Shown here: positions 1 to 64,000 of the stretch, in pieces
Layout of the letters: every line of letters starts with the position of its first letter
Numbering within the stretch: the stretch's first letter is position 1
Assembly (NCBI RefSeq): GCF_011682045.1
Contig: NZ_VVIW01000032.1
Span: forward strand, 1-64,000
DNA length: 64,000 nt
From: Massilia aquatica
GTDB lineage: Bacteria; Pseudomonadota; Gammaproteobacteria; Burkholderiales; Burkholderiaceae_D
Direction: 5' to 3'
Notes under the pieces: generated by a model
What the model was told of the DNA's origin: nothing
The model's input: the letters and a program-made list of their open reading frames with translations, nothing else
Database searches by the model: none
Position numbers and translations under genes: made by a program

Positions 1-851
1 AGCGGCCGCGCCGGCCGCGCCGGCGGCGCCGGGCGCACGTGCTGGCGCGCCGGCAGGCGCGCCGGCCAGGCTGCGCCGGCCCCGGCTTTTTCGAGCGCGA
101 ACGCCCCCGGTGCGCGCAGCGCCGCAAAGCCGTTGCGGCAGAAGGCCGGCACTTCGGCGTAGCCGGCGAACAGGATGCCGTCGCCGGCGAGCAGGCGTGA
201 CAGGCTGGCGATGGCCGTCGCCACGGTCGGGTCGTCGAAGTAGATCAGCAGGTTGCGGCAAAAGATGACGTCGTAGTAGCCCGGCCGGCTGCAAAAGGCC
301 GGATCGAGAATGTTGGCATGGTTGAAGCTCACCTGGCCGCGGATCTCTTCGCAGATCTGGTATTCGGCGTCCACCGCCGTAAAAAAGCGCTCGCGAAAAT
401 CGAGGTGGCGTCCGCGAAAGGCGTTGCGGGTGTAGCGGCCGGCGCGCGCGCGCGCCAGCGCCACCTGCGACAGGTCGACCGCGTCGATGGCGACGTCGGC
501 GCTGGCCACGCCGGCGCTGTGCAGCGACATGGCCATCGAGTACGGCTCTTCGCCGCCCGCGCACGGCACCGACAGGATGCGCAGCGGGCGCGCGCCGCCC
601 GCCTTCAGGCGCCGCACGATGAAGGCGGTGGCCGCAACAAACGCTTCTGCATCGCGGAACATCCATGATTCCGGCACCACCACCAGTTCGGTCAGGGCCG
701 ACAATTCGTGCGCGCTGGTGGCGAGCAGGCGTTCGTAGGCCAGCGCGTCGGCCAGCGGAAGCGCCTGCATGCGCCGTTCGACGGCGCGCCCGACCACGGT
801 CTCGGTCAGGTTCAGCCCCGTTGCTTGCTGGAGGCGGTCGCGCGCCTTCAT
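1..851 (-). CDS. CheR-type chemoreceptor methyltransferase, WspC-like (partial, runs off left edge)
   Basis: S-adenosylmethionine-dependent glutamate methyltransferase that should methylate the receptor encoded two genes upstream. About 283 residues are visible. The SAM-binding signature LSVPCAGGEEPYS lies near residues 93-106 and the motif YYDVIFCRNLLIYFD near 190-205, both typical of CheR. After about residue 250 the chain turns into a Pro/Ala/Arg-rich linker, as in WspC-type CheR proteins that carry a C-terminal TPR domain; that domain would lie outside the window. The ATG overlaps the stop of the upstream cheW-like gene (ATGA), which fixes the start and indicates translational coupling. 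Family is certain; assignment to the Wsp subgroup is inferred from gene order and the receptor sequence. Confidence 0.88.
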   Translation of the reverse strand, partial: MKARDRLQQATGLNLTETVVGRAVERRMQALPLADALAYERLLATSAHELSALTELVVVPESWMFRDAEAFVAATAFIVRRLKAGGARPLRILSVPCAGGEEPYSMAMSLHSAGVASADVAIDAVDLSQVALARARAGRYTRNAFRGRHLDFRERFFTAVDAEYQICEEIRGQVSFNHANILDPAFCSRPGYYDVIFCRNLLIYFDDPTVATAIASLSRLLAGDGILFAGYAEVPAFCRNGFAALRAPGAFALEKAGAGAAWPARLPARQHVRPAPPARPARP

Positions 852-1306
852 GGCGCCGCTCCCGCGTTGCAAAACAGCAGGGCGCGCACGTCGGGCGCGA
901 GCAGTTGCTCGATGCCGACCAGTTGCAGCATGCCGGCGGCCGCCGCCGCCACCTGGCCGAGGAAAGGCGCGCCGCCCACGCCGGCATCGCGCAAGGCCGC
1001 GCCATCGACGCTGTCGACCCCGACCACATGCTCGGCCAGCAGTCCGAGCGGGCGGGTGGCGCCCTCGCCGGCCGGGTAATCGACCAGGATGATGCGCGAG
1101 TCGTACCACAGCTGCGCGGGCGCCACCCCGGCCAGGCTGGACAGGTCGATCACCGGCACCGGTTCGCCATGCAGGTCGAGCAGGCCGGCCACCCAGGCCG
1201 GAGCGAGCGGAATGGCTTTCAGGGCGGCGGCCGGCACCACCCGCGCCACCGCCCACAAGGGCAGGGCGTAGCGGTCGGCGCCGATGTGAAAGACCATCAC
1301 TTTCAT
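848..1306 (-). CDS. CheW-like adaptor protein (WspB/WspD type)
   Basis: Cytoplasmic adaptor of 152 residues that couples a chemoreceptor to a CheA-type kinase. It is a single CheW domain: the N-terminal strand (MVFHIGADRYALPLWAVARVV) and the central GLLDLHGEPVPVIDLSSLAG segment are the usual CheW hallmarks. The gene begins 11 bp after the receptor stop and overlaps the following cheR start by 4 bp, so the three genes form one operon in the order receptor, CheW, CheR. This is the order of wspA-wspB-wspC. No kinase is visible; it would be expected to the left of the window. Confidence 0.88.
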   Translation of the reverse strand: MKVMVFHIGADRYALPLWAVARVVPAAALKAIPLAPAWVAGLLDLHGEPVPVIDLSSLAGVAPAQLWYDSRIILVDYPAGEGATRPLGLLAEHVVGVDSVDGAALRDAGVGGAPFLGQVAAAAAGMLQLVGIEQLLAPDVRALLFCNAGAAP

Positions 1307-1317
1307 CGACCCGCTCC

Positions 1318-3132
1318 TCAGGCGTTGACCGAGAAGGTGGCCACCGACGATTGCAGGTCGCTGGCGGCGTACTGCAACTGATGCACCGCTTCGCTGGTAG
1401 CCTTGAGCGATTCGACGGTCTGCTGGGTGGCGTCGTTCAACTGCATCATGGTGTCGGAAATTTGCGAGGCGCCCACCGCCTGCGACTGCATCCCTTGCAG
1501 CACCAGGTCGAACTGGGGCGCGAGCTTTTGCACCTGGTCCATCACGGTCGAGAGCTGTTCGCCCACCTGGCGCACTTCGCCCACGCTGCGCCGGATCTCT
1601 TCGGAAAATTTGTCCATGCCCATCACGCTGGCCGATACCGCCGACTGCATTTCTTTTAACATCTGCTCGATGTCCCAGGTCGACACCGAGGTCTGGTCGG
1701 CCAGGCGCCGGATTTCGGTGGCCACCACCGAGAAACCGCGCCCGGCGTCGCCGGCTTTCTCGGCTTCGATGGCGGCGTTGAGCGAGAGGATGTTGGTCTG
1801 GTCGGCCACCTTGGTGATCGTGATCAGGACGCTGTTGATGTTGCTGGCCTTTTCCGACAGCGCGGCCAGCTTGGCGTTGATCGAATCGGTGGCCGAGACC
1901 ATGTGCTGCATGGTGCTGTCCATGCGCTTCAGGTTTTGCTGGGCGTCGGCGGTGGCGCTGGTGGTGTAGTCGGCCACCGCGGTGGCGTCTTCCATGGTCT
2001 TGAGCAGCTGGGTGGTGTTGGCCGAGATTTCCTTGGTGGTCGAGAGGATTTCGATGCTGGTCTGGGCCTGTTCGATGCCGGTCGCTTCCTGCTGCTTGGC
2101 CGAGGCGGCGATTTCGGTGGCCGAGGTGGTGACCTGGATGCCGGCCTTTTGCACGTTGTTGAGCAGGATGCGCAGGTTGCCGACCATGGTCTTCAAGCCG
2201 TCGCCCATGCGGCCGATGGCGTCGCTGCCGGTAATCGTCACGGTGCCGGTCAGGTCGCCGATGGCGGCCTTGGAGACCACGTCGAGCAGGGCGTCGACAT
2301 TGGCGCGCAGGGCATTCGTGGCGGCCGCCTCGTTGGCCTGGCCGTCCTGGATCGATTGGGCCATGCGGTTGAATTCCTCGGTGACCTTGCCCAGTTCATC
2401 GCGCGACACCACGGCCGCGCGCGCCGACTGCTGGCCGGCGGCGATTCTACCGACTGCCTCGGTCAGGTTGTTGAGGGGATTGAGCAGCGCGCGTGCCAGC
2501 ATCCAGGCCACGATCGAGGCCAGCGCCACGCACACCGCGCCGCCCAGGCTGAGCAACAGCGACATGGTTTGCTGCAGTTGCGCGGATGCGGATGTGCGCG
2601 CCGCCAGCAGGGCGTTTTCCTCCTCGGCGATCTGGGCGATCATGTTGCGCACTTCGCTCACGGTCTGGAAACCGCTGTTGAGTTCGGGCCAGCGGGTGAT
2701 TTGCTCGGTCGCGTCGGCGGCCTTGCCCAGCGCGCGGCGCTTGGCGACCAGGGGCCGGATGACGGTCTTGAGCCAGTTGGCGGTCATGTCGTCGAGCTTG
2801 TGGATGCGGGCGTTCTGGGCCGGATTGTCGCTGGTCAGGCGGATGGCGCGCTGTACGTTGTTCAGCAACGCTTTTTCTTCGTCGATCTGGGGTGTGAGGA
2901 AGCGTTCGTCGCCGGTCAGCAAGAAGCCGCGCGTCTCGGCCTGGATTTCCAGCACGCTGGTGGCGATTTTGTTGGTTTCGAGCAGCACTTCCAGGGTATG
3001 CCGGTCCCAGCGATTGGCGTCCGACATCTTGGAGAAATTGTTATAGGCCAGGATCAGCAGCGCAAGGATGATGGCGACGATGCCGCCGAAGCCGAGAAAC
3101 AGCTTGTTCTTGATGCTCAGGTCTTTAAACAT
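1318..3132 (-). CDS. Methyl-accepting chemotaxis protein with CHASE3 sensor, WspA-like signalling domain
   Basis: Inner-membrane receptor of 604 residues. Order: TM1 (about 11-30), a periplasmic helical sensor of CHASE3 type (about 40-180, with the signature ETRGFLLTGDERFL), TM2 (about 188-212), HAMP (213-265) followed by a second HAMP-like stretch, and an MCP signalling hairpin whose tip is ADQTNILSLNAAIEAEKAG near residue 447. The hairpin and the following segment (VMGMDKFSEEIRRSVGEV) resemble Pseudomonas WspA, the surface-sensing receptor that drives the WspR diguanylate cyclase, rather than flagellar chemotaxis receptors. There is no C-terminal NWETF-type tether. The ATG at 3132 has a GGAGA ribosome site. 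It heads the operon with the downstream CheW and CheR genes. The ligand is unknown. Confidence 0.9.
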   Translation of the reverse strand: MFKDLSIKNKLFLGFGGIVAIILALLILAYNNFSKMSDANRWDRHTLEVLLETNKIATSVLEIQAETRGFLLTGDERFLTPQIDEEKALLNNVQRAIRLTSDNPAQNARIHKLDDMTANWLKTVIRPLVAKRRALGKAADATEQITRWPELNSGFQTVSEVRNMIAQIAEEENALLAARTSASAQLQQTMSLLLSLGGAVCVALASIVAWMLARALLNPLNNLTEAVGRIAAGQQSARAAVVSRDELGKVTEEFNRMAQSIQDGQANEAAATNALRANVDALLDVVSKAAIGDLTGTVTITGSDAIGRMGDGLKTMVGNLRILLNNVQKAGIQVTTSATEIAASAKQQEATGIEQAQTSIEILSTTKEISANTTQLLKTMEDATAVADYTTSATADAQQNLKRMDSTMQHMVSATDSINAKLAALSEKASNINSVLITITKVADQTNILSLNAAIEAEKAGDAGRGFSVVATEIRRLADQTSVSTWDIEQMLKEMQSAVSASVMGMDKFSEEIRRSVGEVRQVGEQLSTVMDQVQKLAPQFDLVLQGMQSQAVGASQISDTMMQLNDATQQTVESLKATSEAVHQLQYAASDLQSSVATFSVNA

Positions 3133-3253
3133 GGATGTCTCCGGGTACGATGTTGTTCTCTATAAATGTAACATCGTTGAGGCAGGGAACGGGACATTTC
3201 GCTGTGTGGAACGAGAACTTTTTCTGTTCGGGGCCCTTTGATTCGCCCAAAAA

Positions 3254-3283
3254 CGTCGTCCCCGCGAAAAGGCGGGGACGACG
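3254..3283. terminator. Perfect 12-bp stem hairpin downstream of argG
   Basis: The arms at 3254-3265 and 3272-3283 are perfect reverse complements (CGTCGTCCCCGC and its complement) around a 6-nt GAAAAG loop. It sits 28 bp after the argG stop (minus strand) and in front of the receptor operon. There is no long T run on the minus-strand exit side, so it may be a factor-assisted terminator or a dispersed hairpin repeat rather than a classical terminator. Confidence 0.5.
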
Positions 3284-3311
3284 GGTCACTGGCTGGTGGT
3301 TTTAGCTAAGC

Positions 3312-4544
<1,233 letters not shown>

Positions 4545-4579
4545 GGAGATTCCAATCTTGGGTTGACGATGTGGTGTTG

Positions 4580-5512
4580 TTATTCTGCGCTGCCGGCCAG
4601 TTCGCCGAGCAGCAGGTATTCGATCAGCGCCTTCTGCACGTGCAGGCGGTTTTCGGCCTCGTCCCAGACCACCGACTGCGCTCCGTCGATGACCTCGGCC
4701 GCGACTTCCTCGCCGCGGTGGGCCGGCAGGCAGTGCATGAAGAGCGCGTCGGGGGCGGCGCGCGCCATCTTGGCGCCATCGACGATGTAGCCGTCGAAGG
4801 CCGCCAGGCGGGCCGCGTTTTCCTTCTCGTAGCCCATGCTGGTCCACACATCGGTGTTGACCAGGTGGGCACCCTGGCACGCGTCCGACGGGTTGTCGAA
4901 GACGGTGAAGCGGGTGGTCGACACCAGCGAATGGTCGATGTCGTAGCCGGCCGGCGTGGCGACGTTCAGGTGGAAGCCGAACACGTCGGCCGCCTGCAGC
5001 CAGGAGTACAGCATGTTGTTGGCGTCGCCCACCCAGGTGACGATCTTGCCGGCGATCGAGCCGCGGTGTTCGACGAAGGTGAAGATATCGGCCAGCACCT
5101 GGCACGGGTGGTGTTCGTTGGTCAGGCCGTTAATCACCGGCACGCGCGAGTGGGCGGCGAAGCGCTCGATGATGTCCTGGCCGAAGGTGCGCACCATGAT
5201 GATGTCGCACATGCGGCTCATGACCTGGCCGGCGTCTTCGACCGGTTCGCCGCGTCCGAGCTGGCTGTCGCGCGTGTTCAGGTAGATCGCGGCGCCGCCC
5301 AGCTGGTGCATGCCGGCTTCGAACGAGAGGCGGGTGCGGGTCGAGTTTTTCTCGAACACCATGACCAGGGTGCGGTCGATCAGAGGGTGGTAGACCTCGT
5401 AGTTCTTGAACTTGCGCTTGATGATCCTGGCGCGCTCGATCACGTACTCGAATTCGGCCAGCGTGAAGTCGGAAAACTGGAGGAAATGCTTGATCGGTTT
5501 ATTTGTAGGCAT
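4580..5512 (-). CDS. argF: Ornithine carbamoyltransferase
   Basis: Transfers the carbamoyl group of carbamoyl phosphate to ornithine to give citrulline, the substrate for the adjacent argG product. 310 residues. Visible motifs are STRTR (carbamoyl-phosphate loop, about residues 52-56), the HHPCQ segment after the mid-chain, and HCLPAHRG near the C-terminus with the catalytic Cys. A TTG at 5575 would extend the protein by 21 Arg/Pro-rich residues unlike the family. The ATG at 5512 gives the usual N-terminus (KHFLQFSDF) and is preferred although its ribosome site is weak. Upstream of the operon no arginine-repressor box could be recognised with confidence. Confidence 0.97.
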
Positions 5513-5667
5513 AGACACAACGATTGAATGCGTGAGCCGCAGGCGGCCGGGCCCTGGCGTAGGGTTGCGGATCAATTATAAGGGTTTTGAAAATTTGCCG
5601 GGGGCAACCGCATACTATACCGCATGGCGCGCTCGCCCATCGCATGGGTCAGGCATGGCCGCACTGC

Positions 5668-6135
5668 TCACGGCGCGAAATAGCGGCGTGCCTTGCGTGA
5701 GAAGCCGAACGCGTAGATCCACCAGCCCATCAGTAAAGTCAGCAAGATGGTGCTGCGAAACGTGCCGCCGCTGGCGTGGGCCTGATTGGCATACTGTGCC
5801 GTCGGCGGCACGTAAGAGACTGCCGCAGTCATTATGCAGATCATCAGGATGCCGAGCCAGCGGCCCGACTGGCGCCGCCTCAGTGTGCCCAGCAGCGCCG
5901 CCAGTGCCAACGCGAACACCGCCACGCGTACGCTCATCGAGGCGAGAAGCGGGAGGTAATCGCCTACCCAGAACACGATCAGCAGCAACTGTACGTAGTT
6001 TGCTATTCCGCTTGCGAGCAGGATCATGGTGGCGCACAGGGCCAGCAGGAGCAGCCATACCGAGAGCGTCCGCTTGCCTGCAAGCTGGTCGAGCCGGGTT
6101 GCCGGACTTGCCGGGGGGTGGTACGGATTGTGCAT
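5668..6135 (-). CDS. Small four-helix membrane protein, tandem paralogue A
   Basis: Unrecognised inner-membrane protein of 155 residues. The N-terminus MHNPYHPPAS is a short polar leader, followed by about four hydrophobic segments (near 27-50, 53-70, 72-88 and 95-112, with a last one near 132-146) and a basic tail (FSRKARRYFAP). It is clearly related to the next upstream gene (6169-6633): same length, same N-terminal MHNPYxxPA, the same G-K-R motif before the first helix, the same RR(R/G)xGRWLG loop, and the same end (FGFSxxAxRYF). The two are a tandem duplication that has diverged. No enzymatic motif is visible. Confidence 0.72.
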   Translation of the reverse strand: MHNPYHPPASPATRLDQLAGKRTLSVWLLLLALCATMILLASGIANYVQLLLIVFWVGDYLPLLASMSVRVAVFALALAALLGTLRRRQSGRWLGILMICIMTAAVSYVPPTAQYANQAHASGGTFRSTILLTLLMGWWIYAFGFSRKARRYFAP

Positions 6136-6168
6136 TTATTAACGCTGGACGACTCCCCATGGCGCCGC

Positions 6169-6633
6169 TCAGCTCCCGAAATAGCGTTTTGCCCTGGCCG
6201 AAAAGCCGAAGCGGTAGCCCCACAAGCCCATCAGCAACGGCAGCAGGATCATGCGACCGAAGGCGCCGCCGCTGCGCTGGGCGTCATTGTCGTACTGCGT
6301 CGTATCGGGCATCATCAACATCATGACCGTCAGTCCGGCCAGGACCAGCAGGCCGAGCCAGCGCCCCCAGCCGCGCCGGCGCGCGATGCCGACCACCACG
6401 CTCACGCACAAGGCCACCATGGCCAGGCGAATCGCCACGTCGAGCAGGAAGCGGCCATTCATCCAGCCGGGCGCGGCGATCAGCATCCAGATGGAACTGA
6501 TCGCGCCGAACCCGATCAGGAGCACGATCAACACCAGGACGATCATCAGCAACCATGCCGAGATTGGCCGCTTGCCTGGCGACTGGGGAAGCTCCATCGT
6601 GGAGGGGGCCGGGGATTGATAAGGATTATGCAT
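6169..6633 (-). CDS. Small four-helix membrane protein, tandem paralogue B
   Basis: 154 residues and paralogous to the gene at 5668-6135, from which it is separated by 33 bp on the same strand. It starts MHNPYQSPAP and has hydrophobic segments near 26-52, 62-84 and 92-110 plus one near the end. It finishes with FGFSARAKRYFGS. The cytoplasmic loop ARRRGWGRWLG matches the paralogue. The NPY-x-x-P leader recurs in two DUF805-family membrane proteins about 50 kb away in this window, so it may be a shared targeting or interaction motif. Function is unknown; a DUF805- or DUF4870-like small membrane family is possible but not shown. Confidence 0.72.
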   Translation of the reverse strand: MHNPYQSPAPSTMELPQSPGKRPISAWLLMIVLVLIVLLIGFGAISSIWMLIAAPGWMNGRFLLDVAIRLAMVALCVSVVVGIARRRGWGRWLGLLVLAGLTVMMLMMPDTTQYDNDAQRSGGAFGRMILLPLLMGLWGYRFGFSARAKRYFGS

Positions 6634-6718
6634 CCAGCAACTATAGGTTTAATCAATCCCGGAAGCAACTCTTTCTTACGTTAAGCCCTGGCGCCGTCGC
6701 GTGCCGGCCCGTTTTCCG

Positions 6719-9556
6719 TCAATAGATCGCCGGCACGTCCGATGCCGGGTGCTCCGGCGCCGTCAGGGGCAGGTCGAGCACGAAGCTGGTGCCGTCCTGC
6801 GCATTGCTGACCACCGTGATATGGCCGCCCAGGAGCGAGGTGACGATGTTGTAGCTGATCGACAGTCCCAGCCCGCTGCCGCCTTGTCCCAGCTTGGTGG
6901 TGAAAAACGGATCGAAGATGCGCCCCAGGTGTTCGGGCGGGATGCCGCCGCCGTTGTCGTGGAACTCGACCAGCACCCGTCCCTCGGCCGGCATGGCGGC
7001 GGTCAGGCGCATGATGCCCTGGTGGCCCGGCGCGAACGCGTGCAGCAGCGCGTTGTTGATGAAATTGGTGACCACCTGGCCGAACGGGCCGGGATAGCTG
7101 TCCATCCCGATCGCGTCCGACACGTCCATCGCGATGCTGTGGTTGGCCGCGCGGATGCGGTTCATCATGGTGGCGATGATTTCGTGGCACACCTGCTGCA
7201 GGTTGAAGAAGCGGCGCTGTTCGGTGGTGCGGTCGACCGCCACCTGCTTGAAGCTGTTGACCAGGTCGGCCGCGCTGTGCAGGCCGCGCAGCACCAGCGC
7301 CGAGGCCTTTTGCGAGTCGGTGATGAAGGCGGCCAGCTCCGAGCGGCGCAGGCCGGGGCCATTGAGCAGGGCCTCGATTTCGGCGGTCTTTTCCTGCATG
7401 GTGCTGGCGATCAGCAGGCTGTTGCCGATCGGGGTATTGAGTTCGTGCGCCACGCCGGCCATGAGCGAGCCGAGGGCGGCCAGCTTTTCCTGCGACACCA
7501 GCTGGGTCTGCGCATCCTGCAACTGGCGGTAGGCCTCGGCGTTATCGAGCGCGATCGCCCCGTAGGCGCACAGGGTGCGGAAAATCATGCGCTCGTTCTC
7601 GCCGTAGGCGTGCGACTGCGGCGCCTGCACCGTCATCACGCCGATGGCGCGCTCGCCCACCGTCAGCGGCACGAACAGCGCGCTCATATTGACCATGGTG
7701 CCCGGCACCACCTTGCGGTGTTCGGCGTCGGGCCAGTGCTCGATGTAGATTTCGCGCCGCTGGTCGAGGCAGCGCACCGAATACGCTTCGCGCTTGGCCA
7801 GGGGAATGGCGTGGTTCGGCAGCTCGCGGCCCAGCTCCACCCCGAACGCGCGATTGAGCACCGCGCCGGCGGCGTCGATCAGGTAGATGGCGAAGGTGCT
7901 GGCCGTGAGCAGGCCGTGGATATGGCGGTCGAGCGCCTGGAACACGGCGGCGGCGTCCAGGTGGGCGGTAATCTCCTGGCCAATGGCCGACAGGCGCTCC
8001 AGGGTGGCGCTGGTGCGCTGCAGTACCTCGGCGCGGCGCGCTTCCGATTCGGCCAGCTCGCGGTGGTGGTAACCCTCGGTGCGCGCGTGTTCGGTCTGGT
8101 GATGCACCTGCATGGCGATGGCGCGGTTGGTCGCTTCCTGGCTGTGGGTTTTCTCGCGCGAGCTCGATGCCGCCAGCGCCACCTCGTAGGCGCGCGCGTA
8201 GTTGCCGGTGGCCGCGTATTCGCGCGCCATGGCGTCGTACAGGTCGCCCGGCACGGTGTAGCCTTCGATGGTCGAGGCCACCGACAGCGCCTGCTGGAGG
8301 TAGTGCAGCACCGGGTTCGGTTCGACCATGCCTTCCGGCGCCGGCAGCGCGTGCTGGGCGTGGATCAGGGCCATCACGCGCAAGGCGGCGATCTGGTTGT
8401 AGGCGTAGCCGGGGGCGGCGGCCATGGCGGCGGCGTCGGCGGCCACCGCGATGGCATCGCGCGCGCGCCCCAGGTGCGAGAGCGCATGCGCCTGGCCGCG
8501 CCGCGCGATGCTGCGAAAATCGGACTGGTCGAGCACTTCGGCGCGCGCCGCCAGGCGCACAAAGGCGTCGAGCGCGCCGTCGTAGTCGCCCTGGTCGAGC
8601 GACAGGTCGCCCAGGTATTGCAGGGCGATGGCGTAGCTGCGCGCGTTTTCCAGCGGTTTGAGGATCACCAGCGCTTCCTGCAGCATGTCGTGGGCGGCGT
8701 CGAGCTGGCCGAGGCGGCGCAGGGTGTCGGCGCTGTGCATCAGGCAGGCGCCGACGCTGCGCGGCCAGCCGGTGGGGCGCGCCAGTTCGAGCGCGCACTG
8801 GACCCATTCGAGCGCCGAGTGGTGGTCGTTAAGGATGGTGAAGTCTTCGCCGATGTTGGTGGCGGCGGTGATGGCGGCGCGCACCTGGCCGGTGTCGAGC
8901 GCCGATTCGTAGCAGCGCATGTAGTGGCCGGCGGCGGCGCCGAAATCGGCCGCCTGGCTGGCGGCCAGGCCGTGGAAGTCGTTGACCCAGGTGGCGAGCG
9001 ATGGATGCAGGCCGGTGCTGTCGGCGTCGAAGCGCTGGCCCCAGCGGGCGATGGCGGCGCCGGGGTCGAGCAGCACGGCCCAGCGCGCGATGGCCGCTTC
9101 GGCCAGGTCGCAGCGCAGGGCGTCGCCGCCGGCACGGGCGCTGGCGGCGGCCGCGGTGAAGGCGGCATCGCTGGCGTCATGGTCGCCGCGGTCGACCGCG
9201 ATCCAGGCCAGCAGCCAGTGGGCGTCGGCGCAGCCGGCATGGTCGTTCAGGAGCGTGAAGTGGGACAGCAGTTCCTGCGCATGGGCGCAGGCCAGGTCGA
9301 GCGCGCCGTCGAGCCACTCGCATTCGGCGTGCAGCAGGTGCATGCGCGCTTCCAGGCTGGCGCAGTCGATCGGGGGGAGGTCGGACAGGGGGAGTTGGGA
9401 GAGTGCTTCGCCGGCCAGCATGAGGGCGCGCGCCGGATCGCGCTGGCGCAGGTGCCAGGCCAGCGGCAGCAGCACCGGCAAGCGCTCCATGCCGCGCAGC
9501 GAGGGCAGCGCGGACTCCCATTGTGCAACGTTGACATCGACGGTGAACATCTCCAT
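6719..9556 (-). CDS. Soluble TPR-GAF sensor histidine kinase
   Basis: 945-residue cytoplasmic histidine kinase without membrane segments. Residues 1 to about 460 are an all-helical TPR-like repeat region (for example CADAHWLLAWIAVDRGDHDAS). A short coiled coil follows (about 475-515), then a GAF domain (about 520-680, ending GVMTVQAPQSHAYGENE). The dimerisation/phosphoacceptor segment MAGVAHELNTP has the His near 702. The ATPase domain has N box NFINNALLHAF, G1 box DNGGGIPPEHLGRIFDPF and G2 box GGSGLGLS. All catalytic boxes are intact. No response-regulator gene is adjacent, so it is an orphan kinase whose partner must be elsewhere. The ATG at 9556 has only a weak upstream site (GGGGTCCCGGCAATGG); MEMF or the second Met are both possible. 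Confidence 0.9.
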   Translation of the reverse strand: MEMFTVDVNVAQWESALPSLRGMERLPVLLPLAWHLRQRDPARALMLAGEALSQLPLSDLPPIDCASLEARMHLLHAECEWLDGALDLACAHAQELLSHFTLLNDHAGCADAHWLLAWIAVDRGDHDASDAAFTAAAASARAGGDALRCDLAEAAIARWAVLLDPGAAIARWGQRFDADSTGLHPSLATWVNDFHGLAASQAADFGAAAGHYMRCYESALDTGQVRAAITAATNIGEDFTILNDHHSALEWVQCALELARPTGWPRSVGACLMHSADTLRRLGQLDAAHDMLQEALVILKPLENARSYAIALQYLGDLSLDQGDYDGALDAFVRLAARAEVLDQSDFRSIARRGQAHALSHLGRARDAIAVAADAAAMAAAPGYAYNQIAALRVMALIHAQHALPAPEGMVEPNPVLHYLQQALSVASTIEGYTVPGDLYDAMAREYAATGNYARAYEVALAASSSREKTHSQEATNRAIAMQVHHQTEHARTEGYHHRELAESEARRAEVLQRTSATLERLSAIGQEITAHLDAAAVFQALDRHIHGLLTASTFAIYLIDAAGAVLNRAFGVELGRELPNHAIPLAKREAYSVRCLDQRREIYIEHWPDAEHRKVVPGTMVNMSALFVPLTVGERAIGVMTVQAPQSHAYGENERMIFRTLCAYGAIALDNAEAYRQLQDAQTQLVSQEKLAALGSLMAGVAHELNTPIGNSLLIASTMQEKTAEIEALLNGPGLRRSELAAFITDSQKASALVLRGLHSAADLVNSFKQVAVDRTTEQRRFFNLQQVCHEIIATMMNRIRAANHSIAMDVSDAIGMDSYPGPFGQVVTNFINNALLHAFAPGHQGIMRLTAAMPAEGRVLVEFHDNGGGIPPEHLGRIFDPFFTTKLGQGGSGLGLSISYNIVTSLLGGHITVVSNAQDGTSFVLDLPLTAPEHPASDVPAIY

Positions 9557-9691
9557 TGCCGGGACCCCTTTACGATGGTGTTGCCATTGTATGCTGAAAA
9601 GGGAGGGATAGAAATAATGGTTGCGGCAACGCTCAAGCGCGCGCAGTCGTTTGGGTTGTTAAAAATCGTTAAGTGCACGGCGGAGCCTTGT

Positions 9692-9887
9692 CCCTGTTGC
9701 CGGGCGGCTCACTGCGGCAAACTGTCTCGTTTCACAGTCTCGTTCTGTCTCGTTTTGTCTCGTTTCGTCTCGTTTTGAACCAAGGCCCAGCGCGGCTGTC
9801 CAAATGAGACGAAACGAGACAAAACGAGACGAAAATGGACCCTCAAACGAGACAACTTGCCGCAGTGAGCCCGCCGGCAACAGGTGC
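9692..9887. repeat. Large imperfect palindrome containing arrays of a 10-bp repeat
   Basis: Two arms of about 85 bp (9692-9776 and 9804-9887) are inverted copies around a 27-bp centre near 9790. The inner part of each arm is an array of the decamer GTCTCGTTTY: on the left at 9724, 9737, 9747, 9757 and 9767; on the right as its complement, with GAGAC ending at 9810, 9820, 9830 and 9853. The outer parts (about 31 bp, beginning CCTGTTGCCG and reading CTCACTGCGGCAA) match with about four mismatches. The right arm contains the ATG and first codons of the gene at 9835. In the mirrored left arm the minus strand encodes a matching peptide (RQFAAVSRPATG against RQLAAVSPPATG). Confidence 0.85.
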
Positions 9888-10515
9888 AACACTGGCGCAT
9901 TTGGTTTCCTATCTGAATGCGCGCGGCGACGATATGCCGGTCGATGAAGCGCTGGCCATGGCGATCGACGCCTGGCTGGCCGCCGACCAGCGTCGTCTGG
10001 CAGGCGGTGCAGTCATCGGTTATCAATGGAAATGCCTTTTCTTGCCGGACGGTACCCATGTTCGCATGCGATGCAAGGCACTGACTTACTACGCCGTGGT
10101 GGAGGGCGACGCGCTCTTGTACGAGGGCCGCAGCGTGTCGCCACGCGGCATGACGCTCGCCATTGCGGGCGAGGGACGTAACGCGTGGAGTGCGCTGATG
10201 GTGCGCCGCCCCGGCGATGCAAACTGGCAGTACGCATCGGTTTTGCGCGCCCGCATCGAACGCACCATGCGCCCGCCGCAAGTGCTTGTGCCGCCGCTGA
10301 TACACGCGCAATGGCGCGCGCAGCCGCAGCCGCAGGCAATTACCCAGGCCGACAGCCTGGCGACCGCCGCACGCTGCATGTCGGATGCCTTGCGCAGCGC
10401 CATGGCGGTGGTGGACCACATGAACGCGCAGGCCGCGCAGCAGCAGGACGAGCGGCGTCGCGGGAGATGCCGCCGCGAGTCCGACAGGCACCCCGACGAT
10501 ATCGCCTTCGAGTGA
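9835..10515 (+). CDS. Hypothetical protein with RAMA/DUF4357-like core
   Basis: 226 residues, not recognised as a named family. Residues about 60-145 contain GYQWKCLFLPDGTHVRM, YAVVEGDALLYEG, SVSPRGMTLAIAG and GRNAWSALMVRRPGDANW. This succession (short strands, then S-P, then a helix, then N-x-W) resembles the RAMA/DUF4357 fold found with restriction-modification and other DNA-associated proteins; this is an inference from pattern, not a database match. The tail (about 165-226) is helical, Gln/Ala- then Arg-rich. The start codon lies inside the right arm of the 9692-9887 palindrome, so transcript structure could control translation. No good Shine-Dalgarno is seen before 9835, and a start further in cannot be excluded. 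Confidence 0.6.
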   Translation: MDPQTRQLAAVSPPATGATLAHLVSYLNARGDDMPVDEALAMAIDAWLAADQRRLAGGAVIGYQWKCLFLPDGTHVRMRCKALTYYAVVEGDALLYEGRSVSPRGMTLAIAGEGRNAWSALMVRRPGDANWQYASVLRARIERTMRPPQVLVPPLIHAQWRAQPQPQAITQADSLATAARCMSDALRSAMAVVDHMNAQAAQQQDERRRGRCRRESDRHPDDIAFE

Positions 10516-10601
10516 TGACCGCACTTCGCCATCGCCAGCTGCAGTTGGCATGCACTGCGGGAACGGGGTTTCAGCAATGACGGCAGCGGGCCGCCGGCCG
10601 G

Positions 10602-11522
10602 TCAGTACAAAGTCTGCGCCGACTCGTGCAGCAGCTGCCCGTACAGGGTGTGGCGGAATTTGGCGATTTTGCCTTCCGCGACCGCGGTAAGGATCGCGCA
10701 CTGCGGCTCGATCAGGTGGCGGCAGTTGTAGAACTTGCACCCGCCCAGGTAGGGCCCGAATTCCACGAACGCGCGTTCCAGCATGCCTTCGCTCAGGTGG
10801 TACAGGCCGAACTCCTGGAAACCCGGCGAATCGATGATCGACGCGTGCTCGCCCAGCGAATACAGACGGGTAAAGGTGGTGGTGTGCTTGCCGGTGTCGA
10901 GCGCCGCCGAAATTTCGCGCACGGCGATGTCGGCGTCGGGCACCAGCAGGTTGATCAGCGAGGACTTGCCCATGCCCGACTGGCCGATGAAAATCGACGA
11001 TTGCCCTTCCAGCAGCGGCATCAGGGTGGCCACCGCGTGCTCCGGATTGGCGCGCGCCGACACTTCATGCAGCGGATAGCCGAGCGAGGTGTACATCAAC
11101 AGGCGCTCGCGCGCCTTGGGCAGCAGGTCGGCCACGTCGGTCTTGTTGAGGATCAGGTGCGCCTCGATGCCGGCCGCTTCGGCCGCCACCAGCGAGCGCG
11201 AAATCAGGTCGTCGGCAAAACCCGGCTCGGTCGCCACCACGATGAACAGGCGGCTCAGGTTGGCCGCCAGCAGCTTCGATTTGTACTGGTCCGAACGGTA
11301 CAGCAAGGTCTTGCGCTCGGTGATCGACTCGATCACGGCCTGGTCTTCGGAGGTCATCTTGAGGTTGACCACGTCACCTACGGCGATGTTGGTCTTCTTG
11401 CCGCGCGTGACGCATTGCAGCTTGCGTCCGTCCACGTCGGCCAGGTAATGGCGTCCGTGGGCGGCGATGATGATGCCGGTCAGGCCGGACGGCGCCGGTG
11501 CCGGCGCAGTCTTGCCGCTCAT
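10602..11522 (-). CDS. rsgA: Ribosome small-subunit-dependent GTPase RsgA
   Basis: Circularly permuted GTPase that helps mature the 30S ribosomal subunit. 306 residues: an OB-fold (about 12-80), then a G domain in permuted order with NKTD (G4, near 125-128) before GQSGMGKSS (G1/P-loop, near 178-186) and DSPG (G3). A C-terminal zinc knuckle CKFYNC-x-H-x5-C lies near 261-274. All nucleotide and zinc residues are present. Its ATG overlaps the stop of the pterin dehydratase gene by 4 bp, so it is the last gene of a three-gene coupled operon (M48 protease, pterin dehydratase, rsgA). Confidence 0.97.
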
Positions 11523-11851
11523 GCGCCGCCCCGCTGCTCGAACAGCGCATCGGCCTTGGCCGCGCAGATGAAGTCGTTGTCAGACAGCGCGCCGCCGGCC
11601 GAATGGGTGTTGTAGCGCACTGCGCACTCCTTGTAGGTGACCGTCAGTTCCGGATGGTGGTCCTGATGGTGGCTGATCCAGGCCAGCGCGTTAACGAAGG
11701 CCATGGTGTCGTAGTAGTTTTTAAAGGTAAAGCTGCGGGTCAGCTTGCCGTCGGCGACGTGCCAGCCGGGCACCTGCGGCAGCAGGGCGGCAATGGCATG
11801 CGCGTCGAGGGCGGCGGCTTGGGCGCTGCAGGTTTGCGCGAGCAGGGTCAT
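11519..11851 (-). CDS. 4a-hydroxytetrahydrobiopterin dehydratase (pterin-4a-carbinolamine dehydratase)
   Basis: 110 residues, the normal size of this small enzyme, which regenerates the pterin cofactor of aromatic amino acid hydroxylases by dehydrating 4a-hydroxytetrahydropterin. The signature [26 protein letters not shown] carries the catalytic histidines, followed by [14 protein letters not shown] strands ([15 protein letters not shown]). Both ends overlap neighbours by 4 bp (ATGA), so expression is coupled to the protease upstream and rsgA downstream. No phenylalanine hydroxylase gene is in the window. Confidence 0.95.
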
Positions 11852-13110
11852 CGGATTGCCAGGTTGAGTTGATGGATGCGGATGCTGGCCGGCGGGTGCG
11901 AGTCGTAAAAGGTCGAGTGCAGCCGGTCCGGCGTGAGCGTGGAGGCGTTTTCTTCGTACATCTTGACCAGCGCGGAAATCAGGTCGCGCGCGTCGGTATG
12001 GTTGGCGGCAAAGGCGTCGGCTTCGAACTCGTGCTTGCGCGAGCTGATCGAGGTCAGCGGCGAGAGCACGAAGGTAAACACCGGCAGTACCAGCATGAAC
12101 AGCAGCAGGGCCACGGCGTCGCTCGGCACGCCCGGCATGGGGTCGAAACCCAGGCCGCTGTAGAACCAGGCCTGGTTTTTCAGGTAGCCGAGAAGAAACA
12201 GAAAGGCCAGTGAGACGATCGAACCGACGATCATGCGCTTGAGGTTGTGGCGCAGCTTGAAGTGGCCCAGTTCGTGCGCCAGCACCGCTTCGATCTCGGG
12301 GCCGGTCAGGCTGGCGACCAGGGTGTCGAAAAACACCACGCGCTTGTTGGCGCCGAAACCGTAGAAGAAGGCGTTGCTGTGGCCGCTGCGCCTGGAGCCG
12401 TCCATCACGAACAGGCCCTTGGCGGCAAAGTCGACCCGCGCCATCAAGCCTTCGATGCGCTGGCGCAGGCTGTCATCCTTCAAGGGCTCGAATTTATTGA
12501 ACAGCGGCATGATCAGGGTCGGGGCGATCACCATCATGATCAGCTGGAAGGCGATCCAGACCAGCCAGGTGTACAGCCACCAGAGGCCGCCGCTTTTTTC
12601 CATCAGCTGCAACACGACCCAGATCAGCGGCAGGCCGAGCACCAGGCCGAGGGCGGTGCTTTTCACGGCGTCGGCGATCCACAGGCCCAGGCTCATCTTG
12701 TTGAAACCGAAACGTTGTTCGAGCACGAACTGGCGGTAGTAGTCGAACGGCATGTCGAGCACGCCGCTGACGGCGGCGAAGGCGACCAACAAGGCGATCT
12801 GGAATGTGATGCCGGCGCCGGTGTGGGGCAGCAGGGCGATGGCCAGCCATTGCAGCCCGCCGAGCAGGGTGAAGCCGATCAGCACGGCGCTGCTGAACAC
12901 CAGGCTGATCAGGCCGAAATGGATCTTGGCGGCGGTGTAGTCGGCCGCCTTCTGGTGCGCTGCAAGGGGAATTTTTTCGGCAAAATCGGCCGGGACCGCG
13001 CCACGGTGGCCCATTACGTGGCGCAACTGGCGGGTGGACAGCCAAAAGCGCAGCAACAGGCTCAAAATGAAGAAAGAAACGAACAATATCGAAAACGCGA
13101 GTGAAGACAT
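11848..13110 (-). CDS. M48 family zinc metalloprotease, Ste24/CAAX-type
   Basis: Integral-membrane zinc protease of 420 residues. There are about seven hydrophobic segments, beginning at residues 3-24 and 60-115. The zinc site is HELGH near 278-282 with the third ligand in EFEADAF near 361-366. The N-terminal half ([23 protein letters not shown]) is characteristic of the Ste24 peptidase N-terminal domain, which separates it from the shorter HtpX group. Likely role is membrane-protein quality control or peptide processing; the substrate cannot be told. It starts 47 bp from the divergent orn gene, so the two promoters must share that small interval and orn leader. Confidence 0.93.
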
Positions 13111-13157
13111 TCTGTGCCTGTGAGAAAATGCAGGATTGTTTAGGCCAAGAGAGAATT

Positions 13158-13742
13158 ATGTCACATGCCACTGATTTAGCAGCACCGGCCGCGTTGCCGC
13201 GCCCAAATGAGTTCAACCTGGTTTGGGTGGACATGGAAATGACCGGCCTGGAGCCGGACACCGACCGCATCATCGAAGTGGCGGTCGTCGTCACCGACAT
13301 GCACCTGAACATCCTGGGCGAAGGCCCGGTGTTCGCCATCCACCAGTCGGACGAAACGCTCGACAAGATGGATGCGTGGAACAAGGGCACCCACGGCCGT
13401 TCCGGGCTGATCGAGCGCGTCAAGGCCTCGACCGTGACCGAAGCCGAAGCGGAAGCGGCGCTGATCGCCTGGCTGAAAAATTACGTTCCTGCTGGCAAGT
13501 CGCCAATGTGCGGCAATACCATCTGCCAGGACCGCCGCTTCATGGTGCGCGGCATGCCCAAGCTGGAAGCGTTCTTCCACTACCGCAACCTGGATGTGTC
13601 GACCCTGAAAGAGCTGTGCAAGCGCTGGAAGCCGGAAATCGTGAGCGGCTTCAAGAAGCACCAGAAGCACACGGCGCTGGCCGACATTCTCGAATCGATC
13701 GAAGAGCTGCGCTACTACCGCGAGCATTTCATCAAGCTGTAA
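13158..13742 (+). CDS. orn: Oligoribonuclease
   Basis: 3'-5' exoribonuclease that degrades 2-5-nt RNA fragments and the pGpG produced from cyclic-di-GMP, an essential last step of RNA turnover. 194 residues. The DEDDh active site is intact: WVDMEMTG (Asp25, Glu27), the [11 protein letters not shown] block, [11 protein letters not shown] and HTALADI with the final His/Asp. The frame is open from 13101, but ATG 13158 has the AAGAGAG ribosome site 8 bp upstream and gives the family length plus a short N-terminal tail. It is divergent from the M48 protease gene and followed by a hairpin terminator. Confidence 0.97.
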
Positions 13743-13758
13743 TCTGCTTTACCTCAGT

Positions 13759-13777
13759 CCCGGCCGTCCTGGCCGGG
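13759..13777 (+). terminator. Hairpin after orn
   Basis: CCCGGCC at 13759-13765 pairs with GGCCGGG at 13771-13777 around a 5-nt loop, 17 bp after the orn stop, followed by a pyrimidine-rich stretch (TGCTTTCCCTTCC) rather than a pure T run. It is placed correctly for an intrinsic terminator but the tail is weak. Confidence 0.5.
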
Positions 13778-13828
13778 GCATGCTTTCCCTTCCTGCTGTA
13801 GCGCCGCCGCCTGCGGCCTGGTCTACAT

Positions 13829-13859
13829 TTGAACCAACAGTGGCGTTTTCCTCTAGAAT
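13829..13859 (+). promoter_or_regulatory. Candidate sigma-70 promoter for the aldo/keto reductase
   Basis: TTGAAC at 13829-13834 and TAGAAT at 13854-13859 are close to the consensus boxes, with a long 19-bp spacer. The start codon lies at 13892, 32 bp after the -10 box. It is the best promoter match in this gap, but judged by eye only. Confidence 0.4.
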
Positions 13860-13891
13860 GATCTTTACGCAACAAGCGAGGGATCTGCGAC

Positions 13892-14740
13892 ATGAACACT
13901 GTGACGATGCGGTCCGGAAGCGTTATCCCCGCGCTCGGACAAGGCACCTGGAACATGGGGGAAGACCCGGCGCGGCGCCAGGCCGAGATCGGCGCGCTGC
14001 AACTGGGCATCGATCTGGGCATGGGCTTGATCGACACGGCTGAGATGTACGGCGAGGGCGGGGCCGAGCAGGTGGTCGGCGCGGCGATTGCCGGGCGGCG
14101 CGAGCAGGCGTTTATCGTCAGCAAGGTCTATCCGCACAACGCCGGCAAGCGCGCGCTGCGCGAGGCGTGCGAGCGCAGCTTGCAGCGGCTCGGAACCGAC
14201 CGCATCGACCTGTACCTGTTGCACTGGCGCGGGGCGGTGCCCCTGTCGGAGACGCTCGACGCCTTCCAGGCGCTCAAGAAAGACGGCAAGATCCTCGATT
14301 TTGGCGTGAGCAATTTCGATCTGGGCGACATGCTCGAAGCCGAGGCCTTGCCGGGCGGGCGCGCGATTGCGCTCAACCAGGTGCTGTTCAACCTGGTCAA
14401 GCGCGGGATCGAGTGGGACTTGCTGCCGTGGTCGCGCAAGCAGGGCATGCCGGTGATGGCGTATTCGCCGCTGGAGTCGGCCGGCCGCGAGCGCGCGCTG
14501 TTGCTGGCCAATCCGGCCCTGGTGGCGGTGGCGCAGCGGCATGGCTGCACGGCGGGGCAGATCGCGCTGGCCTGGCTGCTGCGCCAGGACGGGGTGGTGG
14601 CCATTCCCAAGGCGGCCGATCCGGCGCATGTGCGCGAGAACCGGGCGGCGGCCGATGTGGTGCTCACCGCCTTCGATCTGGAAGACCTGGACCGGGCCTT
14701 TCCGCCGCCGAAGAAGCGGCAGGCGCTGGCGATGCGCTAG
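13892..14740 (+). CDS. Aldo/keto reductase
   Basis: NADPH-dependent cytoplasmic oxidoreductase of 282 residues with the (beta/alpha)8 pattern of the superfamily. The catalytic tetrad can be read directly: Asp48, Tyr53, Lys78 and His111 (IDTAEMYGEG, VSKVYP, YLLHWRG). The later blocks GVSNFD, ALNQVLFNL, MAYSPLE and AIPKAADPAHVREN form the nicotinamide and adenosine-phosphate sites. It resembles the DkgA/YeaE-like branch, which reduces aldehydes and keto acids such as methylglyoxal. The precise substrate cannot be inferred. It appears monocistronic, between the orn terminator and a 150-bp gap. Confidence 0.94.
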   Translation: MNTVTMRSGSVIPALGQGTWNMGEDPARRQAEIGALQLGIDLGMGLIDTAEMYGEGGAEQVVGAAIAGRREQAFIVSKVYPHNAGKRALREACERSLQRLGTDRIDLYLLHWRGAVPLSETLDAFQALKKDGKILDFGVSNFDLGDMLEAEALPGGRAIALNQVLFNLVKRGIEWDLLPWSRKQGMPVMAYSPLESAGRERALLLANPALVAVAQRHGCTAGQIALAWLLRQDGVVAIPKAADPAHVRENRAAADVVLTAFDLEDLDRAFPPPKKRQALAMR

Positions 14741-14800
14741 GGCACGAGTTAGCGATAGCAGTCTAGCCGTCGTCCCCGACGGAGCTTGGGTTAAGGGGCG

Positions 14801-14831
14801 CAATACTGTGTCACGGAGTTCGGCAGTATTG
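14801..14831. promoter_or_regulatory. 8-bp perfect dyad upstream of the patatin gene
   Basis: CAATACTG at 14801-14808 is repeated inverted as CAGTATTG at 14824-14831 with 15 bp between, 60 bp before the patatin start. The AT-rich arms contrast with the GC-rich surroundings and could be an operator. No regulator can be named. Confidence 0.3.
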
Positions 14832-14890
14832 GAAAACGGCATATCCAATTTAAACGCGATAGCAACGCAATTAGGCCCTGGGAGAACGGC

Positions 14891-16972
14891 ATGGTCAGGA
14901 TCGTGCGTGTGGTTGGCGAGCGCGGCAAGGAAGTCGGCTCCATCCTGTGGCGCTGCGTCTACAGCTTCAGCCTGACCTTGCTCTGCTCCGCCGGCCTGGC
15001 CTTCATCCCGCAGGGACCGGAATCGCTGCGCCTGGTCAGCCATCCGGGCTGGACCTTTCCCGTGTTCATCTTCGCCGTGGCCGCCTGGTCCACCGCCGCC
15101 TGGTACAGCGCGCGCCTGACCCTGGGCCGCGTGTTCGACGGCACCTCGCTGCTGGACCGCACCGACACGCCCTTCGTCAATCACATCCGCATGTGGCTGC
15201 CGCGCTTTCTCGGCATCGTGCCGGCCAGTGTGCTGTCGATCCAGTTCCAGCGCATGGGCCAGCCCGCGCTGGCGCTGGCCTGCTTCGCCACCGCCTTTGC
15301 CATGGGCGTGTTCGTGGTCAAGCGGCGCGCCTGGTTCGCCTCGCGCTTTCGCGGCTTCGACGGCGGGACCGCCCCGATGCGCTTCGAATCGCTGCAACAG
15401 CGTACCGTGCTGACGGTCTCGATCGCCATCGTGCTGACCTTCCTGCTGCTGTTCGCGGTCTGGATCTGGCCGGTCGAAGTGACGCGCCTGGTCAGCGCGC
15501 CGGCGCTGCTGTGCTTCGCCTTTGCCAGCTGGATCCTGTTCGGCGACCTGGTGCTGACCTATTACTTCAAGCAGGCCAGGCTGCCGTCGATGGCGGCGCT
15601 GCCGCTGCTGCTGTTCGTCGTGTTCAGCCTGTGGAACGATAATCACCAGGTCAAGCTGCTGCCGGCCAGCCCGGGCGACCCGCCAGTGATCCGGCGCCCG
15701 ATCGACGATCACCTCGACGCCTGGCTGCAAACGCGCGTGGACAGCGGCGCGCTGGTGCCGGGACGGCCGTTTCCGCTGTTCGTGGTGGCCGCCGAGGGCG
15801 GCGGCATCCGCGCCGCCTACTGGACCGGCATGGTGCTGGCCAAGCTGCAGGACGACAGCGAGGCGCGCTTCGGACGCCATCTGTTCGCCCTGAGCGGCGT
15901 CTCCGGCGGCAGCCTGGGCGGCAGCGCCTTTGCGGCCCTGGTGGCGGACGCCGGCACTGGCGGGCTGGACGGCGCGGCGTGCGCACGCGGCGCGCGCGAC
16001 GGCGCCTATCAGGCGTGCATGCGCAATGTGCTGCAGCGCGATTTCCTCTCGCCCACGCTGGGCTACGCCTTGTATCCGGACATGCTGCAGCGTTTCCTGC
16101 CGTTCGCGCTGCCCCCGGCCGACCGGGCGCGCGCGATGGAAGCGGCCTGGGCGCAGGGCTGGGAAAGCGCCACCGGCAACAGCCGCTTCGGGCGCCGCTT
16201 CGACCAGCTGTGGGCGGCCGATCCGGCCATGAACGTGCCCTCGCTGCTGCTCAACGCCACCCTGGTCGATGGCGGCAACCGCATCATCGCCAGCGACCTG
16301 GTGATCGACGGGCGCTTTCCGGACGCCTACGACGCGCTCGACCCGCTGCTCGACCTGCGCCGGATGAGCCTGGCCACGGCGGTGCACAACAGCGCGCGCT
16401 TCAGCTACATCAGCCCGGCGGGCACGGTGTCGGCCTGCCACCAGGGCACGACTCTGGTGGCGTGCGCACCGGGGCGCGAGCGGCGGCCGTGGGGGAGGGT
16501 GATCGACGGCGCCTATTTCGAGAACTCCGGGGTCGAATCGGTGCGCGACCTGCTGTTCGCGATGCGGCCCAGGCTGGCGCAGTGGCGCGAACGCGGCTAC
16601 GACATCGACACGGCCGTGATTGTCATCAGCAATTCGCCGGACGCCATTGCGCCGTCGGGCAAGCAGGATCCGGCCAATGCGCGCATGGACACCACCTTCC
16701 TGTCGGAATTGCTGGCCCCGCCGCTGGGTCTGTTCAACACCCGCACCGCGCGCGCCACCTTTGCGGTGACGGCCGGGCTGCGCGACATGGCGGTGATTTT
16801 GCCGGCGGGACCGGAACGTTTCGTGTGGTTCGGCATGCACTCGGCCAACGAGACGCCGCTGGGCTGGGCGCTGGCCACCGAAACCTTCGACGGCATCGAT
16901 GCGCTGCTCCAGCCGCCGCATGAGGGCAAGCTGCCGTTCAAAAGCGTGCTGGCGCGCCTGCCTCCGCCCTGA
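14891..16972 (+). CDS. Membrane-anchored patatin-like phospholipase
   Basis: 693 residues. The first 260 contain about five or six transmembrane segments (near 20-40, 55-72, 100-118, 125-143, 175-195, 200-250). The rest is a patatin-type lipid acyl hydrolase: oxyanion loop EGGGIR (302-307), nucleophile elbow GVSGG with Ser338, and the dyad aspartate in DGAYFENSG (Asp539). The catalytic dyad is intact, so lipase activity is expected at the membrane. The window shows no adjacent secretion or defence partner; a role in lipid turnover or in killing of phospholipid membranes is equally open. ATG 14891 follows GGGAGA at an acceptable distance. It is followed by a small gene that has its own strong ribosome site. 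Confidence 0.9.
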   Translation: MVRIVRVVGERGKEVGSILWRCVYSFSLTLLCSAGLAFIPQGPESLRLVSHPGWTFPVFIFAVAAWSTAAWYSARLTLGRVFDGTSLLDRTDTPFVNHIRMWLPRFLGIVPASVLSIQFQRMGQPALALACFATAFAMGVFVVKRRAWFASRFRGFDGGTAPMRFESLQQRTVLTVSIAIVLTFLLLFAVWIWPVEVTRLVSAPALLCFAFASWILFGDLVLTYYFKQARLPSMAALPLLLFVVFSLWNDNHQVKLLPASPGDPPVIRRPIDDHLDAWLQTRVDSGALVPGRPFPLFVVAAEGGGIRAAYWTGMVLAKLQDDSEARFGRHLFALSGVSGGSLGGSAFAALVADAGTGGLDGAACARGARDGAYQACMRNVLQRDFLSPTLGYALYPDMLQRFLPFALPPADRARAMEAAWAQGWESATGNSRFGRRFDQLWAADPAMNVPSLLLNATLVDGGNRIIASDLVIDGRFPDAYDALDPLLDLRRMSLATAVHNSARFSYISPAGTVSACHQGTTLVACAPGRERRPWGRVIDGAYFENSGVESVRDLLFAMRPRLAQWRERGYDIDTAVIVISNSPDAIAPSGKQDPANARMDTTFLSELLAPPLGLFNTRTARATFAVTAGLRDMAVILPAGPERFVWFGMHSANETPLGWALATETFDGIDALLQPPHEGKLPFKSVLARLPPP

Positions 16973-17071
16973 ACTGTGCGGGAGGAAAGAATTGTTCGCT
17001 TACGTGGGTTGGCGAACGGAAGGATTCGGGGGGAAGGGGTATTGTTGTGTCTCAGACAAACAGGAGGCGCT

Positions 17072-17245
17072 ATGACCAAGAACACCAACGACCCAAGTGA
17101 GCAACTGCAGCGCGAAAACGAGCAGGCGCAGCAGGACGCGACCAAGAGCCGTCAGCGTGCTGAAGCGGAAGAAGTCGCCGGCAACCACAAGAACGACGGC
17201 ATCAAGGACCACCAGGGTGCCGATAAAGGCCCACGCGGCCAGTAA
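17072..17245 (+). CDS. 57-residue disordered hydrophilic protein
   Basis: Small protein not known to me: it is made almost entirely of polar residues (many Gln, Glu, Asn, Lys, Asp), has no hydrophobic core and ends GADKGPRGQ. The start is decided by a perfect AGGAGG at 17062-17067, 5 bp before the ATG at 17072; the frame is open further up but without any such site. Such composition resembles small hydrophilin-like or stress-induced proteins; that is an inference from composition only. It is followed by a strong hairpin, so it is probably an independent, well-translated transcript. Confidence 0.72.
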   Translation: MTKNTNDPSEQLQRENEQAQQDATKSRQRAEAEEVAGNHKNDGIKDHQGADKGPRGQ

Positions 17246-17265
17246 ATCGCCCCGGTAGTTCGCTG

Positions 17266-17309
17266 CATCGGCCCGGCGTGTTCCTTTACAGGAGCGTGCC
17301 GGGCCGATG
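17266..17309 (+). terminator. Strong hairpin after the 57-residue gene
   Basis: CATCGGCCCGGC at 17266-17277 and its perfect complement at 17298-17309 form a 12-bp stem with a 20-nt loop, 20 bp after the stop. There is no T run behind it. The remaining interval to 17486 shows no convincing plus-strand gene. Confidence 0.55.
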
Positions 17310-17486
17310 TGCGTTGCGGGGGCGCTATTGATGGAAAGTGCGGAAACCACCTCTGCACCAATCAGCCAAAAAAGAACTCCATGAAGCCCGCCTCGCCATC
17401 AGGTCTCAGCACGCGTCGGGAAATGGCGCGCATCTCGTCGAGAAAACCGGGCAAGCAGTTGAAATCATCATCGATCGAGGAGGGAA

Positions 17487-17891
17487 ATGATGGGCGAGAA
17501 CTTCGCGCAGTTTGAAAAGTGGCTCGGCACCGAGAATAATAGCTGGTATGAATATCATCTTCACGTCGCTGCCGAGGAGTTGCAGAAATTTTCGCAAGAC
17601 GAGTGGGACCATTTGCTCGCCGCTGCGCTGTCCAGGCCTGCCTGGTGGCAGGAGCGCTGTGCGGAAGCGGTCGGTGAGGGCGAGGCCGATCAAGGCGTGC
17701 CCATCTTGCTGGCCTTGCTTGGTTCACCTTACCTCTTGGTCATGTCCATCGTGGCCAGCGAACTCGATAACATGGAGGTGCGCCTGCCGGCCCGTTACGA
17801 GCCAGTACTGCGGCAATTGTCGGCTCGGTTGGAAGAGGCGGGCAGTTCGCGCGCCAGCGATGTGCGGCGCTTGCTGACGCAGTTGCTGTAA
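17487..17891 (+). CDS. Hypothetical helical protein (134 residues)
   Basis: Cytoplasmic protein without membrane segments or known motif. It is helical throughout, with a Trp-rich middle (PAWWQERCAEAVGEGEADQGVPILLALLGSP) that looks like two HEAT-like helical pairs. The composition and size resemble small immunity or SMI1-like proteins, but no partner toxin is present, so the call stays open. ATG 17487 is preceded by GGAGGG (about 7 bp away); a second ATG follows directly. The 120 bp upstream encode, on the opposite strand, a protein-like tail (see findings). Confidence 0.65.
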   Translation: MMGENFAQFEKWLGTENNSWYEYHLHVAAEELQKFSQDEWDHLLAAALSRPAWWQERCAEAVGEGEADQGVPILLALLGSPYLLVMSIVASELDNMEVRLPARYEPVLRQLSARLEEAGSSRASDVRRLLTQLL

Positions 17892-18014
17892 GGTGGTCAG
17901 TACCGGACTGTTGCCCCATTCGCGCCCGTAAAATGCACGAAAATAGTGCGCCGCCGCATCTTCCTGGCTCATCTGTGATGTAATTGCGGCGTCCCCGCTC
18001 TTTTCCACCGTTCA

Positions 18015-19199
18015 ATGTCCGACCCGCGTACCGCCTGGCTCACCGCCTTATTACCCCCGCCTAACAGTGCCGGCCGCCTCGAACAATGGCGCGCCAGCGT
18101 GGCCGCCTTCCTGGCGCTGATCCTCACCGGCGCCATGTGTACCTGGACCGGCGGCGCCGCCGGCTTGTGGCTGATCGCCCCGATGGGCGCCTCCGCCGTG
18201 CTGCTGTTCTGCCTGCCGGCCAGTCCCCTGGCCCAGCCGTGGGCCGTCATTGGCGGCAACGTGGTTTCGGCGCTGGTGGGCGTGGCTTGCGTCAAGTCGG
18301 GCCTGTCGCCGCAGGTCGCGGCGCCCTTGGCCGGCGGCCTGGCGATTGCCGCCATGTTCGCGCTGCGCTGCCTGCATCCGCCGGGCGGGGCGGTGGCGCT
18401 CACCGCCGTGCTGGCCGGCCCCGCCGTGCATGAGCTGGGGTTCGGTTTTGCCTTGATGCCGGTGGCGCTCAACTGCGTGCTGATGGTGGGCGGCGCGCTG
18501 GTCGTCAACAACCTGACCGGGCGGCGCTATCCGCACCGCCAGCAATCGGCCATGCAGAACGTGCACGACACGGCCGACACGGTGCCGACGGCGCGCCTGG
18601 GTTTTCGCAGCGCCGACCTGGACGCCGTGCTGGCGCGCTACGACCAGGTGCTCGACGTCAGCCGCGACGACTTGGAGGGCATCATCCTGGCCACCGAAAC
18701 GGCGGCGTACGGACGCCGCTTCGGCGTGATCCGCTGCGGGCAGATCATGTCGACCGACGTGGTGACGCTCGAATTCGGGACCGCGCTGGCCGACGCCTGG
18801 CGCCTGATGCGGCATCACCAGGTGCATGCGTTGCCGGTGCTGAACCGGGCGCGGCGGGTGATCGGGATCGTGACCCAGACCGATTTTTTGCGCCACAGCG
18901 ACCTGGACGTCTACAGCGGACTGGGAAAACGCCTGCGCGCACTGCTGCAACGCAGCGGGCTCACGCATACGGACAAACCGGAAGTGGTGGGGCAGATCAT
19001 GACGGCCAAGGTGGCCACGGCGCATGTGCAGACGCCGATCGTGGAACTGGTGCCGGTGATGGCCAACGCCGGCCTGCACCACATTCCCGTGGTCGACGAC
19101 GAAGACCGGTTTGCCGGCATCGTCACCCAGTCCGACCTGGTGGCAGCGCTGTATCAGGGCCGCCTGTCGGAACTGGCCGAACTGGCGCCGGCGGCGTAG
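18015..19199 (+). CDS. HPP family membrane protein with two CBS domains
   Basis: 394 residues. The N-terminal 175 residues are an HPP domain with four to five transmembrane helices and the name-giving LHPPGGA motif near residue 119. Residues about 235-385 are a tandem pair of CBS domains (MSTDVVTLEFGTALADAWRLM and MTAKVATAHVQTPIVELVPVM), which usually bind adenine nucleotides and gate the attached function. HPP proteins have been linked to nitrite transport in cyanobacteria and plastids; whether that holds here is not known. The start at 18015 (MSDPRTAW) has no strong ribosome site. It converges with the YecA-like gene. Confidence 0.9.
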   Translation: MSDPRTAWLTALLPPPNSAGRLEQWRASVAAFLALILTGAMCTWTGGAAGLWLIAPMGASAVLLFCLPASPLAQPWAVIGGNVVSALVGVACVKSGLSPQVAAPLAGGLAIAAMFALRCLHPPGGAVALTAVLAGPAVHELGFGFALMPVALNCVLMVGGALVVNNLTGRRYPHRQQSAMQNVHDTADTVPTARLGFRSADLDAVLARYDQVLDVSRDDLEGIILATETAAYGRRFGVIRCGQIMSTDVVTLEFGTALADAWRLMRHHQVHALPVLNRARRVIGIVTQTDFLRHSDLDVYSGLGKRLRALLQRSGLTHTDKPEVVGQIMTAKVATAHVQTPIVELVPVMANAGLHHIPVVDDEDRFAGIVTQSDLVAALYQGRLSELAELAPAA

Positions 19200-19221
19200 C
19201 GCCGCGCTGGCGTCCCAATGC

Positions 19222-19920
<699 letters not shown>

Positions 19921-20001
19921 GGCGTGCTCTTGTATTGATCGTTGAAGCCGCTAGTTTAACGCGTTCGCGCATCGGGACGTACTGTTAAATGCGGGCCGCC
20001 G

Positions 20002-20014
20002 TACAATAGCGGCC
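20002..20014 (+). promoter_or_regulatory. Candidate -10 element just before the srkA start
   Basis: TACAAT at 20002-20007 matches the -10 consensus in five of six positions and lies 7 bp before the srkA ATG at 20015. Transcription from it would start at or next to the ATG, giving a leaderless message; no Shine-Dalgarno is present, which fits. No clear -35 box is seen 17 bp upstream. Confidence 0.35.
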
Positions 20015-21025
20015 ATGACGACGCCATTTTCCGACCCCGACACCCCCGCCACCCACCCGTTCTCGAACCTGAGCCCGGAGTGCGTGCTCGACGCGCTCGA
20101 CAGCGTCGGCCTGCGCGCCGACGGCCGCCTGCTGGCCCTGAACAGCTACGAAAACCGCGTCTACCAGGTCGGCATGGAAGACGAGGCGCCGGTGGTCGCC
20201 AAGTTCTACCGCCCCGAGCGCTGGAGCGACGCCGCCATCCTGGAAGAGCACGCGTTTGTGGAAGAGCTGACGGAGCGCGAAATCCCGGTGGTGCCCGCGC
20301 TCACCTTGGGCGGGCGCACCCTGCACAGCTTCGGCGGCTTCAGCTTTGCCGTGTTCCCGCGCCGGGGCGGCCGCGCGCCCGAGCTCGACGACCCGGCCGT
20401 GCTGGAATGGACCGGTCGCTTCATCGGCCGCATCCACGCGGTCGGCGCCCTGAAAAGCTACAGCGAACGGCCCGCGTTAACGATCGACACCTTCGGACGC
20501 GAACCGCGCGACTACCTGCTGGCCAATAACTTCATCCCGCCCGAACTGCTGGCCGCCTGGACCAGCGTAGTCGACCAGGCCCTGGACGGCGTGCGCCACT
20601 GCTACGCGCGCGCGGGCGACTTGGCCGGGGCCCAGCTGCGCCTGCACGGCGACTGCCACGTCGGCAACGTGCTGTGGACCCCGGACGGCCCGCACTTTGT
20701 CGACTTCGATGACAGCCGCACCGGTCCCGCCATTCAGGACCTGTGGATGCTGCTCTCGGGCGAGCGGCGCGACATGGTGCGCCAGATGAGCGACATCCTG
20801 GCCGGCTACGAAGACTTTGCCGATTTCGACGAGCGCCAGCTCAACCTGATCGAAGCGCTGCGCACCCTGCGCCTGATCCATTACTCGGCCTGGCTGGCAC
20901 GGCGCTGGAACGATCCGGCATTCCCCGTCGCGTTCCCGTGGTTTAATACACAACGTTACTGGCAAGACCGCATCCTCGAACTGCGCGAACAGATCGCCTT
21001 GATGGATGAGCCGGCGCTGTGGTGA
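20015..21025 (+). CDS. srkA: Stress-response Ser/Thr protein kinase SrkA (YihE)
   Basis: 336-residue aminoglycoside-phosphotransferase-like protein kinase; in Escherichia coli SrkA (YihE) protects against stress-induced death, acting on Cpx/toxin pathways. Visible: the N-terminal block LNSYENRVYQVG, the ATP-site lysine in VVAKFYRPERWS, the catalytic loop LHGDCHVGNVLW (Asp213, Asn218) and the metal site VDFDDSRTGPAIQDLW (Asp230 onwards). All active residues are intact and the length is normal. It stands alone, divergent from the YecA-like gene. Confidence 0.95.
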   Translation: MTTPFSDPDTPATHPFSNLSPECVLDALDSVGLRADGRLLALNSYENRVYQVGMEDEAPVVAKFYRPERWSDAAILEEHAFVEELTEREIPVVPALTLGGRTLHSFGGFSFAVFPRRGGRAPELDDPAVLEWTGRFIGRIHAVGALKSYSERPALTIDTFGREPRDYLLANNFIPPELLAAWTSVVDQALDGVRHCYARAGDLAGAQLRLHGDCHVGNVLWTPDGPHFVDFDDSRTGPAIQDLWMLLSGERRDMVRQMSDILAGYEDFADFDERQLNLIEALRTLRLIHYSAWLARRWNDPAFPVAFPWFNTQRYWQDRILELREQIALMDEPALW

Positions 21026-21159
21026 CGCGCCTACTGTCGAGCAAAGCGCCGAATTGACCCGCTTTTCCGCGTCTGATCCGTGCGCCGGGGTGGGCCGACC
21101 TGACAGATAATCAAGGTCAGGCCTTCCCATGCCGGGACGGTAGCCCAAGCGAGAACAAG

Positions 21160-24100
21160 ATGGAAACCACACCAGCCCCGCACGACGACGCCAACCTGAC
21201 CATCGCGCTGCCGCCCGATGGCGCCGCGTCCCAGGCTGGCGCTGTGGCGCCGGCTGCCGCTGCTGCTGAACCGGCCCCCGACCGCGCCCAGAACGAAATG
21301 CGCGCCATCCACGAAGCCATCGCCCGGGTCGAAGCCGAAGCCAAGGCCTCGTGCGCCGCCGAAAGCCGCGCCCACGCCGAAGCCCGCGCACGCGGCCTGG
21401 CCGAAGAACGCGCCGCCAGTGACGCCGCCGCCGCCGCCGCCGCCCTGCAAAACGCCCAGGCATCCGAAGAAGCCATCGAAGCGAACCGCGACCGCCTCGA
21501 AACCCTGCGCGCCGCCGCCCAGGCCAGCCTGGAGCGCCTCGACGCGGTGCGTCAAGAAACCGCCGAACTGCGCGCCCGTGTCGAATCCGACACCCAGATC
21601 AAACTGGCCGCCGAAACGCGCCTCAAAGCCGACGAAGAAGCGCGCCGCCGCACCGCCGAACAAATCGCCGCCGAAGCCGAGCTGGCCGAACAAGCCGCGC
21701 GCGCCACCGAAGCGTTGCTGGCCCAGACCGAGCAGGCGCGCCTGCAAGCGGTCGAACGGGTCGCCGCCGTCCACGCCGCCCAGGAAGAAGTGCTGCACAT
21801 CGCCAACGCCGACGCCCGCATGACCACGCTTGCGCGCGAACGCGAGCGCCAGGCCAAGGGGGCGCGCCAGACCGCCGAACTGCTCGCCGAAGCCGAATCC
21901 GAAGCGCTGGAACTGACAGTCCAGCGCGAAAAAGCCGACCAGATCGCGCTGGCCTCGGCCTTTGCCCGCGCCGTGGCCGAAGCGCGCGCGCTGGAAGAAG
22001 CGCGCGCCCTGGCGCACATCGAACAGGAACGCGAAGCGATTGCGATTGCCCAGGCCGAGTCCGAGCGCGTGGCGGCCCAGTCGATCCACTTGCGCCTGCA
22101 ATCCGAAAAAGAACTGCGCGACGCCGCCGTGCACCGCGAGCGGCTGGAAAAAATGGCCGCCGCCGGCGCTGCTGCCCGGCGCGACGCCGAAGCGCGCATC
22201 CTGACCGCCACCGAAGAACGCATCGAGGTCGACAAGCGCCTGCGCGAAGTGGCCCTGGCGCGCGCCAAGGCCGAAGCCGACGCGGCCGCCGTGGTACAAG
22301 CGAAAGTCGACGCCGAAACCCTGGCCGCCGCGCAAGCGAACGAACGCGCCCTGGCCGACCAGGCCGCGACCGCCGCCGCCCTGATGGAGGCCGACGAACA
22401 GCAACGCGCACGCGCCCTGGCCGAAGAACGCGCCAGCCTGGCCCAGGCCGGCGCCGACCTGGCCGCCGCCCAGAACGCATCCGAACAAGCGGCCGTGGCC
22501 GCGATCGCCGAACAGGTTGAGCTGCAGCGCCGCGCCAGCGCACTGGCCGCCGACAAGGCTGCGCAAGCGGCCGCCCTGGCGCTGGCCGAACAAGCCCGCG
22601 CCGACGCCGAGCAGGCGGCGCTGGTCAGCCTGCAAGAACGGCTCGAAGCCGAAACCCGCGCCGCCGAAGTGGCTCAGGCGCGCGCCGACGCCGAACAGAC
22701 CGAAGCCGTGCTGCTGCGCCAGAAGGCCGATGCCGAACAGCGCCTTGCCGAAGCGAAACAAATCGAAGTCGACGCACTGCGCGTGCTGACCGAACAAACC
22801 GCCATCGACAGCGCGCAAGCGGCCGCCGCCGCCGACGCGATTGCCGCCCAGGCGCAGGTCGCCCTGGCGCTGGCAGAAGCCCAAAGCGCCCGTGCCGACG
22901 CCGAACAGCAAGCGCTGGCCATGGCCGAACAGGCGCTGGCGCTGGCCGCCGACGCCCTGGCCAGCGACACTGCCCGCGCCGGGAGCGAACGCCGCGCGCT
23001 GGCGCTGGCCGAACAGCACGCCGCCGAACAGCGTCAACTGGCCGAACTGGCCGCCGGCACCGAGCAAGCCAAACGGCGCGAAGCCGAAGCCACGCGCCAC
23101 CTGGTGCAGCAAGCCGAAATCGAAAGCGTGCAGGCGCAAGCGGCCGCCGACGCCATCGCCGCCCAGGCCAGGGCCGCGATCGACCTGGCCCAGACCGAGA
23201 GCGCGCGCGCCATCGCCGAGCAGCAGAAACTGGCCCTGGCCGAGCAAGCCGTGCTGGATGAACGCGCCCGCGCCGAGAGCGAAACGGCGGCCCTGGCGCT
23301 GGCCGAACAGATGGCCGCCGGGCAGCGCCAGATGGCCGTTGCCGCCGCCTACGCCGAACAGGCCAAGCGGGTCGAAGCCGAGGCCACGCGCGAACTGGTG
23401 CAGCAGGCCGAAATCGACAGCGTGCAGGCCCAGAGCGCCGCCGACGCCGCCGTCGCGCAAGCGCGCGCCGCCACCGAACTGGCCGAAACGCAGCGCGAAC
23501 GGGCCCGCTCCGAACAGCAAAAACTGGCGCTGGCCGAAGAAACGCTGGCCCACGAACGCGCGCTGGCCGACAGCGAACGGGCCGCCGTCATGCTGGCCGA
23601 ACAGACCCTGGCCGCCAAACGTCAACTGGCGCTGGCCGCCAGCGGCGCCGAGCAAGCCCGCCGCACCGAAGCCGAGGCTGCGCGCATGCTGGCGCAACAG
23701 GCCCAGGTCGAAACCGAACAGGCCACGCGCGCCGCCGACGCGCTTGCCGCGCAAGCGCGCGTGGCCACTGAGCGCGCCCAGGTCCAGCAAGTGCGGGCCG
23801 AGGCCGAACAGCAAAAACTCACGCTGGCCCAGGAAGCGCTGGTGCTCGAGCGCGACAGCGCCGAAGCCGAGCGGGCCAGTGTGCAGACCGAACGCGCCTC
23901 GCTGGCGCTGATCGAACAAAAACTCGCCACCCAGCGCCAGCAACTGGCCGCCGACCAGCGCGCCGAGCAAGCGATTGCGGCGCGGCTGGCATCCGAGCAG
24001 GCGGCCAGCCTGTCGGCGCGCCTGCGGGCCGAAGCCGAACACGAAGCGGCCAGCATGGCGCGCCAGTTCCAGGTCGCGCAAGAAATCGCCGCCCTGGCCG

Positions 24101-24387
24101 CGCAAGACAAGCGCGACGCCCAGCGCGTGCTGCTCGAGAGCGCCCAGGCGCAAGCCGACATGCAGCGCAAGAGCGCCCTGACCACCAAAGAAATGGCCAA
24201 CGCCCGGCGCGAACTGGTCGCGCTCGAAGCGCGCCGCCTGGAAGCCGACACGCGCACCTTGATGGTCACGCGCCACGCGATCGACGACGAAAAGCGCGAA
24301 AGCGCCACTGGCGCGGCGCAGCGCTCCACCTCCGCCACCATGACGCACCAGGTGCTCGGACGCCTGACCGCGCCGAACAAGGGCTGA
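21160..24387 (+). CDS. Giant Ala/Glu/Gln-rich coiled-coil protein with 98-residue tandem repeats
   Basis: 1075 residues, almost wholly alpha-helical and predicted coiled coil; after a 45-residue Pro/Ala-rich head there is no proline-rich break. There are no membrane segments, no signal peptide and no enzymatic motif. From about residue 584 the chain is built of related units: one of 105 residues (starting at base 22909), two of exactly 98 (23224 and 23518), and a partial one (23812). 98 residues equal 14 heptads, so the repeats keep the coiled-coil register. Each unit starts QKLALAE and contains an EAEATRELVQQAEI-like block. A structural or scaffold role (filament, spacer) is inferred. The extreme composition leaves both strands open, but the plus frame has a start with GAGAAC upstream, a lone position and repeat conservation at the protein level. 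Confidence 0.82.
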   Translation: METTPAPHDDANLTIALPPDGAASQAGAVAPAAAAAEPAPDRAQNEMRAIHEAIARVEAEAKASCAAESRAHAEARARGLAEERAASDAAAAAAALQNAQASEEAIEANRDRLETLRAAAQASLERLDAVRQETAELRARVESDTQIKLAAETRLKADEEARRRTAEQIAAEAELAEQAARATEALLAQTEQARLQAVERVAAVHAAQEEVLHIANADARMTTLARERERQAKGARQTAELLAEAESEALELTVQREKADQIALASAFARAVAEARALEEARALAHIEQEREAIAIAQAESERVAAQSIHLRLQSEKELRDAAVHRERLEKMAAAGAAARRDAEARILTATEERIEVDKRLREVALARAKAEADAAAVVQAKVDAETLAAAQANERALADQAATAAALMEADEQQRARALAEERASLAQAGADLAAAQNASEQAAVAAIAEQVELQRRASALAADKAAQAAALALAEQARADAEQAALVSLQERLEAETRAAEVAQARADAEQTEAVLLRQKADAEQRLAEAKQIEVDALRVLTEQTAIDSAQAAAAADAIAAQAQVALALAEAQSARADAEQQALAMAEQALALAADALASDTARAGSERRALALAEQHAAEQRQLAELAAGTEQAKRREAEATRHLVQQAEIESVQAQAAADAIAAQARAAIDLAQTESARAIAEQQKLALAEQAVLDERARAESETAALALAEQMAAGQRQMAVAAAYAEQAKRVEAEATRELVQQAEIDSVQAQSAADAAVAQARAATELAETQRERARSEQQKLALAEETLAHERALADSERAAVMLAEQTLAAKRQLALAASGAEQARRTEAEAARMLAQQAQVETEQATRAADALAAQARVATERAQVQQVRAEAEQQKLTLAQEALVLERDSAEAERASVQTERASLALIEQKLATQRQQLAADQRAEQAIAARLASEQAASLSARLRAEAEHEAASMARQFQVAQEIAALAAQDKRDAQRVLLESAQAQADMQRKSALTTKEMANARRELVALEARRLEADTRTLMVTRHAIDDEKRESATGAAQRSTSATMTHQVLGRLTAPNKG
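22909..23850 (+). repeat. Tandem 294-bp repeats within the coiled-coil gene
   Basis: Units begin at 22909 (315 bp), 23224 (294 bp), 23518 (294 bp) and 23812 (partial). The last two full units are exactly 98 codons and similar along their whole length; the first has a 7-codon (one heptad) insertion. The units have diverged at the DNA level, so this is an old duplication rather than a recent slippage product. Confidence 0.8.
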
Positions 24388-24470
24388 GGCGGTTTCATGG
24401 CGGGTGCTGGCGGGTGCTGGAATAAGGGCGCGCCCGGCGGCTTGCTCCTGGTTAAGGTAAGATCGGCGGC

Positions 24471-25190
24471 ATGACGAACATCAAGCTGCTGCTGTCCCTG
24501 TTGTTAGCGATCCCGGCGGGACTGCAGGCGGCCGAACTGGCGGTGCTGGTCGACACCAGCACCGAGATGCCGATGGCCCGCTTCGAGGGTGGCCGGCTGG
24601 CCGAAGGCATCCACAAAGATATCGGCCAAGCGCTCGCTGGCGCCATGGGGCGTAGCGCCGTGTTCGTCGCGCTGCCACGCAAGCGCATCGTGCGCGCCTT
24701 GGAAGGCGGCAGCGCCGACGTGCTGTGCAGCTACGTGCCCGAATGGGTCAATGGCTCGTTTCTCTGGAGCCGGGCCTTCATCCCCATCACCGAAGTGCTG
24801 GTCACGGCACGCAGTGCCACGCGGCCGCGCGTGGTGGCCGACGTGGCCGGGCAGCCGATCGGCACCGTGCTCGGCTACTCCCATCCCGAGCTTGACGACA
24901 TGCTGGGCAAGGGATTTATTCGCGACGACAGTGCCAGCTCCCTGGTTAACCTGCGTAAACTGGGAGTGGGGCGGGTACGGCATGTGGTGACGGCCAAATT
25001 CTTCCTGGACTACCGCCAGAAGCTGGGCGACCCGGTGCTGGTGCTGCACCCGCCGCTGGCGGTCAAGCACTACATGGGCCAGTGCGCGGTCTCGTCCAAG
25101 GGCAAGGTCAAGCTGGCCGATGTCGACAAAGCCATCGCGCGCCTGATCGCCGCCAACGCCATCCCCGCCATCCTGGCCCGCTACCAATAG
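24471..25190 (+). CDS. Periplasmic substrate-binding protein, SBP family 3-like
   Basis: 239 residues with a typical signal peptide (about 1-20, ending LQAAE). The mature part resembles family-3 solute-binding proteins (ABC amino-acid type): EGIHKDIGQALAGAMG early, LPRKRIVRALEGGSADVLCSY, and IGTVLGYSHPELDDML after the hinge. No permease or ATPase gene is nearby, so it is an orphan receptor-type binding protein; in related bacteria such orphans often act as sensors or have lost a transport role. Ligand unknown. Confidence 0.85.
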   Translation: MTNIKLLLSLLLAIPAGLQAAELAVLVDTSTEMPMARFEGGRLAEGIHKDIGQALAGAMGRSAVFVALPRKRIVRALEGGSADVLCSYVPEWVNGSFLWSRAFIPITEVLVTARSATRPRVVADVAGQPIGTVLGYSHPELDDMLGKGFIRDDSASSLVNLRKLGVGRVRHVVTAKFFLDYRQKLGDPVLVLHPPLAVKHYMGQCAVSSKGKVKLADVDKAIARLIAANAIPAILARYQ

Positions 25191-25264
25191 CCGCTGCCCC
25201 CCCAACCGCTCTGAGCTCTGATTCGCAATATTTGTTCGTTTCTTATCCTTTCATCCTCCTTTTT

Positions 25265-25430
25265 CAACCGGGGTCAGAGCTTTAATTCGAAACATTGTTA
25301 ATCGAGCTGGTCAGATATATCGACGTAGTTGCTTGATAAAAGGCGTGCCTTCGCTGTATAGCTGTATGTTGCGAGATGATCCGTTTGCGGGATTTTACAA
25401 ACTTGCTAATTAAAGCTCTGACCCCGGTTG
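25265..25430. repeat. MITE-like element with perfect 23-bp terminal inverted repeats
   Basis: The 23-mer at 25265-25287 (starting CAACCGGGGTCAGAGC) is repeated as an exact reverse complement at 25408-25430 and encloses 120 bp of AT-richer sequence with no gene. A partial copy (CTCTGAGCTCTGATTCG) lies just left at 25210 and another fragment (CAGAGGTCAGAC) just right, at about 25454. The words GGGGTCAGAGC and CTCTGACCCC are typical of REP/RAYT-associated or MITE repeats; no transposase is present. The 25191-25563 gap contains nothing else I can support. Confidence 0.8.
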
Positions 25431-25563
25431 GGAAACGAACATTGTTGCCAATCAGAGGTCAGACTACGGTTACGCGGTTTTTGAACGTCTGGCGGTGGGA
25501 ATTTTGTGGGGGTTGGGCATTTGCAATACAATCGACGGACTTCTTCCAACAGGTGTGTCTGTC

Positions 25564-28299
25564 GTGACTTCCACTCCCATTAAAATCGCCGCTGCGCTTG
25601 CCATCGCGGGCGCGGCCGGGGCAGCCTTTCTGTTTGCCGGGCGTAAGCCGGCCCCGCTGACGCCGCCGCCTCCGCCGCCCGTCAACAGCGTCGCCGCCGC
25701 TGTCTCAGCGCCCCGTATCGCGACCGCGCCCTTAACCGCAGGCATGCAGGCCTTGCTGGCCAATTACCGCAAGATCATCGTGCTGCTGGCCGACGAGAAA
25801 TCGATGCCGGCCAACGAGCGCGAACAGGCGCAGCGCGTCGGACAGAATCTGTTTCACGAGAACCAGGCGCGCGCGGAATCGCTCGAACGCGAGCTGGCCG
25901 CGCTGCTCGCGTCGAACCAGCCGAACCGCTTCGATGCCGTCGCCGACCTGCTCAGCTTCATCGAGTCCGACAAGTCCCTGTTCGACGCCGACCGCCTGGC
26001 CTTCCGCGAACTGCTGCAAGGCTTGCTGGCCGAGGTGGCGAAGGATTCGAGCTTGCCGGCGATTAAGATCCACAAGCGCCTGTCGGAGGATCTCGATGCC
26101 CTGGCCGAGATCGAACGCAATTATGAGAAGGAAATCCGCCAGGTCTTCGGCCGTTACGAGTCGCGCGCGATCGAGCTCAAGCGCGAGCGCTGGGACAGCT
26201 ACCTGGCCCACCTCAAGACCCTGTACACGCGCGAGGCCATCCTCAAGGAGCAGGGCGTGGTGATGCCGTATCCGGCCTCGGCCCTGCCACCCGAACCCAA
26301 GGCCAAGGCCGTGGCCGATCCCAATGAGATCTTCGGCAATTCCCTGCCCAGGAAAACCGTGGTGCTGACGTTCGATGACGGCCCGCACAAGCGCTACAGC
26401 GAAGAAATCGCCGCCATCCTCAAGCAGTACGGGGTGCCGGCGGTGTTCTTCAGCGTCGGCCGCAACCTCGGCAGCGTGGACGCCGCCGGCAAGGCCAGCT
26501 TGTCCGATGGCGCCGCGGTCAGCCGCAAGCTCAAGGCGGGCGGCTACACCCTCGCCAACCACAGCTACACGCACGCGCAGTTGTCGAAGGAAACGGGCGA
26601 CAAGCTCAAGGCCGAAATCCTCAACACCGACGTGCTGCTCAAGGCCATCGACGCCGGCCGCTCGCCGCTGTTCCGCTTTCCCTACGGCGCGCGCAACAGC
26701 GAGGGCATGCATGCGCTCGACAGCGCGCACCTGCGCTCGGTGATGTGGAATATCGATTCGCTCGACTGGGCCGATCCGGTCCCGGCCTCGATCGCCGAAC
26801 GGGTCCTGCGCACGGTCGACAAGGAGGGGCGCGGCATCATCCTGTTCCACGACATCCACGCGCGCACGGTCAAGGCGCTGCCCGCCGTGCTGGACCGCCT
26901 GATCGCCGAGGGCTACCAGTTCGCCGGCTGGGACGGGACTAATTTCACCAGCGCCAACACGGCCGCCGCGCCCGCCGACAAGGTGGCGGTCAGCACCGGC
27001 TACGCCAATTCCTGGGCCATCGTGATCGGCATCGACAGTTATCCCAAGTGGCCCAAGCTGCAGTACGCGGTGCGCGATGCCCAGGGGGTGCGCGAAGTGT
27101 TGATCGGCAAGTTCGGCTTCGCGGCCGAGCGCGTGGTCTCGCTCAACAATGCCGACGCCACCCGCGCCGGCATCCTTGGCGCCTTCCATGACCGCCTGGC
27201 GCATGGCGGGGTGCAGAAAAACGACCGGATCTTCGTGTTTTTCGCCGGCCATGGCGCCACCCGCCAGCTCAGTTCGGGCCGCGACCTCGGCTACATCGTG
27301 CCTTATGATTCCGATCCGGCCCAGTTCGCCACCGATGCGATTCCCATGAGCGAGATCCAGAACATCGCCGAAAGCCTGACCGCCAAGCATGCGCTGTTCG
27401 TGATGGACGCCTGCTACAGCGGGCTGGGCCTGACGCGCGGCGGCGGCGGCGGCGCCTTTTTGCGCGACAACGCGCGCCGCATCGGACGCCAGATGCTGAC
27501 CGCCGGCGGGGCCGACCAGCTGGTCTCGGACGGCGGGCCGAACGGCCATTCGGTGTTCACCTGGACCTTGCTGCAGGGCCTGGCGGGGAAGGGCGACCTG
27601 AACGGCGACGGCCTGATCACGGCCACCGAACTGGCCGCTTACGTGGCGCCGGCGGTGGCGGGGGTGTCGAACCAGACCCCGGCCTTCGGCAGCCTGCCGG
27701 GCTCGGAAGGGGGCGACTTTGTCTTCGAGCTGCCGGTCGAAGCGGAATTCCTCAATCCGCAGACGGCGCAGCTGTCGACCGAGGCGATCGCGCTCAACGC
27801 CAAGCTCGACGCGGTGCGGCCGGATGCGCCCAAGACCGATGACAAGCCGGGCGTCACGCCGCCGGCGGCGCCGGTCGCGGTCAAGGATTTGCAGGGCAAG
27901 GAGCAGAAGCTGGTCACGCCGCTGGCGGTGCCGTCGTCGGCGCGCCAGCTGGCCCAGCGCGCCAACGACCGTGGCTTGCAGCTATTCAAGGAAAAGCAGT
28001 ACGCGGCGGCCGAGGCCGAGTTCACCGAGGCGCTGAAACTGCGCGCCGACTTTGCGCTGGCCGCCAATAACCTCGGTTTCGTGTATTACAAGCAGGGTAA
28101 ATTCGCCGAGGCGGCGCGCTGGTTCGACAATACCGTCAAGATGGACCCGTCGCGCGCAGTGGCCTACCGCAACCTGGGCGACGCCCACGCCCAGGCGGGC
28201 GATGCGGTGAAGGCGAAGGCCGCCTACCAGACCTTCATGGCACTGGCGCCGGCCAGCGCGGGCGCGGCGTATGTGAAGCAGCAGCTGGAAAAGCTGTAG
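25564..28299 (+). CDS. NodB polysaccharide deacetylase - caspase - TPR fusion protein
   Basis: 911 residues from the GTG at 25564 (AGGTG upstream); the frame is open from a GTG at 25495, so the start is uncertain. An N-terminal hydrophobic anchor (about 6-25) and a proline linker point to the cell envelope. A helical region follows (75-235). The NodB deacetylase (about 263-460) has every motif: TFDDGP (269-274), NHSYTH (His333, His337), RFPYG (Arg371) and FHDIH (His429). The caspase (C14) domain (about 480-740) has the dyad His563 in FFAGHGA and Cys617 in MDACYSG. About three TPRs close the protein (about 793-908). It is not in an operon. Both catalytic centres look intact. Export plus a caspase suggests peptidoglycan or envelope remodelling with proteolytic control; that is inference. 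Confidence 0.9.
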   Translation: MTSTPIKIAAALAIAGAAGAAFLFAGRKPAPLTPPPPPPVNSVAAAVSAPRIATAPLTAGMQALLANYRKIIVLLADEKSMPANEREQAQRVGQNLFHENQARAESLERELAALLASNQPNRFDAVADLLSFIESDKSLFDADRLAFRELLQGLLAEVAKDSSLPAIKIHKRLSEDLDALAEIERNYEKEIRQVFGRYESRAIELKRERWDSYLAHLKTLYTREAILKEQGVVMPYPASALPPEPKAKAVADPNEIFGNSLPRKTVVLTFDDGPHKRYSEEIAAILKQYGVPAVFFSVGRNLGSVDAAGKASLSDGAAVSRKLKAGGYTLANHSYTHAQLSKETGDKLKAEILNTDVLLKAIDAGRSPLFRFPYGARNSEGMHALDSAHLRSVMWNIDSLDWADPVPASIAERVLRTVDKEGRGIILFHDIHARTVKALPAVLDRLIAEGYQFAGWDGTNFTSANTAAAPADKVAVSTGYANSWAIVIGIDSYPKWPKLQYAVRDAQGVREVLIGKFGFAAERVVSLNNADATRAGILGAFHDRLAHGGVQKNDRIFVFFAGHGATRQLSSGRDLGYIVPYDSDPAQFATDAIPMSEIQNIAESLTAKHALFVMDACYSGLGLTRGGGGGAFLRDNARRIGRQMLTAGGADQLVSDGGPNGHSVFTWTLLQGLAGKGDLNGDGLITATELAAYVAPAVAGVSNQTPAFGSLPGSEGGDFVFELPVEAEFLNPQTAQLSTEAIALNAKLDAVRPDAPKTDDKPGVTPPAAPVAVKDLQGKEQKLVTPLAVPSSARQLAQRANDRGLQLFKEKQYAAAEAEFTEALKLRADFALAANNLGFVYYKQGKFAEAARWFDNTVKMDPSRAVAYRNLGDAHAQAGDAVKAKAAYQTFMALAPASAGAAYVKQQLEKL

Positions 28300-28394
28300 A
28301 ACCCGGTCGACGCCCGTAGTAACACTGCACGCCGCCCTGTGGTCCTGCCCATCGAGGGGAAACTGGTCCGGCGTGTAACAGTTTTTAACGCCGA

Positions 28395-28431
28395 GCGCCG
28401 TCCGTTCCGCCATTGGCGGAGCCGACGGCGC
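28395..28431. terminator. GC-rich bidirectional hairpin between convergent genes
   Basis: GCGCCGTC at 28395-28402 pairs with GACGGCGC at 28424-28431, and inside it TCCGCCA pairs with TGGCGGA. It lies between the convergent caspase fusion gene and the DUF475 gene, just after the DUF475 stop. There is no T run on either side, so it is a candidate only. Confidence 0.45.
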
Positions 28432-28436
28432 AAACG

Positions 28437-29477
28437 TCACGCCACCCCCAAGGCCTCCTGCTGTTTTTTATACCGCAGCGACGACCACAGCGACACCAAA
28501 ATGAACGCCACGCCCGACAGCCCCGTGAACCACTCGGGAATGTGATAGCGCACGCTGGCGAACATGATCAGCGCCAGGATGCCGATCGCGTAGTGCGCGC
28601 CGTGCTCCAGATACACGAACTCCTGCAGGGTGCCCTTGTCGACCAGGTACACCGTCATCGAACGCACGAACATGGCGCCGATGGCCAGGCCCAGCATGAT
28701 GATCACCACGTCGCTGGTAATGGCGAACGCCCCGATCACGCCGTCGAAACTGAAGGACGCGTCAAGCACTTCCAGATACAGGAAACCGCCGATACTGCCG
28801 CGCGAGACCATCTGCCCGAGGGTCGGATCGGCTTCTTCTTCCTCCAGCAGGGTACTGATCCAGTTCACCCCCACGTAAATGACCACGCCCAGCACGCCGG
28901 CCATGAGCACGGAGAGCTTGCGCGCTTCCGGTACCAGGTACATGGCCATGAACGCGGCGCACAGGGTCAGCATGACCGACAGGCTCTCGCTGCCGTATTT
29001 GCCCACCTTCTCTTCGAGTACGCCGAGCCAGTGAAGTTCCTTCTCTTCGTCGAATAAAAAGTTGAGGAACACCAGCAACAGGAAGGCGCCGCCGAACGCG
29101 GCCACTTCAGCGTGGTTCTCGGTCAGGTGGCGCGCGTATTCGTCGGGCGTGTTGATCGCCATGGTCCACACATCCAGCAGGCCGAGCCCGGTGGCGACCG
29201 AGACGATGACCAGCGGGAACACCAGGCGCATGCCGAACACCGCCACCAGGATGCCGACCGTCAAGAACAGCTTGCGCCAGAAGTCGTTCCAGTGGCGCAG
29301 CACCGAGGCGTTGACCACCGCATTGTCGAACGAGAGCGACACTTCCAGCACGCCCAGCACGGCCGAGATCCAGAGCGCGTTGAGCAGGCCCGGTATGCCG
29401 CCCCGGGTATAGCCCCACCAGGCGGCGACGCACATGAGTATGAAGGTGACGAGGAAGGAGAGTCTGAAATGGCGCAT
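28437..29477 (-). CDS. DUF475 / TerC-like integral membrane protein
   Basis: 346 residues with about eight to nine transmembrane helices. The helix LGVLEVSLSFDNAVVNASVL and the later VLDASFSFDGVIGAFAIT carry paired acidic residues inside membrane segments, the hallmark of the TerC/DUF475 group, which probably handles metal ions. A cytoplasmic acidic stretch (LFDEEKELHW) follows. Length and motifs agree with DUF475 proteins such as those located in tellurium-resistance clusters; no ter genes are here. The start at 29477 has AGGGAA about 10 bp upstream. Divergent from the PAP2-like gene. Confidence 0.9.
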   Translation of the reverse strand: MRHFRLSFLVTFILMCVAAWWGYTRGGIPGLLNALWISAVLGVLEVSLSFDNAVVNASVLRHWNDFWRKLFLTVGILVAVFGMRLVFPLVIVSVATGLGLLDVWTMAINTPDEYARHLTENHAEVAAFGGAFLLLVFLNFLFDEEKELHWLGVLEEKVGKYGSESLSVMLTLCAAFMAMYLVPEARKLSVLMAGVLGVVIYVGVNWISTLLEEEEADPTLGQMVSRGSIGGFLYLEVLDASFSFDGVIGAFAITSDVVIIMLGLAIGAMFVRSMTVYLVDKGTLQEFVYLEHGAHYAIGILALIMFASVRYHIPEWFTGLSGVAFILVSLWSSLRYKKQQEALGVA

Positions 29478-29676
29478 GCGGAAATTCCCTAGGAAAACTT
29501 CGAATCGAATGGCGGGCGCCGGCGGTGCGGCGGTCTGATGTCATTCTAATAGGTTTTCCTGCCGGATGAGCGCTCACATGGGGCAGTGCATATCGGCATC
29601 CCTATGGGTGCGGGCGATCTGCGATAATGGCCAGTTGAGCGGCAATGCCGCGCCTCATCGACAATAAGGAACATGC

Positions 29677-30099
29677 ATGGACATCAGCTACCTCATCACG
29701 CCCGTATTGACCTGGCTGGTGGTAGGCCCGATCAAATTCCTGATCAACAGTGCGCGCCAGCGGCGCTGGGCTTTCAATCTGGTCGGGAATGGCGGGTTTC
29801 CCAGTAACCATAGTTCGGTGGTGAGCAGCATGGCCACCCTGATCGCCCTGCGCGAGGGGATGGACAGTCCGGCCTTCGGCGTGGCGGTGACCCTGGCCTT
29901 CATTGTGATGATCGATGCCAACAGCCTGCGCCAGCACGTGGGGCGCCAGGCGGCGGCCATCAACCGCCTGGCCGGCAGCGCCGCCGATCACACCCATCTG
30001 CGCGAACGCATGGGGCATACCCTGGTCGAAATTAGCGGTGGGATTTGCACCGGCATCGGGATGGGCTTTGCGCTGTTTCACTTGTTCGAGCGCTTCTGA
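29677..30099 (+). CDS. Divergent PAP2 family membrane protein (YuiD-like, DUF212)
   Basis: 140 residues with three to four helices. The motif GNGGFPSNHSSVVSSMATLIALREG corresponds to the GGMPSSHSA motif of the divergent PAP2 family and IVMIDANSLRQHVGRQAAAINRL to its second conserved block. The function is presumed lipid-phosphate or pyrophosphate phosphatase, but the second motif lacks the classical histidine arrangement, so activity is unproven. AAGGA lies 7 bp before the ATG. The 222-bp gap downstream holds a repeat array and a promoter for the RND operon. Confidence 0.88.
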   Translation: MDISYLITPVLTWLVVGPIKFLINSARQRRWAFNLVGNGGFPSNHSSVVSSMATLIALREGMDSPAFGVAVTLAFIVMIDANSLRQHVGRQAAAINRLAGSAADHTHLRERMGHTLVEISGGICTGIGMGFALFHLFERF

Positions 30100-30147
30100 T
30101 CCCGGGGCGGCACAGGGCGGCGATGGCGCCTGCCATCCCCGCCATCT

Positions 30148-30198
30148 GCAGTTCAGCATGGCAACTTTGCAGTTCAGTCCCGCAAATCCGCACTTCAG
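30148..30198 (+). repeat. Three 9-bp direct repeats phased at 21 bp
   Basis: GCAGTTCAG at 30148-30156 and 30169-30177 and GCACTTCAG at 30190-30198 are spaced exactly 21 bp apart (two helical turns). Copies 2 and 3 are also preceded by GCAA at the same distance. They end 32 bp before the -35 box at 30231 and thus lie where an activator array upstream of the RND efflux promoter would bind. Confidence 0.65.
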
Positions 30199-30230
30199 CC
30201 CTCGAATCCGTCAGGTTAATAGATCGCTAA

Positions 30231-30259
30231 TTGACGTCCATAGTCGTCTCAAGGATACT
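30231..30259 (+). promoter_or_regulatory. Candidate sigma-70 promoter of the RND efflux operon
   Basis: TTGACG at 30231-30236, a 17-bp spacer, then GATACT at 30254-30259; 62 bp before the adaptor ATG. A 10-bp palindrome CAGACGTCTG at 30288-30297 falls in the leader and could be a repressor site. Confidence 0.5.
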
Positions 30260-30321
30260 TTGCGGCTGGTTGTTTTCATTCTGAATACAGACGTCTGACC
30301 GATTTGATCCCGGAGAATCCC

Positions 30322-31458
30322 ATGCTGCGCAAAACACTGCTCGTCCTCGCCATCGCCACGGCGCTCTCCGCCTGCGGCAAAGGCGAGAAAGACCCCGCCA
30401 AGGACGGCAAGGACGCCAAGCCCGTTCAGCTGCTGGTCGCTCCGGAAGACTTGCTCACCATCTCCTCGAACGCGCTCGCCTCCGGCCCGGTCGTGACCGG
30501 CTCGGTCCAGCCCGAACGCAAGGCCGACCTGCGCGCCGAAGTCTCGGCCGTGGTCCTGCAGGTACTCAAGGAAAACGGCGACCTGGTGCAGCGCGGCGAC
30601 ATTCTCGTCAAGCTCGATGAAACCGCCATCCGCGACAGCCTCAGCTCGGCCGAGCAGTCGGCCCGCGCCGCCGCGCAGGCGCTCGACCAGGCCGAACGCC
30701 AGCTCGAACGCATGAAAACCCTGCGCGCCTCGGGCATGACCTCGGCCCAGGCCATGGATGACGCCGAAGTGCGGCGCAATAATGCCCTGAGCGAAGTGTC
30801 GGCCGCCAAGTCGCGCGCCGCGCTGGCGCGCCAGCAACTGGCCCGCACCGTGGTGCGCGCGCCGTTCGACGGCGTGGTCAGCGAACGCAAGGTCTCGGCC
30901 GGCGACACCGCCTCGATCGGCAAGGAATTGCTGAAAGTGATCGATCCGTCCAGCATGCGCTTCGAGGGACGCGTCTCGGCCGACCGCATCAGCGCGGTCA
31001 AGGTCGGCCAGCCGGTTAGTTTCCGCATCAACGGTTACGCCGGCGAAGAATTTCGCGGCCTCGTCAAGCGGGTCGATCCGGCCGCCAACGAAGTCACGCG
31101 CCAGGTCGAGGTGCTGGTCGCCTTCGCGCCCGGCTCGGCGGTGCCGAAAGTGTCCGGCCTGTACGGGGAAGGGCGCATCGAGGCCGAAACCAAGGCCGCG
31201 CTGATGTTGCCCGAAGGCGCGCTGGTCAAGGCCGGCGACAAGGCCTATGCCTGGCGCCTGAAGGACAAGACATTGCACAAGGTCGACCTGGCGGTCGGCC
31301 CGCGCGACACGCGCACCGGCAACTATGAAGTCAGGCAGGGCCTGGCCAGCGGCGACATCGTCATGCGTAATCCGGGCTCGTCGCTCAAGGATGGCCAGAC
31401 CGTCCAGCTGGCGCCCGGCAAGGTAGCCGCCGCCGCACCCGCCGTGCAGGGGAAATAA
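30322..31458 (+). CDS. RND efflux periplasmic adaptor lipoprotein
   Basis: Membrane-fusion protein that links an inner-membrane RND pump to an outer-membrane channel. 378 residues from ATG 30322, which has GGAGA 7 bp upstream. Signal peptide with lipobox LSAC (Cys18 acylated). The lipoyl half-motifs, the paired alpha-hairpin (about 115-165: SSAEQSARAAAQALDQAERQ), the second lipoyl half (TVVRAPFDGVVSERKVSAGD) and the beta-barrel follow in the usual order. It is 3 bp ahead of the pump gene, with no outer-membrane factor in the window, so the pump must use a channel encoded elsewhere. Substrates unknown. Confidence 0.93.
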   Translation: MLRKTLLVLAIATALSACGKGEKDPAKDGKDAKPVQLLVAPEDLLTISSNALASGPVVTGSVQPERKADLRAEVSAVVLQVLKENGDLVQRGDILVKLDETAIRDSLSSAEQSARAAAQALDQAERQLERMKTLRASGMTSAQAMDDAEVRRNNALSEVSAAKSRAALARQQLARTVVRAPFDGVVSERKVSAGDTASIGKELLKVIDPSSMRFEGRVSADRISAVKVGQPVSFRINGYAGEEFRGLVKRVDPAANEVTRQVEVLVAFAPGSAVPKVSGLYGEGRIEAETKAALMLPEGALVKAGDKAYAWRLKDKTLHKVDLAVGPRDTRTGNYEVRQGLASGDIVMRNPGSSLKDGQTVQLAPGKVAAAAPAVQGK

Positions 31459-31461
31459 GCC

Positions 31462-34400
31462 ATGTTCCTTTCCGATTTCAGTATCAAGCGGCCGATCGCG
31501 ACGATCGTCCTGATCCTGGCCCTGATGTGCATGGGCCTGATCGCCCTGACCAAGCTGCGCGTGAACCAGAATCCGGACGTGGAAGTGCCGGTCTTGCAGA
31601 TCAATATTCCGTACCCGGGCGCCTCGCCCGACACGGTCGAGCGCGAGGTGATCAGCCGCATCGAAAAGTCGCTCCAGAGCATTTCCGGCGTGACCGATGT
31701 GCATGCCAACGCAGTCGAGGGCAATGCCCAGTTCTGGCTGGAGTTTAACTTCGACAAGAACCTGATCGAAGCGTCCGACGAGGTGCGCAACGCCATCGCC
31801 ACGGTGCGCTACAAGCTGCCGACCGAGATGCGCGAACCGATCCTGCAGCGGCTCGATCCGGCCACCCAGCCGATCCTGAACCTGGCGCTCTCGTCCACCA
31901 GCCAGACCCACGCCGAAATCTCGCGCCTGGCCGAGGATGTGCTGGCCGACCGCTTCCGCGGCATCGACGGCGTGGCCACGGTCAACGTCAACGGTGCGCT
32001 GCGGCGCGAACTGTCGGTGTTGCTGCGCGCCGAAAAGCTGCGTGAATACAATGTGGCCGTGTCCGACGTGGTCAATGCCCTGCGCACGCAAAACACCAAC
32101 GCGCCGGTGGGCAAGATTCGCGGCGAATACGACGAGAAAAGCATCCGCCTGGTGGGCCGCATCGAGTCGCCCGAGGAATTCCAGCAGATCGTGGTCAAGC
32201 GCCGCGGCGAAGAAGTCGTGCGCCTGGCCCAGGTGGCCGAAATCCGCGACGGCTTTGCCGAAGTCAACAACCTGAGTATCCGCAGCGGCAAGCCGAACGT
32301 CGGCATCACCCTGACCCGCTCGCGCGACGCCAGTACCGTCAGCGTGGCGCAAAAGGCCAAGCTCTTGATCAAGGAACTGGAAAAGGAACTGCCGAAAGGC
32401 ACCGTGCTGGAAATCACGCGCGATGGCGGCGATGAAGCCCAGCGCAGCCTGAACAATGTGATCGAGTCGCTCGTGTTCGGCGCCGTGCTGACCATTTTCG
32501 TGGTGTACGCCTTCCTCAACTCGTGGCGCTCGACCCTGATCACGGCCTTGTCCTTGCCGACCTCGGTGATCGCCTCCTTCATCGCGGTCTGGCTGTGCGG
32601 CTTCACGCTCAACTTCATGACCCTGCTCGGGCTGTCGCTGGCGATCGGCGTGCTGATCGACGATGCGATCGTGGTGCGCGAAAACATCGTGCGCCATATG
32701 CAGCGCGGTTCCGACCGCCGCAAGGCGGCGCTGGAAGGCACCGCCGAGATCGGCATGGCGGTAGCCTCGACCACCTTCTCGATCATCGCCGTGTTTATTC
32801 CGGTGGCCTTCATGCCGGGCGTGTCCGGCGAATGGTTCCGTCCGTTCGCACTGACGGTGACCTGCTCGGTGCTGGTCAGCCTGGTCATTTCCTTCACGCT
32901 CGACCCGATGCTGTCGGCTTACTGGGGCGACCCGCCGGACCACCACACGGCGCCGAAAAAAGGCATCTCCAAGGTGCTGCATCACTTTAACGAGTGGTTC
33001 GACCGCCAGGCCGACCGCTACGGCCATGTGATCGCCTGGGCCTTGCATCACCGCATCTGGATGACCCTGATCGCCGTGACGACTTTCGCCGGCGCGCTGT
33101 ACCTGCAAGGCGCCAAGGGCGGCACCAGCTTCCTGCCGGCGGCCGACTATGGCCAGTTGCTGATCGATGTGCGTACGCCGGCCTCGTCGAGCGTGGAATA
33201 CTCGCGCGCCAAGCTGGAAAAGGCGGCCGAGCTGGCCCGCTCGATCAAGGAAACCAAGGATACCAACGCCTTCATCAACACCGGCGGCGGCAAGGTGTAT
33301 GTCGATATCGGCAAGCGCGCCACCCGCTCGCGCAGCGCCAAGGAGATCGCGGTCGAGCTGCGCGCCAAGATCAGCCAGCTGGTCGGCGCCGAGTACGTGG
33401 TGCTGGACGACCTGAACAACGGCGCCAACAAGCCGATCCAGATCCAGTTCACCGGACCGGACTCGCGCAAGCTGCTCGACATTGCCAACGCCTATATGGA
33501 ACAGTTGCGCAAAGTGCCGGGCGCGATCGATGTCGGCCTGTCCGAACAGGATCCGAAGAACGAATTGCAGATCGAACTCAATCGCGGCCTGGCCAATTCG
33601 ATGGGCATTTCGGTCAACGACGCGGCCCAATCCTTGCGGGTAGCCTTTGCCGGGGTCGAAGTGGGCGACTGGGTCGACCCGACCGGCGAAACGCGCGACG
33701 TGGCGGTGCGCCTGCATCCGGACGACCGGGTCAGCGCCGACAATATCGAACGCTTGCCGATCGCCGTGACCGGCACCAACCAGATGGTGCCGCTCGACCA
33801 GATTGCCACCATTACCATGGGTAAAGGGCCGTCCGGCATCTCGCACAAGAACGGCAAGCGCACCATTTCGGTGTCGGCCAATGCGCAGGGCCGTTCGAAC
33901 GGCGAAGTCACGGCCGACGCCATGAAGCTGGCCGATACCTTCGACTATCCGCCCGGCTACGGCCGCGAACTGGGCGGCGCCGGCCAGGACCAGAACGAGC
34001 TGTTTACCGAAATGGGCATCGCGCTGGTGTCCGGCATCGGGCTGATGTACCTGATCCTGGTGATGCAGTTCGGTTCCTTCACCGCGCCGCTGGCGGTGAT
34101 GCTGTCGCTGCCGCTGTCCCTGATCGGGGTGGTGGTGGCGCTCTTGATCACTAACAACACGCTCAACCTGATGAGCTTCATCGGCATCATCATGCTGATG
34201 GGCCTGGTAGCGAAGAATGCCATCCTGCTGCTCGACGCAGCCCGGGCGCGCGAGCGTGAAGGCCACAGCCGCGAGGATGCGCTGATGGAAGCGGGGCGCG
34301 CGCGCCTGCGTCCGATCCTGATGACCACCTTCGCGCTGATCGCCGGCATGTTCCCGGTGGCGCTGGGCTTGGGCGAGGGTGGCGAGTTCTACCGTCCGCT

Positions 34401-34695
34401 GGCGATCGCGATCATCGGCGGCACGATTACCTCGACCATTCTGACCTTGCTGGTGGTGCCGACCTTTTACGACAGCATCGAAATCAAGACCGACAGCATG
34501 GGCGTCAAGTTCCGCCGCCGTTCGGAGCGTTTCGGCGGCTTCCTGGCCTTCCTGATGACCTTGGTGGAAGTGATCCTGTTCCTGACCTTCATCCGCTTGA
34601 TCTACCGCATCGTTATGTGGCTGGTGCGCCTGGCGACCGGCCGCCGCACGGTGGTGGCGGCGCCGCGCGTGGTGTCGCTCGACAAGCGCGCGTAA
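31462..34695 (+). CDS. RND efflux pump, inner-membrane transporter (HAE1/AcrB type)
   Basis: 1077 residues, twelve transmembrane helices in two halves with large periplasmic loops; proton-driven drug export. The N-terminus MFLSDFSIKRPIATIVLIL and the TM4 motif GVLIDDAIVVREN carry the proton-relay aspartates (Asp400 and Asp401, equivalent to AcrB Asp407/408). The repeat motif PGVSGEWFRPFALTVTCSV and the second-half block GLVAKNAILLLDAARARE also fit. The C-terminus has an additional hydrophobic segment (about 1025-1055) and basic tail beyond the usual end, which may be an extra membrane anchor. Coupled to the adaptor gene; ends at the strong terminator 34715-34754. Confidence 0.95.
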   Translation: MFLSDFSIKRPIATIVLILALMCMGLIALTKLRVNQNPDVEVPVLQINIPYPGASPDTVEREVISRIEKSLQSISGVTDVHANAVEGNAQFWLEFNFDKNLIEASDEVRNAIATVRYKLPTEMREPILQRLDPATQPILNLALSSTSQTHAEISRLAEDVLADRFRGIDGVATVNVNGALRRELSVLLRAEKLREYNVAVSDVVNALRTQNTNAPVGKIRGEYDEKSIRLVGRIESPEEFQQIVVKRRGEEVVRLAQVAEIRDGFAEVNNLSIRSGKPNVGITLTRSRDASTVSVAQKAKLLIKELEKELPKGTVLEITRDGGDEAQRSLNNVIESLVFGAVLTIFVVYAFLNSWRSTLITALSLPTSVIASFIAVWLCGFTLNFMTLLGLSLAIGVLIDDAIVVRENIVRHMQRGSDRRKAALEGTAEIGMAVASTTFSIIAVFIPVAFMPGVSGEWFRPFALTVTCSVLVSLVISFTLDPMLSAYWGDPPDHHTAPKKGISKVLHHFNEWFDRQADRYGHVIAWALHHRIWMTLIAVTTFAGALYLQGAKGGTSFLPAADYGQLLIDVRTPASSSVEYSRAKLEKAAELARSIKETKDTNAFINTGGGKVYVDIGKRATRSRSAKEIAVELRAKISQLVGAEYVVLDDLNNGANKPIQIQFTGPDSRKLLDIANAYMEQLRKVPGAIDVGLSEQDPKNELQIELNRGLANSMGISVNDAAQSLRVAFAGVEVGDWVDPTGETRDVAVRLHPDDRVSADNIERLPIAVTGTNQMVPLDQIATITMGKGPSGISHKNGKRTISVSANAQGRSNGEVTADAMKLADTFDYPPGYGRELGGAGQDQNELFTEMGIALVSGIGLMYLILVMQFGSFTAPLAVMLSLPLSLIGVVVALLITNNTLNLMSFIGIIMLMGLVAKNAILLLDAARAREREGHSREDALMEAGRARLRPILMTTFALIAGMFPVALGLGEGGEFYRPLAIAIIGGTITSTILTLLVVPTFYDSIEIKTDSMGVKFRRRSERFGGFLAFLMTLVEVILFLTFIRLIYRIVMWLVRLATGRRTVVAAPRVVSLDKRA

Positions 34696-34714
34696 GCAGA
34701 CGGCTGGGCACAGG

Positions 34715-34754
34715 ACCGAAGGCGCATCCTGTCGATGCGCCTTCGGTTTTTTTT
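34715..34754 (+). terminator. Intrinsic terminator of the RND operon
   Basis: A perfect 14-bp stem (34715-34728 against 34734-34747, beginning ACCGAAGG) with a 5-nt loop is followed by a run of T from 34747 to 34754, 20 bp after the pump stop. Confidence 0.95.
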
Positions 34755-34760
34755 CGTCCG

Positions 34761-34789
34761 TTGCAAACGAAACGAATCAGATCCATACT
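34761..34789 (+). promoter_or_regulatory. Candidate promoter for the GHKL-nuclease gene
   Basis: TTGCAA at 34761-34766, a 17-bp spacer and CATACT at 34784-34789, 33 bp ahead of the start codon and directly after the RND terminator, so the gene probably has its own transcript. Confidence 0.4.
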
Positions 34790-34821
34790 GTGTTGATGAC
34801 CCATCGATAAGATGATTTCCC

Positions 34822-36918
34822 ATGACGCTAGACATCAAAGGCGGCCTCAAGAATACCTCCGTCAGCCACAAGCGCTACGTCGTCTTCGAGGAGCTGTTGT
34901 CCAATGCAATCGACTCGTATCTGATACGGCGCAGCAGCGACCCGCATGCGCCCGCGCTGCGGATCGAGATTGGCGTGGAGTTCGTCAACGACTCGCTGTT
35001 TGCCGGTGGGGATGAACAGATCGTGGTCTGGTGCAAGGATAACGGGGCTGGCTTCGGCGACGAGCAAGTCAAGGCCTTCGTCACCAAGGACACGACCTAC
35101 AAGGATTATCTGCAAATCGCGGGCATTGGTAAATGCAAGGGAGCAGGCCGCATCCAGTTTTTTCACTACTTCTCGCAGCTCGCCATCGACAGCGTGTTCG
35201 ACGCCGGCGGCAGGCACTGGCGACGCACGCTGAGAGCCCATGCCGAGACGCGCGAAATAGCGGAAAGCGATTTTGTCACGCAAGCTGACACGGCCGACAT
35301 CGGCACCTGCGTCACGCTCAAGGGAATGACGACACGCACGTTCGCCGGACTGTTCGACCCGTTCGCCTTGCGCGCCGATTTTTCCGCGCGGACTCTGCAT
35401 GACGTCCTGAATACCTCGTTCTTGCAGCGTTTCATCGTTCTGAAGCAAATCATCGGCGATTTCACGGTGACGATTGTCGATATCGCCGGCGACCGCCGTG
35501 CTGAAGAAGCGATCACATCGGAGCACCTGCCCACCGCGGTGGATGTGCTGCCGATCCGCCTCAGCTGCGGCCACCGAAGCGATATCGATGCTTGCGCACT
35601 GAAATTGACTCGCTACTCGCTGGACCAGGCCAGCAGTCCCTCGCTCGAACACGAGGTTGCCCTGTGCGCCAACTCCGCCATTGCCATCTCGCTGACGAAA
35701 CACTTTTTGAAGTCGCCGGCAGACCGGCGCCGGCCGATCGACGGCAAGATCGAACTGCTGCTGGTCGAGGGCGATGTGCTCGACCAAAAAGTCAACGTGC
35801 AACGCGACGGCTTCAACCTGCCCAGCGAATGCAGCCATGCCAGGGACTTCGATGAAACATTTTCAATGCAGGACATCATCGAATCGCTGGAAGAGTCGGT
35901 CTACGCCATCCTGACGCCGCCCGATTTTGACCGTGATGCGCTGATCGGCTCGACAGAAGAGAAGTTCGGCATTTCCAGGGCCATGCTGGACAAGGCCAAC
36001 ATCAAGATTCACTACGGCGATACTGAAGAAAATATCGCCAGGCGAACGCTGCGCAGGCTCCAGGACGAGATCGTGCAGGATACGTCGACGCTGATCAACA
36101 TGAAGCAGGAACTGCTCAAGCTGGACCCGCGCAGCAGCGACTTCCGCAACGTACTGGCCGATCTGTCCTGGCGCTACACCAGCAGCTTGCAGACCATGGA
36201 CATGGCAAACCTGTCGCAGCTGGTGGTGCGCCGCAGCGCCATGCTTGATGTGTTGGAGCGTGCCACGCAACTCATGCTCGACTGCCAGCAGGATGCGCCG
36301 GGAAAACGGCGCGATCACGAAAAGATCATTCACAATATCTTTTTTCCGACCGGGAAGGATAGCGGCGATACGGTCGATCACGATATCTGGATACTCAGCG
36401 AGGAGTATCAATACTACGATCACATCGCCTCAGATAAAGCCTTGTCGTCGATTTTTTGGGAGGGCGGAAAACTGTTCGACGCGGATATCGACGAGAGCCT
36501 TGAAAAACTCTTCCGCCACAATAATGAGGTTCATCATCTGAAACGGCCCGATATCGCCATCTTCAGCAAGGAGGGCGCCGCGATCATCATCGAATTCAAG
36601 GCGCCCGGCGTCGAGTTGCAGGAGCACGTCAACGACCTGGCGCAGTACGCGCGCTTGCTGGCGTCGAAATCCGGCGGCCACATCAAGCGGTTTTACGGGT
36701 ATTTGGTCGGTGACAGCATGGACGAAAGCCGGATAGCGCCCGGATGGACCAAATTTCCGGTCAGCGAAGGCTATTTTTTAAGTGCGCGGCTCGACGATCC
36801 GAAGACCGGCCGCCAGTATGGCGAACTTTACGCGGAAATGCTGTTCTACCAGCACTTCGTCACACGCGCGCGCAACCGGCTTGAGGTGTACAAGCGCAAG
36901 CTGAACGTGCGCTTCTGA
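34822..36918 (+). CDS. GHKL-type ATPase fused to a PD-(D/E)XK-like nuclease domain
   Basis: 698 residues, soluble. Residues 1 to about 200 form a GHKL (Hsp90/MORC-like) ATPase: N box EELLSNAIDSYL with Asn28, G1 box WCKDNGAGFGDEQV (Asp73, Gly75, Gly77) and a lid GIGKCKGAGR near 100-109. A middle region (about 200-520) has helical and coiled segments. The C-terminal part (about 540-690) contains KRPDIAIF ... IIIEFKAPG, that is Asp577, Glu591 and Lys593, the core of a PD-(D/E)XK nuclease as in Shedu-type proteins. Base composition is more AT-rich than the neighbours, consistent with acquired DNA. Domain layout suggests nucleic-acid surveillance or phage defence. The nuclease call rests on one motif; the ATPase call is stronger. 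Confidence 0.8.
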   Translation: MTLDIKGGLKNTSVSHKRYVVFEELLSNAIDSYLIRRSSDPHAPALRIEIGVEFVNDSLFAGGDEQIVVWCKDNGAGFGDEQVKAFVTKDTTYKDYLQIAGIGKCKGAGRIQFFHYFSQLAIDSVFDAGGRHWRRTLRAHAETREIAESDFVTQADTADIGTCVTLKGMTTRTFAGLFDPFALRADFSARTLHDVLNTSFLQRFIVLKQIIGDFTVTIVDIAGDRRAEEAITSEHLPTAVDVLPIRLSCGHRSDIDACALKLTRYSLDQASSPSLEHEVALCANSAIAISLTKHFLKSPADRRRPIDGKIELLLVEGDVLDQKVNVQRDGFNLPSECSHARDFDETFSMQDIIESLEESVYAILTPPDFDRDALIGSTEEKFGISRAMLDKANIKIHYGDTEENIARRTLRRLQDEIVQDTSTLINMKQELLKLDPRSSDFRNVLADLSWRYTSSLQTMDMANLSQLVVRRSAMLDVLERATQLMLDCQQDAPGKRRDHEKIIHNIFFPTGKDSGDTVDHDIWILSEEYQYYDHIASDKALSSIFWEGGKLFDADIDESLEKLFRHNNEVHHLKRPDIAIFSKEGAAIIIEFKAPGVELQEHVNDLAQYARLLASKSGGHIKRFYGYLVGDSMDESRIAPGWTKFPVSEGYFLSARLDDPKTGRQYGELYAEMLFYQHFVTRARNRLEVYKRKLNVRF

Positions 36919-37041
36919 TGCTTTGCCGCCGTGCCGGGCATGCGTGCGCGCGGAGCGCGCGTGCCAGAATTGCGCCTGGCGCCTGGCAGGCACCGTACAA
37001 TGCCTGGTCGATGAACGCGACTCCGAGGAGAATTGAGTCTG

Positions 37042-37407
37042 ATGCAATGCGATATCGAAGCCTTTGTAAAGATCAGCGACACCGATGCCGTGCTGTCGCT
37101 GCTCGCCACCGTCACTGGGCCACTAGTGAACGTTGATGATGATCCACCAGACGACCCTCATCTGCACATCTACAAATCCGGAGCGCTCCTCCTGATATTG
37201 TCACCGATGGACGATGGATTTCTCAGCGTGTGGATGAACGCCGCCAGCCCCTGGCCATCTTCTCCTGCTTTTGCGAGATTCCTGGCTGCACACCTCCAGT
37301 GCATCGTCCGGTGTGACCCGCAGTCGGACTATCCCGAAGTCCCGTGGTACTCCGACGTGTTTCTCCATATCGAAGGCGGTGTTGAAACGCTGTTTTCCTG
37401 GGAGTGA
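37042..37407 (+). CDS. Hypothetical protein (121 residues)
   Basis: Small acidic soluble protein beginning MQCDIEAFVKISDTDAVLSLLATVTG. Strand-helix alternation and two Trp/Pro clusters (PWPSSPAF, PEVPWYSDVF) are visible, and no family is recognised; the shape recalls small immunity-type proteins. ATG 37042 is 11 bp after GAGGAG; a TTG at 37033 (3 codons earlier) is too near the site. It follows the GHKL-nuclease gene on the same strand after 123 bp and shares its less GC-rich composition, so it may belong to the same inserted island. Confidence 0.55.
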   Translation: MQCDIEAFVKISDTDAVLSLLATVTGPLVNVDDDPPDDPHLHIYKSGALLLILSPMDDGFLSVWMNAASPWPSSPAFARFLAAHLQCIVRCDPQSDYPEVPWYSDVFLHIEGGVETLFSWE

Positions 37408-37582
37408 TCCCGCTACGGCGGTCAATCTGCGCAACGCGTCCTGCTCTTCGTCGCCAGCACGACAGCGCGAGTCGGTCTGACACCGGGCATCTCAATGTGC
37501 GAGTCCGAGGTTTCAGGGTGGCGCCGCCGCTTTTGCGCCTGGCAGAAACGGCGGCATGCTGGTGCGCGGACGCTGTCAGCGC

Positions 37583-38011
37583 TTAGCGCTTGTCCTTGTC
37601 CTTGTCAGCTGGTGGAGTCGTGTCGGTGGTGCCAGTGCCGGAAGTGCCGCTGGTGCCTGACGTACCCGAGGTGCCCGAGGTGCCGCTGGTGCCCGATGTC
37701 CCCGACGTTCCGGTGCCGCTCGTGCCCGTGCCCGACGTGCCGCTGCCGGTATCGCTCGTGGTGCCGCTGGTGCCCGTGCCTCCGGTACCCGTGCCGCCGG
37801 TGCCCGTGCCGCCGGTACCGGTATCGCCCGTTCCGGTCGTGCCGCCGGTGCCGCTGGTGCCGGAGGTGGTACCGGTCGTGCCCGGCGTGGTCGTGGTGGT
37901 GGTGTCGCCGGTGCCCGTGGCAGGGGTATCGTTGCGTTTGCAGGCAACAAGCATCGACGCCAGCAGCGCCGCGGTGAAGATGATTTTTGGTGCGGTTGTG
38001 AATGGTTTCAT
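37583..38011 (-). CDS. Low-complexity Ser-Gly-Thr repeat lipoprotein
   Basis: 142 residues. The signal peptide (1-23) ends in lipobox LVAC (Cys24), so the mature chain is a membrane-anchored lipoprotein. Everything after about residue 30 is Gly, Thr and Ser in short repeats (TGTGGTGTGG, then SGT about a dozen times), closed by PPADKDKDKR. There is no globular domain. The repeat DNA is a 9-bp periodic stretch and is prone to length change. The start is secure because GAGGAG lies 7 bp upstream of the ATG at 38011. It could be a surface spacer; function unknown. Confidence 0.75.
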   Translation of the reverse strand: MKPFTTAPKIIFTAALLASMLVACKRNDTPATGTGDTTTTTTPGTTGTTSGTSGTGGTTGTGDTGTGGTGTGGTGTGGTGTSGTTSDTGSGTSGTGTSGTGTSGTSGTSGTSGTSGTSGTSGTSGTGTTDTTPPADKDKDKR

Positions 38012-38121
38012 TGTTTACTCCTCGGTCACGTCAATGAGTACCGCTGCCTGACCAACTGCTTGCCGCAGGCAACGGCGCCAGGTCGATCCCGCCGGACATA
38101 CATCCCCGTCCGGTGAGGACC

Positions 38122-38160
38122 ATCAGGGAACCGACGCCGTGGGCGACGCGGTCCCTTGAT
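38122..38160. terminator. Hairpin between the lipoprotein and NAD(P)HX dehydratase genes
   Basis: ATCAGGGAACCG (38122-38133) pairs with CGGTCCCTTGAT (38149-38160) with one bulge, and CGCC/GGCG close the tip. It lies about 140 bp beyond the dehydratase stop (minus) and before the lipoprotein start; no T run. The rest of 38012-38303 shows no gene. Confidence 0.4.
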
Positions 38161-38303
38161 CCGATGCGCGAATTCGACTGTAAAAATTAGACTTTCAAGC
38201 TCTGGCCCAGTTCATCTTTATTTGCGTTTCTGACGTAGATCGACCTCCATGTCCGCGCAATTTGATGCGGATCAAACTTTGCTACCGGCCCGCGCCCGTT
38301 TCC

Positions 38304-39233
38304 TCAGGTCGAGGAAAGCGCGGCCTGTTCCATCAGCGCCGGGATTTCAGCCGGAATCTCGCGCGCCAGGTAGCCCAGCACGCCGAAACGCAAGGCCAGC
38401 TGTTCGCCGGCCCGCGCATGCAGGGCCACGCCCCAGCAAGTGGCCTGGGCCAGGGTGGCGCCGCGCGCCGCCAGTCCGGCGATGATGCCGGCCAGGGTGT
38501 CGCCCGAGCCCGAAATGGCCAGGCCCACGTTGCCGCCTTCGTGCTGCCAGGGGCCGCCTTCGGGGGCGCTGATCACGGTGCGCGCGCCTTTCAGCGCCAC
38601 CACCGCGTTCCAGGCCTGCGCCGCGCTGCGCGCCGCAGCGTCGGGGTCGGCCAGGATGGTTTCTTTCGGCATGCCGGACAGGTGCGCCATTTCGCCCGCG
38701 TGCGGGGTCAGGATCACGGTCTCGGCGAAGCGGAACGGCGCCGCCTCATCGTCGTCCAGGTCGGGATTGGTGACGATGCCCATGGCGTTGGCGTCGAGCA
38801 CCACGCTGGCGCCCGCCAGGCGCGGCAGCAGGGCGCGCACCAGCGCCGCCGTGGCCGCTTCATCCTGCATGCCGGGGCCGATCAGCACGGCGTCGATCTT
38901 GTCGGCCAGCGGGTCGAGCATGGCCAGCGCGTCGCGCTCGAAGCCGCCCTCGGCCGTTTCGCGCAGGCCGATCACGCGCGCTTCCGGCATGGCCAGCGCC
39001 ACCAGTTGCGCCACGCTGGCGCCAGTGGCGATGGTCAGCTTGCCGGCGCCGGCGCGCAGGGCCGCCGTGGCCGCCAGGATCACGGCGCCCGGCATTTCGC
39101 ACGAGCCGCCCACGATCAGCACGTGGCCGCGCCGCTCCTTGTCGCCTTCGGCCGGCGGCATCGGCAGCGGCCAGGCGCGCAGGGCGGCGCTGTCGATGGT
39201 GATCATGTGGGTGGAAGCGAGCGGCATGTCCAT
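38304..39233 (-). CDS. ADP/ATP-dependent NAD(P)H-hydrate dehydratase (NnrD/CARKD-like)
   Basis: 309 residues; repairs the S-form of hydrated NAD(P)H. Ribokinase-like fold: the block GHVLIVGGSCEMPGAVILAATAALRAGAGKLTIAT, then VLIGPGMQ, VLDANAMG, TPHAGEMAHL and the nucleotide/catalytic motif GSGDTLAGIIAGL with the Asp. It is the stand-alone dehydratase without the NAD(P)HX epimerase domain that many bacteria fuse to it; the epimerase would be elsewhere. The start MDMPLAS (39233) is chosen because the further open frame (to 39320) overlaps the phosphatase gene and is Arg-rich. Lies 13 bp after the phosphatase gene. Confidence 0.88.
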   Translation of the reverse strand: MDMPLASTHMITIDSAALRAWPLPMPPAEGDKERRGHVLIVGGSCEMPGAVILAATAALRAGAGKLTIATGASVAQLVALAMPEARVIGLRETAEGGFERDALAMLDPLADKIDAVLIGPGMQDEAATAALVRALLPRLAGASVVLDANAMGIVTNPDLDDDEAAPFRFAETVILTPHAGEMAHLSGMPKETILADPDAAARSAAQAWNAVVALKGARTVISAPEGGPWQHEGGNVGLAISGSGDTLAGIIAGLAARGATLAQATCWGVALHARAGEQLALRFGVLGYLAREIPAEIPALMEQAALSST

Positions 39234-39246
39234 GGGACCGGCGCGC

Positions 39247-40011
39247 CTACGCTTTCGGAGCAGCGGGCACATCTTTTTGAACCGTGACCGGCGTGCCTGC
39301 CGCTTCCAGGGGAGCGACAAAATTAGTCAGTTGCAAGCCGAGCTTGCCGTGCTTGCCCTGGGCCGGGTCGAAGCTGTAGGACGTGACCGAGCAGTTCGGC
39401 ACGTCGGCAGCCCGGTCGAAGGCCAGGATGGCCGCTTCGTCGAGCCGTTCGAACAGGTAGCGGAAGCAATTGACCGTGACCTGGTGGCCGACGATCAACA
39501 CCCGTTCCTTGCAGTATTCGCGGGTGATGGTGTCGATGATGCTGCGCAGGCGCAAAATCACGTCGCACCAGCTCTCGCCGCCCGGTGGGCGGAAGTAGAA
39601 CTTGCCCACGTGCTGGCGCTGTTCGTACAGTTCCGGATACTGATGCTGGATGCCGAGCACGGTCAGGCGGTCGAGGATGCCGAATTCCTTTTCACGCAGG
39701 CGCTCGTCCACCTGCACCGACAGCAGGCTGTCGCGGCCCAGCTGTTGCATGATGATGCTGGCGGTCTGGGCCGCGCGCACGTAGGGCGAATGCAGCACCA
39801 CGGTCGGGCGTTCGTGCCCGGGCATGGCCGCGAACCAGGCTCCCAGCGCGCGCGCCTGTTCGGTGCCGAGCGGCGATAGCGGCACGTCCACATCGCGCTC
39901 GGCGATGTCGATATGCAGGCCGGCCGCCGCTTCGGCCGCGTCGCGCGCCACGTTACCGGCGCTTTGTCCGTGCCTGACCAGCCAGATCTGTTGGGGCCAC
40001 TTTTGTTCCAT
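39247..40011 (-). CDS. Histidine phosphatase family protein
   Basis: 254 residues of the phosphoglycerate-mutase-like branch. The catalytic loop LVRHGQSAGN near residues 11-20 holds the phospho-accepting His, then the SPYVRAAQTASI block (His/Arg), the acidic REKEFGILDR motif, and the second His in VLIVGHQVTVNCFRY. The family covers phosphatases, mutases and the SixA type; no substrate can be named. It is the upstream gene of a two-gene unit with NnrD. Confidence 0.9.
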   Translation of the reverse strand: MEQKWPQQIWLVRHGQSAGNVARDAAEAAAGLHIDIAERDVDVPLSPLGTEQARALGAWFAAMPGHERPTVVLHSPYVRAAQTASIIMQQLGRDSLLSVQVDERLREKEFGILDRLTVLGIQHQYPELYEQRQHVGKFYFRPPGGESWCDVILRLRSIIDTITREYCKERVLIVGHQVTVNCFRYLFERLDEAAILAFDRAADVPNCSVTSYSFDPAQGKHGKLGLQLTNFVAPLEAAGTPVTVQKDVPAAPKA

Positions 40012-40091
40012 CGATTCGCCTGCTTCTGAAATGTTGACACTGCGTCATCATAGACGGATTCGACGGCAGCTCAGCGCACGATACGCGGCAT

Positions 40092-41498
40092 TTACGCAGC
40101 TTTCTCGTCGGCATCAAGATTCACGGCGGCGTCGCTGTTGAAGACCGCCATGTCGGTCTGGCCCAGCACGCGGCTGGTGACGGTGCCGGCCGTGATCGAG
40201 CCGCTCACGTTGAGCGCGGTGCGGCCCATGTCGATCAAGGGTTCGATCGAAATGAGCAGGCCCGCCAGCGCCACCGGCAAGTCCATCGCCGAGAGCACGA
40301 TCAGTGCGGCGAAAGTGGCGCCGCCGCCGACCCCGGCCACCCCGACCGAGCCGACCGTGATGATCGCGATCAGCGGCACGATGAAGCTCCAGGCCATCGG
40401 GTCGATCCCGACAGTCGGCGCGATCATCACCGCCAGCATGGCCGGATAGATGCCGGCGCAGCCGTTCTGGCCGATGGTCGAGCCGAACGAGGCGGCGAAG
40501 TTGGCGATGCCTTCCGGCGTGCCGAGGCGGCTCGTCTGGGTCTGCACCGACATCGGGATCGAGCCGGCGCTGGTGCGCGAGGTAAAGGCGAAGGCCAGCA
40601 CCGGGAAAATCTTCTTCACGTAGCGCAGCGCATTCAGGCCGGATGCGCTGATCAAGAGCAGATGCACGCAGAACATCAGCAGCAGGGCGCTGTACGAGGC
40701 GGTCACAAAACCGAGCAGCTTGACGATGCTTTCCATGTTCGAGCCGGCCACCACCTGGGTCATCAGCGCGAACACGCCGAACGGGGTCAGGCGCAGCACC
40801 AGGGTCACCATGCGCATGATGATCGCGTGCGCCACCTTGATGAAGCGCTCGAAGGCGTCAAAAATGTCCGGCTGCCTGGCCGCGATGCCGGTCGCCGAGA
40901 TGCCGACGAAAATCGAAAACAGCACCACCGCGATGGTCGAGGTCTTGCGCGCACCGGTCATGTCGAGAAAGGGGTTGGCCGGAATGAAGCTGATGATCAT
41001 GCCCGGCAGCGAAATCGCCTGCGCCGTGTTCAGGTGCCCCTTTAAATAGTCGCCGCGCGCCACTTCGGCGGCGGTGGCGGTCAGCCCCACGGCGGACAGG
41101 CCGAACAGCTTGGCCATCAGGATGCCGATGCCGGCCGCGACCATGGTGGTGGCCATCAGGATGCCGATGGTCAGCGCGCTGATCTTGCCCAGCGACGAAG
41201 CGTCGCGTAGCTTGAGGATGGCGGCGACGATCGACACCATAATCAGCGGCATCACGATCATTTGCAGCAGCTTCACGTAACCGGTGCCGATGATGTCGAG
41301 GTAGGCATTGGTCTCGGTGATGACGGGGGAGGGCGCGCCGTAGATCAGCTGGAACGCCGCGCCCAGCAGCACGCCCACGCCCAGGCCGGTAAATACGCGC
41401 TTGGTGAACGAGGCGTGCGCCTGCTGCATCTTATAGAGGAGAAAGCACACGCCAAGGGCGACGGCCAGGTTCAGGATCACGGGAAAATTCAGGGTCAT
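40092..41498 (-). CDS. tcyP: L-cystine (cation) symporter, TcyP-type
   Basis: 468 residues with about eight to nine transmembrane segments; dicarboxylate/amino acid:cation symporter family. The resemblance to Bacillus TcyP is strong along the N-terminal half: FTKRVFTGLGVGVLLGAAFQLIYGA, TGYVKLLQMIVMPLIMVSIVAAILKL and GKISALTIGILMATT. The hairpin loop motif SRTSAGSIP and the QNGCAGIYPAMLAV segment near the substrate site are present. The open frame continues to 41972, but the preceding residues are not membrane-protein-like. The ATG at 41498 has AAGAGG 7 bp upstream. Imports cystine for sulphur supply; the gene stands alone. Confidence 0.93.
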   Translation of the reverse strand: MTLNFPVILNLAVALGVCFLLYKMQQAHASFTKRVFTGLGVGVLLGAAFQLIYGAPSPVITETNAYLDIIGTGYVKLLQMIVMPLIMVSIVAAILKLRDASSLGKISALTIGILMATTMVAAGIGILMAKLFGLSAVGLTATAAEVARGDYLKGHLNTAQAISLPGMIISFIPANPFLDMTGARKTSTIAVVLFSIFVGISATGIAARQPDIFDAFERFIKVAHAIIMRMVTLVLRLTPFGVFALMTQVVAGSNMESIVKLLGFVTASYSALLLMFCVHLLLISASGLNALRYVKKIFPVLAFAFTSRTSAGSIPMSVQTQTSRLGTPEGIANFAASFGSTIGQNGCAGIYPAMLAVMIAPTVGIDPMAWSFIVPLIAIITVGSVGVAGVGGGATFAALIVLSAMDLPVALAGLLISIEPLIDMGRTALNVSGSITAGTVTSRVLGQTDMAVFNSDAAVNLDADEKAA

Positions 41499-41630
41499 GC
41501 GGGCCTCTTGAGTGGGCGCTGCGCGCGGATAGGGCTGTGCGGCGGCAATGTAACGGATCATTCTAACCATAAACCTGCTGCACTGCACACAGGCGCGTCG
41601 GTGAACAGGCGTATCAAAAGAGTCATATTG

Positions 41631-41659
41631 TTGACAGCGCGGGGGATGTTTGCAACACT
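41631..41659 (+). promoter_or_regulatory. Possible promoter for the macroglobulin-pbpC operon
   Basis: A perfect -35 box TTGACA at 41631-41636 is followed after 17 bp by AACACT (3 of 6), 80 bp ahead of the start of the macroglobulin gene. Confidence 0.35.
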
Positions 41660-41739
41660 CGCCGCCTTGCTTTGATTCCCGCCAGGTCCGCCAACAGTGC
41701 GCGGGCTCAAGCTGGAATCCCGCCCCACCTGGAGAAACC

Positions 41740-44700
41740 ATGCGCGCCCCGTCCAAACTCTTGAGTCTGTTTCCCCTGGCTTGCCTGGCGCTGGCGGCCC
41801 ATGCCCAGACCACGGTCGAGGCGTTCACGCCCACCGGCACGGTCAAGGAAATTCGCCAGGTGACGGCGCGCTTTTCGGCCCCGATGGTGGCCTTCGGCGA
41901 CGCCCGCATGGCCGAGCCGTTCGCGATCGACTGCGCCGAAGCGGGCAGCGGGCGCTGGCTCGACGCCCGCATCTGGACCTACGATTTCGCGCGCGACCTG
42001 CCACCCGGCGTGCGCTGCAGCTTCACGCTCAAGCCGGAGTTGCGCGACCTGGCCGCCCAGCCGCTGGCCGGCACGGCGCGCTTCGCCTTCGATACGGGAG
42101 GCCCGGGCGTGCGCGAGAGCGCGCCGTACGCGAGCGACACGGTCGACGAGCAGCAGGTGTTCATCCTCGGGCTGGACGCTCCGGCGCGTGCGGCCAGCAT
42201 CGCCGCCAAGGCGTATTGCACGGTGGACGGCATCAACGAGCGCATCGGCGTGCGCGTGCTGGCCGGGGCCGAACGCGAGCAGGTGCTGGCCGCGCGCAAG
42301 GGTTTCGTCGAGCGCTACCTCAAGGACTACGTCAGGCGCGGCGGCGCCCAGCCCAGGGCCGCGGAAGACCTGCCGCTGGCGCTGGTGCAGTGCAAGCGCA
42401 TGCTGCCGCCCGGCGCCGCCGTGTCGCTGGTGTGGGGCGCCGGCATCGAAGGCCCGGGGGGCGTAGCCTCCGGCGCCGACCAGTCGCTGGCGTTCGTGAC
42501 CAGGGCCGATTTCAGCGCCCGCTTCAGCTGCGACTTCCTGACCGCGGGCGGTCCGTGCGTGCCGCTGCGGCCTCTGCGCCTGTCCTTCAACGCGCCGGTA
42601 ACGCGCACCGAGGCCGAAAAAATCACCCTCACCGACGCCGCCGGCAAGCGCTATGCGCCTTACTGGGACGGCAACAGCGCGCGCGCCGCCCCGGTGAACA
42701 ATCTGTTTTTCAACGGTCCCTTCCCGGAAAAGAGCATCCTCACGCTGGCGCTGCCGCCCGGGCTGAAGAACGACGATGGCCGGGCGCTGGTCAACCAGCA
42801 CGAATTCCCGATGACCATCAGGATGGACGTGCTGCCGCCGCTGATCAAGTTCCCGGCCAAGTTCGGCATCATCGAAGCGCGCACCGAACGCCTGCTGCCG
42901 GTCACGGTGCGCAATGTGGAAACCAGGCTCTCGGGCAAGCTGCGCGGCGCCGGCGCCATGCTGCGCGTGGAAGTGCAGGGCGAGCGCCAGGACCTCGACG
43001 TCATGGCCTGGCTCAAGCGCCTGGGCAACGGCTACAGCGACAACTACACCAAGTCGGTGTTCGCCGGCCTGAAAAGCGGCAAGCCGGAAGCGTTTACGCT
43101 GCCCGCGCCGGCCTCCGGCCGTCCGTTCGAAGTGATCGGCGTCCCGCTGCCCAAGGCCGGCTTCTACGTGGTCGAATTCGACAGCCCCAAACTGGGCGTG
43201 GCCCTGTTCGACAAAAAGCAACGTGCCTATGTCAGCGCCGGCGCGCTGGTGACCAACATGGCGGCCCACTTCAAGCACGGCGCCGATTCCTCGCTGGTGT
43301 GGGTCACCTCGCTCGACAAGGGCCGTCCGGTGCCCGGGGCGGCGGTAGCGGTGCGCGACTGCGCCGGCAAGCTGCTGTGGCAGGGCGTGACCGACGGCGC
43401 CGGCGTGGCCCGCATCGACAAGCCGCTGGCGCGCGGCGACTGCCCCGAGGGACCCGGCAGCATGTTCGTCAGCGCCCGCAGCGGCGGCGACTACACCTTT
43501 ACCTTGTCGGAATGGGACAACGGCATCGAATCGTGGCGCTTCAACCTGCCGTTCATCCCGGACGCGAGCAACAGCATCGTCGCCACCGTGTTCGACCGCA
43601 CCTTGCTGCGCGTCGGCGAAACGGCGCACATGAAGCACTTCCTGCGCCGCAGCGGCAGCCGCGGCATCGAGTTCGACCGCGCCAGCGTCGAGGCCAAAGC
43701 CACCAGCATGACCATCACCCACCAGGGCAGCGCCACCGCGTATGAACTGCCGCTGCGCTGGAACGCCAGCGGCACGGCCGCCAACGAGTGGGTCATTCCG
43801 CAAGGGGCCAGGCTGGGTGTGTATACCGTCAAGATCGGCGCCTTGGAGGCCGGCAGCTTCCGCGTCGAGCAGTTCCGGGTGCCGACCATGAAGGCACTGC
43901 TGAACGGCCCGTCCGCGCCGCTGGTCGGCGCCAGTGCGTTCGACCTGGACCTGCAGGTCGGCTACCTGGCCGGCGGCGTGGCCGCCAGGGCGCCGGTCAA
44001 GCTGCGCACCCTGACCGAAGAGAAGCTGCTGCACTTCCCCGGTTACGAATACTATGCCTTCGGTGCGGGCGATGTGCGCGAAGGCGTGCAGGACGACGCC
44101 CGCTTCGGCCACGACGACGACAGCGGCGCGGACGACAGCGCCCCCGCCGCCACCGACGTGCGCACCCGCGCGCTGGTGCTCGACAAGGCCGGCGGCGCGC
44201 GCGTGCGCATCGACGATCTGCCGCCAGGGGACGTCGCGCGCACCCTGGTGGCCGAGCTGTCGTACCAGGACGCCAACGGCGAAACCCTGTCCACCTCGAC
44301 CCGCATCGCCCTGTGGCCCGCGTCGTACGTGGTCGGCATCAAAGCCGAGGACTCGGTCTCCGTGCGCGACAAGAGCAGCTTCGAGGTGGTGGTGCTGGGC
44401 GTGGGCGGCAAACCGGCGGCGGACGTGGCGGTCGAGGTCGACCTGTTCAAGCGCACCAGCTATACCCACCGGCGGCGCCTGATCGGCGGCTTTTATGCGT
44501 ACGAAAACAGCAGCGAGATCACGCGCGTGGGCACGGCCTGCCAGGGCCGCAGCGACGCCAAAGGCTTGCTGCGCTGCGAATTGAGATCGCCGGCGGAAGG
44601 CAACCTGATCCTGCGCGCGCGCGCCCGCGATGCCGGGCAGCGCGTGGCCGTCACCCAGCGCGACATCTGGGTGGCCGGCGCCGCCGAGATGTGGTTCCAG

Positions 44701-47358
44701 ACCGGCGACAACGACCGCATCGACCTGCTGCCCTCGGACAAACGCTACGAGCCGGGCCAGGACGCCACCTTCCAGGTGCGCAGCCCGTTCCGCGACGCCA
44801 GCGCGCTGATCACGGTCGAACGCGAAGGTATCCTCGACACCTACGTGCGTCGCCTCGATGGCAAGGAGCCTACTTTTACCATCCCGATGCTGGGCAAATA
44901 CGCGCCCAACGCCTATGTCTCGGCGCTGGTGGTGCGCGGCCGCGTGGCCGGGGTGCAGCCGACCGCCATGGTCGACCTGGGCAAGCCATCCTTCAAGCTG
45001 GGCATCGCGCCGGTGCAGGTGGGCTGGGGCGCGCATGAACTGAAGGTGAAGGTCACGACCGACAAACAGGATTACAAGGTGCGCGAGAACGCCAGCGTGA
45101 GCGTGAAAGTCACGCGCGCCGACGGCTCGCCCGCGCCGGCCGGCACCGAAGTGGCGCTGGCGGCGGTCGACGCGGGCCTCTTGGAACTGATGCCGAACCG
45201 TAGCTGGCGTTTGCTGAATGCCATGATGCAGGAACGCGCGCTCCAGGTGCAGACGGCGACCGCGCAGATGCAGGTGATCGGCAAGCGCCACTTCGGACGC
45301 AAGGCCGCGCCGCACGGCGGTGGCGGCGGCCAGGGCAGCCGCGAACTGTTCGACACGCTGCTGTTCTGGCATCCGCGCATCGTGCTCGACGCCAAAGGCG
45401 AAGCGCGCGTGCCGGTCGCGCTCAACGACACCCTGACCTCGTTTCGCATCGTGGCCGTGGCCAGCGGCGGCAGCGGCATGTTCGGCACCGGCGAAACCGA
45501 GATCCGCAGCAGCCAGGATCTGATCGTGCTGCCAGGGTTGCCGGCGCTGGTGCGCGAAGGCGACCGCCTGCGCGCCGGCTTCACCTTGCGTAACACCACC
45601 GACGCCGCCTTGACGGTCGACCTGGGCGCCAGCGTGGCGGCCGATGGCGGCCCCGCCAAGGTGCTGGCGCGCCAGAGCCTGACCCTGGCGCCCGGCGCGG
45701 CCCAGGAAGCCGGCTGGGATTATCAGGTACCGGCTGGCGCTGGCGCGCTGGCGTGGACCATCGACGCCCGCAGCGGCGGCGCCAGCGACAAGCTGCGCAT
45801 CGGCCAGAAGGTGCTGGCGGCGGTGCCGGTGCGCACCTTGCAATCGACCCTGGTGCGCATCGAGCAGCCGCAGTCGGTCAAGGTGCAGGCGCCGGCCGGC
45901 GCGCTGGCGGGGCAGGGCGGCGTGCGCGCCACGTTCGTGGCCAGTCTTGGCGCCAGCCTGCCCGGGGTGCGCGATTACATGAGCGCATATAAATACGGCG
46001 GCGTCGAGCAGGAAGCCTCGCGCGCCGTGGCCCTGCGCGACCCGGCCCTGTGGGACAAGCTGGCGGCATCGCTGCCGGCGCAGATCGACGCCGATGGCCT
46101 GGTCAAGTACTACCCGACCCAGGTCCAGGGCAGCGACAGCCTGACCGCTTACCTGCTCTCGGTCAGCGCCGAAGCCGGCCTGCCGCTCGCACCCGCGCTC
46201 AAGGAACGCATGGAGCGGGGCTTGCGCCAGTTCGTCGAAGGCAAGGTCACGCGCCCGGCGCGCGTGGCCCGCGTCGACACCGCCGTGCGCAAGATCGCCG
46301 CGCTCGAAGCGCTCTCGCGCACGCGGGCGGTGGCGCCGGAACTGCTCGAATCGTTCACCATTGAGCCGAACCTGTGGCCCACCTCGGCCGTCATCGACTG
46401 GTACCTGATCCTGCAGCGCAGCCCCGCGCTGGCCCAGCGCGACGCCCAACTGGCGCAGGTGCGGCAGGTGCTGCGCGCGCGGGTCAACCTGCAGGGCGCG
46501 GGCCTGGCCTTTTCGACCGACGCCAGCGACAACTGGTGGTGGCTCATGGCCTCGCCGGACAGCAACGCCAACCGCCTGCTGCTGGCCGTGCTCGACGATG
46601 CGACCTGGCAGGCCGACATGGGGCGCCTGGCGCGCGGCGCGCTGGGGCGCCAGCAAAAAGGGCGCTGGGGCACGACCCTGGCCAACGCCTGGGGCGTGCT
46701 GGCGCTCGACAAATTCTCGCGCAAATTCGAGCGCGAGGCGGTCACCGGCAGCAGCAGCGCGGGCCTGGGCAACACGGTCAAGGAAGCGAACTGGAATGCG
46801 CGCGGGGTCTCGGTCGTCAACCATCCATGGGGCACGGGCCAGCAAGAGCTGGTCCTGGCGCACAACGGCAGCGGCAAGCCGTGGGCCATCGTGCAAAGCC
46901 TGGCGGCGGTCGAACTCAAGGCGCCGCTGGCGAACGGCTATAAAATCGTCAAGACCATCACCCCGATCGAACAGAAGGTCAAGGGCGCGTGGTCGCGCGG
47001 CGATACCTACCGCGTGCGGCTCGACCTGGAAGCGCAGGCCGACATGACCTGGGTCGCGCTGGACGACCCGATTCCGGCCAGCGCCACCCTGCTCGGCAAC
47101 GGCCTTGGAGGCGACGCCGTCAACCTGCCCGGCGCCGCGCGCGAGGCCGGCAACCTGCGGCCGGTGTACGAGGAACGCAGCTTCGAGGCCTTCCGCGCCT
47201 ATTACGACTTTGTCCCCAAAGGCAAATGGCGCATCGAGTACAGCGTGCGCCTGAATAACCAGGGCCGCTTCAACCTGCCGCCGACCCGCATCGAAGCGCT
47301 GTACAGCCCCGAGCTGTCGGGCGACCTGCCGAATGCGGCGCTGGAAGTGGGGCGCTGA
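41740..47358 (+). CDS. Bacterial alpha-2-macroglobulin, thioester cysteine replaced (YfhM/MagD-like)
   Basis: 1872 residues with signal peptide (1-23, AHAQ). Periplasmic protein of the bacterial macroglobulin family, thought to trap proteases and guard the envelope, working with the adjacent pbpC. The succession MG domains, bait region (about 800-870 with many acidic residues, DDARFGHDDDSGADD), MG7-10 and a C-terminal helical thioester domain is evident. In the thioester position the sequence reads YKYGGVEQEASR (1417-1428): Gly1421 replaces the Cys of CLEQ, so no thioester can form. ATG 41740 has GGAG before it. The stop overlaps the pbpC start by 1 bp. Confidence 0.95.
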   Translation: MRAPSKLLSLFPLACLALAAHAQTTVEAFTPTGTVKEIRQVTARFSAPMVAFGDARMAEPFAIDCAEAGSGRWLDARIWTYDFARDLPPGVRCSFTLKPELRDLAAQPLAGTARFAFDTGGPGVRESAPYASDTVDEQQVFILGLDAPARAASIAAKAYCTVDGINERIGVRVLAGAEREQVLAARKGFVERYLKDYVRRGGAQPRAAEDLPLALVQCKRMLPPGAAVSLVWGAGIEGPGGVASGADQSLAFVTRADFSARFSCDFLTAGGPCVPLRPLRLSFNAPVTRTEAEKITLTDAAGKRYAPYWDGNSARAAPVNNLFFNGPFPEKSILTLALPPGLKNDDGRALVNQHEFPMTIRMDVLPPLIKFPAKFGIIEARTERLLPVTVRNVETRLSGKLRGAGAMLRVEVQGERQDLDVMAWLKRLGNGYSDNYTKSVFAGLKSGKPEAFTLPAPASGRPFEVIGVPLPKAGFYVVEFDSPKLGVALFDKKQRAYVSAGALVTNMAAHFKHGADSSLVWVTSLDKGRPVPGAAVAVRDCAGKLLWQGVTDGAGVARIDKPLARGDCPEGPGSMFVSARSGGDYTFTLSEWDNGIESWRFNLPFIPDASNSIVATVFDRTLLRVGETAHMKHFLRRSGSRGIEFDRASVEAKATSMTITHQGSATAYELPLRWNASGTAANEWVIPQGARLGVYTVKIGALEAGSFRVEQFRVPTMKALLNGPSAPLVGASAFDLDLQVGYLAGGVAARAPVKLRTLTEEKLLHFPGYEYYAFGAGDVREGVQDDARFGHDDDSGADDSAPAATDVRTRALVLDKAGGARVRIDDLPPGDVARTLVAELSYQDANGETLSTSTRIALWPASYVVGIKAEDSVSVRDKSSFEVVVLGVGGKPAADVAVEVDLFKRTSYTHRRRLIGGFYAYENSSEITRVGTACQGRSDAKGLLRCELRSPAEGNLILRARARDAGQRVAVTQRDIWVAGAAEMWFQTGDNDRIDLLPSDKRYEPGQDATFQVRSPFRDASALITVEREGILDTYVRRLDGKEPTFTIPMLGKYAPNAYVSALVVRGRVAGVQPTAMVDLGKPSFKLGIAPVQVGWGAHELKVKVTTDKQDYKVRENASVSVKVTRADGSPAPAGTEVALAAVDAGLLELMPNRSWRLLNAMMQERALQVQTATAQMQVIGKRHFGRKAAPHGGGGGQGSRELFDTLLFWHPRIVLDAKGEARVPVALNDTLTSFRIVAVASGGSGMFGTGETEIRSSQDLIVLPGLPALVREGDRLRAGFTLRNTTDAALTVDLGASVAADGGPAKVLARQSLTLAPGAAQEAGWDYQVPAGAGALAWTIDARSGGASDKLRIGQKVLAAVPVRTLQSTLVRIEQPQSVKVQAPAGALAGQGGVRATFVASLGASLPGVRDYMSAYKYGGVEQEASRAVALRDPALWDKLAASLPAQIDADGLVKYYPTQVQGSDSLTAYLLSVSAEAGLPLAPALKERMERGLRQFVEGKVTRPARVARVDTAVRKIAALEALSRTRAVAPELLESFTIEPNLWPTSAVIDWYLILQRSPALAQRDAQLAQVRQVLRARVNLQGAGLAFSTDASDNWWWLMASPDSNANRLLLAVLDDATWQADMGRLARGALGRQQKGRWGTTLANAWGVLALDKFSRKFEREAVTGSSSAGLGNTVKEANWNARGVSVVNHPWGTGQQELVLAHNGSGKPWAIVQSLAAVELKAPLANGYKIVKTITPIEQKVKGAWSRGDTYRVRLDLEAQADMTWVALDDPIPASATLLGNGLGGDAVNLPGAAREAGNLRPVYEERSFEAFRAYYDFVPKGKWRIEYSVRLNNQGRFNLPPTRIEALYSPELSGDLPNAALEVGR

Positions 47359-49460
47359 TGCGCGGCCTGGCCGCCTTGCTGGTGCTGGCGTTCGCCGCCC
47401 AGGCGCACGCCGTGCCCACGCCCGAGCAGGTCAGGGCGGCCTACCGCGCGTCGGACGCGCAGCTGCTCGACCGCCACGGCGTGCCGATCGATTCGCTGCG
47501 CACCGACATGGCGGTGCGGCGCGCCCCATGGGTGGGACTGGCCGACATTTCGCCGGCCATGCGCCTGGCGCTGGTGCACGCCGAAGACCGGCGCTTCATG
47601 CAGCACGACGGCGTCGACGTGGGCGCGCTCGGAAAAGCCGCCTGGGACAACCTGCTGCGCACCCGCGCGCGCGGCGCCTCGACCATCACCATGCAGCTCG
47701 CGGCCATGGTCGACGAGCGCCTGCGCGCCGGCGCCGGCGGGCGCAGCTGGGGCCAGAAATGGGACCAGGCCAGCGCCGCGCGCGAACTCGAAACCGGCTG
47801 GAGCAAGGCCCAGATCATGGAGGCCTACCTGAACCTGGTGCCGTTTCGCGGCGAACTGCAAGGCATCGGCGCAGCTTCGCAGGGCCTGTTCGGCAAGGCG
47901 CCTTCGGGATTGAACCAGGCCGAAGCGGCGATCCTGGCCAGCCTGCTGCGCGCTCCCTCGGCGGCGCCGCGCGTGGTGGCGCAGCGGGCCTGCGCGCTGG
48001 CCCGCGAGATCAACCCGGCGGCCAAGTGTGCCGGCATCGAGTGGGACGTGGCGGCCGCGTTCAGCCGGCCGTCCGCCAGCGCGCCACAAACCCAGGCGCC
48101 GCAGGTGGCGCAGCGCTTGCTCAAGGGCGCGGCGCGCCAGGTGCGCAGCACGCTCGACGCGGGCATCCAGCGCGACGCCGCCGACACCCTGCGCGCCCAC
48201 CTGGCCGCCCTGCGCGAGCGCAACGTGACGCAGGGTGCCCTGGTGGCCATCGATAACCAGAGCGGCGAAATCGTGGCGTATGTGGCCAACGGCGGCGCCA
48301 GCGAGGTCGATGGCGTGCTGGCGCTGCGCCAGGCCGGCTCCACCCTCAAGCCCTTCCTGTACCAGCTGGCGATGGAGCGCGGCTGGATCACGGCGGCTTC
48401 GCCGCAGGACGATTCGCCGCTCGAAATCGCCACCGCCGCCGGCCCCTACGTGCCGCAGAATTACGACCGCCAGTTCAAGGGCTGGGTCAGCACCCGCACC
48501 AGCCTGGCCAGCTCGCTCAACGTGCCGGCCGTGCGCATGCTGCAACTGACCGGCCTGGAACGCTTCCATGCGCGCCTGCGCGCGCTCGGCATGGCCAGCC
48601 TCTCGGAGCCGGCCGAATTTTACGGCTACTCGCTGGCGCTCGGCTCGGGCGACGTCTCGCTGCTGGAGCTGGCCAACGCCTACCGCACGCTGGCCAATGG
48701 CGGCCTGCATGGCAGCGTCACCCTGCAGCCGCGCGCCGCCCAGGCCCAGGCCAAGACCCGCGTGCTCGATGCGAAAACGGCCTTCATCGTCGGCGACATC
48801 CTGTCCGACCGGGCCGCGCGCAGCCTCACCTTCGGGCTGCGCAACGAACTGGCGACCGCCTTCTGGAGCGCCGTCAAGACCGGCACCAGCAAGGACATGC
48901 GCGACAACTGGTGCGTCGGCTACTCCGAAAAATACACGGTGGCGGTCTGGGTAGGCAATTTTGACGGCAGTCCGATGTGGGATGTGTCGGGCGTGACCGG
49001 CGCGGCGCCGGTGTGGCGCGACGTGATGGAGCGCCTGCACCGCGCGCTGCCGAGCCGCGCCCCGGCCGCGCCGCCCGGGCTGGTGCAGCAAACGGTCAGC
49101 TACCAGCCGGCCCTGGAAGCGGCGCGCCGCGAGTGGTTCGTGCGCGGCAGCGAGAGCGCGCAGGTAACCCTGGTCGGCAGCGAGAAGCGCCAGGCGGCCA
49201 TCCTGTATCCGGGCCAGGCCGGCGTGATCGCGCTCGATCCGGATATTCCGGCCGGGCGCGAACGGGTGGTGTTCCGCGCGCAGGGCGCGCACGGCCTGTC
49301 CTGGCGCCTTGACGGCGTGGCGCTGGGCGCGGGTTCTGCCAGCCACGCCTGGCAACCGGTCGCCGGCGAGCACGAACTGGCGCTGGTCGACGCAGGGAAC
49401 AAGGTGGTGGCGGCGACCCGCTTCAGCGTGCGCGGCGCGGCCGCGTCCATGCGTCATTAG
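47358..49460 (+). CDS. pbpC: Penicillin-binding protein 1C
   Basis: 700-residue bifunctional peptidoglycan synthase of the PBP1C type. Signal/anchor (1-20), GT51 transglycosylase with Glu76 in VHAEDRRF and the STITMQLA block, transpeptidase with Ser328 (GSTLKPF, Lys331), SSLN and KTGTS (Lys507), and a C-terminal BiPBP_C domain (about 610-700). All active residues are present. The start codon overlaps the macroglobulin stop (TGATG), so the two proteins are coupled, as usual in Gram-negative bacteria. Length is slightly shorter than the Escherichia coli enzyme. Confidence 0.97.
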   Translation: MRGLAALLVLAFAAQAHAVPTPEQVRAAYRASDAQLLDRHGVPIDSLRTDMAVRRAPWVGLADISPAMRLALVHAEDRRFMQHDGVDVGALGKAAWDNLLRTRARGASTITMQLAAMVDERLRAGAGGRSWGQKWDQASAARELETGWSKAQIMEAYLNLVPFRGELQGIGAASQGLFGKAPSGLNQAEAAILASLLRAPSAAPRVVAQRACALAREINPAAKCAGIEWDVAAAFSRPSASAPQTQAPQVAQRLLKGAARQVRSTLDAGIQRDAADTLRAHLAALRERNVTQGALVAIDNQSGEIVAYVANGGASEVDGVLALRQAGSTLKPFLYQLAMERGWITAASPQDDSPLEIATAAGPYVPQNYDRQFKGWVSTRTSLASSLNVPAVRMLQLTGLERFHARLRALGMASLSEPAEFYGYSLALGSGDVSLLELANAYRTLANGGLHGSVTLQPRAAQAQAKTRVLDAKTAFIVGDILSDRAARSLTFGLRNELATAFWSAVKTGTSKDMRDNWCVGYSEKYTVAVWVGNFDGSPMWDVSGVTGAAPVWRDVMERLHRALPSRAPAAPPGLVQQTVSYQPALEAARREWFVRGSESAQVTLVGSEKRQAAILYPGQAGVIALDPDIPAGRERVVFRAQGAHGLSWRLDGVALGAGSASHAWQPVAGEHELALVDAGNKVVAATRFSVRGAAASMRH

Positions 49461-49559
49461 CGCGCCGCCGCTTTGATATAATTACAACCTTTAAACCCTG
49501 GCAACAACAGTTCCTGCAGCACCGCTGCGTGCATGAGCCGAGCCGCACCACGAAGCGCC

Positions 49560-50681
49560 ATGAACAATAGCCTCAACCAAGCCGCAGCGAGCCTGCGCGA
49601 CGCCATCCGCGACGCCGCCGATGGCCTGATCGACCGTGAATCCCTGGCCGAACTGATGATCCTCGGCGCGGTGGCGCAGGAACACCTGCTGGTGATCGGC
49701 CCGCCGGGCACCGCCAAGAGCGCCGTGGTGCGGCGCGTGGCGCACAGCCTGGGCGGACGCTATTTCGAGTATCTGCTGGGGCGCTTCACCGAGCCGTCCG
49801 AACTGTTCGGCGCGGTCAAGCTGGCCGGGTTGCGCGACGGCCGCATCGAGACCGACACCGGCGGCATGCTGCCCGAAGCCGACATCGCCTTCCTGGACGA
49901 AGTATTCCTGGGCTCGACCGCGATCCTCAACACCCTGCTGGGGGTCCTCAACGAGCGCCGCTTCCGGCGCGGGCATACCGACATCGCCTGTCCGCTGCGC
50001 CTGTGCGTGGCCGCGTCCAACGCGCTGCCCGACGACGACAGCCTGGCCGCCTTCGCCGACCGCTTTCTGTTGCACGTGTTCGTCGAGCCGGTGGCGGACG
50101 CGCGCCTGGAAGACTTGCTCGCCGGCGGCTGGGCGGCGGGGCAGCGCACGATCGCCCCACGCGCCGGCCTGGCCACGCTCGACGCCCTGCACGCGGCGCT
50201 GCCGCTGGTGGACATGAGCGCGGTGCGCTCCGATCTGGCGCAGGCCATCCGCGCCCTGCGCACGGCGCGCATTACGCTGTCGGACCGGCGCATCGTCAAG
50301 GCCCAGAACCTGATCGCCGCCGCCGCCGTGCTGGCCGGACGCCAGGTGGCTACCCGCGCCGACCTGTGGCCGCTGGTGTACGTGGTGCCCAGCGCCGCCG
50401 GCCAGCAAAGCGCGCGCGACACCTTGCACGCGCTGCTTGCCGAAGCGCGCCACCCGCTCCTGCAAGCGGTGGTCGAAAGCGCGGCGCAGCAGCCGCTGGC
50501 GCGCATTGCGCGCCTGGCCGACAGCGCCGACCGCCTGCTTGGCGGCGCCGCTGGCGACACCTTGCGCGGCGCAGCCGAAGCGCTGCTGCGCGAGATCGAC
50601 GCCAACTTCGGCGCCGACCACCTGCCGCCGGAACTGGCGCCGCGCCGCGCCGCCCTGGTGGCGGCGGTGCGCAACACCTGA
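49560..50681 (+). CDS. MoxR/RavA-type AAA+ ATPase of a bpX ternary system
   Basis: 373 residues. The AAA+ core has Walker A GPPGTAKS (47-54), a pore/loop block GRFTEPSELFGAVKLAGL, Walker B AFLDEVF (Asp113, Glu114), and a sensor-1 NALPDDDSLAAFADRF block with the arginine finger. The C-terminal part (about 210-373) is a helical lid longer than in simple MoxR proteins and resembles RavA. It most likely remodels the partner proteins encoded next to it. ATG 49560 is chosen over 49533. Stop and next start overlap (TGATG). First gene of the four-gene cluster 49560-55486. Confidence 0.92.
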   Translation: MNNSLNQAAASLRDAIRDAADGLIDRESLAELMILGAVAQEHLLVIGPPGTAKSAVVRRVAHSLGGRYFEYLLGRFTEPSELFGAVKLAGLRDGRIETDTGGMLPEADIAFLDEVFLGSTAILNTLLGVLNERRFRRGHTDIACPLRLCVAASNALPDDDSLAAFADRFLLHVFVEPVADARLEDLLAGGWAAGQRTIAPRAGLATLDALHAALPLVDMSAVRSDLAQAIRALRTARITLSDRRIVKAQNLIAAAAVLAGRQVATRADLWPLVYVVPSAAGQQSARDTLHALLAEARHPLLQAVVESAAQQPLARIARLADSADRLLGGAAGDTLRGAAEALLREIDANFGADHLPPELAPRRAALVAAVRNT

Positions 50682-51103
50682 TGGCGGCGTTGCGCTGGCA
50701 CCTCCGGCCCGACGCGGCGCCCGAGCCGCACGGCCAGGTCGCGCAAGGCGCCGTGATCGGCGCGCTGCTGGCGCGCCTGGCCGCGCTGGACGACGCCCAG
50801 CGCGGCGTGCTCGGCGCCGTGGCCGCGCCCGGCATCCTGGTGCTGCTCGGACCCGGCGCCGCGCTGCCCTGGGTCGACGGTGCGCGCTACTGCGCCCCGG
50901 ACCCGCTCCAGCGCATGCTGTGGCTGCCCACCGACGTGCAGCCGCAAGCGCCGCCCGACCTGGTGCTGGCCAATCTGTCGGCGCGCGGCGCCAGCCTGCC
51001 GTTCCTGCTGTGGGATGCGCCGCAGCTGGTGCTACCGCTTGGCCGGCCGCTGGCGCTCGACCGCGCCGGCCTGGCCTGGCTGACCGGGGAACTGACGCCA
51101 TGA
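50681..51103 (+). CDS. Small bpX-cluster protein (140 residues)
   Basis: No catalytic motif. Hydrophobic strands alternate with helices (AVAAPGILVLLGPGAALPWVDGARYCAPDP, then LWLPTDVQPQAPPDLVLANL). It overlaps its neighbours on both sides by 1 and 4 bp (MoxR stop TGATG, next start ATGA), which is strong evidence that it is translated with them. In MoxR-vWA-beta-propeller systems a small bpX-like subunit lies at this position; the assignment is by context. The start at 50681 follows from the overlap. Confidence 0.75.
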   Translation: MAALRWHLRPDAAPEPHGQVAQGAVIGALLARLAALDDAQRGVLGAVAAPGILVLLGPGAALPWVDGARYCAPDPLQRMLWLPTDVQPQAPPDLVLANLSARGASLPFLLWDAPQLVLPLGRPLALDRAGLAWLTGELTP

Positions 51104-52926
51104 CCTTGCCCGCGCAACTGCTGCCGTGGCGTGCCTGGCTGGCGGGCATGACGCCCGAACTGGCCGCCCCGCTCGGACAGATGCTGCTCCAGCTTGAGCC
51201 GCTGTTGGAGCGCATGAACCACCCCGGCGCCGGCGCCGGGAGCGCGGCGGCGGGTGCTGGCAGCATTGCCCGGCGCGGTCCGTACGAGCGGCTGCTCCTG
51301 AGCGAGCACGCGGTGGCCGACGCCGCGCCGGACGAATTCCTGCGCCGCGCGGCGGCCGGCGAACTGCTGTTTTCGGCGCCGGAGCCGGACCTGCCGCAAG
51401 GTGCGCGCGTGTGCGTGGCGCTGTTCGACAGCGGCCCGGAGCAGCTGGGCGAACCGCGCCTGGCGCAGATGGCGCTGTACATCCTGCTGGCGCGGCGCGC
51501 CGAACTGGCCGGCGCCGGCTTTCGCTGGGGCGTCCTGCAAGACCCGTGCGCGCTGCGCGACGGCCCCGACGGATTGCAGGCCTGGCTCGCTGCGCGCAGC
51601 CTCACGCGCGCGCACGAGACCCATGTGAACGAATGGCAGGTGGCCATCGGCGCGCTGGACGAGCGGGTCGAACTGTGGCAGATCGGCGCGCCCGGCGGCG
51701 TGGCGCTGGCGCGGCTTGATGCGCGCGTGAGCATCGCGCCGGTGCTGAGCGGCGGCGTGGAGGTCACGCTCAGCGGGCCGCGGCGCCAGCGCACGCTGCT
51801 GCTGGCAATGCCGGACACGCCAGCCGGCGCGCGCCTGCTGCGCCATCCGTTCAAGCGCGCCGCGCTGGCGCACGCCAGGCAGCGCGGCGTGGACCGCTTG
51901 TCGCTCACGCGCGCGCCGCAGTTCGGCCTGCACGGCGACTGGATCGCGGCCGCCATGCAGCAGCAGGGCGCGGCCCTGCATCATGCGCCGTCCGAACCCG
52001 CCAGGTCGTCCGCCGGGCGGCGCTTGCAGCCGCGCCGCGTGCACGTCAAGCCGGGCACGATTCGCCTGGGGACGGTCCTGAGCGAGCGCACCCTGGCCTG
52101 GGTCGACTACCGCGATGGCGCCCTGGTTTTCACCGCGTTCCCGGACCAGGCCTTCGGCGCGCTGCGCACGGTGGCGCTGCCGCCGGCCGCGCAGTTCCTC
52201 CTGCCGGATGAGGAGGACGCCGGGCTGCCGACTTTTTTCCTGAGCGACCATGCGCCGGCCTGCGCCGGCGCGCGCGTGTTCATGCTCGACCGCGCCGGCC
52301 AACTCGGCTGCTGGAAGGTGACCGGCCAGGACGCCGGCGCCAGCGTGCGTTTCGACCAGCTGGCCGACCAGGTGGTGGGCGCCGCCCAGCTGCCTGCGAC
52401 GCTCATGTATGCCAGGAATGTCGGCAACTTCACCACGGTGCACGCGATCGACCAGGACGATAAATTCCCGACCCAGGTCGCCGACTTGCCCTTCGCGGCG
52501 CGGCGCGTGCTGTTCGGGGCGCCGCAGGACCGCGCGCGGCGCGGCTGGGTGGCGGCGCTCGAGGGCGACGCGCAGGACTGGGTACTGGCGAGCGTGGGCG
52601 CGGAGCCGCAAGCGCCGTTCGCGCTGGCCGTCGCCGCCGGCGCCACGGTGGTGGGCGTGGCGCGCAGCACGCCGCTGCCAGACGGCAAGCCGGCCCTGCT
52701 GGTGCTGGATGCGCAGCGCCGCGCGCTCGCGCTGCACAGCGCGGACGGCGCCGTCGCCGTGCTGCAGAGCGCGGTGCCGATCGCCCAGGTGGTGTTAGAC
52801 ACCAACAGCGAACGGCTGTGCTGGGTCGACGATCACCACGAACTGCATGTGCGCCTGCTGCACGGCGGGCCGGCCTTGCTGCATATCGGGGCCGATGGGG
52901 CCGGGGGTGCCAGCGATGCCGGTTGA
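51100..52926 (+). CDS. vWA-like / beta-propeller component of the MoxR system
   Basis: 608 residues, no signal. The first part (about 90-240) has a vWA-like succession (RVCVALFDSGPEQLGEPRLAQMALYILLARRAELAG): the place of the metal site reads FDSGP, not DxSxS, so metal binding is probably lost. From about 300 there are repeated four-stranded blades (TLAWVDYRDGALVFTAF; ARVFMLDRAGQLGCWKV; QDWVLASVGAEPQ; PALLVLDAQRRALAL) typical of a beta-propeller, the bpX domain. Start ATG 51100 overlaps the small gene's stop (ATGA), and its own end overlaps the next start by 11 bp. Partner of the MoxR ATPase by context. Confidence 0.8.
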   Translation: MTLPAQLLPWRAWLAGMTPELAAPLGQMLLQLEPLLERMNHPGAGAGSAAAGAGSIARRGPYERLLLSEHAVADAAPDEFLRRAAAGELLFSAPEPDLPQGARVCVALFDSGPEQLGEPRLAQMALYILLARRAELAGAGFRWGVLQDPCALRDGPDGLQAWLAARSLTRAHETHVNEWQVAIGALDERVELWQIGAPGGVALARLDARVSIAPVLSGGVEVTLSGPRRQRTLLLAMPDTPAGARLLRHPFKRAALAHARQRGVDRLSLTRAPQFGLHGDWIAAAMQQQGAALHHAPSEPARSSAGRRLQPRRVHVKPGTIRLGTVLSERTLAWVDYRDGALVFTAFPDQAFGALRTVALPPAAQFLLPDEEDAGLPTFFLSDHAPACAGARVFMLDRAGQLGCWKVTGQDAGASVRFDQLADQVVGAAQLPATLMYARNVGNFTTVHAIDQDDKFPTQVADLPFAARRVLFGAPQDRARRGWVAALEGDAQDWVLASVGAEPQAPFALAVAAGATVVGVARSTPLPDGKPALLVLDAQRRALALHSADGAVAVLQSAVPIAQVVLDTNSERLCWVDDHHELHVRLLHGGPALLHIGADGAGGASDAG

Positions 52927-55486
52927 GGTGCGCCAGCCGCTGTTCCATGGGCGCTGCGCGGTGCACGCACTCTGGTTCGACCTCGACCTGATCGGGCCGG
53001 ACGAGGCGCGCCGGCGCGTGCTGGCGCACTGGCAGGCCGGCTCGCACCTGTTTCTCGCCGGCGGCGGCTACCTGCTGCGCTGGCCGGCGCCACGCTGGCA
53101 GCAGGTGGACACGCTCGACGCGCTGGCCTTGTGCCAGGTCGGCCATGTGCTTGGCAGCGCCCCCTTGAGCCAAACCGAACTGGCCACACTGCCGGCCGGG
53201 ACGGTCTGGCTGGTGCGGGCCGGGGTGGCGCAGGCGGCGCTGCCGCAAGAACGGCTCGATGCGGCAGCCTGGCTGGCGCTCGACGCGATTACCCTGTGCG
53301 TGCCGCTGGCGCCCCCAAGCCCGCCGGCCGCCGATGCCATGCTGGCGCCGATCGCGCTGGAGGTGGTGCTGGGCGCGGCCATGCCACGGCGCAATGCCGC
53401 CAGCATCGCCTTTGAACGCGGTCTTGCGTTGCCGGCGCCGTCCGGCCAGCCGGAAGTGCAAGCGAGCGGCGGCCCGGATGCTGCTGCGGCGGCGCCGGGT
53501 TTCGTGGCGCGCCTGCTGTCGCGCTGGCGCCTGGGTCCGGCGGCGCCGCCCGCGCCGGCTGCGCGCGCTCTTTCGTCCAGTTACCTCGACATGGTGATCG
53601 CGCTGTTCGCCGGCGGCGACCTGGCCATGGCACTGAGCCACGCGGTGCCGGTTGGCGCCGTCGACAGCGGCGGCGCCGCGCAGATGCTGCCTTTGCGCCG
53701 CCAGATGAGCGCCGACGGCACGCCGGCATGGGCGACGCCGCTCACCAGCGCGTACGCGGCGCTGTTGCGCAGCGTCTACCGCAGCGCCTTCGAGCAACTC
53801 GACGGCGCGGGGCGGGTCGATGAAGCTGTGTATGTGCTGGCCGGGCTGCTGCAGTGTCCGCGCGAAGCGGTGGCCTATCTGGAACAGAAGCAGCGCTACG
53901 GGCAGGCGGCCCGGCTGGCCGAGCAGGCGAAGCTGGAGGCGCCGCTGGCGGTGCGTCTGTGGCTGCTGGCCGGCGAGCTCGAACACGCGGTCCGGCTGGC
54001 GCGCCTGCACAACGTATTCGACGCCGCCGTGCAACTGCTCGAGACCAACGGCAGCGTGCTGGCGGCGCCGCTGCGGCGCCACTGGGCCGCCTACCTGGCC
54101 GAACGCGGCGACTTGGTCGAAGCGGCCGCCGTGCTGCGCAGCTTGCCCGACCAGCGGGCGCAGACGCTGGCCTGGCTGGCCCAGGCCGAGCGCCATGGCG
54201 GCACCTTGGGCATGCGCGCGCTGGCCTTCAAGCTGGCGCTCGACCCGGCCACGCTGCACGAGAGCGCGGCCGACATCACGGCGCTGCTGGCGGCCGGCGG
54301 CGAGGACGGCGCCGGACTGCGCGCCAGCCTGGCGCTGGCGCTGCTCGGGAAGGGCATGCCGGCCGTGGCGACATCAACGGCGAGCTGGCGCGTCGCTGGT
54401 GAACTGCTGCGCAAGGTCTTGCCCGAACGGCTGGAAGGCGCCAACCGGCTCGACGCCGAGGCGCTGGCCGCGCTGGCCGGCCTGGCCGGCGGCACGGCGC
54501 TGCACGCCGACCTGCCGCGTTATCGCATCGCGCCCGAGCCGCATGTGCCGCCGCTGACCGAACGCGACGCGTCGCTGGCGCTGCGCCTGGACCAGCGCGG
54601 CCTGCTGCCGATCCACGATGCGCGCTGCCTGGCGGACGGCCAGTACCTGCTGGCGCTGGGCCAGGGCGGGGTGCTGCGGGTCGACCGCGACGGCCGCCAG
54701 CTGGCGCATTATCCGGTGCCGGCCGAGCACCTGGTGCTGTCGTACAACGGCACGCGCGCGCTGGCGCTGGCGCGGCGCGGGTCGCAGTACCGCATCAGCC
54801 GGCTGGACCTGGTCACTGGCGACGCCGCCGACTGGCTGGGCATCGACTTGCAGCACTGGTCGGGCAGCTACGACGGGGTGTCGTGGAATGTGGCCTTCGA
54901 ACGCCGCCTGGCCGTGCTCGACACCTGCGCGCCGCAGCAGCGCATTGTCTGGGAGGTGGCTGGCTTGCCCGGCGAGATCGTCGGCTACCGCGACCGCGGC
55001 GACGCGCTGGCGGTAGTGCTGCGGGTGGCGGACGGGATCGAGCAATGGACCTACCACCAGCCGGGGCGGCAACTGCGCCAGCGCGACTGGTGGAAGAGTC
55101 GCTCGCTCGCGCGCGCCACCCACCTGCTGCCGGGCCCGCCGTACTCGAGCCCGTGGCCGGTGTTCGTCGACGAGCAGGCGGGGACGGTCACCCTGATGCT
55201 CCGCGAGCATCCCTTGCGCATGCCGGTCGCGCTGGCGCCGCAGGCGGCGCGTGAGGTGCGGATCGACGGCAAGGCCATCGTCTTCGTGGGCAGCGAGGGC
55301 GATGCGATGTGCTGCAATGTGGTCAGCCTGAGCGAAAACGCGATGCACGTTCGGATCGCGCTGCCCGATGCGCTGGCGCCGGGGTTCAGCCTGCACGACG
55401 CGCGCCTCTTGGTGTTCGACCGCGCCGGGCGCCTGGTCGACCTCGATTGTGACAGCGGCAAGCTGCGCAGCCTGTGCCTGCGCTGA
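52916..55486 (+). CDS. bpX6-like helical and beta-propeller component of the MoxR system
   Basis: 856 residues. N-terminal about 150 residues form a bpX6-type domain (RQPLFHGRCAVHALWFDLDLIG, WLALDAITLCVPL). A Pro/Ala linker follows (about 175-210), then helical repeats (about 215-540: AFEQLDGAGRVDEAVYVLAGLL, AKLEAPLAVRLWLLAGELEHAVRLAR). A C-terminal beta-propeller (about 550-856) has blades such as GQYLLALGQGGVLRVDRDGRQLAHYPV and ends VDLDCDSGKLRSLCLR. No enzyme motif. ATG 52916 lies inside the end of the previous gene. Reading the cluster, it is the large sensor/scaffold. The family name is from memory of the published classification and has not been searched. Confidence 0.78.
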   Translation: MPVEVRQPLFHGRCAVHALWFDLDLIGPDEARRRVLAHWQAGSHLFLAGGGYLLRWPAPRWQQVDTLDALALCQVGHVLGSAPLSQTELATLPAGTVWLVRAGVAQAALPQERLDAAAWLALDAITLCVPLAPPSPPAADAMLAPIALEVVLGAAMPRRNAASIAFERGLALPAPSGQPEVQASGGPDAAAAAPGFVARLLSRWRLGPAAPPAPAARALSSSYLDMVIALFAGGDLAMALSHAVPVGAVDSGGAAQMLPLRRQMSADGTPAWATPLTSAYAALLRSVYRSAFEQLDGAGRVDEAVYVLAGLLQCPREAVAYLEQKQRYGQAARLAEQAKLEAPLAVRLWLLAGELEHAVRLARLHNVFDAAVQLLETNGSVLAAPLRRHWAAYLAERGDLVEAAAVLRSLPDQRAQTLAWLAQAERHGGTLGMRALAFKLALDPATLHESAADITALLAAGGEDGAGLRASLALALLGKGMPAVATSTASWRVAGELLRKVLPERLEGANRLDAEALAALAGLAGGTALHADLPRYRIAPEPHVPPLTERDASLALRLDQRGLLPIHDARCLADGQYLLALGQGGVLRVDRDGRQLAHYPVPAEHLVLSYNGTRALALARRGSQYRISRLDLVTGDAADWLGIDLQHWSGSYDGVSWNVAFERRLAVLDTCAPQQRIVWEVAGLPGEIVGYRDRGDALAVVLRVADGIEQWTYHQPGRQLRQRDWWKSRSLARATHLLPGPPYSSPWPVFVDEQAGTVTLMLREHPLRMPVALAPQAAREVRIDGKAIVFVGSEGDAMCCNVVSLSENAMHVRIALPDALAPGFSLHDARLLVFDRAGRLVDLDCDSGKLRSLCLR

Positions 55487-55506
55487 GCGCCGCTTCGGGC
55501 TGACGC

Positions 55507-56013
55507 ATGAGCGATAAACCTGATAATCCCTACTCGCCCCCGGCCGGCGCGGGCGGAACGGGAACCAGTCACGCGGACTACGTGCCGTCCGTGTTCGGGC
55601 TGCACGGGCGCATCGGGCGCGCGCGCTACCTGATGTATTCGGTCTATCCCACCTGCGCCGCGCTGGTGCTGCTGGCGCCGATGTTCATGTTGCCGAATAT
55701 TTTCCTGAAGTTTGCCGTGATCGGGTTCGGGCTGCTGTCTTTGCTGTCGCATTTGCTGATCGTCGCCGCGCGCCGCCTCGACGACATGGACCAGCCGCGC
55801 TGGCTGATCGTGCTGCTCGGGGTGCCGGTCGTAAACGGGCTGTTCGTGCTGTATCTGCTGAGTTTCCCCGGCGATCCGCAGGCCAACCGGCACGGCGCTG
55901 CGCCCACCTCGAGCCTGTCGGCGCTGACCAAGAGCTTATGGGTGAGCTGTGCGCTGCCGCCGCTGATTTTGCTGGCGCTGTACCTGCTCGCCACCTTCAA
56001 ATTGCCAGTATGA
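55507..56013 (+). CDS. DUF805-family membrane protein A
   Basis: 168 residues. N-terminus MSDKPDNPYSPPAG is a polar leader, followed by the DUF805 mark GLHGRIGRARYLMYSV and four hydrophobic segments (near 45-65, 70-90, 98-118, 138-160). It begins 20 bp after the bpX6-like gene and on the same strand, so it could be read through from the MoxR cluster. DUF805 proteins are of unknown function. The loop ARRLDDMDQPRW is the family's second motif. Confidence 0.85.
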   Translation: MSDKPDNPYSPPAGAGGTGTSHADYVPSVFGLHGRIGRARYLMYSVYPTCAALVLLAPMFMLPNIFLKFAVIGFGLLSLLSHLLIVAARRLDDMDQPRWLIVLLGVPVVNGLFVLYLLSFPGDPQANRHGAAPTSSLSALTKSLWVSCALPPLILLALYLLATFKLPV

Positions 56014-56082
56014 TATTGCAAGCGTTTCATGCCGACACAGCACCAGCGCCCACGCACTGACCATCGAAGGGGAGCGAGACCA

Positions 56083-56571
56083 TTGGATAATCCGTACGCA
56101 GCGCCGGCATCGACCAACCCGGCGCCCGATCAGCGTGCCAGCTACACACCCACGCCGTTCAGCCTGGACGGGCGGATCGGGCGCCTGCGTTTCCTGGTGT
56201 GGGCGTTCTTGCCGGCTGTCGTGCTGCTGATGCTGCTGGCGTATCTGATCGGCCAGCTCGGCTTGGTCGAGCGGCGCGGGATCGTGCAACTGCTCGTGCT
56301 GGCGGCCGGGCTGGTGGCGCTGGCAATCGCACTGGCGATGACGCGGCGCCGCCTGCACGACCTGGCGCGGCCGGGGTGGTGGGCGCTGCTCATACTGCTG
56401 CCGCCGGTCAATCTGCTGCTGATCGGCTATCTGGCCTACCGCGCCGGCGACGCCGGCGGCAACCGCTACGGGCCGCCGCCGTCCGAGAACACGACCCTGG
56501 TGGCGGCCGGGATGTGGGGCATGCTGTTGCTGGCGGTGACCGCGATTGCGGCGCAGTTCGAGATCCGGTGA
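56083..56571 (+). CDS. DUF805-family membrane protein B (TTG start)
   Basis: 162 residues from the TTG at 56083, which has GGGGAG 7 bp upstream; this gives MDNPYAAPAST, matching the NPY leader of the previous protein. The open frame reaches back to an ATG at 56029 but without ribosome site. DUF805 hallmarks: FSLDGRIGRLRFL, the TRRRLHDLARPGWWALL loop and four hydrophobic stretches. It follows protein A after 69 bp; a tandem paralogous pair. Confidence 0.82.
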   Translation: MDNPYAAPASTNPAPDQRASYTPTPFSLDGRIGRLRFLVWAFLPAVVLLMLLAYLIGQLGLVERRGIVQLLVLAAGLVALAIALAMTRRRLHDLARPGWWALLILLPPVNLLLIGYLAYRAGDAGGNRYGPPPSENTTLVAAGMWGMLLLAVTAIAAQFEIR

Positions 56572-56658
56572 GGCCTGCCGATAGGCGAATTGGGATCCAA
56601 TGGGCACCTCGAAAAACCACCCAGCCGTGGCATCATGGCGGCTCCGCGTTGCTGACCT

Positions 56659-56859
56659 GATTTCACGATCTGGACGTTCAAGGAGCGCTTGCTCAAGGCC
56701 GGCGCCAGCGAGAGTATCTTTGACGCCGTCAACCGCCAGCTTTCCAGGCATGGCTATTTTGTGCGTGGTGGTCAAATGGTCGATGCCAGCATCGCGCAGG
56801 CGCCGAAGCAATCGATGAGCAAAGAGGGAAAAGCACCGCCACTCATGAAAAAACGGTAA
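56659..56859 (+). pseudogene. IS5-type transposase fragment
   Basis: The frame from GAT 56659 to TAA 56857 reads DFTIWTFKERLLKAGASES and later HGYFVRGGQMVDASIAQAPKQ, which match IS5/IS1182-type transposases (the D-A-S/T after GGQ-x-V is the second catalytic block). It has no ATG, about 66 residues against about 320 for an intact enzyme, and ends abruptly after APPLMKKR. No terminal repeats were found. It is a remnant marking an old insertion in the 56572-56963 gap. Confidence 0.75.
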
Positions 56860-56963
56860 AAATATATGGAAAATGAAGAGCAACGCAGTACTGCCGGGCG
56901 ACATTCGTGCAGTTCGGAATCGATCCAATAAATCAGTAAAAATTAGTCCATTGGAGATTAAAC

Positions 56964-57176
56964 ATGGCTGATCTAACGAGTATTGAAGCAACCGTAGGAG
57001 AATGGCGAGTCGTGCTTACTGCTTTAGAAGAACACATGAAGCACCTGACTGCGATGGTCAACACAATTGAAGATGAAGATGAACAATGCGAGATGTATGA
57101 CGACCTTGAACGGCTACAGCGCATGATCCCCGATTTCAAGAGCCAGTTTGAAGAAGGTATGAATAAAATCATCTAA
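56964..57176 (+). CDS. Small acidic helical protein (70 residues)
   Basis: Orphan protein starting MADLTSIEATVGEWRVVLTALEEH, with two amphipathic helices and an acidic middle (NTIEDEDEQCEMYDDLERL). There is no relative I can name. It stands out by a base composition clearly lower in GC than the surroundings and by AT-rich flanks, consistent with recent arrival together with the IS remnant. GGAG lies 8 bp before ATG 56964. The 409-bp gap after it contains the terminator at 57347 and the 42-residue ORF on the opposite strand. Confidence 0.65.
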   Translation: MADLTSIEATVGEWRVVLTALEEHMKHLTAMVNTIEDEDEQCEMYDDLERLQRMIPDFKSQFEEGMNKII

Positions 57177-57346
57177 GAATGATCGTTATTATTGCATTGA
57201 TTCATGTTCGATTTTCATTGATCTTGAACTGCAAGAGACGTTGCAGTGTCAAGGCAAAAGACGCAAGCCGCAGCGTATTTTGACCGGTTTATCGCCAGAA
57301 ACGAACGAGTGAGTATGTTGACCGTAGCGACTGCCTGATACCGAAT

Positions 57347-57402
57347 GAATAAAAAATGGTCGTCAGGGGGCGGGAAAAGGTTTTTACATTCTGCCCTGAC
57401 GA
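57347..57402 (-). terminator. Terminator of the DUF58 operon
   Basis: On the minus strand TCGTCAGGG (57402-57394) pairs with CCCTGACGA (57368-57360) across a 25-nt loop and is followed by CCATTTTTTATTC. It lies beyond the DUF58 gene and the 42-residue ORF and is oriented correctly to end that transcript. Confidence 0.55.
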
Positions 57403-57435
57403 GCACGCCACACGTTCATGCATTGCGCATGGCGC

Positions 57436-57564
57436 TTACAACGTGATGTGCCAGCGCCGCCAGTCCTGGCCATAGGCGGTGACAAGGGCGCTGGCCAGAT
57501 CCTCGTTGTCGGCATCGAACGGGCCGCTCGGGGCCGCCGGCGGTGGGCTGATCGCAAATTCCAT
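57436..57564 (-). CDS. Possible small protein (42 residues) at the end of the DUF58 operon
   Basis: ATG 57564 to TAA 57436 reads MEFAISPPPAAPSGPFDAD and ends GQDWRRWHITL. It starts 21 bp after the DUF58 stop, lies before the operon's terminator and has a protein-like composition with a Trp-rich end, but no visible ribosome site and no known family. It is too short for reliable codon statistics. Confidence 0.35.
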   Translation of the reverse strand: MEFAISPPPAAPSGPFDADNEDLASALVTAYGQDWRRWHITL

Positions 57565-57585
57565 GACGGGTGCCCGCGCGCCGGC

Positions 57586-58905
57586 CTACAGCTGCCCGCT
57601 TTCCTTGATGTCCAGGTAGCGGTTCACCAGCGCGGTACTGAGCTGGTCCGGGGTGATGTCGATCAGGCGTTCGGCGCGGATGCCGAGGCGGCGGATGGCG
57701 TCGCGCCGCTGTTGCAGGTAATGCACGGTGGCGCTGTAGCGCAGGGCGCTGGCGAAGGTCTCGACCTGCTTGGTGCGGGTGCCGTCCATGACCTTTTCGC
57801 GCAGGCTGGCGCAGATTACCAGGTGCTTGGAGGACATCAGCTCGCAGGCCGAGCGCAGCGCCGTGTCGTCTTCGTCGCGCAGGTTGGTGATGATGACCAC
57901 GAAGGCGCGCTTGCTCAGGCGATTGAGCAGGTTGCTGGCCGCTTGCAGGTAGTCGGGCGCCATTTCGGCCGGCTGCAGGTCGTACACGCCGGCCAGCAGG
58001 CGATCGAGCCCGTTGCGGCCTTTGCTCGGGGCCAGCCAGCGCGTCTCGGCGCCGCCGAAGGTCATCAGGCCGACCGCGTCGCCCTGTTTTTGCGCCAGAA
58101 AGCCGAGCGTGAGCACGGCGTTCAGCGCATGGTCGAAGTGGGTGGTGAGCTCGTCGCGCGCCAGCATGCGGCGCCCGGTGTCGAGCAGGAACACGACCTG
58201 CTGGTCGCGCTCTTCCTGGTATTCGCGGGTGATCGGTTTCTGGCGCCGCGCGGTCGCTTTCCAGTCGATCGAACGCATGCTGTCGCCGTCGCGGTATTCG
58301 CGCAGCTGGCGGAAGTCGGTGCCTTCGCCGCGGCGCCGTTTGCGGATCGCGCCGGCCGCCGGGGCGCGCCGGTCGGTGGCCGAGAGGGTGTGCCCGAGCA
58401 GCTTGGAAAAGTCGGGGAACACCTTGACGCTGCTGGCCTCGCCCAGGCGGTGCATGCGCTGCCACAGGCGCAGCGGCGAGCGCACGCGCAGGTGGGCCGC
58501 GCCAAAAGCGGCCTGGCCGCGCTGGTCGGGGCACAAGGTGTAGGTGACGGCGGCGTAGGCGCCCGGCGCGATCTGGCTGGCGTGCGGCAAGCCCTGCATG
58601 CCCCAGCTGGCGGGGTAATCGTCGTACAGGTCAAGCGCGAGCGCGCGCGTGCCTTCGTTATGCAGTTTGAGCGTGACCTTGTTCCAGGTCCCGACCGGCC
58701 ACACGCCGGCCAGCTCGCGCTCGAGCCGCAATTGCGGCGTGCGGCGCGAGATCCAGGCGTCGGCGCAGGCGGCCACCAGCGCGGCCAGCCCGGCGCCTTG
58801 CCACAGCGGCAGCAGCGCCGGCACGTGGCTGGCGGCCGCGCCCAGCAGCGCCCAGCCGCCGGCGACAGCCAGCAGGGTGCGCGACGGCGTCAGGGCGTCA
58901 GCCAC
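57586..58905 (-). CDS. DUF58 family protein with degenerate vWA domain
   Basis: 439 residues. Two N-terminal helices (about 10-45) anchor it in the membrane, a beta-rich middle follows, and the DUF58 signature is read as FRQLREYRDGDSMRSIDWKATARRQKPITREYQEERDQ (about 197-235). The vWA-like fold (VVFLLDTGRRM, about 240-330) has LLDTG at the metal-site position. Such proteins work with the MoxR ATPase encoded directly upstream, whose stop it overlaps by 8 bp. Family-typical length. Confidence 0.93.
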   Translation of the reverse strand: MADALTPSRTLLAVAGGWALLGAAASHVPALLPLWQGAGLAALVAACADAWISRRTPQLRLERELAGVWPVGTWNKVTLKLHNEGTRALALDLYDDYPASWGMQGLPHASQIAPGAYAAVTYTLCPDQRGQAAFGAAHLRVRSPLRLWQRMHRLGEASSVKVFPDFSKLLGHTLSATDRRAPAAGAIRKRRRGEGTDFRQLREYRDGDSMRSIDWKATARRQKPITREYQEERDQQVVFLLDTGRRMLARDELTTHFDHALNAVLTLGFLAQKQGDAVGLMTFGGAETRWLAPSKGRNGLDRLLAGVYDLQPAEMAPDYLQAASNLLNRLSKRAFVVIITNLRDEDDTALRSACELMSSKHLVICASLREKVMDGTRTKQVETFASALRYSATVHYLQQRRDAIRRLGIRAERLIDITPDQLSTALVNRYLDIKESGQL

Positions 58906-59902
58906 GCGGCGCGGCGATTTCTTCGATCAGGCCAAGCAGCAGGTCGTCGCTGGAGAGGCCATCGAGTTCGCTTTCCGGGGACACCGCGATGCGGTGGCGC
59001 AGCACCGGCAGGGCGGCCGCCTTGATGTCGTCGGGGGTGACGTAATCGCGTCCGGACGTCAACGCCATGGCGCGCGCCATGCGCACCAGCGCGATGCACC
59101 CGCGCGGGCCGGCGCCGATGGCAATGCCGGGCCAGTCGCGCGTGGCGCGCACCAGCCGCACGGCGTAGGCGGAGACCGCATCGTCGACGCGGATCTTGGC
59201 CACCAGCTGCTGCAGCGCGACGATGGTGTCGGGTTTGACCAGGGTGGCCACCTGGTTCACATCGAGGCCGTCGCCGACGCGGTCGCGCGTGACCAGGCGC
59301 AGCATCTGTTCTTCTTCGTCCACGCTCGGATAGTCGATCCGCACCTTGATCAGAAAGCGGTCCAGCTGCGCTTCCGGCAACGGGTAGGTGCCTTCGTTTT
59401 CCAGCGGATTCTGCGTGGCCAGCACCATGAACGGCGGTGGCAGCTGGTGCGATTCGCCTTCGATCGTCACCTGGCGCTCCTGCATCACTTCGAGCAGCGA
59501 GGACTGGGTCTTGGCCGGGGCGCGGTTGATTTCGTCGGCCAGCAGCAGGTGCGAAAACACAGGACCCTTGCGCACGCTGAAGGACTGGGTCTTCATGTCG
59601 TAGACGGCGTGGCCCATGACGTCGGCCGGCATCAGGTCGGGGGTGAACTGGATGCGCGAAAACTCGCCCGAGAAGGTCTTGGCCAGGGCCTTGACCAGCA
59701 AGGTCTTGCCCAGGCCCGGCACGCCTTCGATCAGTACGTGGCCGCCGGCCAGGCAGCAGGCCAGCACCTGGTCGACGACGGCCTGCTGGCCGATCACGGC
59801 GCTGCGGATTTCCTCGCGCATGCGCGCGACGATGCCGATCGCCTGGGTCAGACGGTCGGCCGGAATGGCGCTGGCGGCGCTGCTGGCGGTGCTATCGTTC
59901 AT
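58898..59902 (-). CDS. MoxR-type AAA+ ATPase
   Basis: 334 residues of the classical MoxR family: MREEIRSAVIGQQAVVDQVL, Walker A EGVPGLGKT, the GEFSRIQFTPDLMPADVMGHAVYD block, Walker B LLLADEINRAPAKTQ and the sensor/arginine region QNPLENEGTYPLPEAQLDRF. All ATPase residues intact. It overlaps DUF4350 (upstream) by 11 bp and DUF58 (downstream) by 8 bp. With these it forms the standard operon in which MoxR remodels the vWA/DUF58 partner, possibly in protein maturation or envelope stress. Confidence 0.96.
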   Translation of the reverse strand: MNDSTASSAASAIPADRLTQAIGIVARMREEIRSAVIGQQAVVDQVLACCLAGGHVLIEGVPGLGKTLLVKALAKTFSGEFSRIQFTPDLMPADVMGHAVYDMKTQSFSVRKGPVFSHLLLADEINRAPAKTQSSLLEVMQERQVTIEGESHQLPPPFMVLATQNPLENEGTYPLPEAQLDRFLIKVRIDYPSVDEEEQMLRLVTRDRVGDGLDVNQVATLVKPDTIVALQQLVAKIRVDDAVSAYAVRLVRATRDWPGIAIGAGPRGCIALVRMARAMALTSGRDYVTPDDIKAAALPVLRHRIAVSPESELDGLSSDDLLLGLIEEIAAPRG

Positions 59903-61283
59903 AGTGATTTCTCAGTGTTTGTAGGGTGCGGATCTGGCGTGTGAATCGGGTGACGTGGCTGGCCGCGTCCTGCTCCAAGGCCTCGCTGACGTCGGTCTCA
60001 AGAAGGGCGCAGGTGCGCGCCAAAGCGGCGTACAGCTCGCCCTCGGGCATGCGGAACAGGGCCGGGACGCGGCGCCGGATCAGCGCCAGGGTGTCGTCGC
60101 GCGCCGCGTCGAGCAGCACCTGGCGCCCGCCGTCGGCTTTCCACAGCCAGGCGCCGGAGGCATCAATATGTTCAAGCAGCGAGCGCCGTTCGGCCCTGGG
60201 CGCCGGCAGCACCGGGCCGAAACGGCGCACCGCGCTCCAGAACAGCAGCGCCAGGCACACCGCCAGGCTGACCAGGGCCAGCTGGTAATGGCGCCACAGG
60301 GCCTGGTACCACGGCAGCACGTTGAGGCGCTTGACGATGGTGACGTGTTTGCCCGGCGTGAGTTCGGTCAGCGCCAGCAGCAACTGGGCGTGGTCGCGCT
60401 GCGGCAGGCTGGCGTTGGTAAAGAAGCTGTTTGCGACCAGCACGATGCGGCCCTTGCCTTCGGCGTACACGCGCACCGCGCCGCCATCGTCGTCGCTCCA
60501 CAGGGGCTCGGCGCCGTTCACCAGGCTGACCATTTCGGTGGTCCCGGCGTCGATTTCAAGCGCGTATGGCTTGCCGGGCAGAGTCAGATGGCTGAGCGCC
60601 TGTTCGCGCGCCAGCCTGGCCTTGGCGATCGCTTCCGGCTTGTTCTTGTCCTTCTCGTCCGGCGCGGTGCGGCACTTGCAGGCCAGCGCATCGGGACGCG
60701 TTCGCACGCCCAGGTGATCGGTGAGCGGGTCGCTGTGGTCGTCGGCTTCGGCTTCGGCGGCTTCGTCATCGCCGGCCTTTTCTTCGGCCGCCGGCGCTTC
60801 ATCGGTGGTGCTGGCGTCGTCGCCGGCCGCGGCTTCTTCTTCGCTCTCTTCTTCGCTCTCTTCTTCGCTCTCTTCCTGCGCCGCGTGTTCCGCCAGTTCT
60901 TCTTTGCTGAACGCGATCAGCCCCTGTTCGTCGGAGCCGAGCCAGCGCGGTTCGGCGATCAGCGTGTTACCGCGCCGCACCCATTCGAGCAGTTCGCGCG
61001 CCTGGTCGGGCGTGGCCGTGCCCGAGGCGCCGCTGAGGATCATGGTGCCGCCAGCGGTTTGGGGCACCAGCAGTTCGCCCAGCGAGCCGGCGCCGGTGAC
61101 CGTGCGCTCGTTCTGGCGCAACAGGCGCGTGGCGGCCAGCATCGGGTCGGCCGTGGCCTCGGCCGACTCGTGCTGCACCGAGGTCCAGCGCAGTTCCATC
61201 TGGTCGTGCCACCACCAGTAGCCGGTGGCGCCGACGATCAGCAGGACCAGCGCGATCAGGATGCCTTTTGCGCGCTCGCTCAT
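59892..61283 (-). CDS. DUF4350 domain membrane protein
   Basis: 463 residues with an N-terminal helix (6-24) and a second hydrophobic segment near 350-370, so the main domain faces the periplasm. It starts with GTATPDQARELLEWVRRGNTLIAE and PLWSDDDGGAVRVYAEGKGRIVLVAN, the DUF4350 pattern. A loop of about 55 residues (about 135-190) is an acidic repeat (EESEEESEEESEEE). Coordinates follow ATG 61283 overlapping the DUF4129 stop (ATGA). The C-terminal cytoplasmic part (about 375-463) is helical. Member of the MoxR-DUF58 operon. Confidence 0.9.
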   Translation of the reverse strand: MSERAKGILIALVLLIVGATGYWWWHDQMELRWTSVQHESAEATADPMLAATRLLRQNERTVTGAGSLGELLVPQTAGGTMILSGASGTATPDQARELLEWVRRGNTLIAEPRWLGSDEQGLIAFSKEELAEHAAQEESEEESEEESEEEAAAGDDASTTDEAPAAEEKAGDDEAAEAEADDHSDPLTDHLGVRTRPDALACKCRTAPDEKDKNKPEAIAKARLAREQALSHLTLPGKPYALEIDAGTTEMVSLVNGAEPLWSDDDGGAVRVYAEGKGRIVLVANSFFTNASLPQRDHAQLLLALTELTPGKHVTIVKRLNVLPWYQALWRHYQLALVSLAVCLALLFWSAVRRFGPVLPAPRAERRSLLEHIDASGAWLWKADGGRQVLLDAARDDTLALIRRRVPALFRMPEGELYAALARTCALLETDVSEALEQDAASHVTRFTRQIRTLQTLRNHYER

Positions 61284-62887
61284 GGCGTCACCTCGCGCAG
61301 CGCGCCGAACTGGGCGTCCCATGCGGCGCAGCAGGCCAGCAGGGCGTCGTCGCCCGGCCAGCGCGCGGCGTAGGCGCCGTTCAGCCAGAGCGTGGTGGCG
61401 CTGTCGGCCACGTCGAGCCGCGCGCGCGCCAGCCGGCCGCGCTGCCCGGCCTGGCGCGCCAGGCGCAGGCAGTCGCCTTCGGTATTGCCCTGGCGCAGGG
61501 GCAGTGCATCCTCGGTCACCAGGCGCGACAGGGTGGCGCGGTACAGCAGCGCCAGCGCGGCGCGCTGCTCGCCCCTGGCCCAGAAGGCGCGCACTTCGTC
61601 CGTGACGTTGGGCGGCAGCGATTCGGCGCGGATGTTCAGGCCGCCGATTTCGGTGGCCATGCGCACTTTGGCGGCGCGCTCGAAGGCCGGCAGGTAGTGG
61701 CGGTAGCGGTACAGCAGCCAGCCCACCAGGCCGATGGCCAGCGCGATGACGAGCACCTTGAAGATGTCGGCGACCAGGCCAAAATTGGCCGATGGAAGTT
61801 TGAGGTCGGGGTCTTTTTCCTTCTCCGGCTGCTTGCCCTTTTCCTTCAGGCGCCAGACTTCGGTGCAGCGGTAGCCGCGCAGGTCGTCGGTGGCGTACAG
61901 CTGGTCGATCTGCTTGCGCACGGGCGCTTGTTCGGGCGCGAGCAGCGGGCCGCGTTCGGGCCGGGGCGGGCCGTCCGCGGGCGGCTCGCACGGGGGCGCG
62001 GCGGCCGGCGCGGTGGGCGGGGCGGCGAGCAGCGGCAGCGGCAGGCTGGCGGCCGCGATCAGCACGCTGGCGCCGGCCAGCGCCAGCAGGGTCGAGACCA
62101 CCGGCGCGGCGCGGGTGCGCGCGGCCGGTCGCTTGATCTGGCGCAGCTTGATTTCGATATCCCACGCTTCCATGCTGGCGCGCCGGTTCAGGTACAGGGT
62201 GAAGCAGCAGGCGGTGTAGACCGGCGCCATGATGGCGGCGCCCACGCCAAAGGCGCCGAGGGCCATCAGGGCCACGCCGACGTCCGGTGGCGCGGCGCTG
62301 TTGAAGGAGAAGAACAGGCTGAAGGGGTTGTTGTTCTTCGCGTCGTTGAGAAACATGCCGATGAAGCCGAGCAGGCCCATTTGCAGCACCACTTCGAGGT
62401 GGGCGCAGACCACCCCGAACCAGATGGCCGAGGAGGCGGTGCCATTGTTGCCGAGCGTGGCGCGGCGCAGGCTGGCGACCCGTCCGCGCGCGCCTTCGAG
62501 CATCCAGACCGGATGCGACAGGCCGCGTCCGGCGCTGAACAAACGGCCCCAGGTCAGCAGGCGCCAGGCGCCGCCGCCGATCTGGCGCGGCCAGGCGCGC
62601 ACCGCTTCCTGCCAGGTGACGGCGGTGCCGAACACCTGGCGCGAGAGCACGTACAGCGGTGCGCGTTCGAGCAGCGGCTTGAACCACCACGCCAGCACCA
62701 TCCAGAACCAGGCTTGCCCGGGCAGCCAGACGGTGAGCGCGGCGCACAGCGCCAGCAGCGGCAGCCACAGGACCAGGAAGGACAGGTAGGCGGCGCTGGC
62801 GTGCGAATGCAGCAGGGAAAAGCCGAGGTCGAGCGCCTGGGCATTGGTGCGCGGACGCAGTTCGATCTGCAGTTTATCGATTTGCAT
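61280..62887 (-). CDS. DUF4129 domain multi-pass membrane protein
   Basis: 535 residues. The N-terminal 260 residues have five to six transmembrane segments, followed by a proline-rich loop (LAAPPTAPAAAPPCEPPADGPP), a single helix (about 375-395: VLVIALAIGLVGWLLYRY) and the DUF4129 domain (about 410-535: ALALLYRATLSRLVTED). Proteins of this layout occur in MoxR-DUF58 operons and may act as channels or scaffolds. It overlaps the DUF4350 start by 4 bp and starts 9 bp after the spoIIM-like gene. Confidence 0.87.
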   Translation of the reverse strand: MQIDKLQIELRPRTNAQALDLGFSLLHSHASAAYLSFLVLWLPLLALCAALTVWLPGQAWFWMVLAWWFKPLLERAPLYVLSRQVFGTAVTWQEAVRAWPRQIGGGAWRLLTWGRLFSAGRGLSHPVWMLEGARGRVASLRRATLGNNGTASSAIWFGVVCAHLEVVLQMGLLGFIGMFLNDAKNNNPFSLFFSFNSAAPPDVGVALMALGAFGVGAAIMAPVYTACCFTLYLNRRASMEAWDIEIKLRQIKRPAARTRAAPVVSTLLALAGASVLIAAASLPLPLLAAPPTAPAAAPPCEPPADGPPRPERGPLLAPEQAPVRKQIDQLYATDDLRGYRCTEVWRLKEKGKQPEKEKDPDLKLPSANFGLVADIFKVLVIALAIGLVGWLLYRYRHYLPAFERAAKVRMATEIGGLNIRAESLPPNVTDEVRAFWARGEQRAALALLYRATLSRLVTEDALPLRQGNTEGDCLRLARQAGQRGRLARARLDVADSATTLWLNGAYAARWPGDDALLACCAAWDAQFGALREVTP

Positions 62888-62896
62888 GGCGGCCTC

Positions 62897-63844
62897 TTAT
62901 TGCTTGCCGCGGCCGGCGAACAGGAAAAATCCGATCACCAGCAGCCAGCAGGTGCCGCCGACGGCGTACTTGACATTGATCGGTATCACGCTCGAGGCCG
63001 ACCAGAAGGCTTCGATGAAGGCGGCCGTGAAGGTCATCAGGCTGCCGCCGACGATCACCGGGAACATGGCCTGGCTGGTCTCGTGCAGGGCGTGGGCGCG
63101 GGTGCGGCGGCCCGGATGGATCAGCGCCAGCCCGAGGCGGATGCCCGACATGCCGCACAACAGCATGCCGGTGACTTCGACGCTGGCATGGGTGATCACG
63201 AACGACCAGAACTGGTGCGCGGTGGCCGGGTCGCGGCTCAGCCAGGCGGCGATCACGCCCAGGTGCATGCCGTTAAAACCGACGCTGACCAGGGCCGGAA
63301 TGCCGCCGAAGATGCCGCCGGCAAAGGTGCGAAAGCCAATCGAGACATTGTTCCAGATGTAGTGGCCGAACATCATCACATCGCCCTCGCTGCCGCCGCG
63401 CCCGATGCTGGCGCGGCCCGGCTGGTACATTTCGCGATACTCGGCCAGCTGGGCGGCCGAGGCGAAGCTGTAGGCCCACTGCGGCTTGAACCAGACCAGC
63501 AGGCCGACCCCGAGCGCGACCCCGAAAAAGGCCAGGCAGGTCAGCAGCAGCAAGCGCCATTCGGCGCGCACGCGGCAAGGAAAGTCGACCAGCATCCAGC
63601 GCAGCAGCGTATTCGGGCGCTCGATCGCGGTGCCGTACAGGCGCCGGTGGCAGGCGCCGACCAGCTTTTGCAGGTAATCGGTGAGGGCCGGCGAATAGCC
63701 GCGCTGGCTCGACAGCGCCAGGGTCTGGCACAGGCGGCGGTACAGGGCCGGCAGGGCGCGCTGGTCGCTGCCGGCGCCCTCGAGCAGGGCGCTGATCTCG
63801 GTCCAGAGGGCGGCGTGGTCGGCTTCGAACTGTTGCTGTTTCAT
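62897..63844 (-). CDS. SpoIIM / DUF95 family membrane protein
   Basis: 315 residues. After a helical N-terminal region (about 1-100) come five to six membrane segments. The motif FGHYIWNNVSIGFRTFAGGIFGGIPALVSVGFNG and the later HASVEVTGMLLCGMSGIRLG block are the SpoIIM signature. In non-sporulating bacteria this family sits in the MoxR-DUF58 operon and has no known role. ATG 63844 overlaps the stop of the upstream gene (ATGA). Confidence 0.93.
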   Translation of the reverse strand: MKQQQFEADHAALWTEISALLEGAGSDQRALPALYRRLCQTLALSSQRGYSPALTDYLQKLVGACHRRLYGTAIERPNTLLRWMLVDFPCRVRAEWRLLLLTCLAFFGVALGVGLLVWFKPQWAYSFASAAQLAEYREMYQPGRASIGRGGSEGDVMMFGHYIWNNVSIGFRTFAGGIFGGIPALVSVGFNGMHLGVIAAWLSRDPATAHQFWSFVITHASVEVTGMLLCGMSGIRLGLALIHPGRRTRAHALHETSQAMFPVIVGGSLMTFTAAFIEAFWSASSVIPINVKYAVGGTCWLLVIGFFLFAGRGKQ

Positions 63845-64000
63845 TTGTTAAAGCCCGCCACATAGCGGCGCATGCGTTCGACCGACTCTTCTCCCTGGGC
63901 GCCGGTCAGCGCTTCGGCGATGCTGCCCAGTTCGGCCATGCGGTCGAGCGGAAGCCGGTGTTCGCGTTCGAACAGGTCGACCAGGGTGCGCTGCTGGTCC
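63841..64000 (-). CDS. C-terminal end of the upstream operon gene (partial)
   Basis: The last 52 codons before TGA 63841 are visible and read DQQRTLVDLFEREHRLPLD, then MAELGSIAEALTGAQ and an end YVAGFNK. The piece is helical and polar. In comparable operons an RDD-family membrane protein precedes SpoIIM, so this may be its cytoplasmic tail; the sequence alone does not show it. The stop overlaps the SpoIIM-like start by 4 bp. Confidence 0.55.
   Translation of the reverse strand, partial: DQQRTLVDLFEREHRLPLDRMAELGSIAEALTGAQGEESVERMRRYVAGFNK

Follow-up and report, generated by a model that had tools for sequence, protein, structure and literature searches.

The locus studied here raises two linked questions: whether its four tightly packed genes belong to a known class of ATPase-centred conflict systems, and which of their products might do the recognizing. 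Within the window (the whole 64,000-nucleotide stretch of Massilia aquatica DNA that was analysed), positions 49560–55486 hold overlapping genes for a bpMoxR ATPase, a bpX5 protein, a vWA-like/propeller protein (protein 3, the product of gene 3) and a bpX6-TPR-propeller protein (protein 4). The genes overlap end to end, as the earlier note described: the moxR stop codon TGA (50679–50681) overlaps the bpX5 ATG at 50681 (TGATG), bpX5 (50681–51103) and gene 3 (51100–52926) share an ATGA, and gene 3 overlaps the bpX6 gene (52916–55486) by 11 nt. The features are as follows.

49560..50681, + strand: bpMoxR AAA+ ATPase, 373 aa (PF20030, E 1.5e-85; motifs; RavA nearest solved relative by sequence)
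50681..51103, + strand: bpX5 small subunit, 140 aa (PF19921, E 1.2e-34; start overlaps the moxR stop)
51100..52926, + strand: vWA-like/propeller protein (protein 3), 608 aa (without a Pfam match; model pLDDT 86.3; single copy here)
51100..51429, + strand: constant N-terminal segment, protein 3 residues 1–110 (mean identity 0.81 in 55 pairs, 0.82 in 98 locus pairs)
51406..51843, + strand: vWA-like alpha/beta region, protein 3 residues ~103–248 (model secondary structure; degenerate MIDAS position DSGPEQ)
51892..52899, + strand: variable beta-propeller, protein 3 residues ~265–600 (Foldseek propellers; mean identity 0.44 and 0.46 in the same two sets)
52916..55486, + strand: bpX6-TPR-propeller protein (protein 4), 856 aa (PF19922; model pLDDT 80.0; Foldseek propellers)
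52928..53401, + strand: bpX6 domain, protein 4 residues 5–162 (PF19922 match)
53741..54520, + strand: helical (TPR-like) middle, protein 4 residues ~276–535 (model secondary structure)
54563..55483, + strand: C-terminal propeller, protein 4 residues ~550–856 (model and Foldseek)

Membership of a published class

The cassette is a MoxR–vWA–beta-propeller ternary system of the beta-propeller branch, which section 22 of Kaur et al. 2020 (PMC7159879) treats as subsystem 4 and predicts to act in defence or conflict. It shares with that subsystem the GXXXTAKS P-loop that is frequent in its MoxR proteins, a second component (vWA-like in the window) with a C-terminal propeller and a third component with TPR and propeller regions. 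The class had been named in the earlier note, and the Pfam matches, with E-values far beyond chance, agree with it: bpX6 was found inside 51100–55486 (PF19922, E 7.5e-36, hmmscan) and bpX5 upstream of it. Class membership is already known and hence not new; the evolutionary pattern described below is the new part.

PF20030 alone is unspecific, as 12 of the 14 control genomes also have matches above threshold, and it is the E-value of the MoxR match (285.9 bits against a cut-off of 27, hmmscan) that carries weight. The ATPase has a Walker A motif, GPPGTAKS, at residue 47 and a Walker B motif, FLDE, at residues 111–114, in line with the earlier placement of the Walker B glutamate at 114. The same P-loop occurs in 38 of the 42 sequences scanned, the window's among them; three read GPPGTGKS, and the motif was not found in one (L055). 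Although RavA is the solved protein closest to it in sequence (E 3.4e-38), the ATPase scores 154.1 bits with the NCBIfam RavA equivalog model, against a required 681. PADLOC returned weak ATPase matches to this protein alone (best E 1.1e-5). In nine Myxococcota loci, reading frames sit between moxR and bpX5.

Folds of the two large proteins

One hmmscan assigned no Pfam family to protein 3 at E ≤ 1. Its model has a C-terminal all-beta region, placed after the vWA-like region, whose PDB matches, in the top 50 rows of a Foldseek search with the whole model, are propellers. At E ≤ 0.01, 7 of 40 protein 3 sequences match the propeller family Gmad1, with 4.6e-5 as the lowest value; the window's protein is not among these seven. 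The propeller half of the earlier reading as a vWA-like/propeller protein is thereby upheld; the vWA half is not. Where a MIDAS would read DxSxS, protein 3 has DSGPEQ, and its alpha/beta region failed to match a vWA profile built from 23 sequences, of which 22 are genuine and one (L089) is misplaced (hhalign probability 0.4%). Excluding L089 and L120 gave cleaner subsets of 11 and 10 sequences, which agreed with this result (0.4% and 0.3%) and matched each other at 98.5% as a positive control. These comparisons do not support a canonical vWA for protein 3. The secondary structure of the first half of the model runs in what we take to be the vWA order, and the label, which rests on family context, should be read as vWA-like.

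The model of protein 4 begins with an alpha/beta part, continues with a helical one and closes with a propeller, and propellers such as BamB and WIPI2 are among the top 50 Foldseek matches listed, so that the earlier description as a bpX6-like helical/propeller protein stands. PF19922 matched none of the 14 control genomes and is present in 30 of 30 protein 4 sequences, at the same location as in the window's protein in the genome survey. A membrane-spanning segment is described by Kaur et al. as lying in the variable region of the third component (PMC7159879, section 22), and its absence alone does not exclude membership. Hydropathy peaks at 1.67 in the window's protein 4, with no clear membrane segment, and at 2.2–2.4 near residue 190 in four relatives (L023, L024, L026 and L053; hydropathy only).

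Tandem arrays of gene 3

The cassette occupies the same chromosomal site in six genomes, and five of these, the window's genome being the sixth, hold tandem arrays of gene 3, with two to five copies joined through 4-base overlaps beside single moxR and bpX5 genes. There is one copy in the window's genome, two each in G002, G005, G007 and G016, and five in G009, as counted by whole-genome searches in which every first-look candidate was scored; no extra copies were found elsewhere in nine genomes. The bpX6 gene is likewise single beside the arrays (cut by a contig end in G009). Arrays were seen in this one small clade alone: all 34 other loci are single-copy, one of them (L030) being cut by a contig end. 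Section 22 of Kaur et al. is silent on tandem copies, and a term search of the main text yielded nothing on arrays in this subsystem. The range of one to five copies of gene 3 beside single moxR, bpX5 and bpX6 genes argues against a complex of fixed stoichiometry as a general rule, which had been deduced earlier from the tight coupling of the genes, and we rejected it.

A constant end and a variable end

Variation within protein 3 is uneven. Mean amino acid identity among 11 full-length copies (55 pairs) falls from 0.81 for residues 1–110 to 0.60 for residues 111–250 and 0.44 for the propeller. The propeller is below the N-terminus in all 98 pairs of loci with a MoxR identity of at least 0.80 (means 0.46 and 0.82, with 0.85 for MoxR), pairs that are not independent and that leave out multi-copy loci. 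By contrast, it is the third component, at its N-terminus, that section 22 of Kaur et al. describes as variable. That propellers simply evolve fast was rejected: the TolB propeller of the window's genome shares 93–97% identity with TolB in G002, G003, G005, G007, G009 and G016.

On the sequence evidence, there are mosaic copies whose ends differ in history. Copies 4 and 5 of G009 share 97% nucleotide identity over codons 1–110 and 52% in the propeller; and copy 2 of G002 differs from its two counterparts by a dS of 0.25–0.26 in the N-terminus and 0.76–0.84 in the propeller. Against a recognition role, some counterparts in different species have nearly the same propeller: those of G005 and G002 copy 1 are 95% identical in nucleotides, with a dS of 0.10 that is below their N-terminal dS of 0.18. 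The two ends yield conflicting trees (LG+G4 without a mixture model; one set was flagged for long outgroup branches). Tests of groups picked after the trees had been viewed reject paralogue groups for the N-terminus (p-AU 0.004, 0.002 and 0.001) and genome-clade groups for the propeller (p-AU 1e-43 and 9e-12). A grouping of the G007 and G009 N-termini is absent from the best tree, yet it is not rejected (p 0.39), and a clade of type A copies without the window's copy is rejected by the propeller data (p 0.014) because that copy falls inside type A. Copies 1 and 2 of G009 and copy 1 of G007, whose N-termini are incomplete, were excluded when N-terminal trees were built and the means over 11 copies taken.

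Sister pairs have dN/dS values of 0.10–0.18 for pbpC, 0.15–0.17 for moxR and 0.29–0.59 for the vWA-like/propeller gene; as all are below 1, they do not demonstrate positive selection, and a loosened constraint combined with recombination would leave much the same variation. Copy pairs further apart have values of about 1, at a dS too high to trust.

A proposed recognition-and-response machine

Propeller variation and tandem duplication suggest a recognition part. We consider it the likeliest reading, though about an even call, that the cassette encodes an intracellular recognition-and-response machine. A MoxR hexamer, with bpX5 as adaptor, would engage the constant N-terminal part of protein 3, the variable propeller of which would bind a non-self protein; ATP-driven remodelling would then relay the signal to protein 4 as the executor of the response. 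We infer such a complex, this direction of signalling, a ligand of this kind and protection against an invader. With one propeller gene found in the window's genome, the system here would have a single specificity. A role in conflict is a prediction, supported by patchy occurrence, by a site that is occupied or unoccupied, and by domain diversification. Pfam identified no known effector domain in the four proteins. Among the papers listed, those on the propeller branch show no sensor, ligand or test, consistent with the earlier statement that no experimental function is known.

More tentatively, and on balance somewhat doubtfully, the propeller genes may form a repertoire of recognition receptors on one shared MoxR–bpX5–bpX6 machine, renewed by tandem duplication, recombination at the constant end and replacement of propellers, with no need of a linked reverse transcriptase. 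None was found near the cassette in the six carrier genomes; PF00078 reverse transcriptases occur in all six, but the four draft genomes have them on other contigs, and in G002 and G016 they lie 130 kb or more from the cassette. The proposed logic, sensing by a vWA protein through its variable ligand-binding domain and relay by MoxR, is common to MoxR ternary systems whose vWA sensors carry C-type lectin domains hypermutated by diversity-generating retroelements through a reverse transcriptase (PMC10907252), whereas duplication and recombination of propeller genes operate here. If true, this would be a second route, besides such retroelements, for MoxR-linked systems to vary their sensors. The constant/variable split marks the protein 3 propeller as the first part to test, for which the empty site in G003 and the one-copy and five-copy genomes at one locus are natural controls.

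Patchy occurrence and alternative functions

One rival reading is a housekeeping chaperone of the RavA–ViaA sort, in which MoxR would remodel cellular substrates and the propeller would be a weakly constrained docking module. We think this unlikely. The proximity to RavA, the dN/dS below 1 in sister pairs and a site beside pbpC that is stable in the clade all fit it, but bpX6 was found in 8 and not in 9 of the 17 genomes searched in the genus, and in 14 and not in 280 of the 294 searched in the family (both counts include the window's genome), the cassette is missing from the sister genome G003, the RavA model scores far below its cut-off, and array expansion with propeller replacement would be odd for a housekeeping adaptor. 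RavA–ViaA of Escherichia coli shares the MoxR-class ATPase and is not known to have propellers or bpX domains. The survey of the order gave a count of at least 4 of 399 genomes (up to three candidates scored per genome). The window's whole cassette may have been replaced from an outside source: its moxR differs from that of the five carrier relatives by a dN of ~0.11 (0.026–0.077 for pbpC), but the moxR plus bpX5 data are also compatible with the species grouping (p-AU 0.43).

Slightly less probable again is allorecognition or kin discrimination, in which the same machinery would have another ligand, the propeller recognizing not phages but cells from foreign lineages within a mat, biofilm or swarm. 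It gains from the Myxococcota, which make up 23 of the 35 relatives found among genome contigs, and from a fungal parallel. The HNWD/het proteins of Podospora are eukaryotic NLRs and are not known to work with a MoxR. Their variable WD-repeat genes, with propeller-type repeats diversified for non-self recognition (PMC2873952, PMC1805685), are likened here with no claim of common ancestry. Allorecognition loses from the cassette itself, in which the Pfam assignments include no domain for toxicity, secretion or immunity and the highest 19-residue hydropathy over the four window proteins is 1.92, with no clear membrane segment. That the variable N-terminal region of the bpX6 protein is the effector or variable element, as Kaur et al. 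suggest for the third component (section 22), and that protein 3 variation is incidental, is improbable: mean identity in the 98 pairs does fall to 0.64 in the bpX6 domain and 0.53 in the linker, but the protein 3 propeller varies more and gene 3 alone is amplified.

Surroundings and related cassettes

Carriage of the cassette on mobile elements appears to be rare. A tblastn search with protein 4 found no phage record and one plasmid record (Embleya), and the MoxR protein matched 82 plasmid records, in two of which the match spans 80% or more of the protein. Around five other loci, 19 flanking reading frames were scanned and no recognisable defence gene was seen; six of the frames have no family. 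They were chosen by length and third-base G+C, and two from L027 that lie antisense to an A2M gene are probably not genes. The same four-gene order (ravA-bpX5-6ND4-bpX6) occurs in Pseudomonas syringae clade 2b-a, within the region of genome plasticity RGP_32, where it is listed just as unique orthologous groups (PMC9677677).

One of the plasmids matched by MoxR, from Hymenobacter, carries a Bacteroidota form with bpX4, bpMoxR, bpX2, a bpX0/bpX1 protein and a bpX3 protein; like the cassette it has bpMoxR and two large counterpart proteins, with bpX0–4 in place of bpX5/6. Residues 48–136 of protein 3 align with the bpX0/bpX1 protein (probability 79%, E 1.5e-5), which as a single sequence is likewise without a match to the vWA profiles, and residues 206–337 of protein 4 align with their plasmid counterpart (E 7.9e-10).

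The beta-propeller ternary cassette

Four genes that overlap end to end in the Massilia aquatica window encode a bpMoxR ATPase, a bpX5 protein, a vWA-like/propeller protein (protein 3) and a bpX6-TPR-propeller protein (protein 4, the bpX6 protein); positions and overlaps agree with the earlier note. One Pfam scan gave matches to bpMoxR (E = 1.5e-85), bpX5 (E = 1.2e-34) and bpX6 (E = 7.5e-36); protein 3 matched no Pfam family at E ≤ 1 in that scan. AlphaFold models of proteins 3 and 4, built on 40 and 30 aligned sequences, have mean pLDDT values of 86.3 and 80.0. The propeller folds predicted by the note are seen in these models: by Foldseek, the modelled C-terminal parts of both proteins are propellers, with target-normalised TM scores of 0.58 (Hsv2) and 0.54 (a 7-bladed design) for protein 3, and of 0.55 (WIPI2) and 0.43 (a BamB) for protein 4. 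The top-ranked Foldseek rows for protein 3 were large multi-domain chains (rmsd >15, low TM) and were given no weight.

Beta-propeller ternary systems have been described as comprising MoxR, a vWA protein that carries a propeller at its C-terminus and, as the third component, a protein with TPR and propeller (Kaur et al. 2020, PMC7159879, section 22). The window cassette fits this class, as had been proposed, apart from the membrane segment of the third component, which is possible in some relatives but is missing from the window's bpX6 protein by hydropathy. The bpX6 proteins of four related loci (L023, L024, L026 and L053) have a hydrophobic stretch near residue 190 (hydropathy 2.2–2.4) that could cross the membrane. 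An identical gene order is tabulated for a region of genome plasticity in Pseudomonas syringae clade 2b-a, in the part of PMC9677677 consulted. The portions of the literature searched contained no experiment on the propeller branch.

The vWA/propeller reading of protein 3 stood for the propeller and for the component position, and failed for the match to vWA profiles. The first strand of its alpha/beta region ends in a nearly invariant Asp and DSGPEQ replaces the DxSxS motif; beyond strand four the model has three strands rather than more alpha/beta units, a departure from the vWA topology. A profile of the region matched none of the vWA profiles from this and other genomes, in a comparison in which two vWA sequence groups, the positive control, matched each other at 98.5%. 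A Hymenobacter plasmid system encodes a bpX0/bpX1 protein to which residues 48–136 align (probability 79%, E = 1.5e-5), and protein 3 thus occupies the position of the 'vWA' component. We therefore use the label 'vWA-like'. According to Kaur et al. 2020 (PMC7159879), one or both aspartates are missing in a subset of the vWA domains of this subsystem.

Occurrence and chromosomal site

Counting the window's genome, bpX6 occurs in 8 of the 17 genomes surveyed in the genus and in 14 of 294 in the family, protein 3 in at least 4 of 399 genomes of the order, and bpX5 in 5 of 369 in the class, of which 4 score above the cut-off. One scan of genome contigs with the MoxR protein found 35 loci, by title 23 Myxococcota, 5 Massilia, 3 Janthinobacterium, 2 Stenotrophomonas, 1 Undibacterium and 1 Comamonas. 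Six genomes, including the window's, have the cassette at a common site that lies downstream of pbpC and an alpha-2-macroglobulin gene. In a sister genome (G003, PbpC 93% identical), DUF805 genes directly follow pbpC, the cassette is missing and no protein 3 homologue was found anywhere in the genome.

Constant N-terminus, variable propeller

Among 11 full-length copies of protein 3, mean identity falls from 0.81 (residues 1–110, the N-terminus) through 0.60 (111–250) to 0.44 in the propeller. The same gradient is seen in 98 pairs of loci that have a single copy and a MoxR identity ≥0.80, mostly from Myxococcota with a few Oxalobacteraceae: means are 0.85 for MoxR, 0.82 for the N-terminus, 0.69 for residues 111–250 and 0.46 for the propeller, which is less conserved than the N-terminus in 98/98 pairs. 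Means for protein 4 over these pairs are 0.64 (bpX6 domain), 0.53 (linker), 0.68 (helical middle) and 0.53 (propeller); its propeller is thus also variable, less so than that of protein 3. TolB of the window's genome, a propeller control, has 93–97% identity to its counterparts in six clade genomes and 80–81% to those in two more distant ones. Two cases run counter to the trend, the propellers of copy 1 of G005 and G002 (95% nucleotide identity) and of copy 2 of G005 and G016 (91%).

The protein 3 gene is present once in the window, twice in four of the other same-site genomes (G002, G005, G007 and G016) and five times in G009; all eight joins between copies have a 4-base overlap and an ATG start. 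The five-copy array comes from a draft assembly. The G002 and G016 assemblies comprise 1 and 2 contigs, so the arrays are not merely a draft-assembly artefact. In G009 and in G007 the first copy lacks about residues 44–103, and one G009 copy is propeller only. All 34 other loci with a match have a single copy, that of L030 being cut by the contig end.

Recombination and selection

Copies 4 and 5 of G009 share 97% nucleotide identity in codons 1–110 and 52% in the propeller, the drop lying near residues 120–150. Between copy 2 of G002 and its G005 and G016 counterparts, dS is 0.25–0.26 in the N-terminus, similar to that of pbpC among these genomes (0.26–0.28), and 0.76–0.84 in the propeller; similarity climbs again toward the C-terminal end. 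In the N-terminal tree, copies 1 and 2 of G005, G002 and G016 cluster by genome clade (82/92, not starred); the propeller tree groups them by paralogue (starred). For groups named post hoc from the trees, paralogue groups were rejected by AU tests of the N-terminal data (P = 0.004, 0.002 and 0.001), and genome groups by those of the propeller data (P = 1e-43 and 9e-12). A clade of G007 and G009 N-termini is missing from the best tree, yet not rejected (P = 0.39). At the sequence level, the trees agree with the different N-terminal and propeller histories seen in the pairwise comparisons. The window propeller clusters with the first copies of G005, G002 and G016 (96/95), and its N-terminus has an identity of 0.65–0.69 to the three copies compared; the window cassette may reflect a separate arrival in the lineage or loss of copies.

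For sister pairs (G007–G009 and three among G005, G002 and G016), dN/dS is 0.10–0.18 for pbpC, 0.15–0.17 for moxR, 0.09–0.20 for bpX5, 0.19–0.33 for the bpX6 protein (the G007–G009 value from 178 codons) and 0.29–0.59 for protein 3. Because all values are below 1, adaptive change is not proven. A diversity-generating retroelement requires a reverse transcriptase. Each of the six carrier genomes has 2 to 5 RVT_1 matches, which in the four draft genomes lie on contigs other than that of the cassette and are separated from it by at least about 130 kb in G016 and by more than 1 Mb in G002; therefore, no local reverse transcriptase explains the propeller variation.

Propellers that vary, are amplified and recombine, alongside a motor and dock that stay conserved, are what would be expected of a recognition repertoire, judged from sequence. 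For other MoxR systems, a published proposal (PMC10907252) has as sensor a vWA protein whose ligand-binding domain is variable, with MoxR as the relay. By analogy, the variable propeller protein would sense and MoxR would relay. The putative ligand could be carried by a phage, belong to a competitor or mark kin; sequence cannot tell which.

Neighbouring genes and distant relatives

The cassette and its neighbours in the window are:
41740–49460, alpha-2-macroglobulin gene and pbpC, upstream of the cassette in the Massilia clade
49560–55486, the four cassette genes
55507–56571, tandem small DUF805 genes
57586–59902, minus strand (opposite the cassette), canonical MoxR–DUF58 pair 2 kb downstream, its MoxR weakly exceeding the bpMoxR cut-off

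An alpha-2-macroglobulin gene also lies directly downstream of the cassette in both Stenotrophomonas loci (L028, 16144–21063; L027, 5950–11190); adjacency in two unrelated settings could be coincidence. Tandem DUF805 genes were also noted in L082 (5474–7310); three stand in a row at the site in the cassette-free genome. The Hymenobacter plasmid (L128, 8296–16132) carries a Bacteroidota form with bpX4, bpMoxR, bpX2, a bpX0/bpX1 protein and a bpX3 protein. A Comamonas copy (L040, sp. KCTC 72670) is near myxobacterial ones (MoxR identity 0.85 to L039), reflecting either transfer or a mislabelled record. MoxR relatives also occur on very large plasmid records of Embleya sp. NBC_00888 (L130, 56% identity) and Methylobacterium bullatum (L129, 53%); the phyla named by Kaur et al. 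2020 (PMC7159879) are mostly others. In the Embleya record, from an actinobacterium, a protein 4 relative lies downstream.
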